Origin: Thermoplasmata archaeon
Lineage (GTDB): Archaea; Thermoplasmatota; Thermoplasmata; Sysuiplasmatales; Sysuiplasmataceae
NCBI GenBank assembly: GCA_021806165.1
Contig: JAJZXY010000006.1
Span: forward strand, 34,295-98,294
Reading direction: 5' to 3'
DNA length: 64,000 bases
Numbering within the stretch: position 1 is the first letter of the stretch; every line of letters begins with the position of its first letter. Positions 1 to 64,000 of the stretch are shown piece by piece. A program made the position numbers and the translations under genes. A model generated the notes under the pieces. It was not told the DNA's origin, searched no databases, and worked only from the letters and a program-made list of their open reading frames with translations.

Positions 1-1377
1 ACACTCAAAAGCATGGCTGAAAGGCTCGCACTCCAGAAGGAGATGGCCGAGAGGACATACGATGTGCTGAAGAAGAGGGCAGCCGCCCTGCTCCAAGGCG
101 GCATCTCATCCGAAAGACTCGACGGGGACATATCCCAGGTCGGCAGCCTTCTGGATGCCAGGAATTTCAAGGCGGTCATAGAGAAGGGCATTGCTGTTGA
201 ACAGCTGATGGAGGACCTGTCCAAGGGAAGCGAGAGGGCCAGGCAGAAGCTCACTGCCCTTGAGGACAAGATTGCCTCCTACGCCGAGCTGGGCATCAAT
301 ATGGATGCCTGCAGGGCAAAGGCCGCTGAAGCAGCCGAACTGATTTCATCAGGCAACTTCACTGAGAGCACTGGTCGTATGCAGGAATGCGAATCCGAGG
401 CAGAGAGGATACTGCACCAGGCCTGCATCTCCAAGATGGCTGCGGCCGAATCGGCATCGGAGGTCGCCTCAAGACTCGGCATCTCAGAAAGGGACGGCAC
501 CACCCCCGAGTACAGGGAGATGATAGAGTCTGGAGACGCTCCCGGTGCTTTCGCTGTTGCAGCAAGGAAGCTCGAGGAAATATCACCTCTGGTGGCAAGC
601 GCCCTCAGGGACAGGTTTGAAAATGCTGTCAATATAGACGGCCTGTCACAGAGTTTCACCGCAGGAATGAGAAATGAATTCGAGGAGCTGATGGAGTCTC
701 AGCGTTACTCCGAATCTCTCGACTTCACAGAGAAGCTGGAAAGGGATATGAAGTCAAAGTCTGCGATGCTCGCAGAGATGGACGGCCTCTCCAGGCAGTT
801 TTCCGACGTCGCCGGTGATCTGCGCAGGACAGGCATAAACATCAGGACCTTCGACATGAGATACGGCGCTATAACAATGGAGCTCTCGGACCAGAGCCTT
901 GAGGAGATGAGGAAGCTGGTCGACGAGATGAAGAAGCTCAAGTCGGAATACTCCCCCAGGCTGACCATTGGCTGCTCCGGCAGCCGATGGGGCCCTCAGC
1001 TGACAGTTACCAACGCAGGAAGGGTTGTCGCTCTGAGCGCATCAGTCAGCATCAAGGGCGAGGCACTGACGAAAGTGGAGGCGCTTGGCAACCTGAAACC
1101 GGGGGAGAGCAGGACGATGAATCTGCCCGGAACGGTACGCGGAGAGATCGTTGTGAACGCAGTGGCCTCAAGCCCTGTTGACAACGGCAATTTCTCCACG
1201 ACGCTCACATTCCACCTCGATGGAAGCTCAATCACGCCGCTTGTATTTTGCCCTGCATGCAGGGGGAAGATCAGGAGTGGCGGCAGGAGTTACACATGCG
1301 CATGCGGCAGGACCTACCATGAGCAGTGCGCCCGCCGCTCATCCGCGTGTGAATGCGGCAAGCCAATCAGCATGTGA
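1..1377 (+). CDS. Coiled-coil protein with C-terminal RING-like zinc domain (probably 5' truncated)
   Basis: Unrecognised protein. The first ~320 residues are charged and helix-rich (many Glu/Lys/Arg with Ala/Leu), with repeated short helical hairpins likely to form coiled coils. Residues ~320-405 look like a beta-sandwich of the kind found in CARDB/Ig-like domains. The last ~43 residues hold a cysteine/histidine cluster (CPAC, CAC, YHEQC, CEC) resembling a RING/PHD-type double zinc site. The first ATG is at 13, but the frame is open to base 1 and no ribosome-binding site fits in the first 12 bases, so the gene probably begins outside the window. It converges on the DUF218 gene. Function unknown; a scaffold or protein-interaction role is inference only. 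Confidence 0.7.
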   Translation, partial: TLKSMAERLALQKEMAERTYDVLKKRAAALLQGGISSERLDGDISQVGSLLDARNFKAVIEKGIAVEQLMEDLSKGSERARQKLTALEDKIASYAELGINMDACRAKAAEAAELISSGNFTESTGRMQECESEAERILHQACISKMAAAESASEVASRLGISERDGTTPEYREMIESGDAPGAFAVAARKLEEISPLVASALRDRFENAVNIDGLSQSFTAGMRNEFEELMESQRYSESLDFTEKLERDMKSKSAMLAEMDGLSRQFSDVAGDLRRTGINIRTFDMRYGAITMELSDQSLEEMRKLVDEMKKLKSEYSPRLTIGCSGSRWGPQLTVTNAGRVVALSASVSIKGEALTKVEALGNLKPGESRTMNLPGTVRGEIVVNAVASSPVDNGNFSTTLTFHLDGSSITPLVFCPACRGKIRSGGRSYTCACGRTYHEQCARRSSACECGKPISM

Positions 1378-1386
1378 ACACGTCCT

Positions 1387-1923
1387 TCAAAGGCCCCTGA
1401 CCTCCTTTGAATAGTATGGATGCAGGCTGCTCATCCTCCGGCAGAGATCGTCAAGCTGCCACGGGTCGATGCCCTCAAGTATGTACTCTGCAAGCTCCAT
1501 TGCCTCCAGCTCCTTTGCTGACATAGGGAGCGGCCTGCCGTAGCATTCCATTTCCACATCCCCGAGCACCCTGCTGAATATGAATGAAGCTCGCTCGAAA
1601 TGTGCAGGGCCTGTCACCACATGGATCGAGGAGAATTTCAGATTCTTCAGTATGAGCCCTGAAAAGCAGGCGTTCCCCAACGTGTCCAGGCTCATTGTCT
1701 CAAGGATTGTCGCCACATGCGCAGGGATGCCCTCCTGCTCTGCTATCTCCTGCATCAGCAGCGCCTCGCTTCTTGCACCCGACGTCGCACCGCCTGAGAA
1801 TATCAGTGCGGATGCAGCTGTGCTTCCGGCCAGCGCAACCCCGTGCCTGACCCTCAGGCGCAGCTCTTCAGTGGGCAATCCGCCTTCAGGCCTGTCCCCC
1901 AGCACAATGATGATCGGCCTCAT
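1387..1923 (-). CDS. DUF218 (YdcF/SanA-like) protein
   Basis: 178-residue protein with the DUF218 pattern: a hydrophobic N-terminal strand ending in a Gly, a FSGG motif followed by SEA (about residues 43-54), a conserved E-x-x-S-x-D-T-x-x-NA segment (about 78-88) and a VVTGPAHFERA strand/loop near residue 102. Family members such as YdcF bind S-adenosylmethionine or nucleotides, and others act in envelope metabolism; the substrate here cannot be told. There is no membrane anchor, unlike SanA. It lies 18 bp downstream of the cyclodeaminase gene on the same strand and is probably last in that operon, but a link with folate chemistry is only positional. Confidence 0.7.
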   Translation of the reverse strand: MRPIIIVLGDRPEGGLPTEELRLRVRHGVALAGSTAASALIFSGGATSGARSEALLMQEIAEQEGIPAHVATILETMSLDTLGNACFSGLILKNLKFSSIHVVTGPAHFERASFIFSRVLGDVEMECYGRPLPMSAKELEAMELAEYILEGIDPWQLDDLCRRMSSLHPYYSKEVRGL

Positions 1924-1941
1924 CTACGGCACGCACCCGCT

Positions 1942-2541
1942 TCAGCGCGTGAACTGCGGCGGTGAGCGCATAAGCTCAAGCGCCCTCCTGTTCATCTCTT
2001 CCACGAATGCATCATCCTTTATTGACTCAAGGTTGATCTCTAGATTCTCGTACGCCCCCTTGAGCGCAGCCGATGCGAGTATGCCCCCCACAACGGCATC
2101 CGACCTGCTGTTCCTGTTCCCGTTCTCCGCCATGTATGTTGCCATCGACTCGAGCTCGGAGCAGAGTTCCATGATTTGTAGTGGAACCTCGGTGGCCTTC
2201 TTGAGCGCCGCCTGCACCCTTTCGAATCGTTTCAGCTTCTGCAGTTCAGTGTTCTTGGGGAGTGATATGGCTTTCATGACCCCTTCGAAGCTCCTTGCAT
2301 CCCTGTCGCTGCACCTGAGAAGCTCCGCGGATACCCTGACAGCCCTCCGCTTAATCTCCCCAACCCTGGCTGCAACCTGCCTGTAGGCCTCCTTGCCGAG
2401 CGTCAGGTTGCAGTCCATTGCCACCAGGGCCGCACCCAGGGACCCGACAACGGCTGAGGCCGAACCTCCTCCGGGAGTGGGCGATGCTGAACTCAACTCC
2501 TTCACGAACTCCTTCAGCTTCCTTTCCGAAAATGACATCAT
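1942..2541 (-). CDS. fchA: Formiminotetrahydrofolate cyclodeaminase / methenyl-THF cyclohydrolase family (FchA-like)
   Basis: 199-residue, mostly helical protein of the cyclodeaminase/cyclohydrolase family. It has the signature PTPGGGS near residues 21-27 and the usual length of a stand-alone FTCD C-terminal domain. The reaction converts 5-formimino-THF to 5,10-methenyl-THF plus ammonia, or acts as a methenyl-THF cyclohydrolase. The start codon overlaps the stop of the upstream formiminotransferase by four bases (ATGA), so the two halves of the vertebrate bifunctional enzyme are separate but translationally coupled. This coupling argues for formimino transfer in histidine breakdown; histidine ammonia-lyase lies ~11 kb away. 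hutU and hutI are not in the window. Confidence 0.85.
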   Translation of the reverse strand: MMSFSERKLKEFVKELSSASPTPGGGSASAVVGSLGAALVAMDCNLTLGKEAYRQVAARVGEIKRRAVRVSAELLRCSDRDARSFEGVMKAISLPKNTELQKLKRFERVQAALKKATEVPLQIMELCSELESMATYMAENGNRNSRSDAVVGGILASAALKGAYENLEINLESIKDDAFVEEMNRRALELMRSPPQFTR

Positions 2542-3458
2542 TCCATCTCCCTGCTCATAAGTGCATCCAGGAGTCTGCCTTCCATTATCTGTGACCTGTC
2601 GAATTCAATCAGGCCGAGCCTGTCTTCGGCCGCCTCCGATATCGCGGACACGGGCACCATGCCCACTATCTCGCTCCCGGTGACAGAGACCCCTTCAGCC
2701 TCCGCCTCCCTCACTACGCGCGTGAAAACTGCGAGCGGGGTGGTCATGGACAGGTCCGTCAGGTTCATTGAAACCTGTGCCTCCTTCCTCTTCTCGATAA
2801 AAAAGCCAAGCGCCTTTACACCAGGCATGCCTCCGTCCCTCTCCCTTATCTTCCTCGCAATTCTCTTGGCAAGCGATACGTCCTCCGTACCAAGGTACAC
2901 GTTGTATGCCACAAGCACAGGTCTGGCACCAACTACCGTGGCACCGGCGGTTGGGTGCAATTCCGGCTTACCGAAGTCCGGTCTCCTCTCTTCGGTCTGT
3001 ATGCTCTCTTTCAGTCCCTCGTATTCACCCTTCCTTATGCTGGAAAGGCTCCTCCTGTCCTCCCTTGAGGCAGATTTCTCGTAGAGGTATGTGGGAATTT
3101 CCAGTTCGTCTGCAATCCTCCTTGCCAGTGAGATGGATAGCGCCACGCATTCCTCCATTGTAACGCCCTGCAGCGGTATCAGGGGTATGACATCCGTGGC
3201 ACCGATCCTCGGGTGCTGCCCGCTGTGCCTGTTCATGTCTATGAGCTCAGCAGCCCTCCTGCAGGCCTCAAAGGCGGCATCGGCCACCTCATCGGGCGTT
3301 CCCACGAAGGTGAGAACAGATCTGTTATGGTCTCCATCCATCTCGGAGCCGAGGAGTATGACACCCTTGCTGGAGCTGACAGCATCGGCTATCTTGCCAA
3401 CCACAGAGGCATCACGCCCCTCACTGAAATTGGGGACACATTCAACCAGTCTTGCCAT
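2538..3458 (-). CDS. Glutamate formiminotransferase
   Basis: 306 residues, the usual length of the FTCD formiminotransferase domain alone. The N-terminus carries VECVPNFSEGRD (residues 5-16); the HPRIGATDVIP stretch begins at His82, matching the catalytic His of the family. It transfers the formimino group of formiminoglutamate to tetrahydrofolate, the last step of one histidine-degradation route. A TATA-like sequence on the minus strand (TTTTAA near 3500) lies ~40 bp upstream of the ATG, leaving a short leader, so this is probably the first gene of the operon with the cyclodeaminase and DUF218 genes. Use of THF rather than a methanopterin as carrier is inferred. Confidence 0.88.
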   Translation of the reverse strand: MARLVECVPNFSEGRDASVVGKIADAVSSSKGVILLGSEMDGDHNRSVLTFVGTPDEVADAAFEACRRAAELIDMNRHSGQHPRIGATDVIPLIPLQGVTMEECVALSISLARRIADELEIPTYLYEKSASREDRRSLSSIRKGEYEGLKESIQTEERRPDFGKPELHPTAGATVVGARPVLVAYNVYLGTEDVSLAKRIARKIRERDGGMPGVKALGFFIEKRKEAQVSMNLTDLSMTTPLAVFTRVVREAEAEGVSVTGSEIVGMVPVSAISEAAEDRLGLIEFDRSQIMEGRLLDALMSREME

Positions 3459-3535
3459 ATTACCGGATTCTGCCTTGTTCGTAATCCTTCAACTGCTTAA
3501 AACAGTATTCGGTTTGGCACCCCGGCTGGTATTCT

Positions 3536-4690
3536 TCATTCACCGCCTTTCCAGGCTATGGGTGAAACAGACACAGGAGTCATTGAAAGCATCTTCTTCC
3601 TCACATTGCTGACAAGCGCACTTATTTCATCGGAGGAGTATTTCTCAAGCTCACCGCTGTCGGCGAGCCTGGCAATCTCCGGATCGAAAGGCAGCTCACC
3701 GAGCTTCTCGAGGCTGCGGAGCATCTCCGTCTCCGCCCCTGCATCCCTGGGGTAGAGTTCTATCCTTTCCCCGCAGTGCGGGCACTTGAGGTAGCTCATG
3801 TTCTCCACCAGGCCGATAACAGGGACCTTGGTCACCTTCGCCATGTCCAGCGCCTTCTCCACGATCATGTGCGCGAGTGACTGGGGCGTTGTAACCATCA
3901 GTATGCCGTCAAGTGGGACCGACTGGAATACAGTGAGCTGAGCATCGCTTGTCCCTGGAGGAAGATCAAGCAGGAGGAAATGCAGGTCTCCCCACTCAGT
4001 CTGGCCGTACATCTGGACTATGGCCCTCGTGACCAGCGGCCCCCTCCAGACGACAGCCTGCGTCTGCTTCTCCAGTATCAGGTTCATCGAAATCATCTTT
4101 ATTCCCGCCCTGGTTGTTGCAGGAATCAGCATCTTGTCGTTTGCCCCGGCCCTGCCTTCCACGCCAAGTATCTTCGCCATGCTGGGACCTGTAATGTCGG
4201 CGTCGAGTATGCCTACCCTGAACCCCTGTTTGGCAAGCTCGCTTGCTATCACCGCGGTTGTGAGTGACTTGCCCACTCCACCCTTGCCTGAAACTACCCC
4301 TATGATATGCTGGATGCCCATCTTCCCGTATCTGTAGATGCCGGGCGCGATTTCGGTGGCCCCCTTGGGCTTGTTCTCCTCCCTCCTCCGCCTCAGTTCC
4401 TCGGAAAGGGCCGTCTGCTCCTCTTTCGACATCACCCCGAGCTTCAGATCCACAGTCTCGATCTCGGGGTTCGAAAGGAGTATCGTCCTGACATCAGACT
4501 CTATAGTCTTCTGTAGAGGGCATCCCTGCACTGTAAGCGCCACCTCCAGTGAAACCCCGGAACCGCTGACTGCCACGTTGCGGACCATGTTCAGCTCCAC
4601 TATGCTGAGTCCGATCTCCGGGTCCCTTACAGGCTTTAACAGTTCAATGATCTTCTCCTTGTCCAGAAGTATACTCTCCTTTCTCTGCAT
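3536..4690 (-). CDS. mrp: Mrp/NBP35-type Fe-S cluster carrier ATPase with N-terminal MIP18 domain
   Basis: 384 residues. Residues ~10-85 are a MIP18/DUF59 domain (VRDPEIG motif near 21-27), followed by a charged linker and a MinD-like P-loop ATPase. The deviant Walker A, SGKGGVGKS, is at 134-142; DLPPGTSD and the CPHC pair (about two thirds along the ATPase domain) are the switch and Fe-S ligand motifs of ApbC/Nbp35 proteins. It probably holds and transfers [4Fe-4S] clusters in the cytosol, as a dimer bridged by CPxC. Many Fe-S clients lie in this window (LipA, PurF, the GlcF-like subunit). It is separated from the formiminotransferase by 77 bp and looks like its own unit. Confidence 0.9.
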   Translation of the reverse strand: MQRKESILLDKEKIIELLKPVRDPEIGLSIVELNMVRNVAVSGSGVSLEVALTVQGCPLQKTIESDVRTILLSNPEIETVDLKLGVMSKEEQTALSEELRRRREENKPKGATEIAPGIYRYGKMGIQHIIGVVSGKGGVGKSLTTAVIASELAKQGFRVGILDADITGPSMAKILGVEGRAGANDKMLIPATTRAGIKMISMNLILEKQTQAVVWRGPLVTRAIVQMYGQTEWGDLHFLLLDLPPGTSDAQLTVFQSVPLDGILMVTTPQSLAHMIVEKALDMAKVTKVPVIGLVENMSYLKCPHCGERIELYPRDAGAETEMLRSLEKLGELPFDPEIARLADSGELEKYSSDEISALVSNVRKKMLSMTPVSVSPIAWKGGE

Positions 4691-4816
4691 TTATCCACGG
4701 CCGGTGATGCACAACATCCCGCCTGGGTCCGGTGTAACCCGGTCCCGCCACCGCGGCAGACTGGTTGTACCTTTGCTGATTATTTTAGCCTTGTCCTGCT
4801 GCCGGAGCTCATGCCC

Positions 4817-5320
4817 TCATCTTTCAACGTCAATGAGTGCGATTTTCTCCAGAACCGCATCGGCAGCGGTGCTGCAGTCGACGCCATCCACTCCGAGAAG
4901 TCCGGCGTACTTCAGCTTCCCGCTGTTGATTTCCAGCAGCCCGTCATCCCTGGTAAGGCCCATTGAGCCTGTTATTCTTTCCGCCTCATCCCCATCCAGC
5001 GCAGGCACTGCAACCAGTGCAATCTCCGTTTCATTCTCAACCCTGACCGCCTCGAGCGACTTTGAAAGCTGCCTGCTGCAGCCCGCATAGTGCGCGACTT
5101 CGGTCATAAGGTCCATGGACGTGCTTTCTCCGCGATCCAGCGCCCTTGCGGCGTGCATATATGCGGAGATAAGGTGCACCCTGCCAAACACGACGCACGC
5201 ACGGACAGGCTGGACACGCCACCCCGCCTGCCCAAAGGTCCGGATCAGCGCCGACGCATCCACGGGATGCCGGGCGCGGAAACCCACGATGCTGTAGCTG
5301 CCTGCCTCAGCTGTTTTCAT
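4817..5320 (-). CDS. cgi121: KEOPS complex subunit Cgi121
   Basis: 167 residues from the ATG at 5320; the reading frame is open further upstream but that stretch lies inside the Hel308 gene and is basic and unlike the family. Similarity is by overall pattern: an early IVGF strand, a central helix preceded by VVFGRVHLISAYMHAARA, and a TEVAHYAGCSRQLSKSLE segment typical of Cgi121 subunits. Cgi121 binds the CCA tail of tRNA and recruits it to Kae1-Bud32-Pcc1 for t6A37 synthesis. Its start overlaps the end of hel308 by 14 bp on the same strand, so the two are co-transcribed. No other KEOPS gene is present here. Confidence 0.75.
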   Translation of the reverse strand: MKTAEAGSYSIVGFRARHPVDASALIRTFGQAGWRVQPVRACVVFGRVHLISAYMHAARALDRGESTSMDLMTEVAHYAGCSRQLSKSLEAVRVENETEIALVAVPALDGDEAERITGSMGLTRDDGLLEINSGKLKYAGLLGVDGVDCSTAADAVLEKIALIDVER

Positions 5321-7490
5321 CAAAAAACCAGTCCTTCGGGATGCTGTCTCCACTTTCCTTTGCCTCCTGCGTTCTCCTGCCCCTCCTTGCCTGGGAAAGG
5401 ATCGAACGTGCGAGCTGCGCACCTATCCCTGGAACGCGCATCAGCTCCTCCTCTGTCGACTCGGCAATCCTGCCGCGACTCCTGAATCCCCTGGAAAAGA
5501 GCGCTATGGCCCTCGCCCGTCCAATGCCGCGGAGTGATGCGACGTCCATAAGCCTCTCGCTCACTCCCTTCTCTACCCTCCGGGCAATGCGTCCTATTTC
5601 GGCAGCGTTCTCACTTCCTGACAGCTCTGCAAGCTCCTCGGCGCTGTAGAGCAGCCATGCAGCCGTTTCGGCCTTGTTCCTCAGGTCTCCGGGATAGATT
5701 CCGTAGCGCTTGAGTATGCTCTCCTCCCTCTCCTCACCTATCCAGTCCTTGAGCATCATCGCAGTCTTGAGTTCAGAAAGGTACAGCATATCATCCTCCG
5801 CATCGTCGAAGCTCAGAATCATCTCACCACTCCTGTTGTCAATCACCTCCAGTAGCATCTCACTGTCAGAGTTCCTGGCATAGATGGGAATCATGTCGGG
5901 AGTCGAGCATATGCCGTGGAGCAGTCCCAGCTCCTTTCCCTTCCTGAATTCAGAAATCAGCTTCCTGAGAGTGATTGCCGACTTCGGGTCAATATAAAGG
6001 TCTGAAACCCTCTTGCCGAAGAGCGTGGCCCTGAACTCCTCCCCCTCGCCCGTCACCATTCCGTTGGTCCTCAGATAGTCAAGTGCATCCACTGCGGCGT
6101 CTTCAAGCGCTTCAAGATCAAACTGGTATGCATAGAATGTCAGCGCAAGGAAATCCCTGAGCTCGCCCATGCTGTTGGCGAGCCTCGTTGCAACCGCTGA
6201 GAGCACATGGTTGCGCAGCGACCTCTCATTCCCTATCTGGGACCTTATGCTTTCCACGTCTCCAAGCAGGTACTCTTCAAGGACGAAGGAAGCCATCTCC
6301 CTGTTTTTTGCGACTATGATGGCTTCGCCGTAGGGGTCGTAGCGCGGCCGTCCAGCTCTTCCGCACATCTGCTTTACCTCCATGACGGGTATGAGGGTGC
6401 TGCCCAGCTGCGAGTCATACCTGTACAGGTCGCGTACTATCACAGTTCTTGCCGGGAGGTTTATGCCGGCGGCAAGTGTAGGGGTGGCAAAGAGGCACTT
6501 GATCTTCCTCTCCTTGAACAGTTTCTCAACCATACGCCTCTGAGAATTGGTGAGGCCCGCATGGTGAAATGCCAAACCGCTCTTAACGCAGTCCTTTAGC
6601 CGCGAGCTCATCTCACCAGGTTCCTCGAGATCATCCTGAAGCTCCTCGTCTGACACCGCTTCCGCATCCTCATCCTCCTGAAGCAGCTTCCTCATCTGGC
6701 TGCGGTATTTCATGGCAGCGCTTTCGCAGTTCTTCCTGGTGTTGACAAAAACAAGAGCCTGACCTCCGTTGCTGAGTGAATCGTGTATGAGGGACCACAC
6801 ATCCTCCTCAATCTTCCGGACTGCCCTCCTTTCGTTATTGCTGAAAAATATCTCAGAATTTGCATAGACCCCCTGCTTGAGCTCGACAGGCCTCCACTCG
6901 CTCGTATAATGCTCCGCATCAAGCCATTCAGCAATCTCGGCAGAATTCTTGATCGTGGCACTCAGACCGATAACCTGGATGTTCGGTATCAGTTTCCGCA
7001 GCCGCGCTATCACCATTTCCAGGGTTGGTCCCCTGTCGGGCTCATTGATAAGGTGTATTTCATCGACCACTATGACGGACAGCTTCGAAATCCAGGCGGC
7101 GCTGTGCCTCAGGAGTGAATCGGCCTTTTCGCTCGTCGCCACTATTATGTCATAGCCTGCAAGAGAATCGCCCCTCGAATCAAAGTCTCCAGTTGATATG
7201 GCCACCCTGAAACCTAGCTGCTCATAGGCCTTGAGCTCCTCATACTTCTCGGAGGCAAGGGCCCTCAGAGGCACGATGTACATGCCCTTCTGTCCCATGC
7301 TCGCCGCCCTGAGCAGCGCCATGTAGCCGATAAGCGACTTCCCGCTGGCTGTCGGGACCGCAACCACCATGTTCCTGCCCTGCAGCACTGAAGGGACGGT
7401 TGCAGACTGGGTGGGATAGAGTTCTTCAATCCCCTGTTCCCGAAGGGTTCTGGCCACCTCAGGGTCAAGATGCAGCTCTTCAACCAGCAT
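5307..7490 (-). CDS. hel308: Hel308/Hjm ATP-dependent DNA helicase
   Basis: 727 residues, the normal length for Hel308. Walker A PTASGKS is at 46-52, DEIH at 143-146, the motif VI core QMCGRAGRPRYDPYG lies in RecA domain 2, and two helix-hairpin-helix elements (LRGIGRARA and RVPGIGAQLA) lie in the C-terminal ~75 residues. Hel308 is a 3'-5' superfamily 2 helicase that remodels stalled replication forks and recombination intermediates. A Cys-rich stretch is not seen. A minus-strand TATA-like region (TATATTAAG / TTAAGTACTT, ~7501-7520) sits 16-26 bp upstream of the ATG, suggesting a leaderless or nearly leaderless message. The gene is divergent from lonB and overlaps cgi121 downstream. Confidence 0.95.
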   Translation of the reverse strand: MLVEELHLDPEVARTLREQGIEELYPTQSATVPSVLQGRNMVVAVPTASGKSLIGYMALLRAASMGQKGMYIVPLRALASEKYEELKAYEQLGFRVAISTGDFDSRGDSLAGYDIIVATSEKADSLLRHSAAWISKLSVIVVDEIHLINEPDRGPTLEMVIARLRKLIPNIQVIGLSATIKNSAEIAEWLDAEHYTSEWRPVELKQGVYANSEIFFSNNERRAVRKIEEDVWSLIHDSLSNGGQALVFVNTRKNCESAAMKYRSQMRKLLQEDEDAEAVSDEELQDDLEEPGEMSSRLKDCVKSGLAFHHAGLTNSQRRMVEKLFKERKIKCLFATPTLAAGINLPARTVIVRDLYRYDSQLGSTLIPVMEVKQMCGRAGRPRYDPYGEAIIVAKNREMASFVLEEYLLGDVESIRSQIGNERSLRNHVLSAVATRLANSMGELRDFLALTFYAYQFDLEALEDAAVDALDYLRTNGMVTGEGEEFRATLFGKRVSDLYIDPKSAITLRKLISEFRKGKELGLLHGICSTPDMIPIYARNSDSEMLLEVIDNRSGEMILSFDDAEDDMLYLSELKTAMMLKDWIGEEREESILKRYGIYPGDLRNKAETAAWLLYSAEELAELSGSENAAEIGRIARRVEKGVSERLMDVASLRGIGRARAIALFSRGFRSRGRIAESTEEELMRVPGIGAQLARSILSQARRGRRTQEAKESGDSIPKDWFFDENS

Positions 7491-7658
7491 CTGTTTACCT
7501 TAATATATGCAAGTACTTAACCAGTTCAAGAGGCTGGACGAGCCTTTCAGCATGTCTCCAATGCCGGGGCAAATCGTAATGGCCCGGGTCAACCGTGAGG
7601 ACTCTTCCCAAAAACCTTATTTAGCAACGAATCGTACAATTAAAAAGAGCTGAAATAT

Positions 7659-9677
7659 TTGTCCGATAACGTTAACAACGTGACCTCTGACGACAAGGTC
7701 GAGGACGATCTGCCTGACGCAGACACCTGGATCGTGAGCCAGAATTTCTCAAGCACCGGTGAAATCAACATTCCACCTCATCTCGCAGACCAGGTTATAG
7801 GGCAGGACGAGGCGGTGAGGGTAGTCAGGAAGGCTGCCGAGCAGAAGAGACACGTGATGCTCATAGGGGAGCCGGGCACCGGCAAGTCCATGCTCGCAAG
7901 ATCCATGACAGAGTTCCTGCCGAAAAGCGAGCTTCAGGATGTCATCGCCTACCACAATTCCGACGATCCTAACGAGCCCAAGATCAGGGTAGTGCCTGTG
8001 GGCAAGGGCAGGGAGATTGTGAATGCCCAGAGGGCCGAGATGCTGCAGAGGAGACAGCAGAAGGCATCTGTCTACTGGATGCTCGTGGTCATGATTCTCA
8101 TTGTGTCTGTGGCGATATTCATAATCGACCATGACCCGTCCATTATACTCTTTGGCATCATAGGCGCCATTATCATCTACTTCATGATGCGCTACACCGG
8201 ACAGCGCCAGGAAAGTATCATGGTTCCCAAGCTGCTTATCGGGCACAGCCCTGATGAGCTCCCCCCTTTCATCGACGCCACGGGGGCCCATGCAGGCGCC
8301 CTCCTCGGCGACGTAAAGCACGACCCTTTCCAGAGCGGCGGCCTTGAAACGCCGGCACATGAGCGCCTGGAAGTGGGTGCCATCCACAAGGCAAACAAAG
8401 GTGTACTTTTCATTGATGAGATCAACCTGCTCAGGATAGAGTCGCAGCAGAGCCTTCTGACCGCGCTGCAGGAAGGCAAGTTCTCAATACTGGGGCAGAG
8501 CGAGAGGAGCTCAGGCGCCATGGTGAAGAGCGAGCCAGTTCCATGTGATTTCATTCTTGTTGCGGCAGGAAATCTGGACGCGCTGCAGGGTATGCATCCT
8601 GCGCTTCGGTCTCGTGTCAGGGGGTATGGCTATGAGGTTTACATGAACACGACCATGCCAGATACCAACCTAAACAGGGAGAAGCTGGTCCGCTTCGTCG
8701 CGCAGGAAGTGGTGAAGGACAAGAAGATACCCCATTTCGACAAGTTTGCTGTCTCTGAGATTATCAAGGAGGCGCAGCGGCGCGCCGGCAGGAAGGGCAG
8801 ACTCACCCTCAGGCTGCGTGAACTTGGTGGCCTGGTCAGGGTTGCAGGCGACATAGCCCGGGAAGAGAGTTCTGATGTGGTCAAGAATGAGCACGTCCTG
8901 AAGGCAAAGAAGATTGCCCGCTCCCTGGAACAGCAGGTCGCGGACAGGTACATTCAGAGAAGGAAGGAATACAACACAATATCGATTGGCGGCAGCCTCG
9001 TGGGAACGGTCAACGGCCTCGCCGCACTTGGTGCCGATACAGGAATGTCTGAGTTCTCGGGAATAGTGCTGCCCATCGTTGCAGAGGTGACGCCGGCCCA
9101 TACACGCTCTGGCGGAAGGGTGGTCGCCACAGGCAAGCTGGGGGAGATCGCAAAGGAGGCAGTTGACAACGTTTCAGCAATCATCAAAAAATACTCCGGC
9201 GAAGACATAAGCAACCATGATATCCACATACAATTCATAGGCACATATGAGGGCGTGGAGGGTGACAGCGCCTCCATTTCCATAGCCACCGCTGTGATTA
9301 GCGCTTATGAGAACATCCCTGTCGACCAGACAATAGCCATGACAGGGAGCCTCAGTGTTCGCGGCGACGTCCTGCCCGTAGGCGGCGTTACTGCAAAGAC
9401 AGAAGCTGCAGCCGAAACGGGACTGAGGGAGGTCATCGTACCGCTCGATAACCTTGGGGACATCATACTCGATCCAAAGTATGAGGGGAAGGTCAAGGTT
9501 TACCCTGTCAGGACGCTTCTCGATGTTCTCAGGGAAGCCCTGGTCCCCGGTTCCGAGAAGGACAAACTGATCTCGAAGCTCAGCTCCATACTCGGTGAGA
9601 TGTCGAACAAACAGGAAGATGTGGACCAGTCGGTCACAGCCACGAAGATAAAGGGCGGAAGACCGGTAGCCCGCTGA
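7659..9677 (+). CDS. lonB: Archaeal Lon protease (LonB), membrane-anchored
   Basis: 672 residues. Walker A GEPGTGKS is at 70-77, two hydrophobic segments at ~138-157 and ~161-177 form the membrane insertion typical of LonB within the AAA+ domain, and the Walker B region is LFIDEINLL. The C-terminal protease domain holds the Ser-Lys dyad: Ser537 in EGDSAS and Lys580 in GGVTAK. LonB is the main ATP-dependent quality-control protease at the cytoplasmic membrane of archaea. The only plausible start is TTG at 7659 (or GTG at 7680); there is no ATG before the AAA+ core. A TATA-like CCTTATTTAG at ~7615-7624 would give a leader of only ~12 nt. Divergent from hel308. Confidence 0.94.
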
Positions 9678-9698
9678 GCCAGCCGAAGTTGATATTGG

Positions 9699-10220
9699 AT
9701 GAACGGCCTGATAGTGGGAAGATATCAGCCTTTTCATCTTGGCCACATGGCAGCAGTCAGGGAGGCCCTTGAGGTCTGCGACAGGCTGATTGTTGCCATA
9801 GGCAGCGCCCAGTACTCACATACTCGTGACAATCCCTTTACAGCAGGCGAAAGGTATGAGATGGTTTATGCCGCGCTTAGGGAGGAAGGGGTCTATGACA
9901 GGGTCAACATAGTTCCGGTCATAGATGTTAACAGGTATGCGGTGTGGGTTTCGCATGTCCGCTCACTTGTTCCGCCGTTCAGCACGATTTTCACAAACAA
10001 CCCTCTCACCCAGCGCCTCTTCAGCGAGTCTGGTTACGAAGTGAGGCAGACGAGGATTTACAACAGGGAGAAGTTCAGCGGATCGTTTATACGCGAACAG
10101 ATGATCAACGGAGGCAACTGGAGGGAGTGCGTCCCGCCGTCCGTTGCAGATATTATAGGCAGGTTTGGCGGTGTAGATCGTGTCAGGGAGCTATTCTACC
10201 TTTCTGGGCAGGGCAGATGA
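9699..10220 (+). CDS. nadM: Nicotinamide-nucleotide adenylyltransferase (NadM)
   Basis: 173 residues of the archaeal NadM type of nucleotidyltransferase. GRYQPFHLGH at residues 7-16 contains the H-x-G-H nucleotide-binding motif (His13, His16), and FSGSFIREQMI near 130 corresponds to the second ATP-binding motif (SxxxR). It makes NAD+ from NMN and ATP. It starts with ATG 22 bp after lonB on the same strand and its end overlaps the next gene, the NMN deamidase-like PncC, so two enzymes of NAD recycling are translationally coupled. Normal length; nothing unusual. Confidence 0.93.
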   Translation: MNGLIVGRYQPFHLGHMAAVREALEVCDRLIVAIGSAQYSHTRDNPFTAGERYEMVYAALREEGVYDRVNIVPVIDVNRYAVWVSHVRSLVPPFSTIFTNNPLTQRLFSESGYEVRQTRIYNREKFSGSFIREQMINGGNWRECVPPSVADIIGRFGGVDRVRELFYLSGQGR

Positions 10221-10713
10221 GCTGGTCGCCCTCCTGCATGACTTCTGCATAAGAGGCGGAGTGACGCTTTCCACCGCAGAGTCCGTTACAGGAGGACTCA
10301 TCAGCTCACTCATAGTTTCACACGCAGGTGCATCGCGCTTCTTCAAGGGTGGCGCCGTTACCTACAGCAACGAATCCAAGGAGAGTATTCTGGGCGTAGA
10401 TCACTCCACCCTGCTGTCCAGGGGGGCGGTCAGCGCAGAGACTGCTCTGGAGATGGCAGCAGGGGCGATGCGCATCTTTGGCAGCTCCGCAGCACTTTCC
10501 ACCACCGGTATAGCCGGTCCTTCAGGCGCCACGGCTGAAAAGGAGGTGGGCCTGGTATTCATCGCAGCCTGCACTCCGTCGGGCGCGAGCGTTTCAAGAT
10601 TCATATTTCAGGGCGGCAGGGAGGATATAAGGCAGGCAGCAACCCTGGAGGCGCTGCGCATTCTGGTGCCCGGAAGGCAGGGCGGGGCCTCACATCAGCT
10701 CTTCAAAGAATGA
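10180..10713 (+). CDS. pncC: Nicotinamide-nucleotide amidase (CinA C-terminal domain, PncC-like)
   Basis: 177 residues, a stand-alone CinA C-terminal domain. TAESVTGG at residues 32-39 carries the catalytic Ser35, and GGAVTYSNESKESILGV and TTGIAGPSG are the other family blocks. It hydrolyses NMN to nicotinate mononucleotide and ammonia, feeding deamidated pyridine nucleotide back to NAD synthesis. The chosen GTG at 10180 overlaps nadM by 41 bp; no ATG in frame is available before the first family block, so the exact start is unsure. The 3' end overlaps that of the convergent CLC gene by 24 bp. Pairing with nadM supports an NAD-salvage role over a competence role. Confidence 0.85.
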   Translation: MSGSYSTFLGRADELVALLHDFCIRGGVTLSTAESVTGGLISSLIVSHAGASRFFKGGAVTYSNESKESILGVDHSTLLSRGAVSAETALEMAAGAMRIFGSSAALSTTGIAGPSGATAEKEVGLVFIAACTPSGASVSRFIFQGGREDIRQAATLEALRILVPGRQGGASHQLFKE

Positions 10714-12486
10714 CGATTCCCTTAGCGTCCTTATCTTCTCGTTGTAGGCTCTCGCAATTTCCTGCAGACCGATTACGCCCACAACCTGGTCCACCTTTCT
10801 CTTGCGGTCGACCACCACAAGAACCTCCACCTTTCCGCTTGTGAGTATGTTGAACGCCTCATGTGCCGACTGTTCAGGCGATATGGTCTTTACAGGCCGC
10901 TCTGAAATGTCCCTGAGCCTCCTGGTAGCACCGCCGATCCCTGCAGCAATCTCTTCCCTCGTTACAAAACCGATGATTTCATTGACGCTCACAAGGACCG
11001 CGCCCGACGTCTTGAGCCTGTCCATGAGCCCTAGGGCATCACTGAGAGTCGTGCCTGCGTCCATGGTGGAGACATCGGAAGCCATCGCATCCTTTACCTT
11101 TATGTAGTCCATCAGCGGCTTCTCATATTCCTGCTGGTGGGCAGGCGAGTGGGCCCTGTTGATCACCTGCGCCTTGTAGATTGAGTACTTGGTACCTGAG
11201 ATGAAATATGAAATGACTGTGGCAAGCATCAGCGGGAGGAACAGGGAATAGCCGCCAGTCATCTCAGTCCCCATTATTATTATGGAAATGGGTGCCTTGG
11301 AGACGCCTCCGAAGAAGGCAATCATGGATACTATGATGAAGTCGGCAATGCTCATGAACATGAACACGTGAAGGATGGAATGGAAGAAGACCCAGAGCAC
11401 AGCACCCGTGAATCCTCCTATGACAATGCCAGGGGCGTAGACGCCTCCTGAACCGCCGGAACCTATGGAAAGGGAGGTGGCAATGATCTTGAGGAACACG
11501 AGTGCTATCAGAATCCAGATTGGCATCAGGGCCAGAGCGGAGAACTGGCTCGTCTCCCCGAAGAAGAGAAGCTGGAGCCATCCGTAACTCAGGCCGAGTA
11601 TCTGGGGGAATGCCATTGCAATGGCACCAACGGCAAGTCCCCCGATTGCCGGCTTGAAGTAGTTGGGAATTCTCTTGAGCTTCGAGAACTGCTTCCTCAC
11701 GCCGTAGAAAGTGACCACGTAGAGTATCCCAAGAATCCCTGTGACTATGCCAACTATCACGTATACAATAAGCGACGCCGGATTGTGGAATCCAACCGTC
11801 GCCGACTGAATGCTGAAGAGAGGCGTGTAGTTGAAGTGGTAGCCGAATATGGCATAACCCGTAACAGAGGCTATGATTGATGGGACGAGCGCATCAACTT
11901 CAAAATCCCTTCTGTAGAGAACTTCAGTGCTAAGGAGGGCGCCTCCAAGGGGTGCCATGAATATGCTCCCGATGCCAGCCCCAATGCCAGCTGCGACAGC
12001 TATCCTCCTGTCGCGATCATCCATGCCGAACAGGTCAGCCATGAATGAACCGAACCCGGCGGCGATCTGTGCGACCGGCCCCTCCCTGCCAGCGCTTCCT
12101 CCGGACCCGATGGTTATTGCAGACGCAACCAGCTTGACAGCTGGTATCCTTTTCCTGATCTTCCCCTTGTAATAGTGGAAGGATTCGATTGCCGCATCGG
12201 TCCCATGCCCCTCCGCCTCAGGTGCCAGGCCGTAGACAAGGAAACCGGAAATCAATCCGCCGATTGTGGTGGAAACAGGTATCATCCAGTAGTTGTAGTG
12301 GCCTATGAAGTAGAGGGGACCCTGGCCCTCGAGCGCAGTTGCAGGCGGCGTAAAGCCGGTGAGTCCTGTCAGGAGGTATTTCGTGCTGAAGGCGATTGCG
12401 TAGTATAGGGCAAGCGACCCGAATCCTGCAATCACGCCAATGAAAATACCAACTATCATCCATTTTCTGACAAAGCCTGAACTCAC
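10690..12486 (-). CDS. CLC-family chloride channel/antiporter with C-terminal CBS pair
   Basis: 598 residues. Residues ~10-440 form the multi-helix CLC membrane domain: GSGGSAGREGP at ~127-137 includes the gating glutamate (Glu135), and GSGGSGGVYAPG is the third selectivity-filter element. Residues ~455-590 hold two CBS motifs, which in this family bind adenine nucleotides and regulate gating. CLC proteins exchange or conduct Cl-; in acidophiles they help manage proton and charge balance, though acidophily is not shown here. Start is GTG at 12486. A minus-strand TATA-like GATATTTATATG (~12600-12611) would leave a leader of ~90 nt. Convergent overlap with pncC suggests dense packing. Confidence 0.93.
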   Translation of the reverse strand: MSSGFVRKWMIVGIFIGVIAGFGSLALYYAIAFSTKYLLTGLTGFTPPATALEGQGPLYFIGHYNYWMIPVSTTIGGLISGFLVYGLAPEAEGHGTDAAIESFHYYKGKIRKRIPAVKLVASAITIGSGGSAGREGPVAQIAAGFGSFMADLFGMDDRDRRIAVAAGIGAGIGSIFMAPLGGALLSTEVLYRRDFEVDALVPSIIASVTGYAIFGYHFNYTPLFSIQSATVGFHNPASLIVYVIVGIVTGILGILYVVTFYGVRKQFSKLKRIPNYFKPAIGGLAVGAIAMAFPQILGLSYGWLQLLFFGETSQFSALALMPIWILIALVFLKIIATSLSIGSGGSGGVYAPGIVIGGFTGAVLWVFFHSILHVFMFMSIADFIIVSMIAFFGGVSKAPISIIIMGTEMTGGYSLFLPLMLATVISYFISGTKYSIYKAQVINRAHSPAHQQEYEKPLMDYIKVKDAMASDVSTMDAGTTLSDALGLMDRLKTSGAVLVSVNEIIGFVTREEIAAGIGGATRRLRDISERPVKTISPEQSAHEAFNILTSGKVEVLVVVDRKRKVDQVVGVIGLQEIARAYNEKIRTLRESSFFEELM

Positions 12487-12763
12487 CCAGAGCTGGAAAG
12501 CGCTTACTCGGTCGATTTACGCACACCCGCCTTTTCTGAGAATATCAGTTTTGTGTTTGCAGTAATATTTTCACGAGCAATCTTGACGAAAAGATGATCA
12601 TATAAATATCTTCTTGAATAACGTCCAATCCGTCTATCCCACACCAGGTGTACGAGAAAAAATAGTCCTGCGCCATGCTTTGGGAGGCTGATTTTCGGAG
12701 GCCTGTCACACTTTTTAAGGGACATCTGCGTACAGGGCCAGCGCGACCAGCTTCCATCGCGCG

Positions 12764-13735
12764 GTGAATCAGATGCCGACCAGAAGATCCCTTAATGGAC
12801 ACCTGCCTTCGAACTATATACTGAGATGGTCGCCTGGAAACAGGCCTGCCCTTAACGTTTCCGATGGTGAAACGGTGACAGTCGATATACCAGAGGCTTC
12901 GACGGATCAGATAAAGCCGAATTCCACAACCGCAGTGCTGAAGAGGATTGACAGGTCGAAGACGGATGCGGCGATAGGCCCAATACACATAGAGGACGCG
13001 TCGCCAGGCGATTTGCTCAGGGTGGATATACTGGATATCAAGTGCGACTCCTGGGGGTGGAGTGCCATATTCCCCGGTTTCGGGCTCCTCAGCGATGACT
13101 TCACCAGACCAAGGCTGTTCACATGGTCAATACGCGGCGGAGTGATTTCGCCGAGGCATTCATCATTCCTGAAGGGCCTGAGGCTGCCAGCCCGACCGTT
13201 CCTTGGGGTCATTGGCGTTGCGCCCGCGGAGGAGGACAGTTCCTACACAATGATACCGCCCCAGTATTTCGGCGGCAACATGGACAACAACAGGATAGGG
13301 ACAGGCTCTTCGGTGTATTTCAGGGTAAATGTGCCGGGAGCCAACCTGTGCATCGCAGACACCCACGCTTCCCAGGGGGACGGGGAGGTATGCGGCACTG
13401 CAGTGGAAACGCCTTCCAGGACGAGGCTGAGAGTCAGGGTATACAGGGACGACCTGGGTATTGAAATGCCGGCTGTCATGTATTCAGAAAGGGGGAGGAG
13501 CGGCACCCGCCTGTCCACATCGGGTATATCGCCGGACCTTCACGAAGCTGCCAGGAAGGCTGTCAGGGAGATGGTAGCAGTCTTGTACAGGAAGGGGCTC
13601 AGACGTGATGAGGCGTATCTTCTGTGCTCCGTTGCAGGTGACCTGAGGATAAGCGAGATCGTGGATGCACCCAACTGGAATGTAGGCATGTCCCTTGACA
13701 CTTCGACTCTCAAGCAGCTTGGCATCACTTTCTGA
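12764..13735 (+). CDS. fmdA: Acetamidase/formamidase family amidohydrolase
   Basis: About 320 residues (GTG at 12764, or ATG at 12773 three codons later). It matches the FmdA/AmdA family: an early NYILRWSPGNRP segment, THE-type blocks replaced here by AIGPIHIEDASPGDLLRVDI, a WGWSAIFPGFG segment, PPQYFGGNMDNN (about residues 167-178) and DTHASQGDGEVCGTAVE. Family enzymes hydrolyse formamide or short amides to ammonia plus acid; the substrate here is not shown. It ends 5 bp from the end of histidine ammonia-lyase on the opposite strand. Formamide is a by-product of one histidine-degradation branch, so the neighbourhood is suggestive, but the formiminotransferase elsewhere in the window implies the other branch. 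Confidence 0.85.
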   Translation: MNQMPTRRSLNGHLPSNYILRWSPGNRPALNVSDGETVTVDIPEASTDQIKPNSTTAVLKRIDRSKTDAAIGPIHIEDASPGDLLRVDILDIKCDSWGWSAIFPGFGLLSDDFTRPRLFTWSIRGGVISPRHSSFLKGLRLPARPFLGVIGVAPAEEDSSYTMIPPQYFGGNMDNNRIGTGSSVYFRVNVPGANLCIADTHASQGDGEVCGTAVETPSRTRLRVRVYRDDLGIEMPAVMYSERGRSGTRLSTSGISPDLHEAARKAVREMVAVLYRKGLRRDEAYLLCSVAGDLRISEIVDAPNWNVGMSLDTSTLKQLGITF

Positions 13736-13740
13736 CATGG

Positions 13741-15258
13741 TCAGGACAGTGCATCAAGCAATGCGCCCTTTCTGAGGAGGTCGGCGCACATCCTTATCTC
13801 GGTTGAAAGCTCCCTGTCCCTGTCCAGTGCAGGGACGATCTTCCTGATGATCTCATGCGCCCTGGCGATTCTGGGTGCTGTCGGTCCGCCCGATATGTCA
13901 AGCGCCTGGGCTGCGCATAGCGCCTCGATCGCAACGACCGTGTATGCATTTTCCACCATCCTTTTCAGCTTGATGGCGGAATAGGCCCCCATGCTGACGT
14001 AATCCTCCTGGTTGGCAGAAGTGGGAATCGAATCGGAGGATGACGGATGGCTGAGAACCTTCCCTTCAGAAACCAGGGCTGCAGCAGTGTACTGCGCAAC
14101 CATGTAACCGGACTCGAGTCCCGGATTCCTGGAGAGGAAAGGACTCAGGCCGCTCAGCTTTGAATCTGTGAGCCTTGCGGTCCTCCTCTCTGAAAATGAT
14201 GCAACAGCCTGAAGCGGTATTCCGATTGCATCGAGTGCAACTGCAACCGGCTGGCCATGGAAGTTGCCGGCTGAAACGACATCCATGTCATCGGGAAAGA
14301 CAATCGGGTTGTCGGTTGTTGAATTCATCTCCGTGACAATAACACTCTCGCAGTAGTCGGTCATGTCACGAAGCGGGCCCATGACCTGAGGAGCGCACCT
14401 CAGGGTGTACGGGTCCTGCAGCGCACTGCCTGTGTTTGTCCTCCTGCTGCCTGTGGACATCCTCCTCACCCTTTCGGCCACCCTAGCCGCGCCAGGGTGA
14501 GCCCTCACCGATGCAACCCTCCTGTCGAATGGGGCTGTTCTGCCCCGCAGCGCCTCCAGCGTCATTGAGAAGACCACTATGGCTTCTTCCTGGAGCATGC
14601 GAATGTGGTGAATGGCCAGCGCGCCCAGGGCTGTCATGAACTGAGTCCCGTTGATGAGGGCAAGCCCCTCCTTGTGTTTCAGCGACAGAGGCTCAAGCCC
14701 CGCCTTTCCGAGTGCGGAAGAACCGCTCATGATCCTGCCCTCGAACTCCGCCATCCCTTCACCTATCAGCACCAGTGCCATATGGGCCAGCGGAGCAAGG
14801 TCTCCGCTTGCGCCGACTGATCCCCTGGACGGGATCATCGGATGGACCCCTTTGTTAAGCATATCTCTGAGAAGCCTCACCACCTCCACTCTTACACCGG
14901 AGTATCCCTTTACAAGTGTATTCAGGCGGAGCAGCATGACTGCTCTCGACTCGACCCTGGAAAGTGACTCGCCCGTTCCGGCAGAGGTGCTCCTGACAAG
15001 ATTCTCCTGTAGCTTCCCGGCCTGTTCGGGCTCGATGCCCGTGTTCTGGAGTTCACCGAAACCAGTATTGACCCCGTAAATGGTGCCGCCACCTTCAATG
15101 GTCTTTTCAAGAGAAATCCTGGAATTCCTGACCCTTTCAATCGCCTTTCGGGAAATGTCCACAGGCGAGCTCTGCTCTGCCACGGAGACTAGCTGTTCTA
15201 TTGTCAGGCTGTCACCGTCGAGGATGATTTTTGCAGGTCTATGGGCCAAGTATGTCAC
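13741..15258 (-). CDS. hutH: Histidine ammonia-lyase
   Basis: 505 residues, standard size. The tripeptide Ala-Ser-Gly that cyclises to the MIO electrophile is at 150-152 in GSVGASGDLAPLAH, and the conserved YGVNTGFG is at 61-68. These features define the HAL/PAL family; the HAL assignment rests on length, microbial context and the nearby formimino-folate genes. It deaminates histidine to urocanate, first step of histidine use. The start is GTG at 15258; no good ribosome-binding site is seen. It is convergent with the amidohydrolase gene. Urocanase and imidazolonepropionase genes are not in the window. Confidence 0.93.
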   Translation of the reverse strand: MTYLAHRPAKIILDGDSLTIEQLVSVAEQSSPVDISRKAIERVRNSRISLEKTIEGGGTIYGVNTGFGELQNTGIEPEQAGKLQENLVRSTSAGTGESLSRVESRAVMLLRLNTLVKGYSGVRVEVVRLLRDMLNKGVHPMIPSRGSVGASGDLAPLAHMALVLIGEGMAEFEGRIMSGSSALGKAGLEPLSLKHKEGLALINGTQFMTALGALAIHHIRMLQEEAIVVFSMTLEALRGRTAPFDRRVASVRAHPGAARVAERVRRMSTGSRRTNTGSALQDPYTLRCAPQVMGPLRDMTDYCESVIVTEMNSTTDNPIVFPDDMDVVSAGNFHGQPVAVALDAIGIPLQAVASFSERRTARLTDSKLSGLSPFLSRNPGLESGYMVAQYTAAALVSEGKVLSHPSSSDSIPTSANQEDYVSMGAYSAIKLKRMVENAYTVVAIEALCAAQALDISGGPTAPRIARAHEIIRKIVPALDRDRELSTEIRMCADLLRKGALLDALS

Positions 15259-15313
15259 ACCCGGGTGATAAGCCGCTGGTCATGTTATTATTCTTTTGAT
15301 TGGCCTGCGCACA

Positions 15314-16054
15314 TCAGGCCTTCCTGCAGATGAGCACCATCCTGCGCTTGACAAAGCTCAGGTCATTTTCCAGTGAGATGGCCTCGGCAAAGTCAGGCTC
15401 GCTTTGCTGCAGATATCTCCTGCACTCTGCAGCAGCCTTTCCGTCCAGTTCCAGAGGCGTTGCCCATTTTTCAAAATCCTGCCTTTCCTCGTTCACCTCA
15501 AATGCATCCACCCTGAAGCCTGAAGCTTCGACAAGCTCCAGCCATCCGTGGAGATCCTCCGCAGTCTCATGGCTGTCATCACGCAGGCGCTCCAGCCGGT
15601 TGTATTCCTCAACAAACCCGTCCGGAGACAGCATGTCGACGATCCCTAGACCGCCTCCCGCTGTCAGTATTCGAGCAGATTCCGACAGGAACCTGTCCTT
15701 CTCTGCAAAATGATGGGCGGCCCTCCTGCAGGTAATGAAATCAATGGAACGATCGGCCACTGGCATTTGCTCCGCGCTGCCGATTATGAATGAAACTCCA
15801 TTGCTGCCCGATTCGGAGGCAAGCCTCCGCGCCTCGGCCAGCATCTCGGCGCTCGTATCCATTCCAGTGACAGAGCTGCAAGTGCGGGAAACAGCGAATG
15901 CGGTGAACCCCGTGCCGGTGGCCACATCCAGCACCTTCCAGGAAGCGCCGGGATTCATGAGTTCAATCAACCTGGAAAGATCCTTTCCTCCCGAGAATGA
16001 AGCACTCCCGGAATAGTCCCTCGCGTGCCTGCTGAACAGCTCCGATCTCTTCAT
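15314..16054 (-). CDS. Class I SAM-dependent methyltransferase
   Basis: 246 residues with a complete Rossmann methyltransferase core: VLDVATGTGF at 41-50 is motif I, GMDTSAEML is motif II (acidic residue Asp binding the ribose), and SIDFITCRRAAHHF is motif IV. The pattern is closest to UbiE/Methyltransf_11 proteins, which act on small molecules such as quinones, but the acceptor cannot be predicted. It stands between histidine ammonia-lyase and the mevalonate operon on the same strand with 50-odd bp gaps on both sides, so co-transcription with either is uncertain. Confidence 0.82.
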   Translation of the reverse strand: MKRSELFSRHARDYSGSASFSGGKDLSRLIELMNPGASWKVLDVATGTGFTAFAVSRTCSSVTGMDTSAEMLAEARRLASESGSNGVSFIIGSAEQMPVADRSIDFITCRRAAHHFAEKDRFLSESARILTAGGGLGIVDMLSPDGFVEEYNRLERLRDDSHETAEDLHGWLELVEASGFRVDAFEVNEERQDFEKWATPLELDGKAAAECRRYLQQSEPDFAEAISLENDLSFVKRRMVLICRKA

Positions 16055-16103
16055 GCGGATGACATGGCCAGAAGTGTGATTAGCCTTTGCCCGTCGCGCA
16101 AAG

Positions 16104-16502
16104 CTACCTAGGCCTGAACTTGTAGCCGTATCTGATTATTCCAGAACTGCCTTCCTGCCCAAGCTTCCTGAGCGTCGCCTCCACCTCCATGCCTATGCTC
16201 AGCCTGGCCGGCTCGCAGTCAACTATCTGGCCAGTGAGCCTGACACCCTCCTCCATCTCCACCATCGCCATTATGTATGGCTTCATGAGGGAGAAGTCGG
16301 GCATAGGCTCATGGACAATTGTGAACGAGTAGACCTTTCCCCTGCCGGAGAGCTTGTGGCTCTTCATCTTGCCTATGCTCTTCCTTCTGCATTTGGGGCA
16401 TATCTCCCTCGGCGGAAAGTGCACCGTGCCGCAATTCTCACATCTCTTCCCGATTAGGTTGTACCTGCTGGGATTCTCCCTCCAGTATCGCGGGTTGGCC
16501 AT
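16104..16502 (-). CDS. DUF35 OB-fold / zinc-ribbon protein of the thiolase-HMG-CoA synthase complex
   Basis: 132 residues: an N-terminal rubredoxin-like zinc ribbon with Cys21, Cys24, Cys35 and Cys38, followed by an OB-fold. In archaea this DUF35 protein bridges acetyl-CoA acetyltransferase and HMG-CoA synthase into one complex and provides a shared CoA/acyl channel, so that the unfavourable thiolase step is pulled by HMG-CoA formation. The gene is 2 bp downstream of the thiolase gene, last in the four-gene operon, exactly as expected for this system. Normal length, all four zinc ligands present. Confidence 0.9.
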   Translation of the reverse strand: MANPRYWRENPSRYNLIGKRCENCGTVHFPPREICPKCRRKSIGKMKSHKLSGRGKVYSFTIVHEPMPDFSLMKPYIMAMVEMEEGVRLTGQIVDCEPARLSIGMEVEATLRKLGQEGSSGIIRYGYKFRPR

Positions 16503-16504
16503 CT

Positions 16505-17671
16505 TCAGGCCCTCCTGAATATATGCACCACGGAGGTTCCGCCTGTCCCGCCTACATTGAGGGAGAGGCCAACCTCGGCATCAGTAACCTGCCTCTTGTC
16601 TGCCTTTCCCCTCAACTGCCTTGCGATCTCAACCGCCTGTGCCACCCCTGTCGCCCCCATGGGATCTCCCCTTGCCTTCAGCCCGCCGGAGGTGTTGACA
16701 GAAACCACTCCATTGATCTCGGTCATGCCTTCGAGCGTTGCAGGGCCTCCGCGGCCCTTCTCAAAGAAGCCAAGGTCCTCAATGCTCATAATCTCTGCAA
16801 TCGAATAGGAGTCGTGTATCTCGGCAACATCAATATCCTTGGGATTGACGCCGGCTGTCCTGTATGCCTTCGTCGAGGCAACCTTCACAGAATCCATCCT
16901 TGTCAGCGATTCCCTGTGCTGTAGCGCGAGCGTGTCGGTGGCGGCTGCGGAAGCGGCGATCCTGATTGCCTCCTGTGCGTACTTTCCGGCTGCATCTGCA
17001 GGCGCGAGTATGAGCGCCGCAGCGCCGTCTGAGACGGGTGCGCAGTCAAAAACACCAAGAGGGTCAGCAACAACAGGCGACTTCAGTACAGTTTCCATTG
17101 TGATGGCCCTCTGATACTGGGCCTGCTTGTTAAGCGCCCCGTTCTTGTGATTCTTCACAGGAACGCTTGCGAGCTGCTCCCTGGTTGTCCCGTATTCGTG
17201 CATATGTCTCCTTGCCATCATTGCAAACAGGCTTGGCATCGTCGCGCCAGCAATGCCTTCCCACTGCTGGTCGCCGCCGGCCATCTGCACCATCGGTATT
17301 TCCTCATCAGTAACGTCTGTCATCTTCTCGGCACCGGCAACCATGACTACGTCATGCAGCCCCGAGGCAACTGCCAGGTAACCCTCCCTGAGAGCCATGC
17401 CGCCTGAGGCGCCCGCAGCCTCTATCCTCACAGCAGGTATGTGCAGCTGTGAAAGGCCTGAATAATCTGATACAAGCGCTCCCAGATGCTCCTGGTCTAT
17501 CAGGCTCCCGGCTGCCATATTCCCTATGTACAGGGCCTCTATCTGCTCGCCCGCGATGCCTGCATCGCTCACCGCATTGAGCCCGGCCTGCATACCAATG
17601 TCCCTCAATGAATGCTCCCAGAGCTCACCGAATCTGGTGTCACCGATGCCTATGATTGCAACTTCCCTCAT
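16505..17671 (-). CDS. Archaeal acetyl-CoA C-acetyltransferase (thiolase)
   Basis: 388 residues of the archaeal/SCP2-like thiolase type. The family blocks are visible: CAPVSDGAAALI mid-protein, AEIHDSYSIAE with the catalytic His, and a glycine-rich NVGGTGGTSVVHIF at the C-terminus. It condenses two acetyl-CoA to acetoacetyl-CoA for HMG-CoA synthase. Odd point: where family members usually have the nucleophilic Cys (pattern EAACASGG, from memory), residue 87 here is Gly (EAAGASGG at 84-91); codon GGC read directly from the DNA. It lies between hmgS (2 bp upstream) and the DUF35 gene (2 bp downstream). Confidence 0.87.
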   Translation of the reverse strand: MREVAIIGIGDTRFGELWEHSLRDIGMQAGLNAVSDAGIAGEQIEALYIGNMAAGSLIDQEHLGALVSDYSGLSQLHIPAVRIEAAGASGGMALREGYLAVASGLHDVVMVAGAEKMTDVTDEEIPMVQMAGGDQQWEGIAGATMPSLFAMMARRHMHEYGTTREQLASVPVKNHKNGALNKQAQYQRAITMETVLKSPVVADPLGVFDCAPVSDGAAALILAPADAAGKYAQEAIRIAASAAATDTLALQHRESLTRMDSVKVASTKAYRTAGVNPKDIDVAEIHDSYSIAEIMSIEDLGFFEKGRGGPATLEGMTEINGVVSVNTSGGLKARGDPMGATGVAQAVEIARQLRGKADKRQVTDAEVGLSLNVGGTGGTSVVHIFRRA

Positions 17672-17673
17672 TT

Positions 17674-18744
17674 CTATTCCTTCATCACTATTTTTCCTTT
17701 GAACTTCGCATATCTCCCGTAGTCGAGAAGCTCTGACCGTTCAACCAGTGACTTGACGGTCGGTGCCGCAGCCTTGTTGTAATTCTCCATCTCATCAGTA
17801 ATCGTGATGTCGAATGCATCGCTGCCTGCACCTGAACCAAACGCCACTCCCAGCACCTTCTGTCCGGGCTTTGCCACATCCAGTATGGCAGAGAGTCCGA
17901 TCATCATCGAAGCCGAGTAGGTATTCCCTATGTAGGGTGTCGTGAGTCCAGTCTCATACTGCTTCTTCTCAAAACCCAGCTGCTGTGCGACACGCGTGGG
18001 AAACTTGCCGTTCGGCTGGTGGAATACGGCAAAATCGTAGTCTGAAGGCTGTGTGCCCTGAACCTTCATAAGTTCCCCGGCGCAAGTTGCCACGTGTCTG
18101 AAGTAGGCGGGCTCGCCTGTGAATCTTCCGCCATGGCTCGGATAGGGCTGCCCCTCCCTCCTCCAGAAGTCAGGGGTGTCGGAGGTGAATGAGAGCGTCC
18201 TGTTTATTCTCGCGATCACACCCTCCTTTCCAATGATGAACGCTGCGCCTCCCGCGGACGCTGAGTATTCAAGTGCATCACCGGGCGCACCCTGCGAAGT
18301 GTCTGCGCCGATGGCAAGAGAGTACTTCGCCATTCCTGATGAGACAAGTCCCATGCTGGTCTGCATCGCGGCCGTACCTGCCTTGCACGCGAACTCGTAG
18401 TCGGCAACCGTAATGAAATGCGATGCGCCTATCGCCTCTGCCACTATTGTCCCCGAAGGCTTTACTGCGTAAGGATGGGACTCGCTTCCGACATAGACTG
18501 CGCCTATCTCCTCTGGATCCAAATCTGCCCTCGCAAGCGCATTCCTGGCTGCCTCCACCGATATTGTTATCACGTCCTCATCCGGATAAGGGACGGACTT
18601 GCTGAATATCATGAGGCCGTTCTTCATCGCCTCGCCGTTCTCGCCCCACACACGCGCTATTTCCTCAGGAAGTATCCTGAAGCGCGGAATGTAGGCACCA
18701 TATGTCACAATGCCGACGTCCTTTTCACCGTGTCCAAACATCAT
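17674..18744 (-). CDS. mvaS: Hydroxymethylglutaryl-CoA synthase (archaeal type)
   Basis: 356 residues, typical archaeal size. Catalytic Cys120 lies in [11 protein letters not shown], the general acid/base Glu89 in [13 protein letters not shown], and the His in [10 protein letters not shown]. It condenses acetoacetyl-CoA with acetyl-CoA to HMG-CoA, committing carbon to isoprenoid (archaeal membrane lipid) synthesis. Two ATGs are adjacent at 18744 and 18741; the first overlaps the regulator's stop (ATGA). Operon order regulator-HMGS-thiolase-DUF35 is the conserved archaeal arrangement. HMG-CoA reductase is not in the window. Confidence 0.94.
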
Positions 18745-19436
18745 ATTCCATCATCCCCGATTCGTTCAAGCGCAGCAATCATTTCCTCTATCCCCATATC
18801 ACTGACAAGAAGCGGTATATTCTCCAGTTTCGACAAATGGATTGCAAGATCATCTATGTTTTCAGGCCTCTGGTAGACAACCGCCGCCGGTTTCATTGGG
18901 TGTGCACGGACTGCAATCATCGGCGATCGCCCGTATTTCACCTGGGTGAATATGAGGGCGCGCTGGCTGCTCCATCCAAACACCTTGAGATAGTCTGCCG
19001 CGCCGAGGGTTGTGATCGCCTTTATGCTGTCCAGGACGGTGTATCCATGCAAATCCCTCTCCACACCTATGTTGCTGGAAACGCACTGGGCGTCCAGTGC
19101 CTTCATCAGGCCCTCAAGGGTCACCGAGCTTGAAAACTCCCTTATGCTCAGGAGATAGTCAGGCTTCTCCTCTGTGTCAAACCTCTTGATGAAGCGCCCA
19201 CCGTTGCGCATCTCCATCTGGATAAGCGCCTCCACATACCGCTTGACCATGGTTGTCCCGGGGGACTTCCTCCTGCCGGATTCGTAATCACTCACAACCG
19301 AGGCAGACACCTTAAGCTCGTGGGAGAGATCGAGCTGGCTTATGTGAAACTCCTCCCGCCACTTGCGCATCGTCTTTCCCGGGTCGGACGATATCACAAT
19401 TTCTCCTGCTATCTTCTCCTTCAGGGAATTGTGCAT
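18741..19436 (-). CDS. HTH transcriptional regulator of the mevalonate operon (COG1709-like)
   Basis: 231 residues. Residues ~20-75 are an XRE-type helix-turn-helix ([19 protein letters not shown], then [18 protein letters not shown]). The rest is an alpha/beta domain without known motif, resembling archaeal predicted regulators that sit upstream of HMG-CoA synthase. Its stop overlaps the hmgS start, so it is co-translated with the enzymes it probably controls; autoregulation by an isoprenoid-pathway signal or CoA ester is inference. TTTAAA at 19461-19466 on the minus strand is ~27 bp upstream of the ATG, so the operon message is probably leaderless. Confidence 0.85.
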
Positions 19437-19460
19437 GGCTGTCGAGTAATCAATTCATTA

Positions 19461-19466
19461 TTTAAA
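19461..19466 (-). promoter_or_regulatory. TATA box of the mevalonate operon
   Basis: TTTAAA within an AT-only stretch on the minus strand, centred 27 bp from the A of the regulator ATG at 19436. This spacing equals the usual archaeal TATA-to-start-site distance, so transcription should begin at or beside the start codon. No ribosome-binding site lies between, which agrees with a leaderless message. Confidence 0.55.
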
Positions 19467-19497
19467 ATTGACGATTTCAGATTCGTTGCTTGTCGTA

Positions 19498-20067
19498 TCA
19501 GGCCGAGAGCAGCTCCGCAAACCTGTGCCTGAACTTGCCCAGCTTCGGGTTAATCACTATCCTGCAGTATGGCTTTCCGGGATTCTTCCTGAAATAGCCC
19601 TGGTGGTATGACTCGGCCGGGTAGAATTCCTTCAGAGGCGAAACCTCGGTCAATACAGGATCGGTGTACAGCTCCTGCTCATCAACCCATTTAATTGTCT
19701 CCTCGGCAATCCGCCTCTGTTCTTCACCCTGGTAGAGTATGATGGACCTGTACTGCCTTCCGTAGTCAGCACCCTGTCTGTCACGGGTTGTTGGATCATG
19801 TGTCATGAAGAATATCTCCAGAAGCTGCCTGTAGCTTACAGCACCCGGGTCAAACCTGACCTGTACAACTTCTGCGTGCCCAGTGGTGCCGCTGCACACC
19901 AGTTCGTAGCTGGGGTTGGGTACGTCGCCTCCTGCATATCCCGAAACCACGCCATTCACGCCCCTGACCTCTGAGAACACTGCCTCCGTGCACCAGAAAC
20001 AGCCTCCCCCGAATGTGGCAAACTCCGCACTTCCTTCCCCATGGGAATCGCCGCTGTGTTCCGCCAT
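19498..20067 (-). CDS. msrA: Peptide methionine sulfoxide reductase MsrA
   Basis: 189 residues. The catalytic GGCFWC motif places Cys23 (nucleophile) and a neighbouring Cys26; YAGGDVPNPSYELVCSGTTGHAEVVQVRFDP is recognisable in two blocks, as are HDPTTRDRQGADYG and QYRSIILY. It reduces the S-epimer of methionine sulfoxide in proteins with thioredoxin-type reductant, repairing oxidative damage. A purine-rich GGGAGAGAG precedes the ATG by ~8 nt, so this gene has a Shine-Dalgarno unlike many neighbours. No MsrB domain is fused. It faces away from the tRNA-Pro gene. Confidence 0.95.
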   Translation of the reverse strand: MAEHSGDSHGEGSAEFATFGGGCFWCTEAVFSEVRGVNGVVSGYAGGDVPNPSYELVCSGTTGHAEVVQVRFDPGAVSYRQLLEIFFMTHDPTTRDRQGADYGRQYRSIILYQGEEQRRIAEETIKWVDEQELYTDPVLTEVSPLKEFYPAESYHQGYFRKNPGKPYCRIVINPKLGKFRHRFAELLSA

Positions 20068-20168
20068 GATACCAATCTCTCTCCCTTAGATCCTGCGACT
20101 CAGCAATAAAGTCATCGCCGCTGCATGCAGCACCTAACCTTTATTGCCAAACCGTACTGAAAAGTTCA

Positions 20169-20175
20169 TTATACC
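20169..20175 (+). promoter_or_regulatory. TATA-like promoter of tRNA-Pro
   Basis: TTATACC centred about 31 bp before the first base of mature tRNA-Pro. This is the position expected for an archaeal tRNA promoter with a few-nucleotide 5' leader removed by RNase P. Confidence 0.4.
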
Positions 20176-20202
20176 TGAACAGTTTTCAGCACTGCCTTCA
20201 CA

Positions 20203-20276
20203 GGGTCCGTGGGGTAACTTGGTTATCCTTGTAGGTTCGGGACCTATAGATTCCGGTTCAAATCCGGACGGACCCA
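20203..20276 (+). tRNA. tRNA-Pro (CGG)
   Basis: Cloverleaf drawn by hand. Acceptor arms GGGTCCG (20203-20209) and CGGACCC (20269-20275) pair fully, with discriminator A at 20276. The D arm is GGGT/ATCC, the anticodon stem GTAGG/CCTAT (one G-T pair), the loop TTCGGGA gives anticodon CGG, and the T arm TCCGG-TTCAAAT-CCGGA is perfect. No intron. CCA is not encoded. It reads proline codon CCG. Confidence 0.93.
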
Positions 20277-20386
20277 TTGCGTGCTGCTTACCGTTGCAGC
20301 TGCCACTTAGAAGGGGCAGCCATCCGACCCCACCAGCGCTGGAAGTTTGGAAACCTTAATACCTGTTCATCTGCACTAAGCGGCGC

Positions 20387-20848
20387 ATGGATGGCCTCTC
20401 AGTGTCTGCGGGCGGAGCGGCTGATTTGAAGCTGCTTCTCGCTCACAGATTGAACATGTTCAAGGAGATGTATCCGGAGATTGCCCATGATATCGATGCC
20501 CAGTCTGACATGACAGAATCATGGCTGAAATCGAAGCTCAATGAAGGGGTGCTCGTACCTTTCGTAGCACGGTTGGGTGGCAATATTGCGGGAAGTGCAT
20601 GCCTGCTTATAAGAGAGGACCAGCCGAGGCCGGGAAGCAGTCTCATAGAGCACCCATACCTCATGTCCATGTATGTCGAAAGGGATTCAAGGCAAAGGGG
20701 GATAGCCACAGAAATCACAATTGCGGCAATCGCATGGAGCAGGGAGCACGGCTACGACCGCATCATACTTCACGCCTCCAGTGCAGGAAGGGGCGTCTAT
20801 GAGAAGCTCGGGTTCAGGCAATCCAATGAGATGAAATTGCTGCTCTGA
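20387..20848 (+). CDS. GNAT-family N-acetyltransferase
   Basis: 153 residues with the GNAT fold order: N-terminal helices, a beta strand VPFVARLGGNIAGSACLL, then MSMYVERDSRQRGIATEI, which contains motif A for acetyl-CoA binding (R-x-x-G-I-A), and a C-terminal VYEKLGFRQSNEM motif B. Substrate unknown; single-domain GNATs acetylate protein N-termini, small amines or antibiotics. A TATA-like CCTTAATACC at ~20353-20362 lies 25-34 bp before the ATG, consistent with a short or absent leader. It is isolated, between tRNA-Pro and a gene-poor stretch. Confidence 0.85.
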   Translation: MDGLSVSAGGAADLKLLLAHRLNMFKEMYPEIAHDIDAQSDMTESWLKSKLNEGVLVPFVARLGGNIAGSACLLIREDQPRPGSSLIEHPYLMSMYVERDSRQRGIATEITIAAIAWSREHGYDRIILHASSAGRGVYEKLGFRQSNEMKLLL

Positions 20849-21071
20849 TCAGCTCAAAGCATGATGGCAGCAAGGGTGCAGGCAGCATGTTCCCAGGCCA
20901 GCTCCAACCGGCGGTCGATGGCGATTCCCGCATGCATCTCCTGGAGAAGTGTTAATAGCGCGCCCTGGCAGCGTCCAGGCAGGTGAGTTGGCCGCAATGT
21001 CCGGGGATAATGCTGCCAGTTTGAATGACAGCCTTGGAGTGATTTAACTTGACCGTATCTGAGCGGACGCC
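20849..21071. other. Gene-poor stretch after the GNAT gene
   Basis: No convincing reading frame on either strand up to the decayed frame that starts near 21072. A long minus-strand open frame (20952-21356) lacks any recognisable motif or hydrophobic pattern. I see no tRNA, repeat or insertion-sequence end. The whole interval from 20849 to 21413 is the longest stretch of the window without an intact gene. Confidence 0.5.
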
Positions 21072-21404
21072 GTGAGAAGGAATTGCGCCCCGGAAATGGA
21101 TAAGCAGCTTGAAGATGCTTTGGTCCCTGTCACTGGTTACGGCCGGATATTTACCAGGGAGGATCTGCCCGATGAAGCCCGCAGCGGGAGGGTAAACTGC
21201 GATCGTCAGTAAATCTATGGGCAGAGTATACATATCTCCGGCTGCGCAGCCGTCATACGGGCCAAGCTCCGGGCCAGGGGTGAGGAGAAAGAAATTCCAT
21301 TTGAGGACATGCTCAGGTTCAGCGATACATATGTGCGCAGGGACTGCGACTGGCATTATTTCCTCGGCCAGGCTTCAACAAGGCAGCCTCAATACTCGAT
21401 GTGA
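21072..21404 (+). pseudogene. Possible decayed protein gene with an in-frame stop
   Basis: One frame reads protein-like on both sides of a TAA at 21210-21212. Upstream (GTG 21072 or ATG 21096) it encodes an acidic stretch with TGYGRIFTREDLPDEA; downstream it encodes RAKLRARGEEKEIPFEDM and FSDTYVRRDCDWHYFLGQ, ending at TGA 21402-21404. Amino-acid composition and charge patterning look genuine across the stop, whereas the other frames do not. I do not recognise the family. It could be a remnant of a small gene, two tiny genes, or chance. Confidence 0.3.
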
Positions 21405-21413
21405 GCGCCAGCC

Positions 21414-21890
21414 TCATCCGTCCAGCTCATCCTTCAACGCTTCTATGATCCCGGCAATGATGTTCGCCGAAGCATTGTCTATGGTCTCCCTCCCAAGCAG
21501 CCCCAGGAGGGCGCCTGTGTCCACCGATGCCCACCATTCTATGCAGCTCCCCTCGGGTGACCCGGCGACGGCTATTTCCACCTCAACCTTCACAGCGCTG
21601 CCAAGTGCTCTCCCGCTTCCGGCTATCCTCACCCTGTCCGGTACATCGCCCTCATAGTGGAATTTCATGGATGCCGTTGCTGTTGAGAGGTAACCGGCCG
21701 CCACTCCTCCCATGCTTTCAAGGTCAAGCCTGAACCTCACAGATACCTGGCCTTCAACGACATCAAAGGATCTCACATCCGGCAGTATCCTCCCGACAGA
21801 TTCAGGGGATCTTATGAAAGACAGGACCCTGTCGGCGGATGATGCGGTCTGGAAGCTGCCTGACAGTTCAATGCCGCGCACCGCTTTCAC
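21414..21890 (-). CDS. CoxG-like SRPBCC-domain protein
   Basis: 158 residues from GTG 21890, chosen because AGGAAGG lies 6 nt upstream; longer in-frame starts run into the upstream gene. The pattern is that of the CO dehydrogenase subunit G family: GIELSGSFQTASSADRVLSFI at the start (PADRVWAAL-like), a central VRFRLDLESMGG, GSGRALGSAVKVEVEIAV, and C-terminal helix with IIAGIIEALKDEL. SRPBCC proteins form a hydrophobic ligand pocket; CoxG itself helps mature or anchor Mo-hydroxylases. No cox/molybdenum hydroxylase gene is nearby. It overlaps the end of the GlpA-like gene by 23 bp, so the two are coupled. Confidence 0.75.
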   Translation of the reverse strand: MKAVRGIELSGSFQTASSADRVLSFIRSPESVGRILPDVRSFDVVEGQVSVRFRLDLESMGGVAAGYLSTATASMKFHYEGDVPDRVRIAGSGRALGSAVKVEVEIAVAGSPEGSCIEWWASVDTGALLGLLGRETIDNASANIIAGIIEALKDELDG

Positions 21891-23157
21891 CCGATTCCTT
21901 CCTGTGGACTGCATATTCGACGGCCGACAGCAACAGCTCCTCCGCATCAGGCCCCGCTGCCCTGCCTGCCCATGCAGGCAGATATCTGCCGATTGAAGGG
22001 TCACCGCTGCCTTGCTTCAGTCCCACAAGGGGGTTTGCAAGCTGCCTTATCTCCTCACCCCGCCTGGCGGAGCCCAGGATTGATGCCGCCTTCTCTGCTG
22101 CATTCTCCCCCACAAGGCGCGAAGTCGTCATTTTACCGCCTGTTACTGTCAGCAGGTTGTCCGTGTCTTTGTCAGCCTCGATCCGGAAGTCCCTTGTGGC
22201 ATCCCTCCCTCCGGCACCGGCACCCCTGATAAGCGGTCTGAATGAAGCGTAGGCACGCGAAAATCCGGCTGCCCTGATCCCGGGCACCATCATGGCCGCC
22301 TCGTCCATGAGCATATCAAGGTCGTCTCCGGATATGTTGAAAGAGGATATATCCTCCACCAGCGCAGCAGTTGTTCCGGCAATTGTCTTCGCGCCGTAAG
22401 GGACCAGAATGTCCCCGTCGGATGGTTTTCTCATCCTGTTGACCACCCGGAGCAGTAGCCTCCTTTCGCATACCGCCATGACACCCGCAGCAGGCATTAC
22501 ATCCGCAGCCGACCCGAGCAGTCTTGAAGTCTCTCCTGTCCACGGGCCTGTGCAGTTGATCACCAGCCTGCACCTTATTTCCATCCCCTTCCGCCCCTCC
22601 CTGCCGGAAAAACGGAGGGACGCAATGCTCCCGCCCTCTCTCACAGCGCCGGTGAGCTCCATGAAAGGCATAAACCTCACCCCCATCTGGATGGCTGTAG
22701 TCAATGCGCTGAGCAGGAACAGCCTCCCCTTCAGGACATTGTCATCAACCGACAGCGAGTAGCCCACACTGCTGCTGAGGGCAGGTTCGAGCGCTCTCGT
22801 CTCCTCGGCGCCGTTCTCGGAGAAGGGTATGGCACACCTTTTCAGCGCCTTTCCGAGTTCACTCCCGTAGGCTTCGTCACTGCCTCCGAGGGCCACAAAC
22901 AGGCCGCCAGTTCTCTCGATGCAGTGCGGCGCCATTTCAATAAGCTTCCTGGACTCCGACCAGCATTCCCCTGCCGCCTCCGGATCGGTAACAGCATAGC
23001 GCGCCCCGCTGTGAAGAAGACCGTGGAAGCTGCCGGATGTGCCGGAACCGGCCGGACCCCTGTCGGCAAGCGTTACCGCGATCCCCCTCCTCGCCAGTGC
23101 AATTGCCGTGAATATACCGCTTGAGCCTGCACCGAGGACTATGGCTTCACTCCTCAT
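21868..23157 (-). CDS. FAD-dependent glycerol-3-phosphate dehydrogenase-like oxidoreductase (GlpA-like)
   Basis: 429 residues of the DAO/GlpA superfamily. The N-terminal dinucleotide fold has GAGSSG at 9-14 and an acidic end of beta-2 (LADRGPAGSGTSG); HGLLHSGARYAV and DDNVLKGRLFL match the flavin and substrate region of anaerobic GlpA; TVTGGKMTTSRLVGENAA near the C-terminus is the family's conserved GGK(M/L)TT block. Likely reaction: sn-glycerol-3-phosphate to dihydroxyacetone phosphate with a membrane electron acceptor. The bacterial C-terminal [2Fe-2S]-type domain is absent and no glpB/glpC is adjacent. Because archaeal lipids use glycerol-1-phosphate, a catabolic role is more likely. Confidence 0.82.
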   Translation of the reverse strand: MRSEAIVLGAGSSGIFTAIALARRGIAVTLADRGPAGSGTSGSFHGLLHSGARYAVTDPEAAGECWSESRKLIEMAPHCIERTGGLFVALGGSDEAYGSELGKALKRCAIPFSENGAEETRALEPALSSSVGYSLSVDDNVLKGRLFLLSALTTAIQMGVRFMPFMELTGAVREGGSIASLRFSGREGRKGMEIRCRLVINCTGPWTGETSRLLGSAADVMPAAGVMAVCERRLLLRVVNRMRKPSDGDILVPYGAKTIAGTTAALVEDISSFNISGDDLDMLMDEAAMMVPGIRAAGFSRAYASFRPLIRGAGAGGRDATRDFRIEADKDTDNLLTVTGGKMTTSRLVGENAAEKAASILGSARRGEEIRQLANPLVGLKQGSGDPSIGRYLPAWAGRAAGPDAEELLLSAVEYAVHRKESGESGARH

Positions 23158-23216
23158 CTCTGTCCCGTCGATAGCTGTGCACCTGTATTAAATGCAGCGC
23201 AGCTGGCATGGCAGCA

Positions 23217-23849
23217 TCATGAGCTGTTGATTGCCTGCTCTATCTCTGCCGTGACCTCTTCAAGAGTGCGCCCTGCCGATACCTTGGCGAGCAGTCCGCG
23301 CCTGAAATAGTAGTCCACCAGGGGAGCTGTCTTCTGCCAGAATGTCTTGATCCTCTCCCTTGTTATCTCCTCGACATCATCCGATCTGTGGACAAGGTCA
23401 CTGCCATCCCTGTCGCATTTGCCGCTTGTCTTCGGCGGGTTCTCGGATGTGTTGTATACGGCGTTGCACTTGGGGCAGACGCGCCTGTTTACTATCCTCT
23501 GAACCAGTATGTCTTCAGGTGCGTCGAAATACACAGCCATGTCCACCGATGCTACGCCTGAAAGGAAGTCAGCCTGCGGTATCGTCCTTGGATAGCCGTC
23601 TATGATGTAGCCATTCCCCGTACTCTCTATCTTCTCCCGCAGTATTTCATTTACAATGTCATCGGGAACCAGTGCACCGTTGTCCATGAAATCTTTCGCT
23701 CTGCGTCCCAGGGCAGTTTCCCTTGTGATGGCTTCCCTGAGTATGTCCCCGGTGGCTATGCGCGAGAATGAATATTTTCCTGCGATCAGCAGTGCCTGTG
23801 TCCCCTTTCCAGCTCCCGGCGGCCCCAGAAAGACGAGGCGTGTCTTCAT
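23217..23849 (-). CDS. adk: Adenylate kinase, zinc-LID type
   Basis: 210 residues of the bacterial/eukaryal-type Adk. P-loop GPPGAGKGT is at 9-17; DGYPRT is the AMP-site motif; the LID domain has Cys-x2-Cys-x16-Cys-x2-Asp, the three-Cys one-Asp zinc site known from Bacillus-type enzymes. It converts ATP + AMP to 2 ADP. Many archaea use a different trimeric adenylate kinase, so this type is a mild phylogenetic marker. TTAAATAATT at 23872-23881 on the minus strand is ~27 bp upstream of the ATG, suggesting a leaderless message. Confidence 0.95.
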   Translation of the reverse strand: MKTRLVFLGPPGAGKGTQALLIAGKYSFSRIATGDILREAITRETALGRRAKDFMDNGALVPDDIVNEILREKIESTGNGYIIDGYPRTIPQADFLSGVASVDMAVYFDAPEDILVQRIVNRRVCPKCNAVYNTSENPPKTSGKCDRDGSDLVHRSDDVEEITRERIKTFWQKTAPLVDYYFRRGLLAKVSAGRTLEEVTAEIEQAINSS

Positions 23850-23871
23850 CAGCTATCCGTAACTGCTGGAG

Positions 23872-23881
23872 TTAAATAATT
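23872..23881 (-). promoter_or_regulatory. TATA box of adk
   Basis: AT-only TTAAATAATT (plus-strand reading), read on the minus strand, centred ~27 bp before the adk ATG at 23849. There is no purine-rich ribosome-binding site between it and the ATG, which fits leaderless initiation. Confidence 0.5.
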
Positions 23882-23945
23882 TCTCCCTCACTGCCGCGCC
23901 GCCCGGAAATGGGATGCGGGAGCGCAGAACCGGGATCCCGGGGGT

Positions 23946-24641
23946 TCAGAAGAGGACTATCAGGCCTGAAAGGTAGAGGACGGCCAGCGATATGATGGGG
24001 AGTAGCAGGCAGATGGCATAGGCCCTCAGGTTCCACATGAGTATCTTGGAACCGTCAAGCGGAGGCACAGGGATCATGTTGAACGCGCCGAGCCATGCAT
24101 CGAGGAAGGCGACTCCCGCAAAGAATGTTGTCCAGAGCACGCTGTAGCCAGACACAGCCAGAGCACCGCCCAGGAATACAAACGAGAATGCCGTGTTTGT
24201 GAGCGGGCCAGCAGCGCTTACAATGCCGTTTTCCCTCCTGCCCAGATTTCCCGAAATGTATACAGCGCCAGGAGCTGCAAGGAGCAGACCAAGCAGGGAG
24301 GTGAAGAGGCCGAAGATCAGGCCGAAGAGCGAATACCTGAACTCCGCCCATGCACCGAAGCGCTGTGCATAATACTTGTGCATCAGCTCATGCAGCAGAA
24401 AACCTGTCAAGACAGATACAACCGAAATCAATATCGCCAGCGGCAGATCGGCCATGAGACCGACGTGCACGGTCAGTATGATCATGAACGCAGCCACGAG
24501 CACTGCAAAGGCAACGCCTATGTGCCTCCACTCAAGTCGGCTGAACTTTATCCCTCTCCTGGGGAGGTAGTAGTAGGGGGATCCGCCGTAGTTTCCGGAG
24601 CTGAGATCATAGTCAATCCCCCGGTGTCCCTTTGCACTCAT
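23946..24641 (-). CDS. Site-2 protease family (M50) membrane metalloprotease
   Basis: About 231 residues from ATG 24641. HELMH (HExxH) lies in a transmembrane helix (FLLHELMHKYYAQRFGA), and the second zinc ligand motif is in NMIPVPPLDGSKI, close to the usual NxxPxxxLDG. Five or six hydrophobic segments surround them. M50 proteases cut membrane-spanning substrates in regulated intramembrane proteolysis; the substrate here is unknown. An alternative TTG at 24659 is less likely because a TATA-like CATAAAATAG (minus strand, 24667-24676) would then be too close, while it lies ~30 bp upstream of ATG 24641. Confidence 0.85.
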   Translation of the reverse strand: MSAKGHRGIDYDLSSGNYGGSPYYYLPRRGIKFSRLEWRHIGVAFAVLVAAFMIILTVHVGLMADLPLAILISVVSVLTGFLLHELMHKYYAQRFGAWAEFRYSLFGLIFGLFTSLLGLLLAAPGAVYISGNLGRRENGIVSAAGPLTNTAFSFVFLGGALAVSGYSVLWTTFFAGVAFLDAWLGAFNMIPVPPLDGSKILMWNLRAYAICLLLPIISLAVLYLSGLIVLF

Positions 24642-24687
24642 AGCAGGCGGACCATTCAACTTACAACTATTTTATGTTTGACGGCAA

Positions 24688-25077
24688 TCAGTACTGCTCA
24701 TACACGGAATAGTGTATATCTGCCTTGAGAAGCGCGGATGAGAAGACAAGGCTGACCGCAGAAGGCAGGACGGCAACATTCACCCTGCCGCTCGACCCTA
24801 TGTAAGTATCGGAGAAGTTGTGGCCTGCAAAGGTGTACTTGACAGTCAGCTCTATAAAGGCAGTTGAATTGTAGACCACCGTCATGTAACCGGAGTACCT
24901 CACGTGCACGACCTTCGTGACAGAAGAGGGTGGAGTAAGGGAGAGAGAGCTGTTGTTGACAAGGGTCGATATCTGTCCCATGTTCAGGATGGATGTCAAG
25001 AATATGGTCACTATGACAAGCACCGCCACTACCGTGGACAGTGAAGCAGTGATTATCTTCCACTCCCTGCTCTTCAT
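24688..25077 (-). CDS. Small membrane-anchored protein of unknown function
   Basis: About 129 residues from ATG 25077, which has GGGTGA 6 nt upstream; the frame is open to 25122 but the extra residues are polar and lack a start signal. A single N-terminal hydrophobic segment (~residues 8-28) is followed by a beta-rich, Ser/Thr/Val-rich domain (SLTPPSS, YSGYMTVVYNSTAF, YTFAGHNFSDTYIG) that should face outside the cell. I do not recognise the family. It has the look of archaeal cell-surface or LEA/Ig-like proteins. Same strand as the M50 protease 46 bp downstream, so it may be a partner or substrate; that is inference. Confidence 0.6.
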   Translation of the reverse strand: MKSREWKIITASLSTVVAVLVIVTIFLTSILNMGQISTLVNNSSLSLTPPSSVTKVVHVRYSGYMTVVYNSTAFIELTVKYTFAGHNFSDTYIGSSGRVNVAVLPSAVSLVFSSALLKADIHYSVYEQY

Positions 25078-25212
25078 CTGATTCACCCTTTGTTGGTCAT
25101 GCATTCCGGGCTGCCGGGCCACCCGGCGGAGTGAGCCAAGGACTGTCGGGTATAATATCAGTTGCGCATCTCTTATCCCTTTCCGGAATCATGCCGGGCG
25201 GGATGGAAACAG

Positions 25213-25220
25213 TTTAAATT
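25213..25220 (+). promoter_or_regulatory. TATA box of dinB
   Basis: TTTAAATT starting 27 bp before the dinB ATG at 25240. Only AT-rich, non-purine sequence lies between, so the transcript probably starts at the ATG. Confidence 0.55.
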
Positions 25221-25239
25221 GCAAACACAATTAAACGTC

Positions 25240-26322
25240 ATGCCTGAACGCATAGTGCTGCACGTTGACCTCGACTGCTTCTACGCCCAGTGCGAGGAGC
25301 TCAGAAAGCCAGAGCTCAAGGGCAGGCCGGTGGCTGTGTGCATCTACTCAGGAAGGACAGAGGACAGCGGCGCTGTTTCCACTTCAAATTACGAGGCACG
25401 AAGACTTGGCATCAAGTCAGGCATGCCTATAGCGTTCGCCAAGAGGAACGCATCCGCAGACACGGCCTTCCTCAGGGCGGACCTTGAGCATTACGACATG
25501 GTCTCGATGCGCATAATGGCACTGCTGCGGACATTCACTCCTGTCATGGAGCAGGCAAGCGTCGATGAGGCTTACCTGGACGTTACAGGCATTGCGCCGG
25601 GATATGGCGAAGCTACGGCGATTGGCCAGCGCATAAAGGAGACTCTGCTGGGCAATGAAAGTCTCACCTGCTCCATAGGAATTGGCCCCAACAAGCTTAT
25701 TGCAAAGATGGCCGCAGGCGTTGACAAGCCCGACGGACTCACCGTCATAACACCTGACCTGATAGAGCCATTTCTCTCCCCAATGCCTGTTGGCCAGCTT
25801 TTCGGTGTTGGGAAGGTGACTGAGAAGAAGCTGAATGAGGAGGGCATCGAAACAATCGGGCAGCTGAGGGAGATGCCCCTTGCAGAGCTCGTAAAACGGT
25901 TCGGGCAGGGCATGGCTTCCTGGCTCTACGGTGCATCCAGGGGGATCGACGACACAGAGGTTGTCGAAAGGAAGAGGGAGCAGTACGGCAGGATTGTGAC
26001 ACTGAAGGAAGACACGAGGGACAGGGCAGTGCTGCTTGAGACCGCCAGGCAGCTCATGTCCGACGTGGTAGGAATGGCAAGGCAGGACGGCCAGGCATTC
26101 AAGACAGTCACATTCATAGGTATAATGGATGACCTGTCCACAAGGACAAAGAACAGGAGCCTGCCTGAGTTCGTCGACGATCTCGACTCATGCATGCGCG
26201 TGATGCCGCTGCTGGTGGATGAATTCCTCGGGGAGCACAGCAGGAACCTCAGACGGATGGGAGTCAAGGTGTCAAATCTGGGGGAGAGGAAGGGGCAGAA
26301 GATGCTGTCCGATTTCATGTGA
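25240..26322 (+). CDS. dinB: DNA polymerase IV (Y-family, DinB/Dpo4)
   Basis: 360 residues from ATG 25240. Longer in-frame starts would place the TATA box inside the gene. The palm has HVDLDCFYAQCEE (catalytic Asp10) and SVDEAYLDVT with the second acidic pair; the fingers carry YEARRLGIKSGMP; the thumb has helix-hairpin-helix elements (FGVGKVTEKKL). The little-finger domain follows. No clear PIP-type clamp-binding motif is at the C-terminus, although GQKMLSDFM could serve. It copies past DNA lesions. The next gene starts 13 bp after its stop. Confidence 0.95.
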   Translation: MPERIVLHVDLDCFYAQCEELRKPELKGRPVAVCIYSGRTEDSGAVSTSNYEARRLGIKSGMPIAFAKRNASADTAFLRADLEHYDMVSMRIMALLRTFTPVMEQASVDEAYLDVTGIAPGYGEATAIGQRIKETLLGNESLTCSIGIGPNKLIAKMAAGVDKPDGLTVITPDLIEPFLSPMPVGQLFGVGKVTEKKLNEEGIETIGQLREMPLAELVKRFGQGMASWLYGASRGIDDTEVVERKREQYGRIVTLKEDTRDRAVLLETARQLMSDVVGMARQDGQAFKTVTFIGIMDDLSTRTKNRSLPEFVDDLDSCMRVMPLLVDEFLGEHSRNLRRMGVKVSNLGERKGQKMLSDFM

Positions 26323-26335
26323 GTGGTGAACGCGC

Positions 26336-27040
26336 TTGGTACAGTTTTTCTTTCCGCTCATTGCAGCACTCTCCTTCGGGCCTGCACTGCTCATGCTCTA
26401 CTTCTCCCTCTCCAGGTACACGTGGCCAAAGGTGGAGAAGGCATACTTCGACGACAGGTGGATCTTCGGCCTACTTGCAGTCGGGATAATAGTTGGCGCG
26501 GTCTTTGTCTATTTTCAGGACGGTGCCCAGGCCTCGGGCGGCGGCGTGCTATTTGTCATCCTGTTCTCTGTAATACAGCAGCTGGTCGTACTCGTGGTGC
26601 TCAACTTTCCGCGCGTCAGGCTGAAGGGCGGAGGACGGTTCTACGGTTACTCCCTTGGCACATCGATAGCGGCAGGCATTGCGCTCGGCGAGTACGGAAT
26701 AGTGTTCCGGGGCGGAAGTGCTTTCGATTACCCCACACTGGCAATACTCCTGGTCTATACATTTGGCCTCGAGCTCATGGGGGGAGCCACCGGCTCGGTT
26801 ATAGGGCATTCAATCGAGACAGGCGATGCAGCCAGGGGGATGACCCTCTCTTCGGCCATGCTTGTTGTCTTCAATTTTCTCATGATACCTGTATTCAGCT
26901 TCAGGCCGTCAGCCCTGACATTTGCTTTCGACTCGGCGGCGCTCCTCCTCTCCGCCGTGGTTTATGCATGGGTTTACCGGGCAGTGCTGCCAGCCCCGTT
27001 CCCCTCTGCGAAGCCGGAGCGGAGGAAGAGGATAATGTAG
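26336..27040 (+). CDS. Multi-spanning membrane protein, unrecognised
   Basis: 234 residues with six or seven hydrophobic segments (first at ~residues 3-23, others near 43-60, 70-92, 105-125, 135-150, 170-190 and 200-220) and a basic cytoplasmic tail ending RRKRIM. No charged residues typical of transport motifs stand out, and I do not recognise the family. The TTG start at 26336 has GGTGA 6 nt upstream, overlapping the end of dinB's intercistronic gap, so it is probably co-transcribed with dinB. Function unknown. Confidence 0.65.
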   Translation: MVQFFFPLIAALSFGPALLMLYFSLSRYTWPKVEKAYFDDRWIFGLLAVGIIVGAVFVYFQDGAQASGGGVLFVILFSVIQQLVVLVVLNFPRVRLKGGGRFYGYSLGTSIAAGIALGEYGIVFRGGSAFDYPTLAILLVYTFGLELMGGATGSVIGHSIETGDAARGMTLSSAMLVVFNFLMIPVFSFRPSALTFAFDSAALLLSAVVYAWVYRAVLPAPFPSAKPERRKRIM

Positions 27041-27463
27041 TCAGACCACCCTGTAATTTCCACTTGTGGGGGAATAGAGGGCGCCCGCCTCAACAAGCCT
27101 GTCCAGCTTCCTGCCCGCCTCCTCCTCACCAATGCCGAGATAGGCACCGAACTCCTCCGCTCTGAAGCTTTCGTGTTCGGCGAGGAATCTCTCAACGCTC
27201 CTTCTTTCCACCCTCCCGGGCGCGCGCGCACGTGAGGCCCTCCTCACGCGCTCCCTGTTCTGCGGCTCTGAAGCAGACTGCGGTTTCATGCCCGCATTGA
27301 GTATGAACAGAGCAGCCCTCGCCGCCTCTGCACTATCTCCATCGTAATGCCTGACCGCCTTTCTCAGATCTATTGTTTTCCCGCAGTGTGCGCATTTTGC
27401 CTTCTTCGACGCGGCGTCGGCAACTCTCCCGAAGCCGCACGCGGTGCACGCAACTACTATCAA
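27041..27463 (-). CDS. Zinc-ribbon / winged-helix protein (DUF5817-like)
   Basis: 140 residues. Two CxxC pairs near the N-terminus (CTACGFGRVA and CAHCGKTI, about residues 6-9 and 24-27) make a zinc ribbon. The C-terminal ~65 residues (FLAEHESFRAEEFGAYLG through LVEAGALYSPTSGNYRVV) form a winged-helix typical of archaeal DNA-binding proteins. The domain order resembles archaeal DUF5817 proteins, which have no assigned role. Its start is 12 bp after the stop of the arginine decarboxylase gene on the same strand, and its end abuts the convergent membrane-protein gene without overlap. Confidence 0.7.
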   Translation of the reverse strand: MIVVACTACGFGRVADAASKKAKCAHCGKTIDLRKAVRHYDGDSAEAARAALFILNAGMKPQSASEPQNRERVRRASRARAPGRVERRSVERFLAEHESFRAEEFGAYLGIGEEEAGRKLDRLVEAGALYSPTSGNYRVV

Positions 27464-27475
27464 CTGCCCTCCGGT

Positions 27476-27946
27476 CTACTCGAATGAAAATACGACGGAC
27501 GCGAGGCACGCGCCATAGTGGTCAAGTGGAATGTCCAGCTCCTCGGTAACGTAATAGATTTTCTTGAATTTCATTCTTCTCAGCTTCGACATCTCGTCCA
27601 TCTTCCATTCGAGAATCTGGTTGAGGTTCTTCTTCGTACCGTACATGTGCCCCTCGGCGACATAGCCTCCCTCGCCGTCCGCCCTGAAGCCGTATGCAAC
27701 ACCTGCCGAAATTGTTTCACCCTCGCCGCCCCTCATCTGCGCGAGAACGCAGTGGGTTATCATGCCTCTGGGAAGCTCCTTCTTCTGCACCTTCTTGACG
27801 CCAACCGGGAGGACAGATGAGACAGATACCAGGTTCTGCTCGCCTATGCCTGCGAGGATGAGTGCCTGGTCGAAGGCATTCAGGTCCGAGACCTTGCTAA
27901 TCGCCTTGCCTGATGTCACGAAGAACCGTGTCGGGACAGGAAACAT
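27476..27946 (-). CDS. pdaD: Pyruvoyl-dependent arginine decarboxylase
   Basis: 156 residues, normal length. The self-cleavage site is in LVSVSSVLP: the Ser43-Ser44 bond should break, turning Ser44 into the pyruvoyl cofactor of the alpha chain, as in the Methanocaldococcus enzyme. The C-terminal Glu-containing segment YGFRADGEGGYVAEGH and an HY(G)ACLASVVF block also fit. It makes agmatine from arginine, the first step of polyamine synthesis and, in archaea, also the source of agmatine for agmatidine in tRNA-Ile. It is upstream of, and probably co-transcribed with, the zinc-ribbon winged-helix gene. Confidence 0.92.
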   Translation of the reverse strand: MFPVPTRFFVTSGKAISKVSDLNAFDQALILAGIGEQNLVSVSSVLPVGVKKVQKKELPRGMITHCVLAQMRGGEGETISAGVAYGFRADGEGGYVAEGHMYGTKKNLNQILEWKMDEMSKLRRMKFKKIYYVTEELDIPLDHYGACLASVVFSFE

Positions 27947-28003
27947 GAAACGTCCATTATCAAGCTGCCCTTAAGCCTTTGCCCGTTTCACAAAGCACAC
28001 GTC

Positions 28004-28690
28004 TCAGACGGCAGTGTCTACGCCGAATCCGGGCATTCCCTCTATACCCAAGCTCTCAGGGCTGAAGTGGAAAGACTCCATGAACGAGTCAACAAAATCC
28101 TGCCTGAACCTGGCGGTATCCGCCTCCCTTCCGAGCAGCTTCTTCGCCGAGGTCATCGTGGAGGGGCTCATGCCGCAGGGGTTGATGTATGAAAAACCAC
28201 CCAGGTCGTTGTTCAGGTTCACTGCAAGCCCGTGGAAGGTAACCCACCTCTTGACCGCAATTCCCAGCGACCCGATCTTCTTTCCACCGGTCCAAACGCC
28301 CACCGGGCTGACCCTTGCCTCAGCCTCCACCCCCTGCTTTTCAAGCGCGTAGACAGCGGACTCCAGAATCCTGAGGACAAGCGTCCTGACACCAACCCTG
28401 TTCTCCGATATGTTCATGACCGGATATGCGACGAACTGGCCTGGCGAATGGAAGGTCCCTTCACCCCCCCTCTCAATCTGATATGCCGGGACAGGAAGCT
28501 CAGGCACCTCCCCCCTGAACCCCCTCCCGAATGTTATCACCGGGTAGTGTTCTGTCAGGATGAGTGCATCATAAATCTTCGACTGCTGTCTCAGGGAGAG
28601 TAGCCGTCTCTGGATGTCAAGGCAGGCCGCGTAGTCGGTGAGCCCAAGGTCAACAACTGCACACTTCCTTTCCGGAACATCCTGTTCCAC
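28004..28690 (-). CDS. lipB: Octanoyltransferase LipB
   Basis: 228 residues. RGGEGTFHSPGQFVAYPV matches the family RGG-x-x-T-x-H-x-PGQ block, KKIGSLGIAVKRWVTFHG carries the conserved Lys, and YINPCGM carries the catalytic Cys (PCG). It transfers octanoate from acyl carrier protein, or another donor, to the lipoyl domain of E2; the archaeal donor is not known. Start is GTG at 28690. It is the last gene of the operon, 25 bp after the E3 gene. Presence with LipA means lipoate is made and attached de novo. Confidence 0.93.
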   Translation of the reverse strand: MEQDVPERKCAVVDLGLTDYAACLDIQRRLLSLRQQSKIYDALILTEHYPVITFGRGFRGEVPELPVPAYQIERGGEGTFHSPGQFVAYPVMNISENRVGVRTLVLRILESAVYALEKQGVEAEARVSPVGVWTGGKKIGSLGIAVKRWVTFHGLAVNLNNDLGGFSYINPCGMSPSTMTSAKKLLGREADTARFRQDFVDSFMESFHFSPESLGIEGMPGFGVDTAV

Positions 28691-28715
28691 CCCGCCGTAC
28701 AGCTGTGCCAGACCA

Positions 28716-30107
28716 TCACCTCACAATGAAATGAGTTGCCCTCTTGTCCGCCGCCTCGGCAGCCTCCATGAACGCTTCTGGCAGCGTCGGGTGCGGGTGT
28801 ATTGTAAGCGCTACGTCCTCCAGCGTTGCACCCATTTCAATCGCCAGGGCGGCCTCGCTGATTAGTTCGGATGCTTCCCTGCCCACAATCTGGCAGCCTA
28901 TGACCGTCCCGTCATCCTTCCTTGCAACAACCCTGACGAACCCCTCCGTATCCCCCAGGGTAGTGGCCCTGCCCGATGCTGTGAACGGGAACTTGCCTGT
29001 CTTGACTTCAATCCCCTCCTTCTCGGCCTCGGACTGTGTCATTCCGGCGGTCGCTATTTCGGGGTCTGTGAACACTGCATTTGGCATGACCCTCTGCTCC
29101 ATGGCCGAGGGGAGGCCGGCAATGCACTCGGCAGCCACCTTCCCCATTGCTGTTGCCCTGTGCGCCAGGAATGGAGGCCCTGTCACATCGCCCACGGCGT
29201 ATATCCACGGCACATTCGTCCTGCACCTCTCGTCAACAATGACAAATCCCTTCCTGTCCACGGCCACTCCCTGCTTTTCCAGCCCGGTGGCTGCGGCCGA
29301 CGACCTCTTGCCGACGCTCACCAGCACAAGCTCGCTTTCCACCTGCGCGGTTCCGTCAGGACCCCTGACAGTGGAACGCACGGTCTCCTCACCCTTCTCA
29401 CACTCCACCACAGTGGATGATGTCATGACCCTGATGCCAAGTGATTTCAGCCTGCGTTCGACAACCCTGAGCACGTCCTGCTCAATACCTGGCATCACCT
29501 GCGGCATCATTTCCACGACTGTTACCTCTGTTCCCAGCTTCGCAAACGCAACCCCCATTTCCAGCCCAATGAATCCTCCACCGACAACAAGGAGGCTGGA
29601 CGGGGTATGCTCAATGGAAAGAAGGTCCCTGACGTCGAGTATCGACTTATGGTCGAATCTGATGGAGGGAAGTTCGATGAAGGATGAGCCAGTCGCCAGC
29701 ACAACGCTTCCGCATTCGAGTGTTTCGCCGGCAGCCTCAACCACTCCCTTTCCCGCGATCCTCCCCCTGCCCCTTATGACGGTCACAGCATTTCCCTTGA
29801 GCAGTGTTTCCACGCCCCTGGTCATCCTGCCAACTACATTCTTCCTGAACTGCTGAATCCCTTTCATGTCAGGCGCCAACGATCCGCTTGCAGTTCCATT
29901 CTTCACCGCCTCTTCAGCCCTGTGGAAAAGATCGGACAGCTGAATGATTGCCTTCGAGGGAATGCAGCCATAGTTCAGGCATTCACCTCCAAGTTCTGCC
30001 TCCTCGACTATGGCAACCCTGAGTCCAAGCTGGGCCATCCTGATTGCGCACGGATACCCGCCGGGGCCGGAGCCTACGACAACTGAATCGAACTTCTGCA
30101 TACTCAT
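28716..30107 (-). CDS. lpdA: Dihydrolipoyl dehydrogenase (E3)
   Basis: 463 residues. FAD fold GSGPGG at 12-17, redox disulfide Cys43/Cys48 in GGECLNYGCIPSKA, a second NAD-binding GGGFIGLEMG, and the C-terminal HPHPTLPEAFMEA with the His-Glu pair are all intact. It reoxidises dihydrolipoamide on E2 with NAD+. The ATG overlaps the E2 stop by four bases (ATGA), so E2 and E3 are translationally coupled. Confidence 0.96.
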   Translation of the reverse strand: MSMQKFDSVVVGSGPGGYPCAIRMAQLGLRVAIVEEAELGGECLNYGCIPSKAIIQLSDLFHRAEEAVKNGTASGSLAPDMKGIQQFRKNVVGRMTRGVETLLKGNAVTVIRGRGRIAGKGVVEAAGETLECGSVVLATGSSFIELPSIRFDHKSILDVRDLLSIEHTPSSLLVVGGGFIGLEMGVAFAKLGTEVTVVEMMPQVMPGIEQDVLRVVERRLKSLGIRVMTSSTVVECEKGEETVRSTVRGPDGTAQVESELVLVSVGKRSSAAATGLEKQGVAVDRKGFVIVDERCRTNVPWIYAVGDVTGPPFLAHRATAMGKVAAECIAGLPSAMEQRVMPNAVFTDPEIATAGMTQSEAEKEGIEVKTGKFPFTASGRATTLGDTEGFVRVVARKDDGTVIGCQIVGREASELISEAALAIEMGATLEDVALTIHPHPTLPEAFMEAAEAADKRATHFIVR

Positions 30108-31297
30108 TCCAGCCTGAGCAGGTAGGGATTCTCCAGATACTCGATCAGCCTGTTTCCGAACATGGCTGCCTCCGCACCGTCGATTATCCTGTGGTCACAG
30201 GCGACGGTGAAGTACATCATCTGCCTGAGTTCAATGCGGCCCTGCCTTGACACCGGTCTCTCCTGAATCCTGTGGACTGCAAGTATCGCACTTTCGGGAT
30301 AGTTAATTATTGGCGATGAGAAGAGGCCTCCTATCGGCCCGACGTTGGTTATTGTAATAGTCCCGCCCTGCACGTCTGCAAGCTGAAGGCCGCCTGTCCT
30401 TGCCTTGGCCGCCAGCGAGCTTATTTCACCGGAAAGCTGGGCAATGCCTTTTGCATCTGCATCCTTTATCACAGGCACAACGAGTCCGTCCGGAGCGGCC
30501 ACCGCTATTCCAATGTTGTAATTCCTCTTTACAACAATCTCATTGCTCTTCTCATCGTAACTGGAGTTCAGCACCGGGTGGTCATGCAGCGCCGCAATCA
30601 GCGCTTTGATAATGAACGGCAGGTAGGTAACCTTGACACCCTCCCCCAGCCTCCTGGAGAACACATTTCTTGCGGCGACTATGTTTGTCATGTCCACCTC
30701 GTCTGTGTAATTGAAATGAGGTATCTTCCTTTTGGATTCCGTCATCCTCTCGAATATCTTCCTTCTCACCCCGCTGACCTGTATCCTTTCCTCCTTTCCG
30801 GCAGTGCGGGCAGTCCCGGTGGTGGCCGCAGCCTTGGCGGAATCGCCGCCGCCAGCCGCCTTCTCCACATCTGCGACAGTAATCCTGCCTGACGGATCGT
30901 CGGCCCTGACAGATGCGAGTTCCACGCCGAGCTCCCTTGCTCTCTTTCTCACCGCTGGTGTTGCCTTGACCCTTGCGCCAGGTGCGGGTGCCTGAACGGG
31001 CGGCGATTCCTTCCTCTTCTCGGCAGGAGGCCTGACTGGTTCGGCCCCCTCCTCTTCATCCGACTCGTACTCGAGAATGGGCTGGCCGACCTTGACAATC
31101 TCCCCCTCTGCTGCACTGAGCTTCAGCACCTTCCCGGTGAACGGGGATGTCATCTCGACATTCACCTTGTCTGTCATGATCTCGGCAAGCGGCTGAAATT
31201 CCTTCACATTCTCCCCCTCTCGCACCAGCCATTTGCGTATCTCTCCCTCTGCGACTCCCTCCCCGACATCGGGGAGTTTGAACTGTTTTGCCATCAT
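30104..31297 (-). CDS. 2-oxoacid dehydrogenase E2, dihydrolipoyl acyltransferase
   Basis: 397 residues: one N-terminal lipoyl domain with Lys44 in MTDKVNVEM, a Pro/Ala/Lys-rich linker, a peripheral subunit-binding domain (about residues 112-150, ATPAVRKRARELGVEL), a second linker and the catalytic domain ending with ACDHRIIDGAE (His and Asp of HRxxDG). It forms the core that passes acyl groups from E1 to CoA. The ALPRLG-type signature that separates pyruvate and branched-chain forms cannot be judged by eye; archaeal relatives from Thermoplasma act on branched-chain 2-oxoacids and pyruvate. Starts ATG ATG, 8 bp after E1 beta. Confidence 0.95.
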   Translation of the reverse strand: MMAKQFKLPDVGEGVAEGEIRKWLVREGENVKEFQPLAEIMTDKVNVEMTSPFTGKVLKLSAAEGEIVKVGQPILEYESDEEEGAEPVRPPAEKRKESPPVQAPAPGARVKATPAVRKRARELGVELASVRADDPSGRITVADVEKAAGGGDSAKAAATTGTARTAGKEERIQVSGVRRKIFERMTESKRKIPHFNYTDEVDMTNIVAARNVFSRRLGEGVKVTYLPFIIKALIAALHDHPVLNSSYDEKSNEIVVKRNYNIGIAVAAPDGLVVPVIKDADAKGIAQLSGEISSLAAKARTGGLQLADVQGGTITITNVGPIGGLFSSPIINYPESAILAVHRIQERPVSRQGRIELRQMMYFTVACDHRIIDGAEAAMFGNRLIEYLENPYLLRLE

Positions 31298-31305
31298 TAC
31301 CGCCC

Positions 31306-32280
31306 CTAGTAAGCAACGGACCTGCTTATGTAGCTCATGATTCTTTCAGCGTCCGGGAGATAGACATTTTCCCATGTATAGGTGAACGGAGTATCAAAGC
31401 CTGAAACACGCAGTACCGGGGCGCTGAGACTGTCCACAGCCTTCTCCGCTATTATTGCTGCAATCTCTGCGGCATAGCTGCAAAATTTCGGTGCCTCATT
31501 GACAATCACCGCCCTTCCGGTCTTCTCTACAGATGATATGACCGTGTCGGCGTCTACCGGCGATAGCGTCCTGAGGTCAACAACTTCGGCGGATATGCCC
31601 TTTGACGCAGCCTCATCAGCCGCCTTGAGGCAGGTGTGCACCGACGCGCCATATGATATCAGTGTGACATCCTCCCCTTCCCTGACTATGCTGGCCTTGC
31701 CTATCGGAACTGTATAGGCACCGTCCGGCACCTCACCCTTTACAGTCCTGTATATGCGCTTCGGCTCAAGGAAGATTACGGGGTCATCATCCCTTATGGC
31801 CGCGATGAGCAGTCCCTTGGCGTCTCCCGGATTGGAAGGTGTCACCACCTTCAGCCCGGACGTGTGTGTGAAATAGGCCTCCGAACTCTGTGAGTGGTAG
31901 AGCCCGCCCTTGATTCCTCCCCCGTAAGGTGTCCTGATGACCAGGGGGGCTGTGTAGGTGGCGCCGGACCTGTACCTTATCTTTGACAGTTCGCTCACAA
32001 TCTGATCAAAAGCAGGGTATATGAAATCCATGAACTGGATCTCGGCAATGGGCCTGAGCCCGTACATTGCCATTCCAGTTGCGGTGCCTATGATGCCCGA
32101 CTCGTTCAGAGGCGCATCCATCACACGCCCTGGGCCGAACTTGTCGATGAGCCCTTCGGTAGCGCGGAAGACTCCGCCGTCCCTTCCGACGTCTTCGCCT
32201 ATGATGACAACGCGCTCATCCTCTTCCATCTCCACTCTCATTGCATCGTTGACAGACTGAAGCAGTGTTCTGACGGCCAT
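31306..32280 (-). CDS. 2-oxoacid dehydrogenase E1 beta subunit
   Basis: 324 residues from ATG 32280 (MAVRTLLQSV), which has GGAAGTGA just upstream; an open extension to 32352 lies inside the E1 alpha gene and is unlike the family. Blocks such as VIIGEDVGRDGGVF, DAPLNESGIIGTATGMA, QFMDFIYPAFDQI and TPYGGGIKGG are characteristic of E1 beta of pyruvate/branched-chain dehydrogenases; the Glu of LNESG activates thiamine diphosphate in the alpha subunit. The gap to E1 alpha is 5 bp. Confidence 0.95.
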   Translation of the reverse strand: MAVRTLLQSVNDAMRVEMEEDERVVIIGEDVGRDGGVFRATEGLIDKFGPGRVMDAPLNESGIIGTATGMAMYGLRPIAEIQFMDFIYPAFDQIVSELSKIRYRSGATYTAPLVIRTPYGGGIKGGLYHSQSSEAYFTHTSGLKVVTPSNPGDAKGLLIAAIRDDDPVIFLEPKRIYRTVKGEVPDGAYTVPIGKASIVREGEDVTLISYGASVHTCLKAADEAASKGISAEVVDLRTLSPVDADTVISSVEKTGRAVIVNEAPKFCSYAAEIAAIIAEKAVDSLSAPVLRVSGFDTPFTYTWENVYLPDAERIMSYISRSVAY

Positions 32281-32285
32281 GGTAA

Positions 32286-33410
32286 TCACTTCCCTGTGTA
32301 CCCCGCGCCGTAGCGCTGGACTGTTTCCTCCATCTCCTCCCTGAGATTCCATGTCATTTCGGAGTATACATTCTCAAAAATGCTCTCAACCGGAGGCCTG
32401 GGCGTGCCCTCAGCCTTCTTGGCAGCCGCCCTTATCTCCGAATCAATCTCATCGCCGATCTTCTTCTCGGACCGCTCATCCATAAGCCCCTTCCTCCTGA
32501 GATATAACGCCATGCGCCTGATAGGGTCCTTCCTCTTCCACTCCTCCACCTCCTCCTTGTCCCTGTATTTGGTGGGGTCGTCAGAGGAAGAATGGGGACC
32601 AAGCCTGTAGGTGATAGCCTCAATCATGGTCGGCCCTCCCCCGCTTCTTGCCCTCTCAACCGCCCGCGCCGAAGCCGAGTATACTGCGAGTATGTCGTTG
32701 CCATCAACCCTCTCGCCAGGGATTCCATAGGCAACTGCCTTCTGGACCAGCGTTTCAGCGGCTGTCTGCCTTCTTGTCGGCAGGGATATGGCGTAACCAT
32801 TGTTCTGGCAGAGGAAAATGACTGGAGCCTTGAAAACCCCGGCGAAATTCATGCCAGAGTGGAAGTCATTCTCTGAGGTAGCACCATCACCGAAGAAAGT
32901 CAGAGCCACATCCTTCCTCTTCATTATCCTGGCAGCCATGGCCATTCCCACGGCATGAGGTATCTGCGTGGCTATCGGACTGGAAGGAGTAACCACATTT
33001 ACCTTTCTGGAATTGAAGTGGTTTGGCATCTGCCTCCCCTTGTTGTAGTCGAGAGAATTGCCGAACAGCTGGTGGAACAGCTGCAGCACAGTCTCCCCCC
33101 TGAGAAGGAGCGCCCCGGGCTCCCTGTATGCCGGGAATATCCAGTCATCCCTGCCAAGCACGGCAGTCGAGCCAACGCTGCATGCCTCCTGTCCAGCAGC
33201 GCCAATGTAGAAGCCGATCCTCCCCTGTCGCTGCAGTCCCATGGATATCTCCTCGAACTTGCGGACAGTCGCCATCGTCCTGTACATGCGCAGAAGGAGC
33301 TCCTCCGGAATATCAGGCTCCAGCTCTTTCCTGAAGTTACCCTCAATGTCCAAAATCTGCAGCATCCCTGTCTCTTTCCTCAATTCCATGCTTTCCTTCA
33401 AAGTCTTCAC
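32286..33410 (-). CDS. 2-oxoacid dehydrogenase E1 alpha subunit
   Basis: Up to 374 residues. The thiamine diphosphate motif is GDGATSENDFHSGMNFAG followed by CQNNGYAIS; RTQGRIGFY-like QRQGRIGFYIGAAGQEA and the phosphorylation-loop-like RLGPHSSSDDPTKYRD are also present. It decarboxylates the 2-oxoacid and reduces lipoyl-E2. The GTG at 33410 overlaps the lipA stop (GTGA); ATG at 33389, preceded by AAGGAAA, is an equally good start, and the first ~16 residues are not conserved. Substrate could be pyruvate or branched-chain 2-oxoacids. Confidence 0.94.
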   Translation of the reverse strand: MKTLKESMELRKETGMLQILDIEGNFRKELEPDIPEELLLRMYRTMATVRKFEEISMGLQRQGRIGFYIGAAGQEACSVGSTAVLGRDDWIFPAYREPGALLLRGETVLQLFHQLFGNSLDYNKGRQMPNHFNSRKVNVVTPSSPIATQIPHAVGMAMAARIMKRKDVALTFFGDGATSENDFHSGMNFAGVFKAPVIFLCQNNGYAISLPTRRQTAAETLVQKAVAYGIPGERVDGNDILAVYSASARAVERARSGGGPTMIEAITYRLGPHSSSDDPTKYRDKEEVEEWKRKDPIRRMALYLRRKGLMDERSEKKIGDEIDSEIRAAAKKAEGTPRPPVESIFENVYSEMTWNLREEMEETVQRYGAGYTGK

Positions 33411-34330
33411 CTTCCGGAAAACTGTTTGACGCCCGGTTCCCCCACAGCTGTGACCGGGCCGCCTGCAAGCAACCCCTCCAGGTAGAGTTCCCCCGCCCTG
33501 TATGAACTCCTCACAAACGGGCCAGAAGCCACCATTGCAAAACCAAGCGCTCTAGCCTCTGCCTCATACTCCGCGAATGTAGCCGGATTGACATATTCTG
33601 CCACTGGCAGGTGTCGCTGTCCGGGTCGCAGATACTGTCCGATGGTTAAAGCATCGACTCCTGCATCCCTGATGTCCCGCATCGCTTCCGTCACCTCCTC
33701 CCTTGTCTCTCCAAGACCAACCATTATCGATGTCTTCGTGATTCTGCCAGACCTGTCCTTCAGATATCTAAGCACATCCAGACTCTGGTCGTACCCGGCC
33801 CTCCTGTCCCTTACTGAAGGTGTGAGCCTCCTCACCGTCTCGACATTGTGGGCAAGAACATCTGCTCCTGAACCCACGACTGCGTCAAGGGAATCCCTGC
33901 TACCCCTGAAGTCTGGCATCAGGACCTCCACCCTTACGTCAGACATCTCCTTGATAAGCATCACAGTTCTGGCAATATGTCCCGCCCCCCCGTCTGCCAG
34001 ATCATCCCTGTCGACCGAGGTAAGGACGACGTATGTCAGGCCGCTCTCGGCGACCGAGCGCGCCACCCTCTCAGGTTCCTCCCTGTCAAGAATGCGCATC
34101 GGGTTCGCGGTCTTGACCGCGCAGAACCTGCACCCCCTGGTGCAGATGTCACCCATCAGGAGGACTGTGGCAGTTCCGCCCCCCCAGCATTCGGAAATGT
34201 TGGGGCATTTCGCCTCCTCGCAGATTGTATGGAGGTGCAGCGACCTGAGTCTGCTCTTCAGCTCCCCGTACGCGGGGGTTGCCCCCATTCTGACTCTGAG
34301 CCATTCTGGCTTTCTGCTGTCGATCATCAT
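33407..34330 (-). CDS. lipA: Lipoyl synthase LipA
   Basis: 307 residues. Auxiliary cluster ligands Cys37, Cys42 and Cys48 (CEEAKCPNISECW), radical-SAM ligands Cys63, Cys67 and Cys70 (CTRGCRFC), and the C-terminal RSSY in FVRSSYRAGE are all there, so both [4Fe-4S] sites are complete. It inserts two sulfurs into octanoyl-E2. It is first in the operon; GGAGAAG sits just before the ATG and a TATA-like TTAAAGGTATAAG lies ~40 bp upstream on the minus strand. Few archaea encode LipA beside their oxoacid dehydrogenase genes; Thermoplasma relies on lipoate ligase (established from published work, from memory). Confidence 0.95.
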   Translation of the reverse strand: MMIDSRKPEWLRVRMGATPAYGELKSRLRSLHLHTICEEAKCPNISECWGGGTATVLLMGDICTRGCRFCAVKTANPMRILDREEPERVARSVAESGLTYVVLTSVDRDDLADGGAGHIARTVMLIKEMSDVRVEVLMPDFRGSRDSLDAVVGSGADVLAHNVETVRRLTPSVRDRRAGYDQSLDVLRYLKDRSGRITKTSIMVGLGETREEVTEAMRDIRDAGVDALTIGQYLRPGQRHLPVAEYVNPATFAEYEAEARALGFAMVASGPFVRSSYRAGELYLEGLLAGGPVTAVGEPGVKQFSGR

Positions 34331-34484
34331 GCTTCTCCAATGGTATTCATCTGTGTGCTTATACCTTTAATGTAAGTCAACTGGTAGCAAGTGACACAGA
34401 TTCAACAGGCAGATCGTCACATGCACCGGCATACGCGCGGTGGCTGGCGGCATGCTGTCCCCTTACCGGCGGATCAAGCAAGTA

Positions 34485-34492
34485 TTTTATAT
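34485..34492 (+). promoter_or_regulatory. TATA box of the S3Ae gene
   Basis: TTTTATAT centred about 42 bp before the S3Ae ATG, which predicts a start site near 34514 and a leader of ~16 nt. Plus-strand position within the divergent lipA/S3Ae spacer. Confidence 0.45.
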
Positions 34493-34530
34493 GAATTCAA
34501 TTTACTAACGGCTGGTACGGTCGTGCACTG

Positions 34531-35283
34531 ATGGCTGACAAATCCAAATCATCACGAAAGGTGAAGGACAAATGGAAGGAGAAGTCCTGGTTCAAGATAT
34601 ATGCTCCAGAGATGTTCAATTCAATCGAGCTGGGTGAGACCCCGGCCTCCACACCGGAGGAGCTCGGAGACAGGATTACAGAGGCAACAGTGCAGGATCT
34701 CACAGGCGATTTTTCGAAGATGCACATAAAGCTTAGGTTCAAGGCAAGTTCAATCAAAGGCAGCGAGGTCCACACTCAGTTCATAGGTCATGACCTGACC
34801 AACGACTACGTGAGGAGGCTCACAAGAAGAAAGAGGACAAAGACAGAGCATGTCGTTGATGCCGTCACAAAGGACGGCTACACGATACGCGTCAAGCCGA
34901 TGGTCGTGACGGAGCGGAGGATACAGTCATCGCAGGAGACTTCACTAAGGAACACAATGGTGAGCATAGTCAGGAGCCAGGCGTCAACAATGCTTCTCGC
35001 TGAGGTCATCAAAGCAATCGTTTCAGGCGACATGGCCAAGGACATATCCAACGCAACTAAGGTCATAATACCGATGAAAAAGGTGGAGATCCGGAGGAGC
35101 GAGGTAATCGCCTTCCCGTCGGAGAGCAGGCAGTTTGCAGAAGTGTCGCAGCCTGAACCTGCAGAGCAGCCACCCGAGGCAGAGGCAGAAGTTCAGCCCG
35201 AGCCTGCGACCGCTGAGAAGGAATCTGAGGAGAAGAGGGCAGAGGAAGAGCTCTCCCCTGAAGAGCTCGGCAGCGGAAACTGA
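34531..35283 (+). CDS. rps3ae: Ribosomal protein S3Ae (eS1)
   Basis: 250 residues. The first ~200 match eS1: KDKWKEKSWFKIYAPEMFN at the start, LTGDFSKMHIKLRFK, FIGHDLTNDYVRRLTRRKRTK and RKVVIPMKKVEIR-like sequence near residue 180-190. It binds 16S rRNA on the small-subunit platform, near the mRNA exit. The C-terminal ~50 residues are a Pro/Glu/Ala-rich acidic tail (repeated QPEP and EE runs) beyond the usual archaeal length; its role is unknown. The tRNA-Met gene follows 33 bp after the stop and may share the transcript. Confidence 0.95.
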   Translation: MADKSKSSRKVKDKWKEKSWFKIYAPEMFNSIELGETPASTPEELGDRITEATVQDLTGDFSKMHIKLRFKASSIKGSEVHTQFIGHDLTNDYVRRLTRRKRTKTEHVVDAVTKDGYTIRVKPMVVTERRIQSSQETSLRNTMVSIVRSQASTMLLAEVIKAIVSGDMAKDISNATKVIIPMKKVEIRRSEVIAFPSESRQFAEVSQPEPAEQPPEAEAEVQPEPATAEKESEEKRAEEELSPEELGSGN

Positions 35284-35316
35284 ACCCGCATGCCCGCAAA
35301 TCATTTACCGCCATGC

Positions 35317-35416
35317 GCCGGGGTAGCTCAGACTGGCGGAGCGTCGGACTCATAGGGAACCCGGTGCTTTGTCTTGAGATATCCGAAGGCCGCGGGTTCA
35401 AATCCCGTCCCCGGCA
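35317..35416 (+). tRNA. tRNA-Met (CAT), elongator, with intron
   Basis: Acceptor GCCGGGG/CCCCGGC pairs fully, discriminator A at 35416, D stem GCTC/GAGC, anticodon stem TCGGA (35344-35348) with TCCGA (35382-35386), T arm GCGGG/CCCGT. G1-C72 and the sequence pattern mark the elongator, not initiator. A 26-nt intron occupies 35355-35380 after position 37. CTCA (35349-35352) pairs with TGAG (35375-35378), flanked by 3-nt bulges TAG and ATA cut after their second base: a textbook bulge-helix-bulge. Confidence 0.93.
35355..35380 (+). other. tRNA-Met intron (bulge-helix-bulge)
   Basis: 26 nt between tRNA positions 37 and 38, the canonical site. The splice bulges are 35353-35355 and 35379-35381, separated by the 4-bp helix CTCA/TGAG. 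It should be cut by the archaeal splicing endonuclease. Short GGA/TCT pairing continues the inner helix. Confidence 0.9.
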
Positions 35417-35473
35417 CTCAACCCAGGGCGGGGAGAAACCTCTCGTTCTTCCCTCTGTACCGCGCAACTGCCC

Positions 35474-36538
35474 TCAGGACACACCTTTCAGCGTCAGACC
35501 GAGTCCCGGACCTGCCGCTGTATGCATACCTGCATTGAGCACTGCGCCTCCCTCCGCCACGTCCCTTGTAAGTGAATAGCAGCCGTCCAGATCAGTGTAA
35601 TTGACGATTCTTCTGGCGAGCGCCACGTGGACGGCCGCAGTGATACCAACCTTTGTCTCCACAGTGCATCCAATCATAACGGGCATGCCTGCAGACTCCG
35701 CAATGTCAATCACTCTCAGTCCCCTCGTAATGCCTCCAGCCTTCACCAGTTTCAGGTTGAGCATGTCAGCCGCTTCCATGCGGACAATCCTGAGCGCATC
35801 CCCCGGCCCATGCACTGATTCATCGGCCATTACAGGAATCTGGCTCCTGTCCCTTACGTATTTCAGCCCCTCAAGATCGGAGGCCTTCACAGGCTGCTCA
35901 AGAAAATCCACCTCGAACTTGTGTATGCTTGATGAGAGCTCCAGCGCCTTCTTCGGTGTGTATGACTGGTTGAAATCCACACAGACGGTCACCTCGCTTC
36001 CTCCCATCTGCCTGGCCTTCTTCACACACTCATAGTCATCCTGAAGTCCCCTGCCGAGTTTTACCTTCAGGGAGCGCACACCCATGCCCAGGTACTCGGA
36101 AATCTGCTCCTCTGCCTCCTCCACCGAACCCAGATCCACGGTGAATGAAGTCTCCACCTTCTCCCTGTAGCCCCCGAGCATGCTGCTAAGGGGAAGATTC
36201 GCCTTCCTCCCTATTATGTCCCAGATGGCTGTGTCTACCGCGCACTTTGCACCGTAGGAGCCGATGGCCTCCCTTTCCATCATTTCCCAGATTGCCTCCA
36301 TCCTCAGCTCGTCCATCCCTGCAAGCTTCTGCTTCATCATATCCAGGAAGGACCCTATTGAACCTGCAGTTTCACCGGTAATGCGCCTGGCGGGTATGGC
36401 CTCTCCCCATCCCTCGAATCCTTCGACCGTCCTGATCCTTACAAGAAATCCGCCGTAAGCGGACGTGCTACCGAGGAATGTCCTGAAGACCCTCTTCAGA
36501 GGAATGCTGGTCTCAAAGTAATCAATGCTTTCAATCAT
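35474..36538 (-). CDS. Enolase-superfamily racemase/epimerase (dipeptide epimerase-like)
   Basis: 354 residues of the muconate-lactonising-enzyme subgroup. The N-terminal capping domain is followed by the barrel with KVKLG (the KxK acid/base lysines), VDFNQ (Asp metal ligand), FLEQPV (Glu), MADESV (Asp) and NLKLVKAGG (the opposite-face Lys). This residue set is typical of L-Ala-D/L-Glu epimerases and related dipeptide epimerases, but substrate cannot be assigned by eye; o-succinylbenzoate synthase and N-acylamino-acid racemase share it. It is convergent with tRNA-Met and 81 bp from the GH31 gene end on the same strand. Confidence 0.85.
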   Translation of the reverse strand: MIESIDYFETSIPLKRVFRTFLGSTSAYGGFLVRIRTVEGFEGWGEAIPARRITGETAGSIGSFLDMMKQKLAGMDELRMEAIWEMMEREAIGSYGAKCAVDTAIWDIIGRKANLPLSSMLGGYREKVETSFTVDLGSVEEAEEQISEYLGMGVRSLKVKLGRGLQDDYECVKKARQMGGSEVTVCVDFNQSYTPKKALELSSSIHKFEVDFLEQPVKASDLEGLKYVRDRSQIPVMADESVHGPGDALRIVRMEAADMLNLKLVKAGGITRGLRVIDIAESAGMPVMIGCTVETKVGITAAVHVALARRIVNYTDLDGCYSLTRDVAEGGAVLNAGMHTAAGPGLGLTLKGVS

Positions 36539-36600
36539 TATACCGCAGCCGCTGAAACGGCAGTGAGTTAAATCAACCTTTCCGGAAGTTCAGGCACGGT

Positions 36601-36636
36601 ATCACTGCACGGCACGGCATCACTGCACGGCACGGT
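36601..36636. repeat. 18-bp tandem repeat across the GH31 stop codon
   Basis: Two copies of ATCACTGCACGGCACGGY (36601-36618 and 36619-36636), preceded by a partial third copy (GGCACGGT, 36593-36600). The GH31 stop codon, TGA on the minus strand, lies at 36620-36622 within the second copy, so the last five codons come from repeat sequence. The 18-bp unit keeps frame. Confidence 0.9.
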
Positions 36637-38686
36637 GGTTACTGTTTCTTTGCTTCGAGCCTGCATGCTTCCTGCTTGAGCCGGCCCTGGAGAGGACACT
36701 GACTCTTCTGAAACCCCTGCCGGCAACCCTGGTCCTTCCATTTTCGCTCAGGCAGCCTGTCATTTTGCCGTCCATGCTGCACCTCCCCCCTTCAATGCCA
36801 AGGAAAGTGACCTCCCCCTCCTCAACTGTATGTCCGGCATCGAAGCCGGTTGCGTCCGATTTCAGCAGTCGCTCCTTTCCATCGAACATATGGAACTCCC
36901 CGCTGCCATATGCCAGGTAGGCATTGCCGCTCATCGGTATGACGCTTCCCCGCCTGATGAATATGCTGTCCCCCTCCCCCCTTCTGAACCAGCCGGGTCC
37001 CGTCAACTCCGCCCCCTCGTAAAGAGAGAACCATCTGCCCTCCGGCAGGTAGACATCCCTTCCGCTCTCACCCTTCTCAAGCAGTGGTGCATAAAGCAGT
37101 GAGCGACCCGCCATGTACTCGTCGTTTATGCTGTATGCAGTCCTGTCGTTCTGGAACTCGTAGCACAGGGGTCTTGCAACAGGATGCCCTGTCCTGTGCG
37201 CCTCATAGGCAAGCGAATAGAGGTACGGCATGAACATGTATCTTGTGGACACCGCATCTGCGGCCATCTTCCTGAATCGTTCAGGAAGCAGGTAGAGCTC
37301 CTGGTCAGACCCATCTTTCGCCTTGTGGTTCCTGAAAACAGGGAAAAATAGGGCCATCTGGTAGTACCTTGCAAGCAGCTCTCCCTCAGTCCTCCCGGCG
37401 AATCCACCGAGATCGCACCCGGCGAAAGGTATGCCTGATATGCCCATGCTGGTGACAATTGGTATCTGAAGCCTGAGGTCGTCCCACGAGGAGATGTTGT
37501 CACCTGTCCAAATTGCGGCATACTTCTGTATGCCGGCATAGCCTGATCTTGAGAGTATGAACGGTTCTTCAACAACCTCCTTCATTGCCTCGTAGGTTGC
37601 GCGCACCTCCATAAATCCATATGCATTGTGTACACTCCCGTGTTTCACCCTCTCGCCGCGGTAGGAATGCACCGCATCCTCGGGTATTGTTTTCGTCTCG
37701 CTGAACACACTCGGTTCGTTCATGTCGAGCCAGAGGCCGTCAAGGCTGTTTTCGGTGACGAACGACTTCACCATCCGCTTCCAGTGGTCAACGGCTTCAT
37801 CCCTGAAGAAGTCTGGAAAAGCGCACAGCCCGGGCCACACCCTGCCAAGGTAGAGTTCCCTGTCCCCGGTCTCCACATAGCCGCCGACACCCTTTTCAAA
37901 ATGCCTGTACCCCTGCTCCGCCTTCAGTCCCGGGTCGATTATGGCAACAGCCCTGATCCCCTTCCTGTGCAGACTTTCAACCATCCCCTTCGGATCCCTG
38001 AATATTTTGCTGTTCCAGGTAAACAGCTTGAAACCATCCATGTAGTCTATGTCAAGATAGATTGCTGAGACGGGGACCGACCTGGCGTACTCCCCGGCCA
38101 CCTTCAGCACATAGCTTTCAGGATAGTAGCTGTACCTGGAAATCTGGTGGCCCAGACTCCACTCGGGCGGCATGAAGGGCATACCTGTGAGGCCCACAAA
38201 CTGTTCAACTACCTCCTCAATGGTGCTGCCCTCGAATATGTATATCTCAGCGTGTTTCTCAGGGATTTTTACAAGCACCTGATCATATTCGCTCACGCCC
38301 ACATCAAACACCACTTCTGAAGTCGAGTTGACAAAATAACCTGCGACCTTCTCCCTGACCGATATGAAGAAAGGTATGGATGTGTAGATGGGGTCATCAC
38401 CGCGCCTGTATCCACCAGGGTCTGTATTCCACATCCGGAGCACAAGCCTTCTCCGCTCAATGTCGAACGCCTTTTCGCCGAAACCTATCACATGCTCATA
38501 GGTGTCAAGCTCCTTCCTGAGCGCCAATCCCCACTCCTCCTCGCTTATCGCCACCCTTCCGCAGGAAGTGCCTATCTCCCGTCCTCCTCTTCTCTCCACC
38601 CCCTTGAAAGAGTACTCAATGACAGGTGTCCGCCTGTTGACAGTAATCCTTCTTGCCTTCCCCTTTCCAGTTATCCCTACCTTCAA
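36620..38686 (-). CDS. GH31 alpha-glucosidase
   Basis: 688 residues. N-terminal beta-sandwich (~1-160), then the catalytic barrel with MPPEWSLGHQISRYSYYP, LDIDYMDGF, the nucleophile Asp321 in WLDMNEPS, and the acid/base Asp in WTGDNISSWDDL. Likely a cytoplasmic exo-acting alpha-glucosidase releasing glucose from maltose, maltooligosaccharides or glucan ends; there is no signal peptide. The start is TTG at 38686 with GGGAG 10 nt upstream. It diverges from glgB across a 157-bp spacer and probably feeds on the glucan handled by the neighbouring cluster. Confidence 0.93.
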   Translation of the reverse strand: MKVGITGKGKARRITVNRRTPVIEYSFKGVERRGGREIGTSCGRVAISEEEWGLALRKELDTYEHVIGFGEKAFDIERRRLVLRMWNTDPGGYRRGDDPIYTSIPFFISVREKVAGYFVNSTSEVVFDVGVSEYDQVLVKIPEKHAEIYIFEGSTIEEVVEQFVGLTGMPFMPPEWSLGHQISRYSYYPESYVLKVAGEYARSVPVSAIYLDIDYMDGFKLFTWNSKIFRDPKGMVESLHRKGIRAVAIIDPGLKAEQGYRHFEKGVGGYVETGDRELYLGRVWPGLCAFPDFFRDEAVDHWKRMVKSFVTENSLDGLWLDMNEPSVFSETKTIPEDAVHSYRGERVKHGSVHNAYGFMEVRATYEAMKEVVEEPFILSRSGYAGIQKYAAIWTGDNISSWDDLRLQIPIVTSMGISGIPFAGCDLGGFAGRTEGELLARYYQMALFFPVFRNHKAKDGSDQELYLLPERFRKMAADAVSTRYMFMPYLYSLAYEAHRTGHPVARPLCYEFQNDRTAYSINDEYMAGRSLLYAPLLEKGESGRDVYLPEGRWFSLYEGAELTGPGWFRRGEGDSIFIRRGSVIPMSGNAYLAYGSGEFHMFDGKERLLKSDATGFDAGHTVEEGEVTFLGIEGGRCSMDGKMTGCLSENGRTRVAGRGFRRVSVLSRAGSSRKHAGSKQRNSNHRAVQ

Positions 38687-38849
38687 GCATCACAACTCCC
38701 TGAGGACCAGTGTGCTGCTAAACTTCAGGTATTAGTTAGCGTTTGTGCTGCGGCGCAATTCAGCATTCGGGTCTGTAAATCGAAAAGAAACTTATTTCTG
38801 AACCCCTCTACTCCTTCAGGCCGAGTAGAAGAAGAAGGGAAGATTGCAG

Positions 38850-41015
38850 ATGAATTCGAATTCAAGAAACGTTGAACATTTCGAGGAAGCCGATCCGTAC
38901 GCCATCCTGGGTTATGACGGAGGAAGCGGCACGATGAGGTGCTTCCTCCCGCTTGCGCGCAGGGCCTGGGTAGAGGCTGAGGACGGGTCCAAGCTGGCCG
39001 ACCTTGAAAAGGTATCCGAGGCCGGCTACTTCACGGCTGAAATGGGGAGGCCTGAGGGCCACTATTCCATTGCCTTTGCCGACGCCTCGGGCTACGTCGA
39101 CAGGAAGCGCGACCCCTACCAGTTCCCACCGTCACTATCAGAGTATGAGATTTACCTGTTCAGGAAGGGTGAACTCCTGAAGAGCTACGAGACTCTAGGT
39201 GCACATCCAGTGACCAGGGAGGGTGTCAGGGGTACCAGGTTTGTGGTCTGGGCGCCGAATGCGTCCGCTGTTTCGGTCGTGGGCAATTTCAATCACTGGA
39301 CGGCAGGTGCCCACCCGATGGGCAACGTGCAGTCCTCCGGAATATGGGAGCTGTTCATACCGGATGTGGGAGTCGATGAAATCTACAAGTTTGCCATTCG
39401 CTCCAGCCTCGACGGCAGTGTCCGGGTCAAGACTGATCCGTATGCCTACAGGACGGAGATGCGACCCAGGACGGGATCCGTGGTCGCCGACCTCTCATTC
39501 AGCTGGACTGACGATGCCTGGATGGCACAGAGGGGAAAGGGGGACGCGGTCGCATCACCTGTTTCTGTTTATGAAGTGCATTTGGGCTCCTGGAGAAGAA
39601 ACCAGGACGGTTCATTCATGAACTACAGGGAGGTGGGAAGGCAGCTTATTGAGTATGCCGTCAGGCTGGGATTCACGCATATCGAACTCATGCCTGTTAT
39701 GGAGCATCCGCTCGATGCATCATGGGGCTATCAGGTTGTCAATTACTATTCGCCCACTTCGAGGTATGGCCTCCCATCAGACTTCATGTGGTTCGTGAAT
39801 GAATGCCACAGGAAGGGCCTCGGGGTAATCCTGGACTGGGTTCCTGCTCACTTCCCTGACGACGAGTTCGGCCTCTCATCCTACGACGGCACCCACCTTT
39901 TCGACCACCAGGATCCGAGGAAGGGCAGGCACCCTGACTGGGGAACCAACGTTTTCAATTACGGGAGAAACGAAGTAAGGAATTTCCTTCTCAGCAATGC
40001 GCTTTTCTGGCTGGGTTGCTACCACGCAGACGGGCTGCGCATCGACGCCGTGACATCTATGCTCTATCTCGACTATTCAAGGAAGGAGGGGGAATGGATT
40101 CCAAACCAGTACGGCGGGCGGGAGAACCTTGAGGCAATAGAATTCATCAGGTCGCTCAACAGGGCGGTTCACGAACTTTTCCCCGGGGCGCTTACAATAG
40201 CAGAGGAATCCACAGCCTGGGGGGGTGTAACCAGCAGGACTGAATATGGAGGGCTCGGATTCGATTTCAAATGGAATATGGGGTGGATGCATGACACGCT
40301 CGAATATTTCTCCAGGGATCCGGTACACAGGAGATATCACCAGCGCAACCTGACATTCTCAGTCTGGTATGCATTCAGCGAGAAGTTCATGCTGCCATTC
40401 TCCCATGATGAAATAGTCCATGGCAAGGGATCGCTGCTTTCAAAGATGCCTGGCGACTACTGGCAGAAATTTGCCAACCTGAGGCTCTGCCTCGCCTATA
40501 TGTTCGCAAGCCCGGGAAAGAAGCTTCTCTTCATGGGGATGGAGATGGCCCAGTGGAACGAGTGGAGTGAGGAAAGGCAGCTTGACTGGCAGCTTCTGGA
40601 TTTTCCTGCTCACAGCAGGATATCCCTGCTTGTCGGGGATCTCAACAGGATTTACAGGGGACACAGGGAGATGCACGAGCTCGATTGTGAACCGCGCGGC
40701 TTCGAATGGATTGATTTCAGCGATTCGGACAACAGCGTTATAAGCTTCCTCAGGCGTTCCACCGACGGCAGGGCTCTCCTGTTTGTATTCAACATGACAC
40801 CTGTTCCCAGGAAAGGATACAGGATCGGCGTGCCCTGGAAGGGGAGATACAGGGAGATGCTCAACACTGATTCGGAAGCATACGGCGGGAGCGGCGTGGG
40901 GAACTACGGCTCGGTGTCCAGTGAGGAGGTGCCGATGCACGGGAGGGGACAGTCGGTTAGCCTGACGCTTCCACCGCTCGCGGCCGAGATATTCATTTTT
41001 GAAGGCGGGGTGTGA
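38850..41015 (+). CDS. glgB: 1,4-alpha-glucan branching enzyme
   Basis: 721 residues from ATG 38850. N1 domain (~1-105), CBM48 (~110-220: FVVWAPNASAVSVVGNFN), then the GH13_9 barrel with the nucleophile Asp399 in GLRIDAV, the acid/base Glu452 in IAEEST and SHDEIVHGKGS for the third carboxylate. It introduces alpha-1,6 branches into linear glucan. Two-domain N-terminus is the bacterial long type, common next to GlgE. First gene of the plus-strand cluster glgB-glgE-treS-mak-treX; GAAGGGAAGA lies 10-20 nt before the ATG. Confidence 0.96.
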   Translation: MNSNSRNVEHFEEADPYAILGYDGGSGTMRCFLPLARRAWVEAEDGSKLADLEKVSEAGYFTAEMGRPEGHYSIAFADASGYVDRKRDPYQFPPSLSEYEIYLFRKGELLKSYETLGAHPVTREGVRGTRFVVWAPNASAVSVVGNFNHWTAGAHPMGNVQSSGIWELFIPDVGVDEIYKFAIRSSLDGSVRVKTDPYAYRTEMRPRTGSVVADLSFSWTDDAWMAQRGKGDAVASPVSVYEVHLGSWRRNQDGSFMNYREVGRQLIEYAVRLGFTHIELMPVMEHPLDASWGYQVVNYYSPTSRYGLPSDFMWFVNECHRKGLGVILDWVPAHFPDDEFGLSSYDGTHLFDHQDPRKGRHPDWGTNVFNYGRNEVRNFLLSNALFWLGCYHADGLRIDAVTSMLYLDYSRKEGEWIPNQYGGRENLEAIEFIRSLNRAVHELFPGALTIAEESTAWGGVTSRTEYGGLGFDFKWNMGWMHDTLEYFSRDPVHRRYHQRNLTFSVWYAFSEKFMLPFSHDEIVHGKGSLLSKMPGDYWQKFANLRLCLAYMFASPGKKLLFMGMEMAQWNEWSEERQLDWQLLDFPAHSRISLLVGDLNRIYRGHREMHELDCEPRGFEWIDFSDSDNSVISFLRRSTDGRALLFVFNMTPVPRKGYRIGVPWKGRYREMLNTDSEAYGGSGVGNYGSVSSEEVPMHGRGQSVSLTLPPLAAEIFIFEGGV

Positions 41016-41039
41016 AGCCTGCCTCATTCTCCGGGCATC

Positions 41040-42950
41040 GTGATAAGTGATGTCCGTCCGCAGGTGGACTGCGGACGACACCCTGCCAAGCGCACGGTTG
41101 GCGATATTGTCGAAGTCTCTGCGGACATATTCATGCACGGCACAGACATCCTGTCTGCAGATGTGCTGTACAGGCGGGCAGGGGAAAGGGGCTGGTCAAG
41201 GAGTGCGATGAGGCAGGGCGACAACGACAGATGGACCGGTGCCTTCACGGCTGTGGAGAACACCACCTACCAGTACACGATAGAGGCATGGGTCGACACC
41301 TACTCCACATGGCTTGAGAAGCTGAAGAAGTGGCATCTCGCAGGCGAGGACACCACGCAGGATGTGAGGACTGGTGCCGAGCTCCTCAGGGAGTGCTCTT
41401 CCAGGGCGGGCGCCGATGCGGAGAAGTTGAAGGCAGCGGCAGCAAGGATGGAAGCCTCATCTCCGGACGAGGCGGTGCGGGTTGCATCTGACAGCCAGAC
41501 CGTGGAACTCGCGCTACGTAACCAGAGGAGGGAGGCTTCACGATTCAGAAAGGTGCTTGAAGTTGCGGTAGACAGGCGCATAGCTGGTTTTGCCGCTTGG
41601 TACGAGCTCTTCCCGCGGTCACAGTCACCTCACCAGGGGAAGCACGGGACCTTCCTTGACTGCATTTCCCGTCTGGACGACATAGCAGGCATGGGATTCA
41701 ACGTCCTCTACCTTCCTCCAATACATCCGATAGGCGTAACCAGCAGGCGGGGCAGGAACGGTGCGCTGCATGCATCCCGTGACGATCCTGGGAGCCCGTG
41801 GGCGATAGGCTCGGCCGAAGGGGGACACAAGTCAATTCACAGGGAACTGGGCACAATGGATGATTTCCGCTTGCTGATGAAGAAGGCGGCGCAGAAGGGA
41901 ATCGAGGTTGCCATAGACATAGCATTCCAGTGCTCCCCCGACCACCCGTACGTCAGGGAGCATCCGGAATGGTTCTATCACAGGAGGGACGGGTCGATAA
42001 GGTACGCCGAGAATCCGCCGAAGAAGTATTTCGACATATACCCACTTGACTTCCGCAACAGCGACTGGAAGGCGCTCTGGGAAGAGCTGAAAAGTGTTTT
42101 CACCTTCTGGATTGACGCGGGAGTGAGGATATTCAGGGTGGACAATCCGCACACCAAGCCATTCGAGTTCTGGGAGTGGGTCATCGGGGAGATAAGGGGA
42201 AAGCATCCCGACGTAATATTCCTCTCCGAGGCGTTCACGCGGCCGAAGGTGATGTATGAGCTGTCAAAGCTCGGATTTTCACAGTCATACACCTACTTCA
42301 CCTGGAAAAACTTCAACTGGGAACTGGAGGAGTATTTTTCCGAAATCACGTCACCTGAAATTACCGACTTCTTCAGGCCAAACCTCTTTACCAACACACC
42401 GGACATACTTCCTTTCGTATTGCAGAACGGCGGGAGGCCTGCCTTCTTGATGCGGGCCCTGCTTGCGGCCACCCTCTCCCCGGTGTGGGGAATATACAGC
42501 GGATTTGAACTGTGTGAAAACGAGGCACTCCCCGGAAAGGAGGAGTACATGAACTCGGAAAAGTACGAGATCAGGCAGAGGGACTGGAACAGGGCCGGGA
42601 ATATAAAGGAGTTCATCAGCCGCCTGAACAGGGTGAGGGCTGAATGCCCGCAGCTGCAGGAATCCGGGGGACTCTCTTTCCATCCTGTGGGGAATCCCAA
42701 CATAGTCTTTTACACCCGCGCAGCCGTCAGGTCGGGCAGGCCGCTGATGGTTGTAGTCAACATAAACCCGTTCGATGCGCAGGATGCAGTGCTGCGCATT
42801 CCACTTGATGAATTGGGCCTCGTGAGGGACCAGGATTACGTCGTGAGGGATATGCTCACAGGCGAAGCGTTCAGGTGGCACGGAGAATATAATTACGTGA
42901 GACTTGTTCCCGGCGAGAGACCGGGCCACATATTCACGCTGGAAGGGTGA
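41040..42950 (+). CDS. glgE: Alpha-1,4-glucan:maltose-1-phosphate maltosyltransferase
   Basis: 636 residues of GH13_3. YELFPRS near 183, GFNVLYLPPIHPIG, PGSPWAIGSAEGGH and the nucleophile Asp368 in VRIFRVDNPHTKP with acid/base Glu397 in LSEAFTRPKVM are the GlgE hallmarks; the 29-residue spacing of the two carboxylates equals that of the characterised Streptomyces enzyme (from memory). GlgE extends alpha-1,4-glucan with maltosyl units from maltose-1-phosphate, releasing phosphate. Start is GTG at 41040, 24 bp after glgB, with no strong ribosome-binding site. Its donor is supplied by the maltokinase two genes downstream. Confidence 0.96.
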   Translation: MISDVRPQVDCGRHPAKRTVGDIVEVSADIFMHGTDILSADVLYRRAGERGWSRSAMRQGDNDRWTGAFTAVENTTYQYTIEAWVDTYSTWLEKLKKWHLAGEDTTQDVRTGAELLRECSSRAGADAEKLKAAAARMEASSPDEAVRVASDSQTVELALRNQRREASRFRKVLEVAVDRRIAGFAAWYELFPRSQSPHQGKHGTFLDCISRLDDIAGMGFNVLYLPPIHPIGVTSRRGRNGALHASRDDPGSPWAIGSAEGGHKSIHRELGTMDDFRLLMKKAAQKGIEVAIDIAFQCSPDHPYVREHPEWFYHRRDGSIRYAENPPKKYFDIYPLDFRNSDWKALWEELKSVFTFWIDAGVRIFRVDNPHTKPFEFWEWVIGEIRGKHPDVIFLSEAFTRPKVMYELSKLGFSQSYTYFTWKNFNWELEEYFSEITSPEITDFFRPNLFTNTPDILPFVLQNGGRPAFLMRALLAATLSPVWGIYSGFELCENEALPGKEEYMNSEKYEIRQRDWNRAGNIKEFISRLNRVRAECPQLQESGGLSFHPVGNPNIVFYTRAAVRSGRPLMVVVNINPFDAQDAVLRIPLDELGLVRDQDYVVRDMLTGEAFRWHGEYNYVRLVPGERPGHIFTLEG

Positions 42951-42955
42951 TTGGA

Positions 42956-44611
42956 GTGGAGGAACCGCTCTGGTTCAGGGATGCAATCTTCTACGAGATC
43001 CCAGTGAAATCCTTCTTCGACTCGAACGATGACGGCATTGGCGACCTGAATGGCGTAAGGATGAAACTCGACTATCTCAGGGGACTGGGTGTCGACTGCG
43101 TATGGCTTCTCCCGTTCTACAAGTCGCCCATGAAGGATGACGGATACGACATTTCAGACTACTACAGCATTCAGCCTGAATACGGCACCCTGGATGACTT
43201 CAAACTTCTGCTGACGGAGGCCCATTCGAAGGGCATGAAAGTCATAGCGGATCTCGTCATGAACCACTGTTCAGACCAGCACAGCTGGTTCAAGGACGCC
43301 TCTTCCAGCAGGGATTCGCCAAAGAGGGACTGGTTCGTATGGAGCGACGACGACACGAAGTACAGCGGTGTCAGAGTCATATTCACAGACACGGAGATTT
43401 CCAACTGGACGTGGGAGCCCAGGACCAAACAGTATTACTGGCACAGGTTTTACAGCCACCAGCCTGACCTGAACTATGACAACCCGGAGGTCAGGAAGGA
43501 GATGCGGAATGTGATACGCTACTGGCTGAAAATGGGGCTTGACGGCTTCAGGTGCGATGCAGTCCCTTATCTCTTCGAGCGCGAGGGGACATCATGTGAG
43601 AACCTTCCTGAAACGCACAGGTATTTCAAGCGCATCAGGAAGATGATGGAGGAGGAGTTCCCCGGAACGATTCTTCTGGCCGAGGCGAACCAGTGGCCCT
43701 CTGACGCAAAGGCATATTTCGGCAACCAGGATGAGTTCCACATGGCGTTCAACTTCCCGCTGATGCCAAGGATATTCATCGCACTGGCGAAGGAGGACGC
43801 CTATCCTATAATCAACATAGTCAAGGAGACAATACCGATACCTGAGAAGTGCGACTGGGGAATATTCCTTCGAAATCACGACGAACTCACGCTCGAGATG
43901 GTAACCAACGAGGAGCGCGACATAATGTATTCCGAATACGCAAAGCTCCCCAAGATGCGCCTGAACCTCGGCATAAGGAGGAGGCTTGCGCCTCTTCTGG
44001 ACAGCGACAGGGCCTCGCTTGAGCTTGTCCATGCGCTCATACTCTCCCTGCCGGGATCACCCATTCTCTATTACGGCGACGAGGTGGGCATGGGAGACAA
44101 CATCTACCTCGGTGACAGGAACGGGGTCAGGACGCCCATGCAGTGGTCGTATGACAGGAATGCAGGCTTCTCCAAGGCGGATGCCGAACAGCTCTATTCT
44201 CCCCCGGTGACCAGTCCGAATTTCCACTACGAGAGCAATAACGTCGAATCTGAAAACAGGCTCCCTTCATCCCTGCTCAACTGGGTCAGAAGGATGCTCG
44301 CCGTCAGGAGGAAGTATGCGCAGGTCATGGGAAGGGGAGAGATAAGGTTCCTGGAGCACAGGAACAAGCGTGTCCTCTCCTACGTCCGAAGTTACGGCGA
44401 CGAACACATGGTCTGCATCTTCAACCTCTCCAGAAAGCCGACATATCTGGAACTCTCGCTCCCGGAGTTTGCAGGGCTCAAACCCATCGAGGCAATAACC
44501 GACGCCCCTTTCCCCAGGATTGGCGAGCTTCCCTACTTCTTCACGCTTCACCCCCGGTCATTCTTCTGGTTGAGCCTGACAAAGCCCACGGGGAACGACG
44601 AGGTGGATTGA
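42956..44611 (+). CDS. treS: Trehalose synthase (maltose alpha-D-glucosyltransferase)
   Basis: 551 residues from GTG 42956, chosen because GGTGA (42946-42950) is 5 nt upstream; GTG 42947 has no room for one. GH13_16 features: WFRDAIFYEIPVKSFFDSNDDGIGD, nucleophile Asp201 in GFRCDAVPYLFEREGTSCENLPETH (two blocks), acid/base Glu243 in LAEANQWP and RNHDELTLEM. It interconverts maltose and trehalose without cofactor. No maltokinase is fused; the separate mak gene starts at the very next base after its stop, so the pair is tightly coupled. Confidence 0.96.
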   Translation: MEEPLWFRDAIFYEIPVKSFFDSNDDGIGDLNGVRMKLDYLRGLGVDCVWLLPFYKSPMKDDGYDISDYYSIQPEYGTLDDFKLLLTEAHSKGMKVIADLVMNHCSDQHSWFKDASSSRDSPKRDWFVWSDDDTKYSGVRVIFTDTEISNWTWEPRTKQYYWHRFYSHQPDLNYDNPEVRKEMRNVIRYWLKMGLDGFRCDAVPYLFEREGTSCENLPETHRYFKRIRKMMEEEFPGTILLAEANQWPSDAKAYFGNQDEFHMAFNFPLMPRIFIALAKEDAYPIINIVKETIPIPEKCDWGIFLRNHDELTLEMVTNEERDIMYSEYAKLPKMRLNLGIRRRLAPLLDSDRASLELVHALILSLPGSPILYYGDEVGMGDNIYLGDRNGVRTPMQWSYDRNAGFSKADAEQLYSPPVTSPNFHYESNNVESENRLPSSLLNWVRRMLAVRRKYAQVMGRGEIRFLEHRNKRVLSYVRSYGDEHMVCIFNLSRKPTYLELSLPEFAGLKPIEAITDAPFPRIGELPYFFTLHPRSFFWLSLTKPTGNDEVD

Positions 44612-46099
44612 ATGCCTTCTCCCGAGGGCGGAGAGGTTCAGGCAATCGGAAGGGCTCTGGCGGAGGAGCTGCCCTCGCAGCGCTGGTTCGGTGGCAAGGC
44701 GAGGAAGATATCGTTCCACCAAATCCTGGACTTCGGCGAGTGCACTGCGGGCGGCAGGAGATTCCTGCTGCCAATCATCCGGATCAGCTTTGAGGAGGGT
44801 GGCACGGAGGATTATTTCATACCGCTGAGGAGGCTGGAGGGGGATTACAGGGAATCAGGCGGCATCAGCGTTACACTTGATACCCCTGGAGGGTCTGCCA
44901 CGTATTCGGACGCGCTGCACGACATAGAATTCATCAGGCTGATATTCTCAATGCTTTCAGGCGGCGGGAGAATTGTGATGAACCACGGCGAAATCAGGGC
45001 CGAGCCAGCTGAAAGCTTCCACGGCAGTCTTTCCGCCGCCCCGTCCATGTCGAAGGTGGTCTCCTCGGAGCAGAGCAACACCTCCGTGATATTGGATGGA
45101 AGGACGATATACAAGAGCTACAGGAGGCTGGAGAGCGGGGAAAATCCGGACTATGAGGTAGCTGCCGTCCTGACTTCCCGCACGCAATTCCGCTCAATTC
45201 CAGCTCCTCTTGGAAAACTCGCCTATCATGGCCAGTCCACCTCCCTTCTCGGCTCGCTCAGCGTCTTCATCCAGAACGAGGGGGACTGCTGGAGCTATGT
45301 CACAGGCATGCTCTCCGACCACTTTCTCGGAGGCAACGCGCCCCCGGGTGATTTCATTGAAAAGCTCGGACTCACAACTTCTGCAATGCACAACGCCCTC
45401 TCCTCAGTCGGCGGCATAGACGGCTTTGCGCCGCTGCCCATAGCTGAAGAGGATGTGCTCAGGTGGAAGGGGGACTACAGGGAACTCCTCGCGGGAGCGC
45501 TCCTTTCGCTGGAGAGGCACATGCCCGACCTGGGACGCAGCGCTGCCGAAGTGGGCCAGGCCGTGATGGAAAGGAGGCGAAGGCTGTTTGATGCAGGCGC
45601 CGGGGCAGGCAACCTTCTGGGCAGGGGAATACACAGGATAAGGATACACGGCGACTATCACCTCGGCCAGGTTCTCAAGTCGGGAAGCGAGCTGTATGTC
45701 ATAGATTTCGAAGGGGAACCCATGAGGCCTCTGGAATACAGGAGGAGCCCCCACTGCGCCCTCAGGGATGTGAGCGGAATGCTGCGCTCACTCGACTATG
45801 CATCTGCTTTTGCCGCAAGGAAGTCCGGGACGGGGGGAGGTGCAGCAGAGAAGTGGAGTGCGGACGCATCTTCACTGTTCCTGGAATCCTACTGGAAGGG
45901 GTACAGCCCGTCGTCAGAGTATCTGCCGGCAGACTTCGGCGAAATGAAGGAGGCGCTAAGGTTCTTCACTATTGAAAAGGCCGTCTATGAGCTGAACTAC
46001 GAACTCAACAACAGACCGGAGTGGGTCGAAATACCCCTCAATGCACTTGCCAGACTGTCCGGAGCGGCCGCACAAACAATAAATAAGGACAGGATCTGA
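44612..46099 (+). CDS. mak: Maltokinase
   Basis: 495 residues of the maltokinase (Pep2) branch of the aminoglycoside-phosphotransferase-like kinases. LPSQRWFGGKARK lies near residue 20, RIHGDYHLGQVL holds the catalytic loop (His346, Asp348), and VIDFEGEPMRPLEYR holds the metal-binding Asp. It phosphorylates maltose to maltose-1-phosphate with ATP, the step that drives trehalose carbon into glucan. The ATG follows the treS stop directly, with a GAGGTGG-like sequence inside the treS end. Confidence 0.95.
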   Translation: MPSPEGGEVQAIGRALAEELPSQRWFGGKARKISFHQILDFGECTAGGRRFLLPIIRISFEEGGTEDYFIPLRRLEGDYRESGGISVTLDTPGGSATYSDALHDIEFIRLIFSMLSGGGRIVMNHGEIRAEPAESFHGSLSAAPSMSKVVSSEQSNTSVILDGRTIYKSYRRLESGENPDYEVAAVLTSRTQFRSIPAPLGKLAYHGQSTSLLGSLSVFIQNEGDCWSYVTGMLSDHFLGGNAPPGDFIEKLGLTTSAMHNALSSVGGIDGFAPLPIAEEDVLRWKGDYRELLAGALLSLERHMPDLGRSAAEVGQAVMERRRRLFDAGAGAGNLLGRGIHRIRIHGDYHLGQVLKSGSELYVIDFEGEPMRPLEYRRSPHCALRDVSGMLRSLDYASAFAARKSGTGGGAAEKWSADASSLFLESYWKGYSPSSEYLPADFGEMKEALRFFTIEKAVYELNYELNNRPEWVEIPLNALARLSGAAAQTINKDRI

Positions 46100-46108
46100 A
46101 TCGGGGAT

Positions 46109-48231
<2,123 letters not shown>

Positions 48232-48259
<28 letters not shown>

Positions 48260-50007
48260 GGATGAAGTGTGAACCGCCCTCCGCCCGGTGCTGAGTATGC
48301 GCCGCCATATTCAGCCGATTCCGAGTGGAACACAAGTGCTGTATCTTCCCCAGCATCAATACGTCTCTCCCCCCCGCAGAGCGAGATGAATACCTTCATC
48401 CCCGATCCGTACGCCAGTTCTCCGACACCATCTGCCTGAACGAACGAATGCCTTCCGGGCTGCGTGGTGATGTATCTCCTCCTCAGGGAAGTGAGCTTCC
48501 TGTACATTGCCCTGCTCTTCTCAGACCCCTCATCCTCATTCCATCGCAGCTTCGATGCCATGAAAGTTTCAGCGCTCACCGGGTCCGGTGTATCGGTCCA
48601 TCCGAAGCGCTCAAACTCCCTCCTTCTCCCCTCCCTCACCCTCCTGGCGAATTCCGTGTCATCCGTGTCGATGAAAAAAAGGAACGGGGCGGTCTCGCCG
48701 TACTCCTCGCCCTGGAACAGCATCGGTGTGAAGGGGGAGAGCAGAAGAAGCGAGGCCGCAAACCTAACCTTCCCCCTGTCTGCCAGCGCCGTCAGCCTCT
48801 CGCCGAATGCCCTGTTGCCAATCTGGTCGTGGTTCTGCACGCACGCGACCAGCTTCATGAAAGGAAGGTCCCCCCACGGGGCACCCCTCCTCCTGGAAAG
48901 GTTGGCGGAATATTTCCCGTCATATACGAATCCATTGAGTAGGGATGATGCGATATCCGCGGCGCCGCTGTAATCGGAGTAGTAACCAGCGTTTTCGCCC
49001 GTTATGTACGTGTGGACTGAATGATGGAAATCATCATTCCACTGCGCATCGAGACCGTAGCCGCACTCCCCCCTTCCCCTGACCACCATGCTGTCGTTGA
49101 GGTCGCTTTCCGCAATGAGGTATATTTTCCTCCCGCTTGCAGCCGAGAATGAAGCTACCCGCCTAGACATTTCGGAGAGGAGATGTTCAGGAGATGTGTC
49201 CAGGATGCCGTGAATGGCATCAAGCCTGAGTGCGTCGAACCTGAACTCATCGACCCAGTATAGCGCATTCCTTATCACATGCTCCCTGACAGGATCGCAC
49301 ATTTCGCCATCATAATTGAGCCCGGCTCCCCAGGGTGTCGAGTGCCTTCTGCTGAGGAATGGACCGAATTCGCTGAGGAATCCTCCCGCGGGGCCTATGT
49401 GGTTGTAGACAACGTCGAGTATGGCTGCCATGCCTGCAGCATGTATGTTGTCCACCAGGTGCTTGAGATCATCCGGATTTCCGTAGCTGTTATGCGGGGC
49501 GTAGAGGAGCACGCCGTCATACCCCCAGTTCCTGGCGCCGTGGAACTGTGCCACGGGCATAAGCTCTATTGCAGTGATGCCTGTGGAAGCAACAGACTCG
49601 AGCTTCTCCACTGCGCTGTCGAATGTACCTCCGGGGGTGAATGTGCCGGTGTGCACCTCCTCTATTACAAATTCTCCCAGTTCAATCCCCTTCCAGCCTG
49701 CCTGCCCCCAGCTGTAGCTGTCCCTGTCCGTTATCTCTGAAAGTCCGCTGATGCCTTCCGGCTGGTATCTGGACGCCGGGTCCGGATAGGGCCCCTTTCC
49801 GTCCAGGATAAAGCAGTACCTCTCACCCGCATCCAGGGGCGTGTCAAGCCTCCAGAATCCAAGCTCCTCGCCCGTCATCTCCAGCTCCCTCCCGTCGCCC
49901 AGCCTGACTGAAACCTTCCTCTTCCCGGGCGCCCAAACCCTGAGCTCTGTGCCTCCCGCAGTCTGGGAGGGTCCGAAGGCGAACCTGTCCCCCTCAATCC
50001 TGCCCAT
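48232..50007 (-). CDS. treZ: Maltooligosyltrehalose trehalohydrolase
   Basis: 591 residues from ATG 50007, which has GGAGGG upstream; longer in-frame starts lie inside treY. CBM48-like N-terminus (TELRVWAPGKRKVSV), GH13_10 barrel with nucleophile Asp263 in LRLDAIHG, acid/base Glu300 in LIAESDLND and the VQNHDQIGNRAFGERL block. It releases trehalose from maltooligosyltrehalose made by TreY. The start overlaps the treY end by 14 bp, giving translational coupling. Confidence 0.95.
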
Positions 50008-52633
50008 CGGATTGCGCCCTCCTTTGCCCTGTCGCAACCCCCACCGGAAAGCAGTCAAGCAGATCGGCTGCGCGCAGGACAGGCATGTCAACCCGGTGCG
50101 TTGCAGCCAGATGCCTGCCCGTTATGCTGTTGGTGAATGAAGCGGGTGAGTCTGAAGGAAGCAGCACATTTGTACCCTCCCAGCTATTTCCCCAGATGTC
50201 CCCGGCCCGATCTGCCGCAATCCCTGCTGTCAGCCTTGGAACGGCTGCCACAAGCCATCTCACGTCGCATACACGTGCAAACGCTATCAGATGATTTGAT
50301 AGAGGTCCGCTGACCTGAAGCGGAATGTATGCGCCTTCGAGGAAGAGCTGCGGATCCTCCCTGCGCATATGGAGCAGCAACCTTGTCAGGAACATCTTGA
50401 CCAATCCCTCATCCTTCCCGGACTGCATTTCGCTGACAAATGCAGGATCCATTCCACGATCCTCGATATGCTTCAGCATCACCGAGAGTTTTTCAAAGTC
50501 GATGCTCCTCCTGTTGTCCGGATCGGTCATTCCCAGATTCCACACCTCGGATCCCTGATATGTATCAGGTATGCCCGGGCACAACATCTTGAGTGTCAGG
50601 AGTGAAAGCGAATTCAGGGATCCATGGAAAATGATCTCAGGAAGGAATTTGTCAAAGGACTCTGCAAATGATCTGTTGCTGCCATCCAGCAGGGAATCAA
50701 GGAAAAGGATACATCCATTCTCCCACTCTTCGCAGGGCTCTTCCCAGCAGCTGTTCAGGGATGCCTCCCTGAGAGCCTTTATAATCTGCCTCTCTGCACG
50801 CTTCCTGTAGCCTGCGCTTCCCCTGCCGCCGGCCGGGCATGTGCCTGCAAGCAGCTGGTACATGTAGTATTCCTCCGCAGGCGAGGGGCACGTCTTCCCT
50901 CCCACATTCGTCCTGAACCCATCCCCCTCCCTGAACCAGGCAATCACCATCTCGCCCCACTTTCCGTGGATTTCGGAGAGGTAATGCATCCTGGCTCTCG
51001 CATCCTCCCCGTACTTGGTGTCGTGCGTGGAGGTGCAGTTCATCGACAGGGGAAAACGGCGGGCGCGGTTTGCAATGAATGAATGGAATGCATCTGCATC
51101 GCTGCCGAAACATGCAGGATCGGAACCCACCTCATTCAGTGGAATAAACCTGGCATATCTGAAGAATATGCTGTCCTCGAGCGATTTGGCAGCAATTGCA
51201 GGGGAAAGCTGCTGAAGCCTGACAAGGCAGCTCCTGGCTCCTGCATCAGTCGCTGCATCGTCAATCAGCCTTGAAAGGGCAGCGTTCTCCCTTTCAAGCC
51301 AAGGCAGCCTCGCCCCCGACCTCGAAACAGCCTCCTTCAGAATAGAGCGGTCCTTCGGGGAAGCTGCGCCCTCCGTGACGTACGTCCTGTATATGCGGAG
51401 ACTGGATAGGAGGCCACCGATTGCGGCGCGCATGCGCCCTGCCGTGACGTCCGAACCGTACTCCTTTCCGCGGATACACTGAAGGAAGCGCTGCGTCAGG
51501 TTGTCGATGTCACCCGCGAAGAGCCTGCCGATAACCTCTTCCCGTGCTTCTGTGCGCATCTCCTCAGTCAGGACAGCGCCGCCGGCGAATGTCGAGTAAA
51601 TCCGTGTCATAGCCTCCTCTGCCCCCCTGTCCACGAAGAGAAGTGCGGATGCATTGAGGAAATCGTAGCCTGTCGTTCCCTCGACTGGCCAGGCCGGCTC
51701 CAGCTCTTCATCCGCCGAGAGTATCTTCTCAACCACGACATATGCCCCTTCTGCTATTTTCCTCAGCCTGTGCAGGTACTCCAGCGGATCTGCTAGCCCG
51801 TCTATATGATCAACCCTGACCCCGTCTATCGTGCCGTCCTCTATCCAGCGCCTTACAAGCGCATGCGTCTCCTCGAAAACAGAGGGGTCCTCCATCCTCA
51901 GGCCTATGAGTCCGTTTACGGCGAAGAACCGCCTGTAGTTGATCTCCTCGGACGCGCTCCTCCAGTTGCGCAGCAGGTAGTTCTGGTCAGAGATTATTCT
52001 GTTCAGCCTCCCTCTGTCGGCATTTATGCTCTTCGCCGCCTCCCTGAGCGCCTCTTCGCCGCCTCCCTCTGCAGCGGAAACTATTTCAGAGATGCTTTCC
52101 GGGCATATCGGGAACTTCATTCCGGCGCACTCCAGGCATGGTTCTCCCTCTAACGCTATTCTGATCAATCCACCAGTAAGGCAATCAATGTAGTCACGTT
52201 CCAGGAATGGCGCAAGAACCCTGCCGCGTAGTGCAGGCAGGTGGTGATTCCAGTCGATGTCGAACATGAATGCAAATCTGGACGACCGCCCATGTTTCAG
52301 TACATCATAAATGAACCTGTTCTCAGTATGGTATGCCATGTGGTTGGGGACAATTCCCTGCAGCCATCCGAGCCCCTCGGCATGCACTTTTTCCATAAGG
52401 CCACTAAACGCCTCCTCGGAGCCGAACTCGCCCCTCACCGAACCGGCATCCGTTACGTCGTAGCCATGCCCGCTGCCCGTCCTTGCCTCGAAGATGGGCG
52501 ATGAGTAAATTGTGGATATGCCAAGCCTGCGGAGATATGGGGCAACCTTCTCGGCCTCCCTGAAAGTGAAATCGGGACTGAACTGCAGCCTGTAGGTTGA
52601 TATCACCCTTCTTCCGTTCACCCTGGAAGGCAT
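49994..52633 (-). CDS. treY: Maltooligosyltrehalose synthase
   Basis: 879 residues from ATG 52633 (MPSRVNGRRV), with GGGAGGG upstream; the frame is open to 52732, but that would run into the divergent promoter region. GH13_26: STYRLQFSPDFTF at the start, SSPIFEARTGSGHGYDV, nucleophile Asp275 in GVRVDHIDGL, acid/base Glu302 in VVVEKILS, and CTSTHDTKYGEDARAR. It converts the reducing end of a maltooligosaccharide into an alpha,alpha-1,1 linkage. Somewhat longer than the ~720-residue Sulfolobus enzyme, close to bacterial forms. Confidence 0.95.
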   Translation of the reverse strand: MPSRVNGRRVISTYRLQFSPDFTFREAEKVAPYLRRLGISTIYSSPIFEARTGSGHGYDVTDAGSVRGEFGSEEAFSGLMEKVHAEGLGWLQGIVPNHMAYHTENRFIYDVLKHGRSSRFAFMFDIDWNHHLPALRGRVLAPFLERDYIDCLTGGLIRIALEGEPCLECAGMKFPICPESISEIVSAAEGGGEEALREAAKSINADRGRLNRIISDQNYLLRNWRSASEEINYRRFFAVNGLIGLRMEDPSVFEETHALVRRWIEDGTIDGVRVDHIDGLADPLEYLHRLRKIAEGAYVVVEKILSADEELEPAWPVEGTTGYDFLNASALLFVDRGAEEAMTRIYSTFAGGAVLTEEMRTEAREEVIGRLFAGDIDNLTQRFLQCIRGKEYGSDVTAGRMRAAIGGLLSSLRIYRTYVTEGAASPKDRSILKEAVSRSGARLPWLERENAALSRLIDDAATDAGARSCLVRLQQLSPAIAAKSLEDSIFFRYARFIPLNEVGSDPACFGSDADAFHSFIANRARRFPLSMNCTSTHDTKYGEDARARMHYLSEIHGKWGEMVIAWFREGDGFRTNVGGKTCPSPAEEYYMYQLLAGTCPAGGRGSAGYRKRAERQIIKALREASLNSCWEEPCEEWENGCILFLDSLLDGSNRSFAESFDKFLPEIIFHGSLNSLSLLTLKMLCPGIPDTYQGSEVWNLGMTDPDNRRSIDFEKLSVMLKHIEDRGMDPAFVSEMQSGKDEGLVKMFLTRLLLHMRREDPQLFLEGAYIPLQVSGPLSNHLIAFARVCDVRWLVAAVPRLTAGIAADRAGDIWGNSWEGTNVLLPSDSPASFTNSITGRHLAATHRVDMPVLRAADLLDCFPVGVATGQRRAQSDGQD

Positions 52634-52756
52634 CGCTCGTAATCCCTCCCGCAGTACATGCAGAATGTTATTGCTCCGCTGTTTAATAGATTTCAGGTGC
52701 TTCCGTCCGAAATACTGAACTATGAGCGCCACTTTGCAGTAGGTGGTTGTCTATTG

Positions 52757-54148
52757 ATGGGCATTGTTTCAGATCTCGAATCGATACTCCCTGGAGGGGT
52801 GCTTTCCGCCAGGGAGGAATTGATACCGTACAGCAGGGACGCATCACACTACGACGGTGAGCTTCCTGCAGCCGTGGTTCTCCCACGCACCTCTGGAGAG
52901 GTTTCTGCAGTCCTGAAGTACTGCAGCGGGAAGGGTATCCCAGTGGTGGCGAGGGGCGGTGGAACCTCCCTCACAGGCGCATCAATCCCCGTGCCCGGTG
53001 CCGTCGTCATGAGCCTCATGCGCATGGACAGGGTAATGTCGGTGAGCGTCGAGGACCGGGTTGCCGAGGTGCAGGCCGGTGTGCGCATCGACGCGCTCAA
53101 CAGGCGACTTGCCGGCCTGGGACAGATGTTCCCTCCTGATCCGGGGAGCTCAATTGCGGCAACCGTCGGAGGCATCATCAACACGAATGCAGGCGGCCTG
53201 AGGTGCGTCAGGTACGGAACTACGAAGGACTGGATTCTCGGGGTGGAGGCAGTTCTCATGGACGGCACGGTGCTGCAGTTTGGCAACAGGACGCTGAAGT
53301 CAAGGATAGGCTATGACCTGACATCGCTGCTGGTGGGAAGCGAGGGCACGCTCGCGGTCGTCACAAGGGCATATGTCAAGATTGTTTCAAAGCCGCAGGC
53401 TGTTGCCAGGCTCCTTGCCTATTTCAGCGATATAGAATCTCTGGGAAGGGCGGTTGCAGACGTCAAAGCTGCAGGTATGGAGCCGCTGATTGCGGAATAT
53501 CTCGACGGCATGACGATGAAGGCTGTGGAATCTACCGGAACTTACAAATTCGCAGTTTGCGCACCATACGTTCTTCTGCTTGACCTGGATGGACCGGAGG
53601 AGGCACTGTCAAGATACGTTCAGGAGGCTTCTTCTCTCCTCAGGAGGAGCGGTGCAACTGAAATCAGCTCAACCACGGACAGGGCAGAGCTGGATACACT
53701 CTATACTGCCCGAAAGGGGGCCTATTCCTCGCTGCTCAAGCTGCGCAGGAGCGAGAGGGATGTCGTGCTGATTGGCGATATTGTGGTTCCTCCCTCGACG
53801 CTTCCCGCCGTGCTCAGGAGCATCAACTCCATCGTGGAAAGTGAAGGTATCAGGGTTGCACTCTTCGGTCATATTGGTGATGGAAACATTCACGCCAACA
53901 TATTCTTCGACCAGGGGGACAGCTCTGAGAGGGCACGCGTTGAGCATTTCCATTCTTCTATTGCGAGGGTGGCACTGGAGCACGGAGGCAGCGTCTCGGC
54001 CGAACACGGGATCGGTCTGGAGAAGATGGAACTGCTCAGGGAGGAGTACCGGTACAGGCGATCTGAGAAGGCGCTGGAGCTGATGAAGGGCATAAAGAGT
54101 GTATTCGATCCCAAGGGACTTCTCAATCCGGGGAAGGTACTTCATTGA
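52757..54148 (+). CDS. glcD: FAD-linked oxidase, GlcD/D-lactate dehydrogenase type
   Basis: 463 residues from ATG 52757 (AGGTGG 10 nt upstream); an open extension to 52658 runs into the treY leader and lacks family similarity. PP-loop FAD domain: VARGGGTSLTGASIPV, PDPGSSIAATVGGIINTNAGG. C-terminal cap has FGHIGDGNIHANIFF and AEHGIGLEK. It oxidises a 2-hydroxy acid such as glycolate or D-lactate. The stop overlaps the next start (TTGA), coupling it to the Fe-S subunit. Substrate is not determined by sequence. Confidence 0.9.
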   Translation: MGIVSDLESILPGGVLSAREELIPYSRDASHYDGELPAAVVLPRTSGEVSAVLKYCSGKGIPVVARGGGTSLTGASIPVPGAVVMSLMRMDRVMSVSVEDRVAEVQAGVRIDALNRRLAGLGQMFPPDPGSSIAATVGGIINTNAGGLRCVRYGTTKDWILGVEAVLMDGTVLQFGNRTLKSRIGYDLTSLLVGSEGTLAVVTRAYVKIVSKPQAVARLLAYFSDIESLGRAVADVKAAGMEPLIAEYLDGMTMKAVESTGTYKFAVCAPYVLLLDLDGPEEALSRYVQEASSLLRRSGATEISSTTDRAELDTLYTARKGAYSSLLKLRRSERDVVLIGDIVVPPSTLPAVLRSINSIVESEGIRVALFGHIGDGNIHANIFFDQGDSSERARVEHFHSSIARVALEHGGSVSAEHGIGLEKMELLREEYRYRRSEKALELMKGIKSVFDPKGLLNPGKVLH

Positions 54149-55368
54149 CCTCGACCGCTGATAACCTCCGGGCGGAGGCCGGAAAGTGCATAAACTGCGG
54201 CTTCTGTGAGGCAGTCTGCCCGACTCTGCCTTCCTCCGGCTACGACAGCTCCAAGGGTGCAAGAGGGAGGGTGATGCTGGGGAAGGAGCTGCTTTCAATG
54301 CTCAGTCTGGGAGAGGATATCTCGGCCCTTTCCGATCCCTTCTTCTCCTGCCTCGACTGCTATGCATGCGCCCAGGTCTGCCCCGCGGGCGTCAATGCTG
54401 GAAAGGTCTCCCACCTGGCCAGGGAGATCCTGGTGGAAAAGGGCAGGGGCGTACCTGACCTGGCACGCCTTGTTGAGAGGAGCATAATGCGCTACAACTC
54501 GGTACTTCCGCTCGGAAGGAGGGCGGGGCGCTGGGCCGAGGGACTTTCCATCCCTGATTCGGGGGATACGCTGCTGTATACAGGGCAGATGTATCAGCTC
54601 ATGTCGTACAGCAGTGCACTGAATGAATTTCTTGGCCGCAGGGGGGATTCATCGCGCAGGTTCATCGCCGGGCTGGCATTGCGGCTGCCATGGCTAATGC
54701 ATGGCGCCCTCTTGCTCAACAGGAGAGCGATGGCAAGGGAGATGGACGGCCATCTCCGGAACATTGCGGCCCTGCTGAGGAGTGCCGGGGTGAACTTCTT
54801 CTATCTGGGCGGCGACGAGCCCTATCCGGGCACGCTCCTGCATGATATGGGCTTTTCGAGCTCAATGAGGGAGTATGCGGTCCGGGTGGCAGGCATATTC
54901 AGGTCCCGCGGGGTAAGGAGGGTGGTCACGGTGGACCCGCACACACACGACATGCTGTGCAATGTCTATCCATCAATTGTCGACGGCTTCGATATCGAGG
55001 TTGTGCACTATACAGAGCTGCTTGGGGACCTGGAATTCGGCAACCGCGGGGAGAAGCTCGCGTTCCATGAACCATGCCATCTTGCCAGGCGGTTCGATGA
55101 CATGTCTGCCCCGCTTGCGCTTGCCAGGAAGGCTGCGGACATATCGCTCCCGGCTAGCTGCGGCAGGGGGACACACTGCTGCGGCGGGCCCGATGAGCTC
55201 CTGTACCCCGAAATCGGGAGGGGTGTCACCGCTGCACGCACTGGTCAGCTTGACGAAACGGGGGCGGGAACGACCCTCACAGCCTGCCCCGTTTGCCTCG
55301 TAAACCTCGGCAGGAACGGAAGGGTTGTTGACATCTCCGACCTTCTTGCCTCATCCCTCGGCGAATGA
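54145..55368 (+). CDS. glcF: Fe-S subunit with CCG domains, GlcF-like
   Basis: 407 residues. Two [4Fe-4S] ferredoxin motifs near the N-terminus (CINCGFCEAVCP at ~12-23 and CLDCYACAQVCP at ~69-80), then two CCG-type domains; the second has HEPCHLARRF and CCGGPDEL, with TACPVCLVNL at the end. It takes electrons from the flavin subunit to a quinone or other carrier, like GlcF or HdrB/D relatives. The TTG start at 54145 is inside the glcD stop overlap with GGAAGGT ~5 nt upstream. No membrane helix is seen. Confidence 0.9.
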   Translation: MTSTADNLRAEAGKCINCGFCEAVCPTLPSSGYDSSKGARGRVMLGKELLSMLSLGEDISALSDPFFSCLDCYACAQVCPAGVNAGKVSHLAREILVEKGRGVPDLARLVERSIMRYNSVLPLGRRAGRWAEGLSIPDSGDTLLYTGQMYQLMSYSSALNEFLGRRGDSSRRFIAGLALRLPWLMHGALLLNRRAMAREMDGHLRNIAALLRSAGVNFFYLGGDEPYPGTLLHDMGFSSSMREYAVRVAGIFRSRGVRRVVTVDPHTHDMLCNVYPSIVDGFDIEVVHYTELLGDLEFGNRGEKLAFHEPCHLARRFDDMSAPLALARKAADISLPASCGRGTHCCGGPDELLYPEIGRGVTAARTGQLDETGAGTTLTACPVCLVNLGRNGRVVDISDLLASSLGE

Positions 55369-55379
55369 ATCGAAACCCC

Positions 55380-55399
55380 CCGGGGCCACGTAGCCCCGG
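55380..55399 (+). terminator. GC-rich hairpin after glcF
   Basis: CCGGGGC (55380-55386), a six-base loop CACGTA, and GCCCCGG (55393-55399): a perfect 7-bp stem 11 bp after the glcF stop. No T-run follows, so it is not a classic intrinsic terminator; it could stabilise the message end or be chance. Confidence 0.3.
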
Positions 55400-55403
55400 A
55401 CTG

Positions 55404-55421
55404 TCGATTAAACTTATTAAT
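55404..55421 (+). promoter_or_regulatory. TATA-like region of the Ntn-hydrolase-like gene
   Basis: An AT-rich run (CGATTAAACTTATTAATG) centred ~40 bp before the ATG at 55454; a start site near 55436 would leave a short leader that still contains GGTGG, a plausible ribosome-binding site. Confidence 0.4.
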
Positions 55422-55453
55422 GAGTAGAAATTTCAAAAGTACGGTGGTCCCGT

Positions 55454-56395
55454 ATGGCTGAAGAAAATGCGACCGCAGCGGCAGAGGAGTATTACAGGCT
55501 GATCAACGCGGGCGGCAATCATTATGACATTGGACGAAAGATGACCGATGCATTTACAGACAAGCTGCACAAGAGGCTCAGCGAACCCATCGACAGCCTC
55601 AAGGCGCAGAATGCGGCCAGATCGGCTGAAGCGGTCTTTGAATTCCATCCGGTGCTGAAGGACGAGCTCCAGGGTATAGCCGAGGGCATATCCATCGAGA
55701 TAGAGGCAATGCTTGTCGAGGCCAACGACTATGGCGCGCCCCCTACACATTCGATGACTGTGGTGGCAAAGGAAGGAGATTCACTGCTCGTGGGACGGAG
55801 CTTTTCCGCCTCCCCTGCGACATATGTCAGGAACCTGCTAAGGCTGGACCCCAACGATTCATACGCATCACTTGGCAGGATGTCAGGCTACTTCGCTGGA
55901 ACGTGGGAGAGCTACGGTGTCTACGGCCAGTTTGTTTCGGCCGACATTTTGTCGGGAAACAAGGAACCGAGGGACGGTGTGGCCGCGTACATGGTACCGC
56001 GCATAATCACAGAGTCGTCAAAGAGCGTCGAGAGCGCTGTTGAGAAGCTCTCATCCCTAAAGCCGATGCATGAATCAAGCTATCTTCTCGCGGGGGCGGA
56101 GGGCACACATATTTTCACATTCCAGAACGGGAAGATGGAGCATGAGGAGATCGACACCTTGCCGCTCCTTCTCGTGGACGGAAGGAGGGTCGACTCTCCG
56201 GCGGTTGCAGGCGGCCTCGACGGCATAAAGGCTCTGCTGTCCGGCCATTCCGGCGGCGGCTGCCTTCACACGGCCGAGTTCGAAACGCTCTATGCAACAG
56301 TGGCTGACATGAAGGCCGAGGAGATAGCCTACACCAACGGCCCACCATGCAGCTCCCAGTTCAACTCAGTAGACTGGCCAGGGGGCTACGGGTAG
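55454..56395 (+). CDS. C45-like (acyl-CoA:6-APA acyltransferase-type) Ntn-hydrolase homologue without obvious nucleophile
   Basis: 313 residues. The layout resembles the C45/AAT family: an N-terminal helical part with HPVLKDELQGIAEGISIEIEAML, then the segment normally starting with the autocatalytic Cys and running to GR-N/S, here GAPPTHSMTVVAKEGDSLLVGRSFS, and later beta strands with GAEGTHIFTFQNGKMEH. The expected Cys (CTS-type) is missing; the only two Cys are near the C-terminus. It may be an inactive relative or use another residue. Substrate unknown. Its own promoter and GGTGG ribosome-binding site make it a separate unit. Confidence 0.6.
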   Translation: MAEENATAAAEEYYRLINAGGNHYDIGRKMTDAFTDKLHKRLSEPIDSLKAQNAARSAEAVFEFHPVLKDELQGIAEGISIEIEAMLVEANDYGAPPTHSMTVVAKEGDSLLVGRSFSASPATYVRNLLRLDPNDSYASLGRMSGYFAGTWESYGVYGQFVSADILSGNKEPRDGVAAYMVPRIITESSKSVESAVEKLSSLKPMHESSYLLAGAEGTHIFTFQNGKMEHEEIDTLPLLLVDGRRVDSPAVAGGLDGIKALLSGHSGGGCLHTAEFETLYATVADMKAEEIAYTNGPPCSSQFNSVDWPGGYG

Positions 56396-56436
56396 GGAAG
56401 AGTTCTTCTACCCTTCCACCCAATTAGCACCCGAAG

Positions 56437-57666
56437 GTGTGGAATCTGCGCATTCTAATATACACTGGCAAGGGCGGCGTCGGCAAGACTTCCGTTTCTG
56501 TGGCGACTGCAATGAAATGCGCCGACAGGGGCATGCGCACCATAGTGATGAGCACCGATTCAGCCCACAGCCTTTCAGACAGCACGGAAGTGACCATAGG
56601 CAACACTATCACAAAGATAGCGCCAAACCTGGATGGCCTTGAGATAGACATACTGAAGGAGCTGGAGGACAACTGGAACGAGATCAGGACATACATCTTC
56701 AGCTTCTTTGCATCGCAGGGCATGGACGAGATTTCCGCCAAGGAAATGGCTATTTTTCCCGGCATGGAGTTCATAGCTGCGCTGTTCTACCTCGACCGCT
56801 TCAACAGGAACGACGAGTATGACATTGTCGTCATAGACACAGCTCCGACGGCCGACACGCTGCGCCTTCTAAGTTTCCCCGACGTTGCCGACTGGTACTT
56901 CCAGCGCTTCTACGGGGTGCTCAAGAGCTTTGTGAAGGTGGCACGTGCCACTGTCGGGCACGTCCTCTCCTTCCCGCTGCCGACAAATGAGGCAATGAAG
57001 GAGTTCGAGAAATTCAACATGAGGATCAGGGATGTGCGTGACCTCCTGATTAACCCCGAGATAACATCGGTGAGACTTGTCACCAACCCGGAGAAGATGG
57101 TCATAAATGAAACGATGAGGGCATACACCTACCTGTCCCTCTACAATCTCACAGTCGAGGCTCTTGTCGTTAACAGGGTATATGACAAGAATGCGAAGAA
57201 TGCCGATCCCAAGAAACTCAGGGAGCAGGATGTGTATCTGCGGATGATAGACGAGATATTCGAGCCCCTGAAGAAGTTTTATGCACACCAGTACACGCTT
57301 GAGGTTGTCGGCAGTGATGCAACCAGGCGGCTTGCCGACGAACTTTTCGGCAATACGGATCCGTCGGCAATATATTCAAAGGAAAACCCGATGAAGATCA
57401 CATCCAAAGGGGGAACCACCACAATAAGGTTGAAGGTCCCCTTTGCTACCACCGACCAGCTAGAATTATATACAAAAAGGGACGCTATAATCGTTGATGT
57501 AGGCCAGTACAGGCGGACGATCGCGCTGCCACTAGGTCTCTACGGCAGGAGCGTTTCTTCAGCCGAAATCTCGAACGGTGTCCTGGCCATCAGATTCAAG
57601 GAGGAGCTCTATGCCACAAAGAAAGGAAAGCGCACCGCGAGAGGTACAAAAGAAGGAGATAGTTGA
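56437..57666 (+). CDS. ArsA/Get3-like ATPase with C-terminal HSP20-like domain
   Basis: 409 residues. Deviant Walker A GKGGVGKT is at 11-18, switch I DSAHSLSD near 42-49, switch II VVIDTAPTADTLRLLSFP, and an A-loop-like VVNRVY. After ~residue 315 a beta-rich domain (GGTTTIRLKVPFATTDQLELY, ending AIRFKEELYATKKGKR) resembles the HSP20/ArsA-C domain of some ArsA relatives. No CxxC for Get3 zinc is seen, so a tail-anchored-protein role is doubtful. Arsenite-site cysteines are also absent. Start is GTG 56437. The 3' end overlaps the next small gene by 56 bp. Confidence 0.82.
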   Translation: MWNLRILIYTGKGGVGKTSVSVATAMKCADRGMRTIVMSTDSAHSLSDSTEVTIGNTITKIAPNLDGLEIDILKELEDNWNEIRTYIFSFFASQGMDEISAKEMAIFPGMEFIAALFYLDRFNRNDEYDIVVIDTAPTADTLRLLSFPDVADWYFQRFYGVLKSFVKVARATVGHVLSFPLPTNEAMKEFEKFNMRIRDVRDLLINPEITSVRLVTNPEKMVINETMRAYTYLSLYNLTVEALVVNRVYDKNAKNADPKKLREQDVYLRMIDEIFEPLKKFYAHQYTLEVVGSDATRRLADELFGNTDPSAIYSKENPMKITSKGGTTTIRLKVPFATTDQLELYTKRDAIIVDVGQYRRTIALPLGLYGRSVSSAEISNGVLAIRFKEELYATKKGKRTARGTKEGDS

Positions 57667-57898
57667 ACACGCCTACAATGCAGGCATGAGCACGATGAAG
57701 GCGATGCGGGCTCTAATGCCTAGGATCCCGGCTGATGCCGCAGTCATGCGTGAATTCAGGAACGCGCAGAGGGAACTGCTCCTGACTGCGCGCGCCTTTA
57801 TCGACAACCAGCTCAGCTTTCTGGAACACATCGACAACGTCTCTTCCGGCAAGACGAAGGAAGAGATAAAGAGGGTGCAGGTAAGGGAGAAGAAGTAG
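57611..57898 (+). CDS. Small helical protein downstream of the ArsA-like ATPase, unrecognised
   Basis: 95 residues from ATG 57611, with GGAGG 6 nt upstream, inside the end of the ATPase gene (56-bp overlap). Basic N-terminus, then amphipathic helices (EIVEHAYNAGMSTMKAMRAL, MREFRNAQRELLLTARAFI), ending with a basic tail. No known family. The overlap and strong ribosome-binding site suggest it is made in fixed ratio with the ATPase and may be its partner; that is inference. It meets the Roadblock gene tail to tail with 3 bp between. Confidence 0.65.
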   Translation: MPQRKESAPREVQKKEIVEHAYNAGMSTMKAMRALMPRIPADAAVMREFRNAQRELLLTARAFIDNQLSFLEHIDNVSSGKTKEEIKRVQVREKK

Positions 57899-57901
57899 AG
57901 G

Positions 57902-58252
57902 TCAGCTCTGCCTGACTGTCGACGCTATTTTCTCCATCTGCTTCGCAATGCGCTCCTCGTCAACGCCGTCGCCGATCACCGAAACCACTACGGCTTTTCT
58001 CCCGGCGGACAGTATCAGCATCTTTCCGTCGCTGCTCTCCACCGTGACCCTGTCAGGCGAGCCGCGCTTGAGCTCCATGTTCGCAGTCACTGCAGCGCCC
58101 ATAAGCGTGGCGCACATGATTGCAAACGTCTCCACATAGGTGCCGCTGTCCAGGTCTGCAGCTATGACGAGCCCGTCCCTGCTGATTATGGCGGATGACT
58201 TGACACCATCATCTTTCAGGGCCCTCAGCATCGCCTTCAGATCCTCAGTCAT
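57902..58252 (-). CDS. Roadblock/LC7-domain protein
   Basis: 116 residues from ATG 58252, chosen over 58261 because GGAGG lies 9 nt before it. The family pattern is seen: a first helix LKAMLRALKDDGVKSSAII, SRDGLVIAADLD, a long central helix (VETFAIMCATLMGAAVTAN) and a beta hairpin DRVTVESSDGKMLILSAG, then VVVSVIGDG. Roadblock proteins dimerise and often modulate small GTPases of the MglA/Ras type. No GTPase gene lies in the window. Its start is inside the last codons of the V4R gene, giving translational coupling. Confidence 0.85.
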   Translation of the reverse strand: MTEDLKAMLRALKDDGVKSSAIISRDGLVIAADLDSGTYVETFAIMCATLMGAAVTANMELKRGSPDRVTVESSDGKMLILSAGRKAVVVSVIGDGVDEERIAKQMEKIASTVRQS

Positions 58253-58661
58253 CAGAGTCATCCTCCATCGTTATCCTGAAAACACAGTTGTTCGAGCCCA
58301 GACTTTCACACTCCTCTTCCTCGCACAGCACCTTCCTGTGCTCGGCCGCCTCGTAAAGGCGCTTGAAAACACCGCGCAGCCTGTGGCAGGTAGGCTGGCT
58401 TGAGCTTCCAGCCTCAATCGAGCCCTGGACGACAATGCCTTCGTCGCTGAATTCCACCTTTTCGGCCCAGCCGCGCGCAATAAGCAGCCTGCTCGCAGTC
58501 TCCAGCAGGTCGCCCTCCTCATCCCTTGCAATCCGGACGATCTCGCTTCCGGTGAGGATTCCCTCCCTGTAGAAAAGTCCGTGGGAGGCGCTCGCCATGA
58601 CACCTTCATAGAGGGTCCTGATGTTTCCCATCTCTGTCTGTGATATCTTGACGAACTTCAT
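58245..58661 (-). CDS. V4R-domain protein
   Basis: 138 residues matching the V4R (4-vinyl reductase) small-molecule-binding domain: an N-terminal helix MGNIRTLYEGVMASASHG, then LLETASRLLIARGWAEKVEF, a strand pair with IVVQGSIEAGSSSQPTCHRLRGVF, and a Cys-containing EEECESLGSNNCVFRI end. V4R domains bind hydrophobic ligands and occur in archaeal sensors. A TATA box and an inverted repeat sit just upstream. It heads the V4R-Roadblock pair. Confidence 0.8.
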   Translation of the reverse strand: MKFVKISQTEMGNIRTLYEGVMASASHGLFYREGILTGSEIVRIARDEEGDLLETASRLLIARGWAEKVEFSDEGIVVQGSIEAGSSSQPTCHRLRGVFKRLYEAAEHRKVLCEEEECESLGSNNCVFRITMEDDSDD

Positions 58662-58686
58662 GCAATATCAAACCATTTTAGCTGAG

Positions 58687-58712
58687 TTTATAAAACTTTT
58701 CCGCAAAAGTTT
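58687..58712 (-). promoter_or_regulatory. TATA box and overlapping inverted repeat upstream of the V4R-Roadblock pair
   Basis: TTTATAAAA at 58687-58695 is ~30 bp before the V4R ATG (minus strand), so the message is leaderless or nearly so. AAACTTTT (58693-58700) and AAAAGTTT (58705-58712) form a perfect 8-bp inverted repeat with 4-nt spacer CCGC, covering the TFB-recognition side of the TATA box. This is the place where an archaeal repressor or activator would act. Confidence 0.5.
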
Positions 58713-58807
58713 GATCATCTGCATAAATGGTCCACGGGACACGCCGGTTTGAGCGGGCAATCTATTAATCATCGTTGAACCTAACAACGTACAGGGGCTG
58801 AGTTGCC

Positions 58808-59416
58808 ATGTTGACTGACAGCGAGGGTGAGACCGGGGTAAGGTTCGCCCGCAGGATTGCAGAGAGCGCGGTCCTTACCGGGAGCTACAGGATACCAGAC
58901 ATAAAGCTGCCGTCCGTGTTTGAACAGAAGGCAGGCGCCTTTGTGACCGTGCAGACGCACCCGGACAGGAAGCTCAGGGGGTGCATCGGCATCCCCGAGC
59001 CAATTTACACACTGAGGCAGGCAATTGTCAACGCAGCTGTGGACTCCGTTCTATCCGATCCCAGGTTTGAGCCTGTGGAGGAAGGGGAGATCGCCGGCCT
59101 GGTGTTCGAGCTGAGCATCCTCTCACCCCCGGAGGAGATTGCAGTCAAGAGCAGGTGGGAGCTGCCGCTGAGCGTCGAGATAGGGAGGCACGGGCTTATT
59201 GTCGAGCGAGGAAGGTTCAGGGGCCTCCTTCTGCCACAGGTTGCAGTGGATGAGAAATGGGACAGCGAGGAGTTCCTCAGGATGACATGCTGGAAAGCTG
59301 GAATGCCCGAAGACTCCTGGGGCGATCCACGCGTCAGGGTGCTCAGGTTCGTCGGTGAGGTGTTCGGCGAGGAGGAACCCAACGGCGCCGTGGTGAGGCG
59401 GGTGCTGTCGCCGTAA
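58808..59416 (+). CDS. AMMECR1-family protein
   Basis: 202 residues of the AMMECR1/TIGR00296 family, conserved from archaea to humans. LRGCIGIPEPIYTLRQAIV at ~residues 57-75 contains the invariant LRGCIG, followed by AAVDSVLSDPRFEPVEEGEI; GLIVERGRFRGLLLPQVAVDEKWDSEEFL comes later as two blocks. Biochemical role unknown in archaea; metal or radical-related functions have been proposed for relatives. ATG 58808 has GGGGCTGAG upstream. It is followed by pyrC with a new promoter between. Confidence 0.9.
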   Translation: MLTDSEGETGVRFARRIAESAVLTGSYRIPDIKLPSVFEQKAGAFVTVQTHPDRKLRGCIGIPEPIYTLRQAIVNAAVDSVLSDPRFEPVEEGEIAGLVFELSILSPPEEIAVKSRWELPLSVEIGRHGLIVERGRFRGLLLPQVAVDEKWDSEEFLRMTCWKAGMPEDSWGDPRVRVLRFVGEVFGEEEPNGAVVRRVLSP

Positions 59417-59438
59417 CCGGCAGGCGGGCTTACCAAAT

Positions 59439-59448
59439 TTTATTAAAA
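59439..59448 (+). promoter_or_regulatory. TATA box of pyrC
   Basis: TTTATTAAAA, centred ~27 bp before an ATG at 59470 that is not in the pyrC frame. A transcription start near 59468-59470 would leave about 27 nt before the apparent pyrC start at 59496, with GGAGGTG at 59484-59490 in between. Confidence 0.5.
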
Positions 59449-59495
59449 GTCATAGATGATACCGCAGGAATGATGCGAGGGTTGGAGGTGCCGTC

Positions 59496-60785
59496 CTGAC
59501 GCGCGCGGACCTGGCACTGGAAGGCACATTCTACATCGACAGGATGCTGGTCAAAACCTCCGTGGGGATAAAGGACGGCAGGATCACCGAGATCAGGAAG
59601 AATCTTGATGCATATCAGCGCGAGAGTTTCGAGAACAGCATAATACTGCCCGGCGCAATTGACCTCCACGTCCATTTCAGGGAACCGGGCCTGACGCACA
59701 AAGAGGATATCGGGACGGGAAGCATGAGCGCCGCTTTCGGCGGCGTTACAACGGTCGTGGACATGCCCAACACGTCCCCGCCTACAACAACCCCTGAGCG
59801 GCTGGGCAGGAAGCTGGACCTCTTTTCCCGCAAGTCATACGTCGACTATGGCGCATTTGCCGGCCTCATGCCAAGGGTAAAGCTGTCAAAGCTGGCTGAG
59901 AAGGCTGCCGGTTTCAAGCTCTTCATGGGAAGCACTACTGGCGAGCTGATGTGCAGCGATCCCGTGGAGCAGTCCAGACTTATTGAAGCCGCTGCCAAAA
60001 CCGGTCTTCCAGTCGTCGCCCATGCGGAAGACGAACAGCTCAGGAACAAGATAGCGGAGAACAACCTGCGTGACCACTACAGATCCAGACCCCCGGCCTG
60101 CGAACTTGAGGCAGTCAAGAGGCTTATAGCATTCTCCCGCTCCCCTTCAAGGCCGTCGATTCACGTTGCCCATGTTTCCACCAGGGAGGCTGCGGCGCTG
60201 CAGCACGGGCCGAATGTGTCATTCGAAGTGACCCCACACCATCTCCTCCTGGATTATGACATGCCTCTCGGTGCCGGAGGCAAGGTCAATCCTCCCCTTC
60301 GCAGGAGGGATGACAGGATTGCGCTCCTCGCGCTTGTTGAGGCCGACAGGCTGGACACTTTCGGCTCAGACCATGCTCCCCACACAAGGGAAGAGAAGCA
60401 GGATGATTTCGATTACGCCCCCGCAGGAATCCCCGGTGTAGAGACAATGCTCCCTCTACTCCTCCATCTGGTTGCCTCCGGCGATCTCAGGATAAGTACG
60501 CTGGTAAGGATGATAAGCGAGAAGCCTGCCTCAATGCTTGGTGCAATGAAGGGAAGGATTGCAGCAGGCTACGACGCAGACATGGTGGTGGTCAATCTGA
60601 GGAAGGTGAGGGCGGTGGACAGCACGCTCCTTCACTCCAGGTGCGGCTGGTCACCATACGAGGGCCACATGGCAGTATTCCCCGAAAAGGTTTATCTGAG
60701 GGGAGAGAAAGTGGTTGACGGCCAGGCGCTGCTGGGAAAGCCACGCGGGAAGCCTGCCATTGGTGTGAAAAACCATGGAAATTGA
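59496..60785 (+). CDS. pyrC: Dihydroorotase (apparent CTG start)
   Basis: 429 residues from CTG 59496. The first ATG (59544) is too far in: the codons before it encode DLALEGTFYIDRM, the usual first beta strands of dihydroorotase preceding SVGIKDGRITEI. GGAGGTG at 59484-59490 points to CTG 59496; no ATG, GTG or TTG in frame precedes it. Zinc site: LHVHFREPGLTHKED, then KLFMGSTTGEL, VTPHHLLLD and FGSDHAPHTREEK (catalytic Asp). It closes carbamoyl-aspartate to dihydroorotate in pyrimidine synthesis. A 9-codon frame (59470-59499) ends in TGA overlapping the CTG. Confidence 0.9.
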   Translation: MTRADLALEGTFYIDRMLVKTSVGIKDGRITEIRKNLDAYQRESFENSIILPGAIDLHVHFREPGLTHKEDIGTGSMSAAFGGVTTVVDMPNTSPPTTTPERLGRKLDLFSRKSYVDYGAFAGLMPRVKLSKLAEKAAGFKLFMGSTTGELMCSDPVEQSRLIEAAAKTGLPVVAHAEDEQLRNKIAENNLRDHYRSRPPACELEAVKRLIAFSRSPSRPSIHVAHVSTREAAALQHGPNVSFEVTPHHLLLDYDMPLGAGGKVNPPLRRRDDRIALLALVEADRLDTFGSDHAPHTREEKQDDFDYAPAGIPGVETMLPLLLHLVASGDLRISTLVRMISEKPASMLGAMKGRIAAGYDADMVVVNLRKVRAVDSTLLHSRCGWSPYEGHMAVFPEKVYLRGEKVVDGQALLGKPRGKPAIGVKNHGN

Positions 60786-61926
60786 CACTTCCGAGCTCAA
60801 GGGGAAGCATTTCTCCTGCATCGACGGTTGCGGTTTGTGCTGCCTCTGCCAGCCTGAACTGCTGCCGCCGGAACAGAAGGTGATAAGGAGCGACAGGGTC
60901 CTTGCCGAATTTATTGTGCGGGCAGATGACGACCCTTCAAAGAAATCCCTCAAGATGACAGGAAATGGCGGCCCATGCGCCCTGCTCAGGGACAGGAAAT
61001 GCACAATCTACGGGAAGAGGCCTCATTTCTGCCGGCAGTTTCCTGTCCACACCCACCTCATGTGGCGCATCCAGCTTACCGCCGACTACTCGTGCAGGGG
61101 GATCTGGAGCTCCTCCTCGAATGACCCTAGGACAGGAGGGAGCGATCTTGAGGAGTACGGTCTCAAGGAACTTTCATTCTATTCGCAGGACAAGCTGAAA
61201 TCAGAGCTTGCATATGCAGACAATGTCTTCAGGGAATTCAGGGAGTTCGCCACTGCAAATTCTGCGTGGGACGACATACACAGGCTGAGGCATGATGCCG
61301 CCCGACTCATCGAAAGGGGCTACTTCTCCTCGGTTGAAGGGCTTGGTTCAGTCCTCTATGCCGCGGGGCAGGCGAGAGAGGCAGGTGTAAGGCTGTCGGA
61401 TATACTTCCATCGGCGGACAGTTCAGCCTCGAGGCAGACGGCCTCCTCGGCCATTTCGGAGCTGTCGGAGGAACTGTTCAGCATCGAAAGCATCGCCGAC
61501 AGCCCTGTTTATGTGGACAGCAGCCTGGGGTGGAACATATTCACAAAGTCAGGTGGCAGGGTATGGAGGAGAAGGATACAGGACAGGGGAGGAACAGTGG
61601 ATGTTTCGCCTGTTGACATCTCCACAGACAATATCGCACTGGGCGACGGGGCCGCAGAGGAGCTAAGGGCATATGCGAGAGTCTCCAACTCCAGGGATTC
61701 ATTTCTGGGTTTCATCTATTATCTGGTGGACGACGCTGACTACGATGTGGATGTCAATACAACCTACATGGAGAATCTGGCAATGACTCAGCTTGACCTG
61801 ATACTGCGCTCCGCACTGGCATCTCCCTCGAAAGCCAGCAGGCTGGGTGCAGGCGAGATAGCTGACGGCATCGTCTACATTGATATGGATATGCATGATG
61901 CACCGACTATAGGCTCAGTCATATGA
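60775..61926 (+). CDS. YkgJ-like CxxCxxCC protein with long C-terminal extension
   Basis: 383 residues. The first ~110 form a YkgJ/UPF0153 domain: CGLCCLCQP, GPCALLRDRKCTIYGKRPHFCRQFP, likely binding zinc or an iron-sulfur cluster. The remaining ~270 residues are a helical region followed by a beta-rich domain (SLGWNIFTKSGGRVWRRRIQ, DNIALGDGAAEELRAYARVS) that I do not recognise. YkgJ proteins have no settled function. It overlaps the pyrC end by 11 bp, so the two are coupled, although a pyrimidine link is unknown. Confidence 0.72.
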   Translation: MEIDTSELKGKHFSCIDGCGLCCLCQPELLPPEQKVIRSDRVLAEFIVRADDDPSKKSLKMTGNGGPCALLRDRKCTIYGKRPHFCRQFPVHTHLMWRIQLTADYSCRGIWSSSSNDPRTGGSDLEEYGLKELSFYSQDKLKSELAYADNVFREFREFATANSAWDDIHRLRHDAARLIERGYFSSVEGLGSVLYAAGQAREAGVRLSDILPSADSSASRQTASSAISELSEELFSIESIADSPVYVDSSLGWNIFTKSGGRVWRRRIQDRGGTVDVSPVDISTDNIALGDGAAEELRAYARVSNSRDSFLGFIYYLVDDADYDVDVNTTYMENLAMTQLDLILRSALASPSKASRLGAGEIADGIVYIDMDMHDAPTIGSVI

Positions 61927-61969
61927 GTGTAGTCATCGGGAATGTGCCAAATTGCACCCGCGGCGTGAC

Positions 61970-61988
61970 AAAAGCTTAATAAGCTTTT
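61970..61988 (+). promoter_or_regulatory. Inverted repeat and TATA element upstream of lsm
   Basis: AAAAGCTTA (61970-61978), one A, and TAAGCTTTT (61980-61988) form a perfect 9-bp inverted repeat. Its AT-rich centre TTAATAA lies 26 bp before the lsm ATG, the position of an archaeal TATA box, so the palindrome may be promoter and operator in one. The message should be nearly leaderless. Confidence 0.5.
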
Positions 61989-62004
61989 ACAAAATCACAT
62001 CATC

Positions 62005-62229
62005 ATGGCCAACGCTCTCAAGCCGCTTTCCTTTCTGGCTCAGTCTCTTGAATCCCAGGTCATGGTTGAGCTGAAGGGTAACAGGGGATACAGGGGAACA
62101 CTTGACGGCTATGACCCCCACATGAATCTTGTTCTGCGGAATGCAGAAGAGCTGGTCAACAATGAAGTGGTGAGGAAGCTGGAGATTACAATTGTCCGCG
62201 GCGACAATGTTATATACATCTCACCATAA
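62005..62229 (+). CDS. lsm: Sm-like archaeal protein (Lsm)
   Basis: 74 residues, typical single Sm fold. Sm1 motif: [26 protein letters not shown]; Sm2 motif: [14 protein letters not shown], with the RG pair that lines the RNA-binding pore. Forms a hexa- or heptameric ring binding U-rich RNA. The L37e gene starts 15 bp after the stop, the conserved archaeal arrangement. Confidence 0.96.
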
Positions 62230-62243
62230 GACAGGGGATCGTT

Positions 62244-62408
62244 ATGAGCAAGGGAACTCCATCTCAGGGAAAGCATAATTCCAACAAGACGCACATTATC
62301 TGCAGGAGATGCGGCAGGCACTCCTACAACATCAAAGGGTATTGTGCCTCCTGCGGCTATGGGAAGAAGGCGACCATGCGGTCATACGTCTGGGCCAAGA
62401 CCCACTAG
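62244..62408 (+). CDS. rpl37e: Ribosomal protein L37e
   Basis: 54 residues, too short for most gene callers but unmistakable: [18 protein letters not shown], then the zinc finger [10 protein letters not shown] and CASCGYGKK (two CxxC pairs), ending SYVWAKTH. A large-subunit rRNA-binding protein. AGGGGATC sits ~6 nt before the ATG. Lies between lsm and purF, all on the plus strand; the order lsm-rpl37e is conserved in archaea. Confidence 0.95.
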
Positions 62409-62412
62409 GCAG

Positions 62413-63882
62413 GTGATCCAGACGTTCCCCGACAAAGCCGAGGACAAGTGCGGCGTTGTCGGAATCCATACCGAGCGCGATGCGTCCTCCTATCTCTACG
62501 CGAGCCTCAGGATCCTTCAGCACAGGGGTCAGAACAGCGCCGGCATCGCAGTCAGCACCGAGGACGAGTCGATTAAGGCCGTAAGGGGGATGGGCCTGGC
62601 TCATGAAGTTTTCAACAGCGAGAATCTCTCCTCCCTATCCGGCCGCTCAGGTATAGGGCATGTGCGCTACCCGACCACTGGCGATGACATGCTCGAAAAT
62701 GTGCAGCCGCTGGTCCTCAGCTCGGGTATGGGCGACATCGCTCTGGCACACAACGGGGACATAGTCAACTCCGAGGCATTGCGAGAGAGGCTGGAGAATG
62801 AAGGCTGGGCGTTCTTTTCCACAACGGACACCGAACTCGTCATAAGGATGATTGTCAACGAGCTCAAGGATCTTGCGGACCCAGTCAAGGCGGTGAGGAA
62901 CGCGCTCAAGCGCATTGAGGGCGGGTATGCATTCACGCTGATGATAGGCTCCAGGGTCTACGGGATAAGGGATCCCCTGGGCATACGCCCGCTCTGCCTC
63001 GGAAAAGTACCGGGAGGCTATGCAGTTGCGAGCGAGAGCGTTGTTTTCGACATGCTGGGCGGGAAGCTCATTAGGGATGTCATGCCAGGCGAAATGGTTG
63101 AGCTCACGGCAGGCGATTACGTTTCATATCCATCCCCCTCCGGCGGGGAGAGGGCAAACTGCATGTTCGAATATGTCTACTTCGCCAGACCGGACAGCAT
63201 AATGGACGGTAAGTCGGTCTTCGATGTGAGGATTGAGGTAGGAAAGATGCTCGCGAGAGAGCACCCGGCAGAGGCGGACGTCGTGATTCCCGTCCCTGAC
63301 TCTGGACGCACGCACGCCATAGGGTTTTGCGAGGAGTCGGGCATACCGCTGTCGGAAGGGCTGATGAAGAACAGGTTTGTGGAGCGCACCTTCATACTCC
63401 CTGACCAGGACGCCAGGGAGGCAAGCGTCAGGATGAAGCTCAATCCAATCCGTTCCGTTGTCAGGGGGAAGAGGGTCGTCATAATAGACGACAGCATTGT
63501 CAGGGGCACAACCATGCTCAAGATAGTGCAGATGGTGAGGGAGGCCGGAGCGACCGAGGTGCATGTGAGGATAGGCTGCCCCAGGATCATTGCGCCATGC
63601 TACTATGGCATCGACATGAAGACCAGGAACCAGTTCATTGCCACGGGCAGGAGTGAGGAGGATATTGCCAGGGAGATAACCGCCGACAGCCTGGGTTACA
63701 TAAGCGTCGACGGGCTCGTCAGGGCCATCGGGTCGAAGCAGTCAGAGCTCTGCCTCGGCTGCGTAACAGCCGAATATCCCACCAAGGTGCCTGGCGAGAG
63801 AATGCGCTTCCAGCGCAGTCTGGAAAGCTTTCAGCAGGCGTCCGCAGGGAAGAGGGCTGTATCATCCCGCATAGATTCATGA
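62413..63882 (+). CDS. purF: Amidophosphoribosyltransferase
   Basis: 489 residues from GTG 62413, the only start after L37e that keeps a short propeptide; longer frames run through L37e. Cys13 (KCGVVGIH) becomes the N-terminal nucleophile after propeptide removal. The glutaminase domain (RILQHRGQNSAGIAV, LAHNGDIVN) is followed by the PRT domain with VVIIDDSIVRGTT. Four Cys placed as in the Bacillus enzyme (NCMFEY, APCYYGID, ELCLGC) should hold a [4Fe-4S] cluster. It makes phosphoribosylamine, first step of purine synthesis. Confidence 0.96.
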   Translation: MIQTFPDKAEDKCGVVGIHTERDASSYLYASLRILQHRGQNSAGIAVSTEDESIKAVRGMGLAHEVFNSENLSSLSGRSGIGHVRYPTTGDDMLENVQPLVLSSGMGDIALAHNGDIVNSEALRERLENEGWAFFSTTDTELVIRMIVNELKDLADPVKAVRNALKRIEGGYAFTLMIGSRVYGIRDPLGIRPLCLGKVPGGYAVASESVVFDMLGGKLIRDVMPGEMVELTAGDYVSYPSPSGGERANCMFEYVYFARPDSIMDGKSVFDVRIEVGKMLAREHPAEADVVIPVPDSGRTHAIGFCEESGIPLSEGLMKNRFVERTFILPDQDAREASVRMKLNPIRSVVRGKRVVIIDDSIVRGTTMLKIVQMVREAGATEVHVRIGCPRIIAPCYYGIDMKTRNQFIATGRSEEDIAREITADSLGYISVDGLVRAIGSKQSELCLGCVTAEYPTKVPGERMRFQRSLESFQQASAGKRAVSSRIDS

Positions 63883-63889
63883 CAGTAAG

Positions 63890-63898
63890 CTTTATCAT
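63890..63898 (+). promoter_or_regulatory. Probable TATA element of tRNA-Ala
   Basis: CTTTATCAT centred ~32 bp before tRNA-Ala, right after the purF stop. A second TATA-like CTATAAAAC at 63912-63920 is only ~9 bp from the tRNA and too close to be its promoter by normal spacing. Confidence 0.35.
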
Positions 63899-63924
63899 GA
63901 GAATGGCTTAGCTATAAAACGGAT

Positions 63925-63997
63925 GGGCCGGTAGATCAGTTGGAAGATCGCTACCTTGGCATGGTAGAGGCCACGGGTTCAAATCCCGCCCGGTCCA
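63925..63997 (+). tRNA. tRNA-Ala (GGC)
   Basis: Acceptor GGGCCGG/CCGGTCC (one G-T pair), discriminator A at 63997; D stem GATC/GATC; anticodon stem CTACC/GGTAG with loop TTGGCAT giving anticodon GGC; T loop TTCAAAT with stem CGGG/CCCG and an A-C mismatch at its outer pair. The acceptor lacks the G3-U70 orientation only in letters: G3 pairs T70, the alanine identity element, which supports the assignment. No intron. CCA is not encoded. Confidence 0.92.
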
Positions 63998-64000
63998 TAT

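Follow-up and report, generated by a model that had tools for sequence, protein, structure and literature searches.

GlgE-type operon facing TreY-TreZ in a GlgA-encoding archaeon, predicted to run mainly from GlgA glucan through trehalose to branched glucan

Introduction

How does carbon enter a locus that encodes both the building of glucan from trehalose and the return of glucan to trehalose? TreS, Mak, GlgE, and GlgB convert trehalose to branched glucan via maltose 1-phosphate, and TreX, TreY, and TreZ convert glucan to trehalose. Both arms lie side by side in a 64,000-nucleotide stretch of DNA from a Thermoplasmata archaeon (the window), located on contig C6 of assembly G000 (1.88 Mb, 33 contigs, 95.9% complete), where an initial annotation had read them as a closed cycle with its carbon entry left open. 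Here, we report a GlgE-type operon facing TreY-TreZ in an archaeon that also encodes the glycogen synthase GlgA, and we predict, with somewhat better than even confidence, that the set runs mainly one way, from GlgA glucan to trehalose to branched glucan. The archaeal arrangement is new; the pathways are known, and no new chemistry is involved. No report of an archaeon that combines GlgA, GlgE, and TreYZ was found in the titles and abstracts of open-licence literature. Cited papers are represented by excerpts throughout.

Results

Eight full-length open reading frames lie between positions 36620 and 52732 of the window:

36620..38686, minus strand: GH31 alpha-glucosidase (MalA-like), upstream of glgB and divergent from it; NF040948 798.1 bits (cut-off 800), PF01055 348.5 bits
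38844..41015, plus strand: GlgB, GH13 branching enzyme, first gene of the operon; PRK05402 984.8 bits (cut-off 741)
41040..42950, plus strand: GlgE, maltose 1-phosphate maltosyltransferase; PF11896 169.3 bits, PF21702 77.5 bits
42947..44611, plus strand: TreS, trehalose synthase, unfused to Mak; TIGR02456 924.8 bits (cut-off 678.35), solved TreS 5x7u E 4.9e-242
44612..46099, plus strand: Mak, predicted maltokinase; TIGR02457 285.9 bits (below the cut-off of 375.05), solved maltokinases E 1.9e-39 to 4.2e-36
46109..48259, plus strand: TreX/GlgX, debranching enzyme; TIGR02100 946.5 bits (cut-off 640.9), solved 2vnc E 1.1e-239
48232..50091, minus strand: TreZ, maltooligosyltrehalose trehalohydrolase; TIGR02402 660.6 bits (cut-off 538.8), solved 1eh9 E 1.2e-142
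49994..52732, minus strand: TreY, maltooligosyltrehalose synthase; TIGR02401 811.7 bits (cut-off 498.65), solved 5zcr E 2.6e-121

The TreY coordinates are those of the first start codon, and the real start likely lies about 100 bases further in. By their spacing (24, −4, 0, and 9 bases when every frame is counted from its first start codon), GlgB, GlgE, TreS, Mak, and TreX look like a single operon. The treZ and treY genes lie on the opposite strand, convergent with treX, and treX and treZ share 28 bases at their 3' ends. The GC content of the cassette (53 to 58%) equals that of the entire window.

String searches recovered motifs in all eight proteins that we take to mark their catalytic sites; alignments to solved structures back six of the eight, and GlgB and the GH31 protein were identified solely by NCBIfam and Pfam profile scores. 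GlgE carries the Pfam domains GlgE_dom_N_S (PF11896) and GLGE_C (PF21702), both over their cut-offs, and the motifs RIFRVDNPHTK, FLSEAF, and NTPDI (string search); its NCBIfam GH13 matches are weak, and its top solved relatives are alpha-1,4-glucan:maltose-1-phosphate maltosyltransferase chains (E 1.6e-189, residues 2 to 634), to which the catalytic stretches align. The sequence features of a GlgE pathway were all found, namely, GlgE with its N/S and GLGE_C domains, TreS, Mak (by similarity), and GlgB in the cluster, and all three of TreX, TreY, and TreZ score over curated NCBIfam cut-offs. The latter three are the same enzymes as in the Sulfolobus-type pathway, and the solved structures closest to TreZ and TreX (1eh9 and 2vnc) are presumably from Sulfolobus; we know of no GlgE arm in the Sulfolobus-type pathway. 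TreX and GlgX are inseparable by sequence, according to excerpts of PMC6355812. The initial annotation had named eight genes with intact catalytic residues and had placed the two arms next to each other; the full-length frames, with their profile, motif, and solved-structure matches, bear out both the gene identities and the arrangement.

Mak, a predicted maltokinase by similarity, is the weakest of the eight gene calls. In addition to its TIGR02457 score, its Mak_N_cap match falls below the curated cut-off (20.6 versus 22 bits). Its three best solved matches are all maltokinases, a glucosamine kinase matches at E 4.7e-17, and string search found the HGDYHLGQ catalytic loop and the DFE-type loop IDFEG. 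A glucosamine kinase identity was rejected, as the signature given in excerpts of PMC6520443 is absent and the ranking of solved structures favours maltokinase.

The cassette sits among archaeal genes, between ribosomal protein S3Ae and an FAD oxidase/iron-sulfur pair; S3Ae and the FAD oxidase border it in loci L004 and L006 as well, and the window also encodes an archaeal helicase and a LonB-type protease. A GlgE tree built from 87 rows (quick method, SH-aLRT support only; L072 left out for coverage) places all 19 Thermoplasmatota-named rows to one side of a branch supported at 100, and a GlgE domain occurs in the other seven genomes of the window's order. TreZ and TreY of the window cluster with same-cassette homologues of other Thermoplasmata (support of 99 in each tree), and those of L026, L028, and L064, which have a different gene order, are placed elsewhere, which speaks against a common history throughout the class. 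Bacteria provide the best-described GlgE pathways and also many of the 80 related loci; nevertheless, the flanking archaeal genes and the GlgE, TreZ, and TreY trees rule out contamination, which the initial annotation had listed among the findings that would refute it, or recent bacterial import, and we assign this explanation a negligible probability.

Distribution was surveyed in 300 genomes of the class Thermoplasmata, among which the window's order is represented by eight genomes of one family (f1). A GlgE domain was found in 40 of the 300 and in 8/8 genomes of the order; 37 genomes were counted as GlgE carriers (8 in f1, 7 in f9, and 22 in f17), leaving out G031, G101, and G133 (weak, 23 to 27 bits). 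With complete GlgE sets already published from Picrophilus, Acidiplasma, and Cuniculiplasma (PMC6355812, PMC11046441) and strong GlgE in 37/300 genomes, the earlier description of an archaeal GlgE set as unusual is out of date. TreY exceeded its cut-off in 20/300 genomes (41 of 61 TreY-family genomes fell below it and were dropped), and GlgE was present in 19 of these 20 versus 18 of the 280 without TreY (Fisher's exact test, 6e-19, a value that ignores shared ancestry and is therefore overstated). The lone TreY genome without GlgE, G241, is 83% complete. By hand count, TreY and GlgE lie no more than 14 kb apart on one contig in 15 of the 19 genomes, on the same contig at a distance in one, and on separate contigs in three. 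The order GlgB-GlgE-TreS-Mak-TreX facing TreZ-TreY recurs in 5 of the 80 related loci (L008, L009, L010, L011, and L022; TreY of L011 is cut by the locus end), and three genomes of the window's order share the same cassette order (L098 to L100).

Outside the window, the same assembly encodes a GT5 glycogen synthase, GlgA (TIGR02095, 501.2 bits; cut-off, 328.45), on contig C22, separate from contig C6 with the GlgE cassette. About 0.5 kb from GlgA and divergent from it lie genes for a sugar nucleotidyltransferase, a short phosphomutase-like protein, and a GH57-like protein, none of which reaches a curated NCBIfam cut-off: the nucleotidyltransferase scores 254.6 of 440 bits with its best model and 139.1 of 424.9 bits with GlgC, and the GH57 protein is weakly like branching enzymes (50.7 bits; cut-off, 920). 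No GlgC over cut-off was found among the proteins scanned. Ten Glycos_transf_1 matches were obtained, and among the nine open reading frames scanned (L112 left out), only GlgA reached a glycogen-synthase cut-off, with no GlgM or second glycogen synthase. GlgA is present in seven of the eight genomes of the order and adjoins the same AP-endonuclease-family gene in 6/6 relatives examined. The nucleotidyltransferase group lies within 2 kb of GlgA in three of these six (G005, G006, and G007) and is absent from the 3.2 kb beyond GlgA in G004; in G001 and G003, the contig end is too near GlgA to show it.

OtsA (GT20) gave no match in the window genome nor in any of the eight genomes of the order, some of which are incomplete (a control search matched in 6 of 14 known genomes), and was rejected as the trehalose source. 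A MalQ (GH77, PF02446) bypass to maltose was likewise rejected, with no match in the window genome (control, 8/14). TreY-TreZ is the only trehalose route recognised by the searches made; a GT4 protein (L105) matches TreT_GT1 weakly (31.3 bits) and a TreT model at 26.9 bits (cut-off, 775). No full-length glycogen phosphorylase was found in the window genome, where the sole candidate is an ambiguous 493-amino-acid open reading frame with a partial PF00343 match and a TIGR02094 score of 145.1 bits (cut-off, 191.7). Three GH15 proteins are encoded, two of them in tandem; the scanned member of the tandem pair resembles archaeal trehalases (NF041084, 402.7 bits; cut-off, 820; TREH_N, 65.5 bits), and the third GH15 protein is similar to oligosaccharide amylases (311.2 bits; cut-off, 820.7).

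The statement that glycogen synthase, GlgC, OtsA, and OtsB are missing therefore stands for the locus and needs amending for the genome, which has GlgA on C22 and in which OtsA was not found. The closed cycle with open carbon entry, in turn, is unsupported for the window genome: because the assembly encodes a GT5 GlgA near a putative NDP-sugar pyrophosphorylase, and OtsA and MalQ were not found, the glucan-trehalose loop is probably not closed. On the same grounds, the likely entry of carbon would be NDP-glucose via GlgA, which offers an answer to the question of supply.

The families differ in what accompanies GlgE, counting OtsA over its family cut-off (25 of 85 OtsA-family genomes were dropped) and strong GlgA at a best E not above 1e-50 (our own threshold; 112 of 133 GlgA-family genomes, mostly GT4-like, were dropped). 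Carriers in f17 have OtsA in 20/22, TreY in 10/22, and strong GlgA in 0/22; those in f9 have OtsA in 0/7, TreY in 5/7, and strong GlgA in 0/7; and those in f1 have OtsA in 0/8, TreY in 4/8, and GlgA in 7/8. In this sample, only G000, G004, G005, and G007 combine GlgA, GlgE, and TreY. For f9, the open carbon-entry puzzle is real, with five of seven GlgE genomes having TreY and neither OtsA over cut-off nor strong GlgA. E-plasma is reported, in excerpts of PMC10354927, with trehalose-6-phosphate synthase and phosphatase, which would agree with f17 if, as contig coordinates suggest, E-plasma corresponds to G161. The sampled class thus pairs a conserved GlgE cassette with three different trehalose supplies: OtsA in f17, GlgA plus TreYZ in f1, and a further putative one in f9.

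In two species of the window's genus, G001 and G003 (loci L006 and L004, paired by identical GlgE), the FAD oxidase comes directly after TreX, the open frames being 3 and 80 bases apart, which leaves no room for TreZ-TreY. TreY over cut-off was not found elsewhere in G001 (69% complete) or G003 (95% complete), and OtsA had no match in either. In a tree of five joined cassette proteins, the two group together (94/95, just under the starred level) inside the TreZ-TreY-bearing group, so that one loss, to all appearance a clean one, explains the pattern. Apparently, the order either manages without the TreYZ trehalose route or has another one.

Discussion

In the proposed route, NDP-glucose would be polymerised to a GlgA glucan, which TreY-TreZ would turn into trehalose; TreS-Mak would convert trehalose to maltose 1-phosphate, and GlgE-GlgB would build branched glucan from it, making trehalose an intermediate between two glucan pools. 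ATP use at Mak would draw TreS towards maltose, as published for bacteria, and TreX-TreY-TreZ may act as a return arm when trehalose is needed. The GH31 enzyme and the three GH15 proteins, with the trehalase-like tandem pair, are candidate exits. We infer every enzyme activity at the locus from sequence.

By analogy, the network of Pseudomonas aeruginosa appears to be the best-fitting model because GlgA is present and OtsA was not found. There, according to excerpts of PMC8084333, TreYZ consumes the GlgA glucan and the lasting polymer is made by GlgE. Both systems have GlgA, TreY, TreZ, TreS, maltokinase, GlgE, GlgB, and a debranching enzyme in one genome, with GlgA encoded apart from the GlgE operon. 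They differ in that TreS and Mak are separate proteins in the window (versus TreS/Pep2), in that TreX and TreYZ accompany glgA in P. aeruginosa whereas here TreX lies in the GlgE operon with TreYZ adjoining, and in that searches of the window genome gave no MalQ match and, for glycogen phosphorylase, no full-length protein but one ambiguous partial candidate, and the host is archaeal. Mycobacteria likewise hold the GlgE route and a glucan-to-trehalose arm in one cell, with TreS and Mak separate, but also have OtsA-OtsB2 and GlgC-GlgM (excerpts of PMC11046441), whereas OtsA has no match in the window genome. The pseudomonad-like make-up of an archaeal order suggests that the two-glucan network extends beyond pseudomonads.

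Picrophilus, Acidiplasma, and Cuniculiplasma, of the same class as the window, judging by the names of related contigs, share archaeal TreS, Mak, and GlgE with it (for Cuniculiplasma, TreS alone is named in the excerpts). In a 2024 review, archaeal GlgE is presented as taking the place of glycogen synthase, an enzyme stated there, for named species including these, to be lacking in GlgE-using archaea (excerpts of PMC11046441). This does not hold for the window's order, which keeps both: GT5 GlgA accompanies GlgE in 7/8 genomes, and 4/8 also have TreY.

Several observations speak for the one-way model, namely, the gene identities and motifs, the presence of GlgA, the lack of OtsA and MalQ matches in the searches described, the co-occurrence of TreY with GlgE, the conserved gene order, and the P. 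aeruginosa precedent. Others speak against it. G001 and G003 keep GlgA and GlgE with no TreYZ or OtsA match; the GlgE cassettes of f9 and f17 are not accompanied by strong GlgA; the nucleotidyltransferase near GlgA scores below every cut-off and does not follow GlgA in G004; and GlgA and the cassette lie on separate contigs, with Mak under its curated cut-off.

The strongest alternative, although unlikely, is the one first proposed, a closed, ATP-consuming trehalose-glucan buffer fed by imported trehalose or maltose, with GlgA minor or serving another polymer. Both arms are indeed present, two MFS-type proteins lie close to the phosphorylase-like gene on contig C33, the five f9 genomes with TreY have neither OtsA nor strong GlgA, and GlgA and GlgE persist in the two sister species that lack TreYZ. 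Full-length GlgA, however, is kept in seven of the eight genomes of the order and gives an entry, and no sugar transporter was found among the window proteins scanned (a partial survey). We also regard it as rather improbable that GlgA and a branching enzyme make storage glycogen directly, with TreX-TreY-TreZ mobilising it to trehalose and TreS-Mak-GlgE only salvaging a surplus. In its favour, the genome has both GlgA and GlgB, the neighbours of GlgA include a GH57 protein with weak similarity to branching enzymes, and GlgA stays where TreYZ was lost; yet GlgB belongs to the GlgE operon, apart from GlgA, and in P. aeruginosa the same enzymes divide the work the other way (excerpts of PMC8084333). 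That TreS mainly turns maltose into trehalose, with Mak-GlgE separate and making, e.g., another maltosyl polymer, is very improbable: TreS is reversible with an in vitro equilibrium favouring trehalose, but flux goes to maltose wherever a maltose kinase is expressed (both in excerpts of PMC11046441), and TreS and Mak adjoin here with a gap of 0 bases.

Within the preferred one-way reading, we tentatively suggest, at somewhat less than even confidence, that the order makes a throw-away linear GlgA glucan for TreY-TreZ to convert to trehalose and then spends ATP rebuilding a stored branched glucan, with TreYZ serving, in practice, as an adjunct to the GlgE cassette in the class. If so, GlgE would be fed in a manner unreported for archaea, and the loss of TreYZ would be a natural knock-out that separates trehalose from glucan functions. 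The trehalose source can be tested by comparing the families and the sister species that lack TreYZ; the loss in the latter is a natural test, and it also counts partly against the GlgA-TreYZ-GlgE model.

Both GlgE and TreY are present in the five genomes G052, G058, G100, G156 and G164 of f9, another Thermoplasmata family, and neither an OtsA over the family cut-off nor a strong GT5 GlgA (best E no higher than 1e-50) was found in these five. They bear on the question of carbon entry into the trehalose-glucan loop.

The cassette genes also occur in other arrangements. In the Thermoplasmata loci L026, L028 and L064, TreY, TreZ and GlgB are divergent from GlgE-TreS-Mak, and in trees their TreZ and TreY branched apart from the group that holds those of the window's cassette. 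Locus L020, on a contig named Nitrososphaerales, clusters TreZ, GlgE, TreY, TreX and TreS, with its GlgE placed among bacterial GlgE in the GlgE tree. Two GlgE relatives, P0007 (919 aa) and P0092 (1,101 aa), also carry PF14701, a glycogen debranching enzyme domain; from their domain content, both are possible GlgE-debranching fusions.

Further candidate glucan and trehalose genes, and a gene for a protein near the GT5 GlgA, lie on other contigs of the window's own genome (G000):

L102 1405-2883 (G000:C33), 493-aa open reading frame matching phosphorylase and GlgA models
G000:C20:107285-110273 (L095, L096, L114), tandem GH15 gene pair
L093 11636-12388 (G000:C22), 250-aa protein near GlgA, phosphoglucomutase/phosphomannomutase domain I

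The 493-aa frame scored 145.1 bits against the phosphorylase model TIGR02094 (under the cut-off) and 81.4 bits against GlgA, and may encode a glucan phosphorylase or glycosyltransferase that is half-length or otherwise unusual. At least one of the two GH15 genes is trehalase-like, and the pair is adjoined by a thermosome gene and an archaeal nre gene. Domain I was the sole phosphoglucomutase/phosphomannomutase part matched in the 250-aa protein, which is conserved in G005, G006 and G007, relatives from the window's taxonomic order.

Other genes in the window were as follows:

2538-3458, formiminotransferase
13741-15258, aromatic amino acid lyase family protein
30104-34330, successive genes for E1 and E2 of 2-oxoacid dehydrogenase, together with a radical SAM gene resembling lipoyl synthase

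The first two are possibly components of histidine breakdown.
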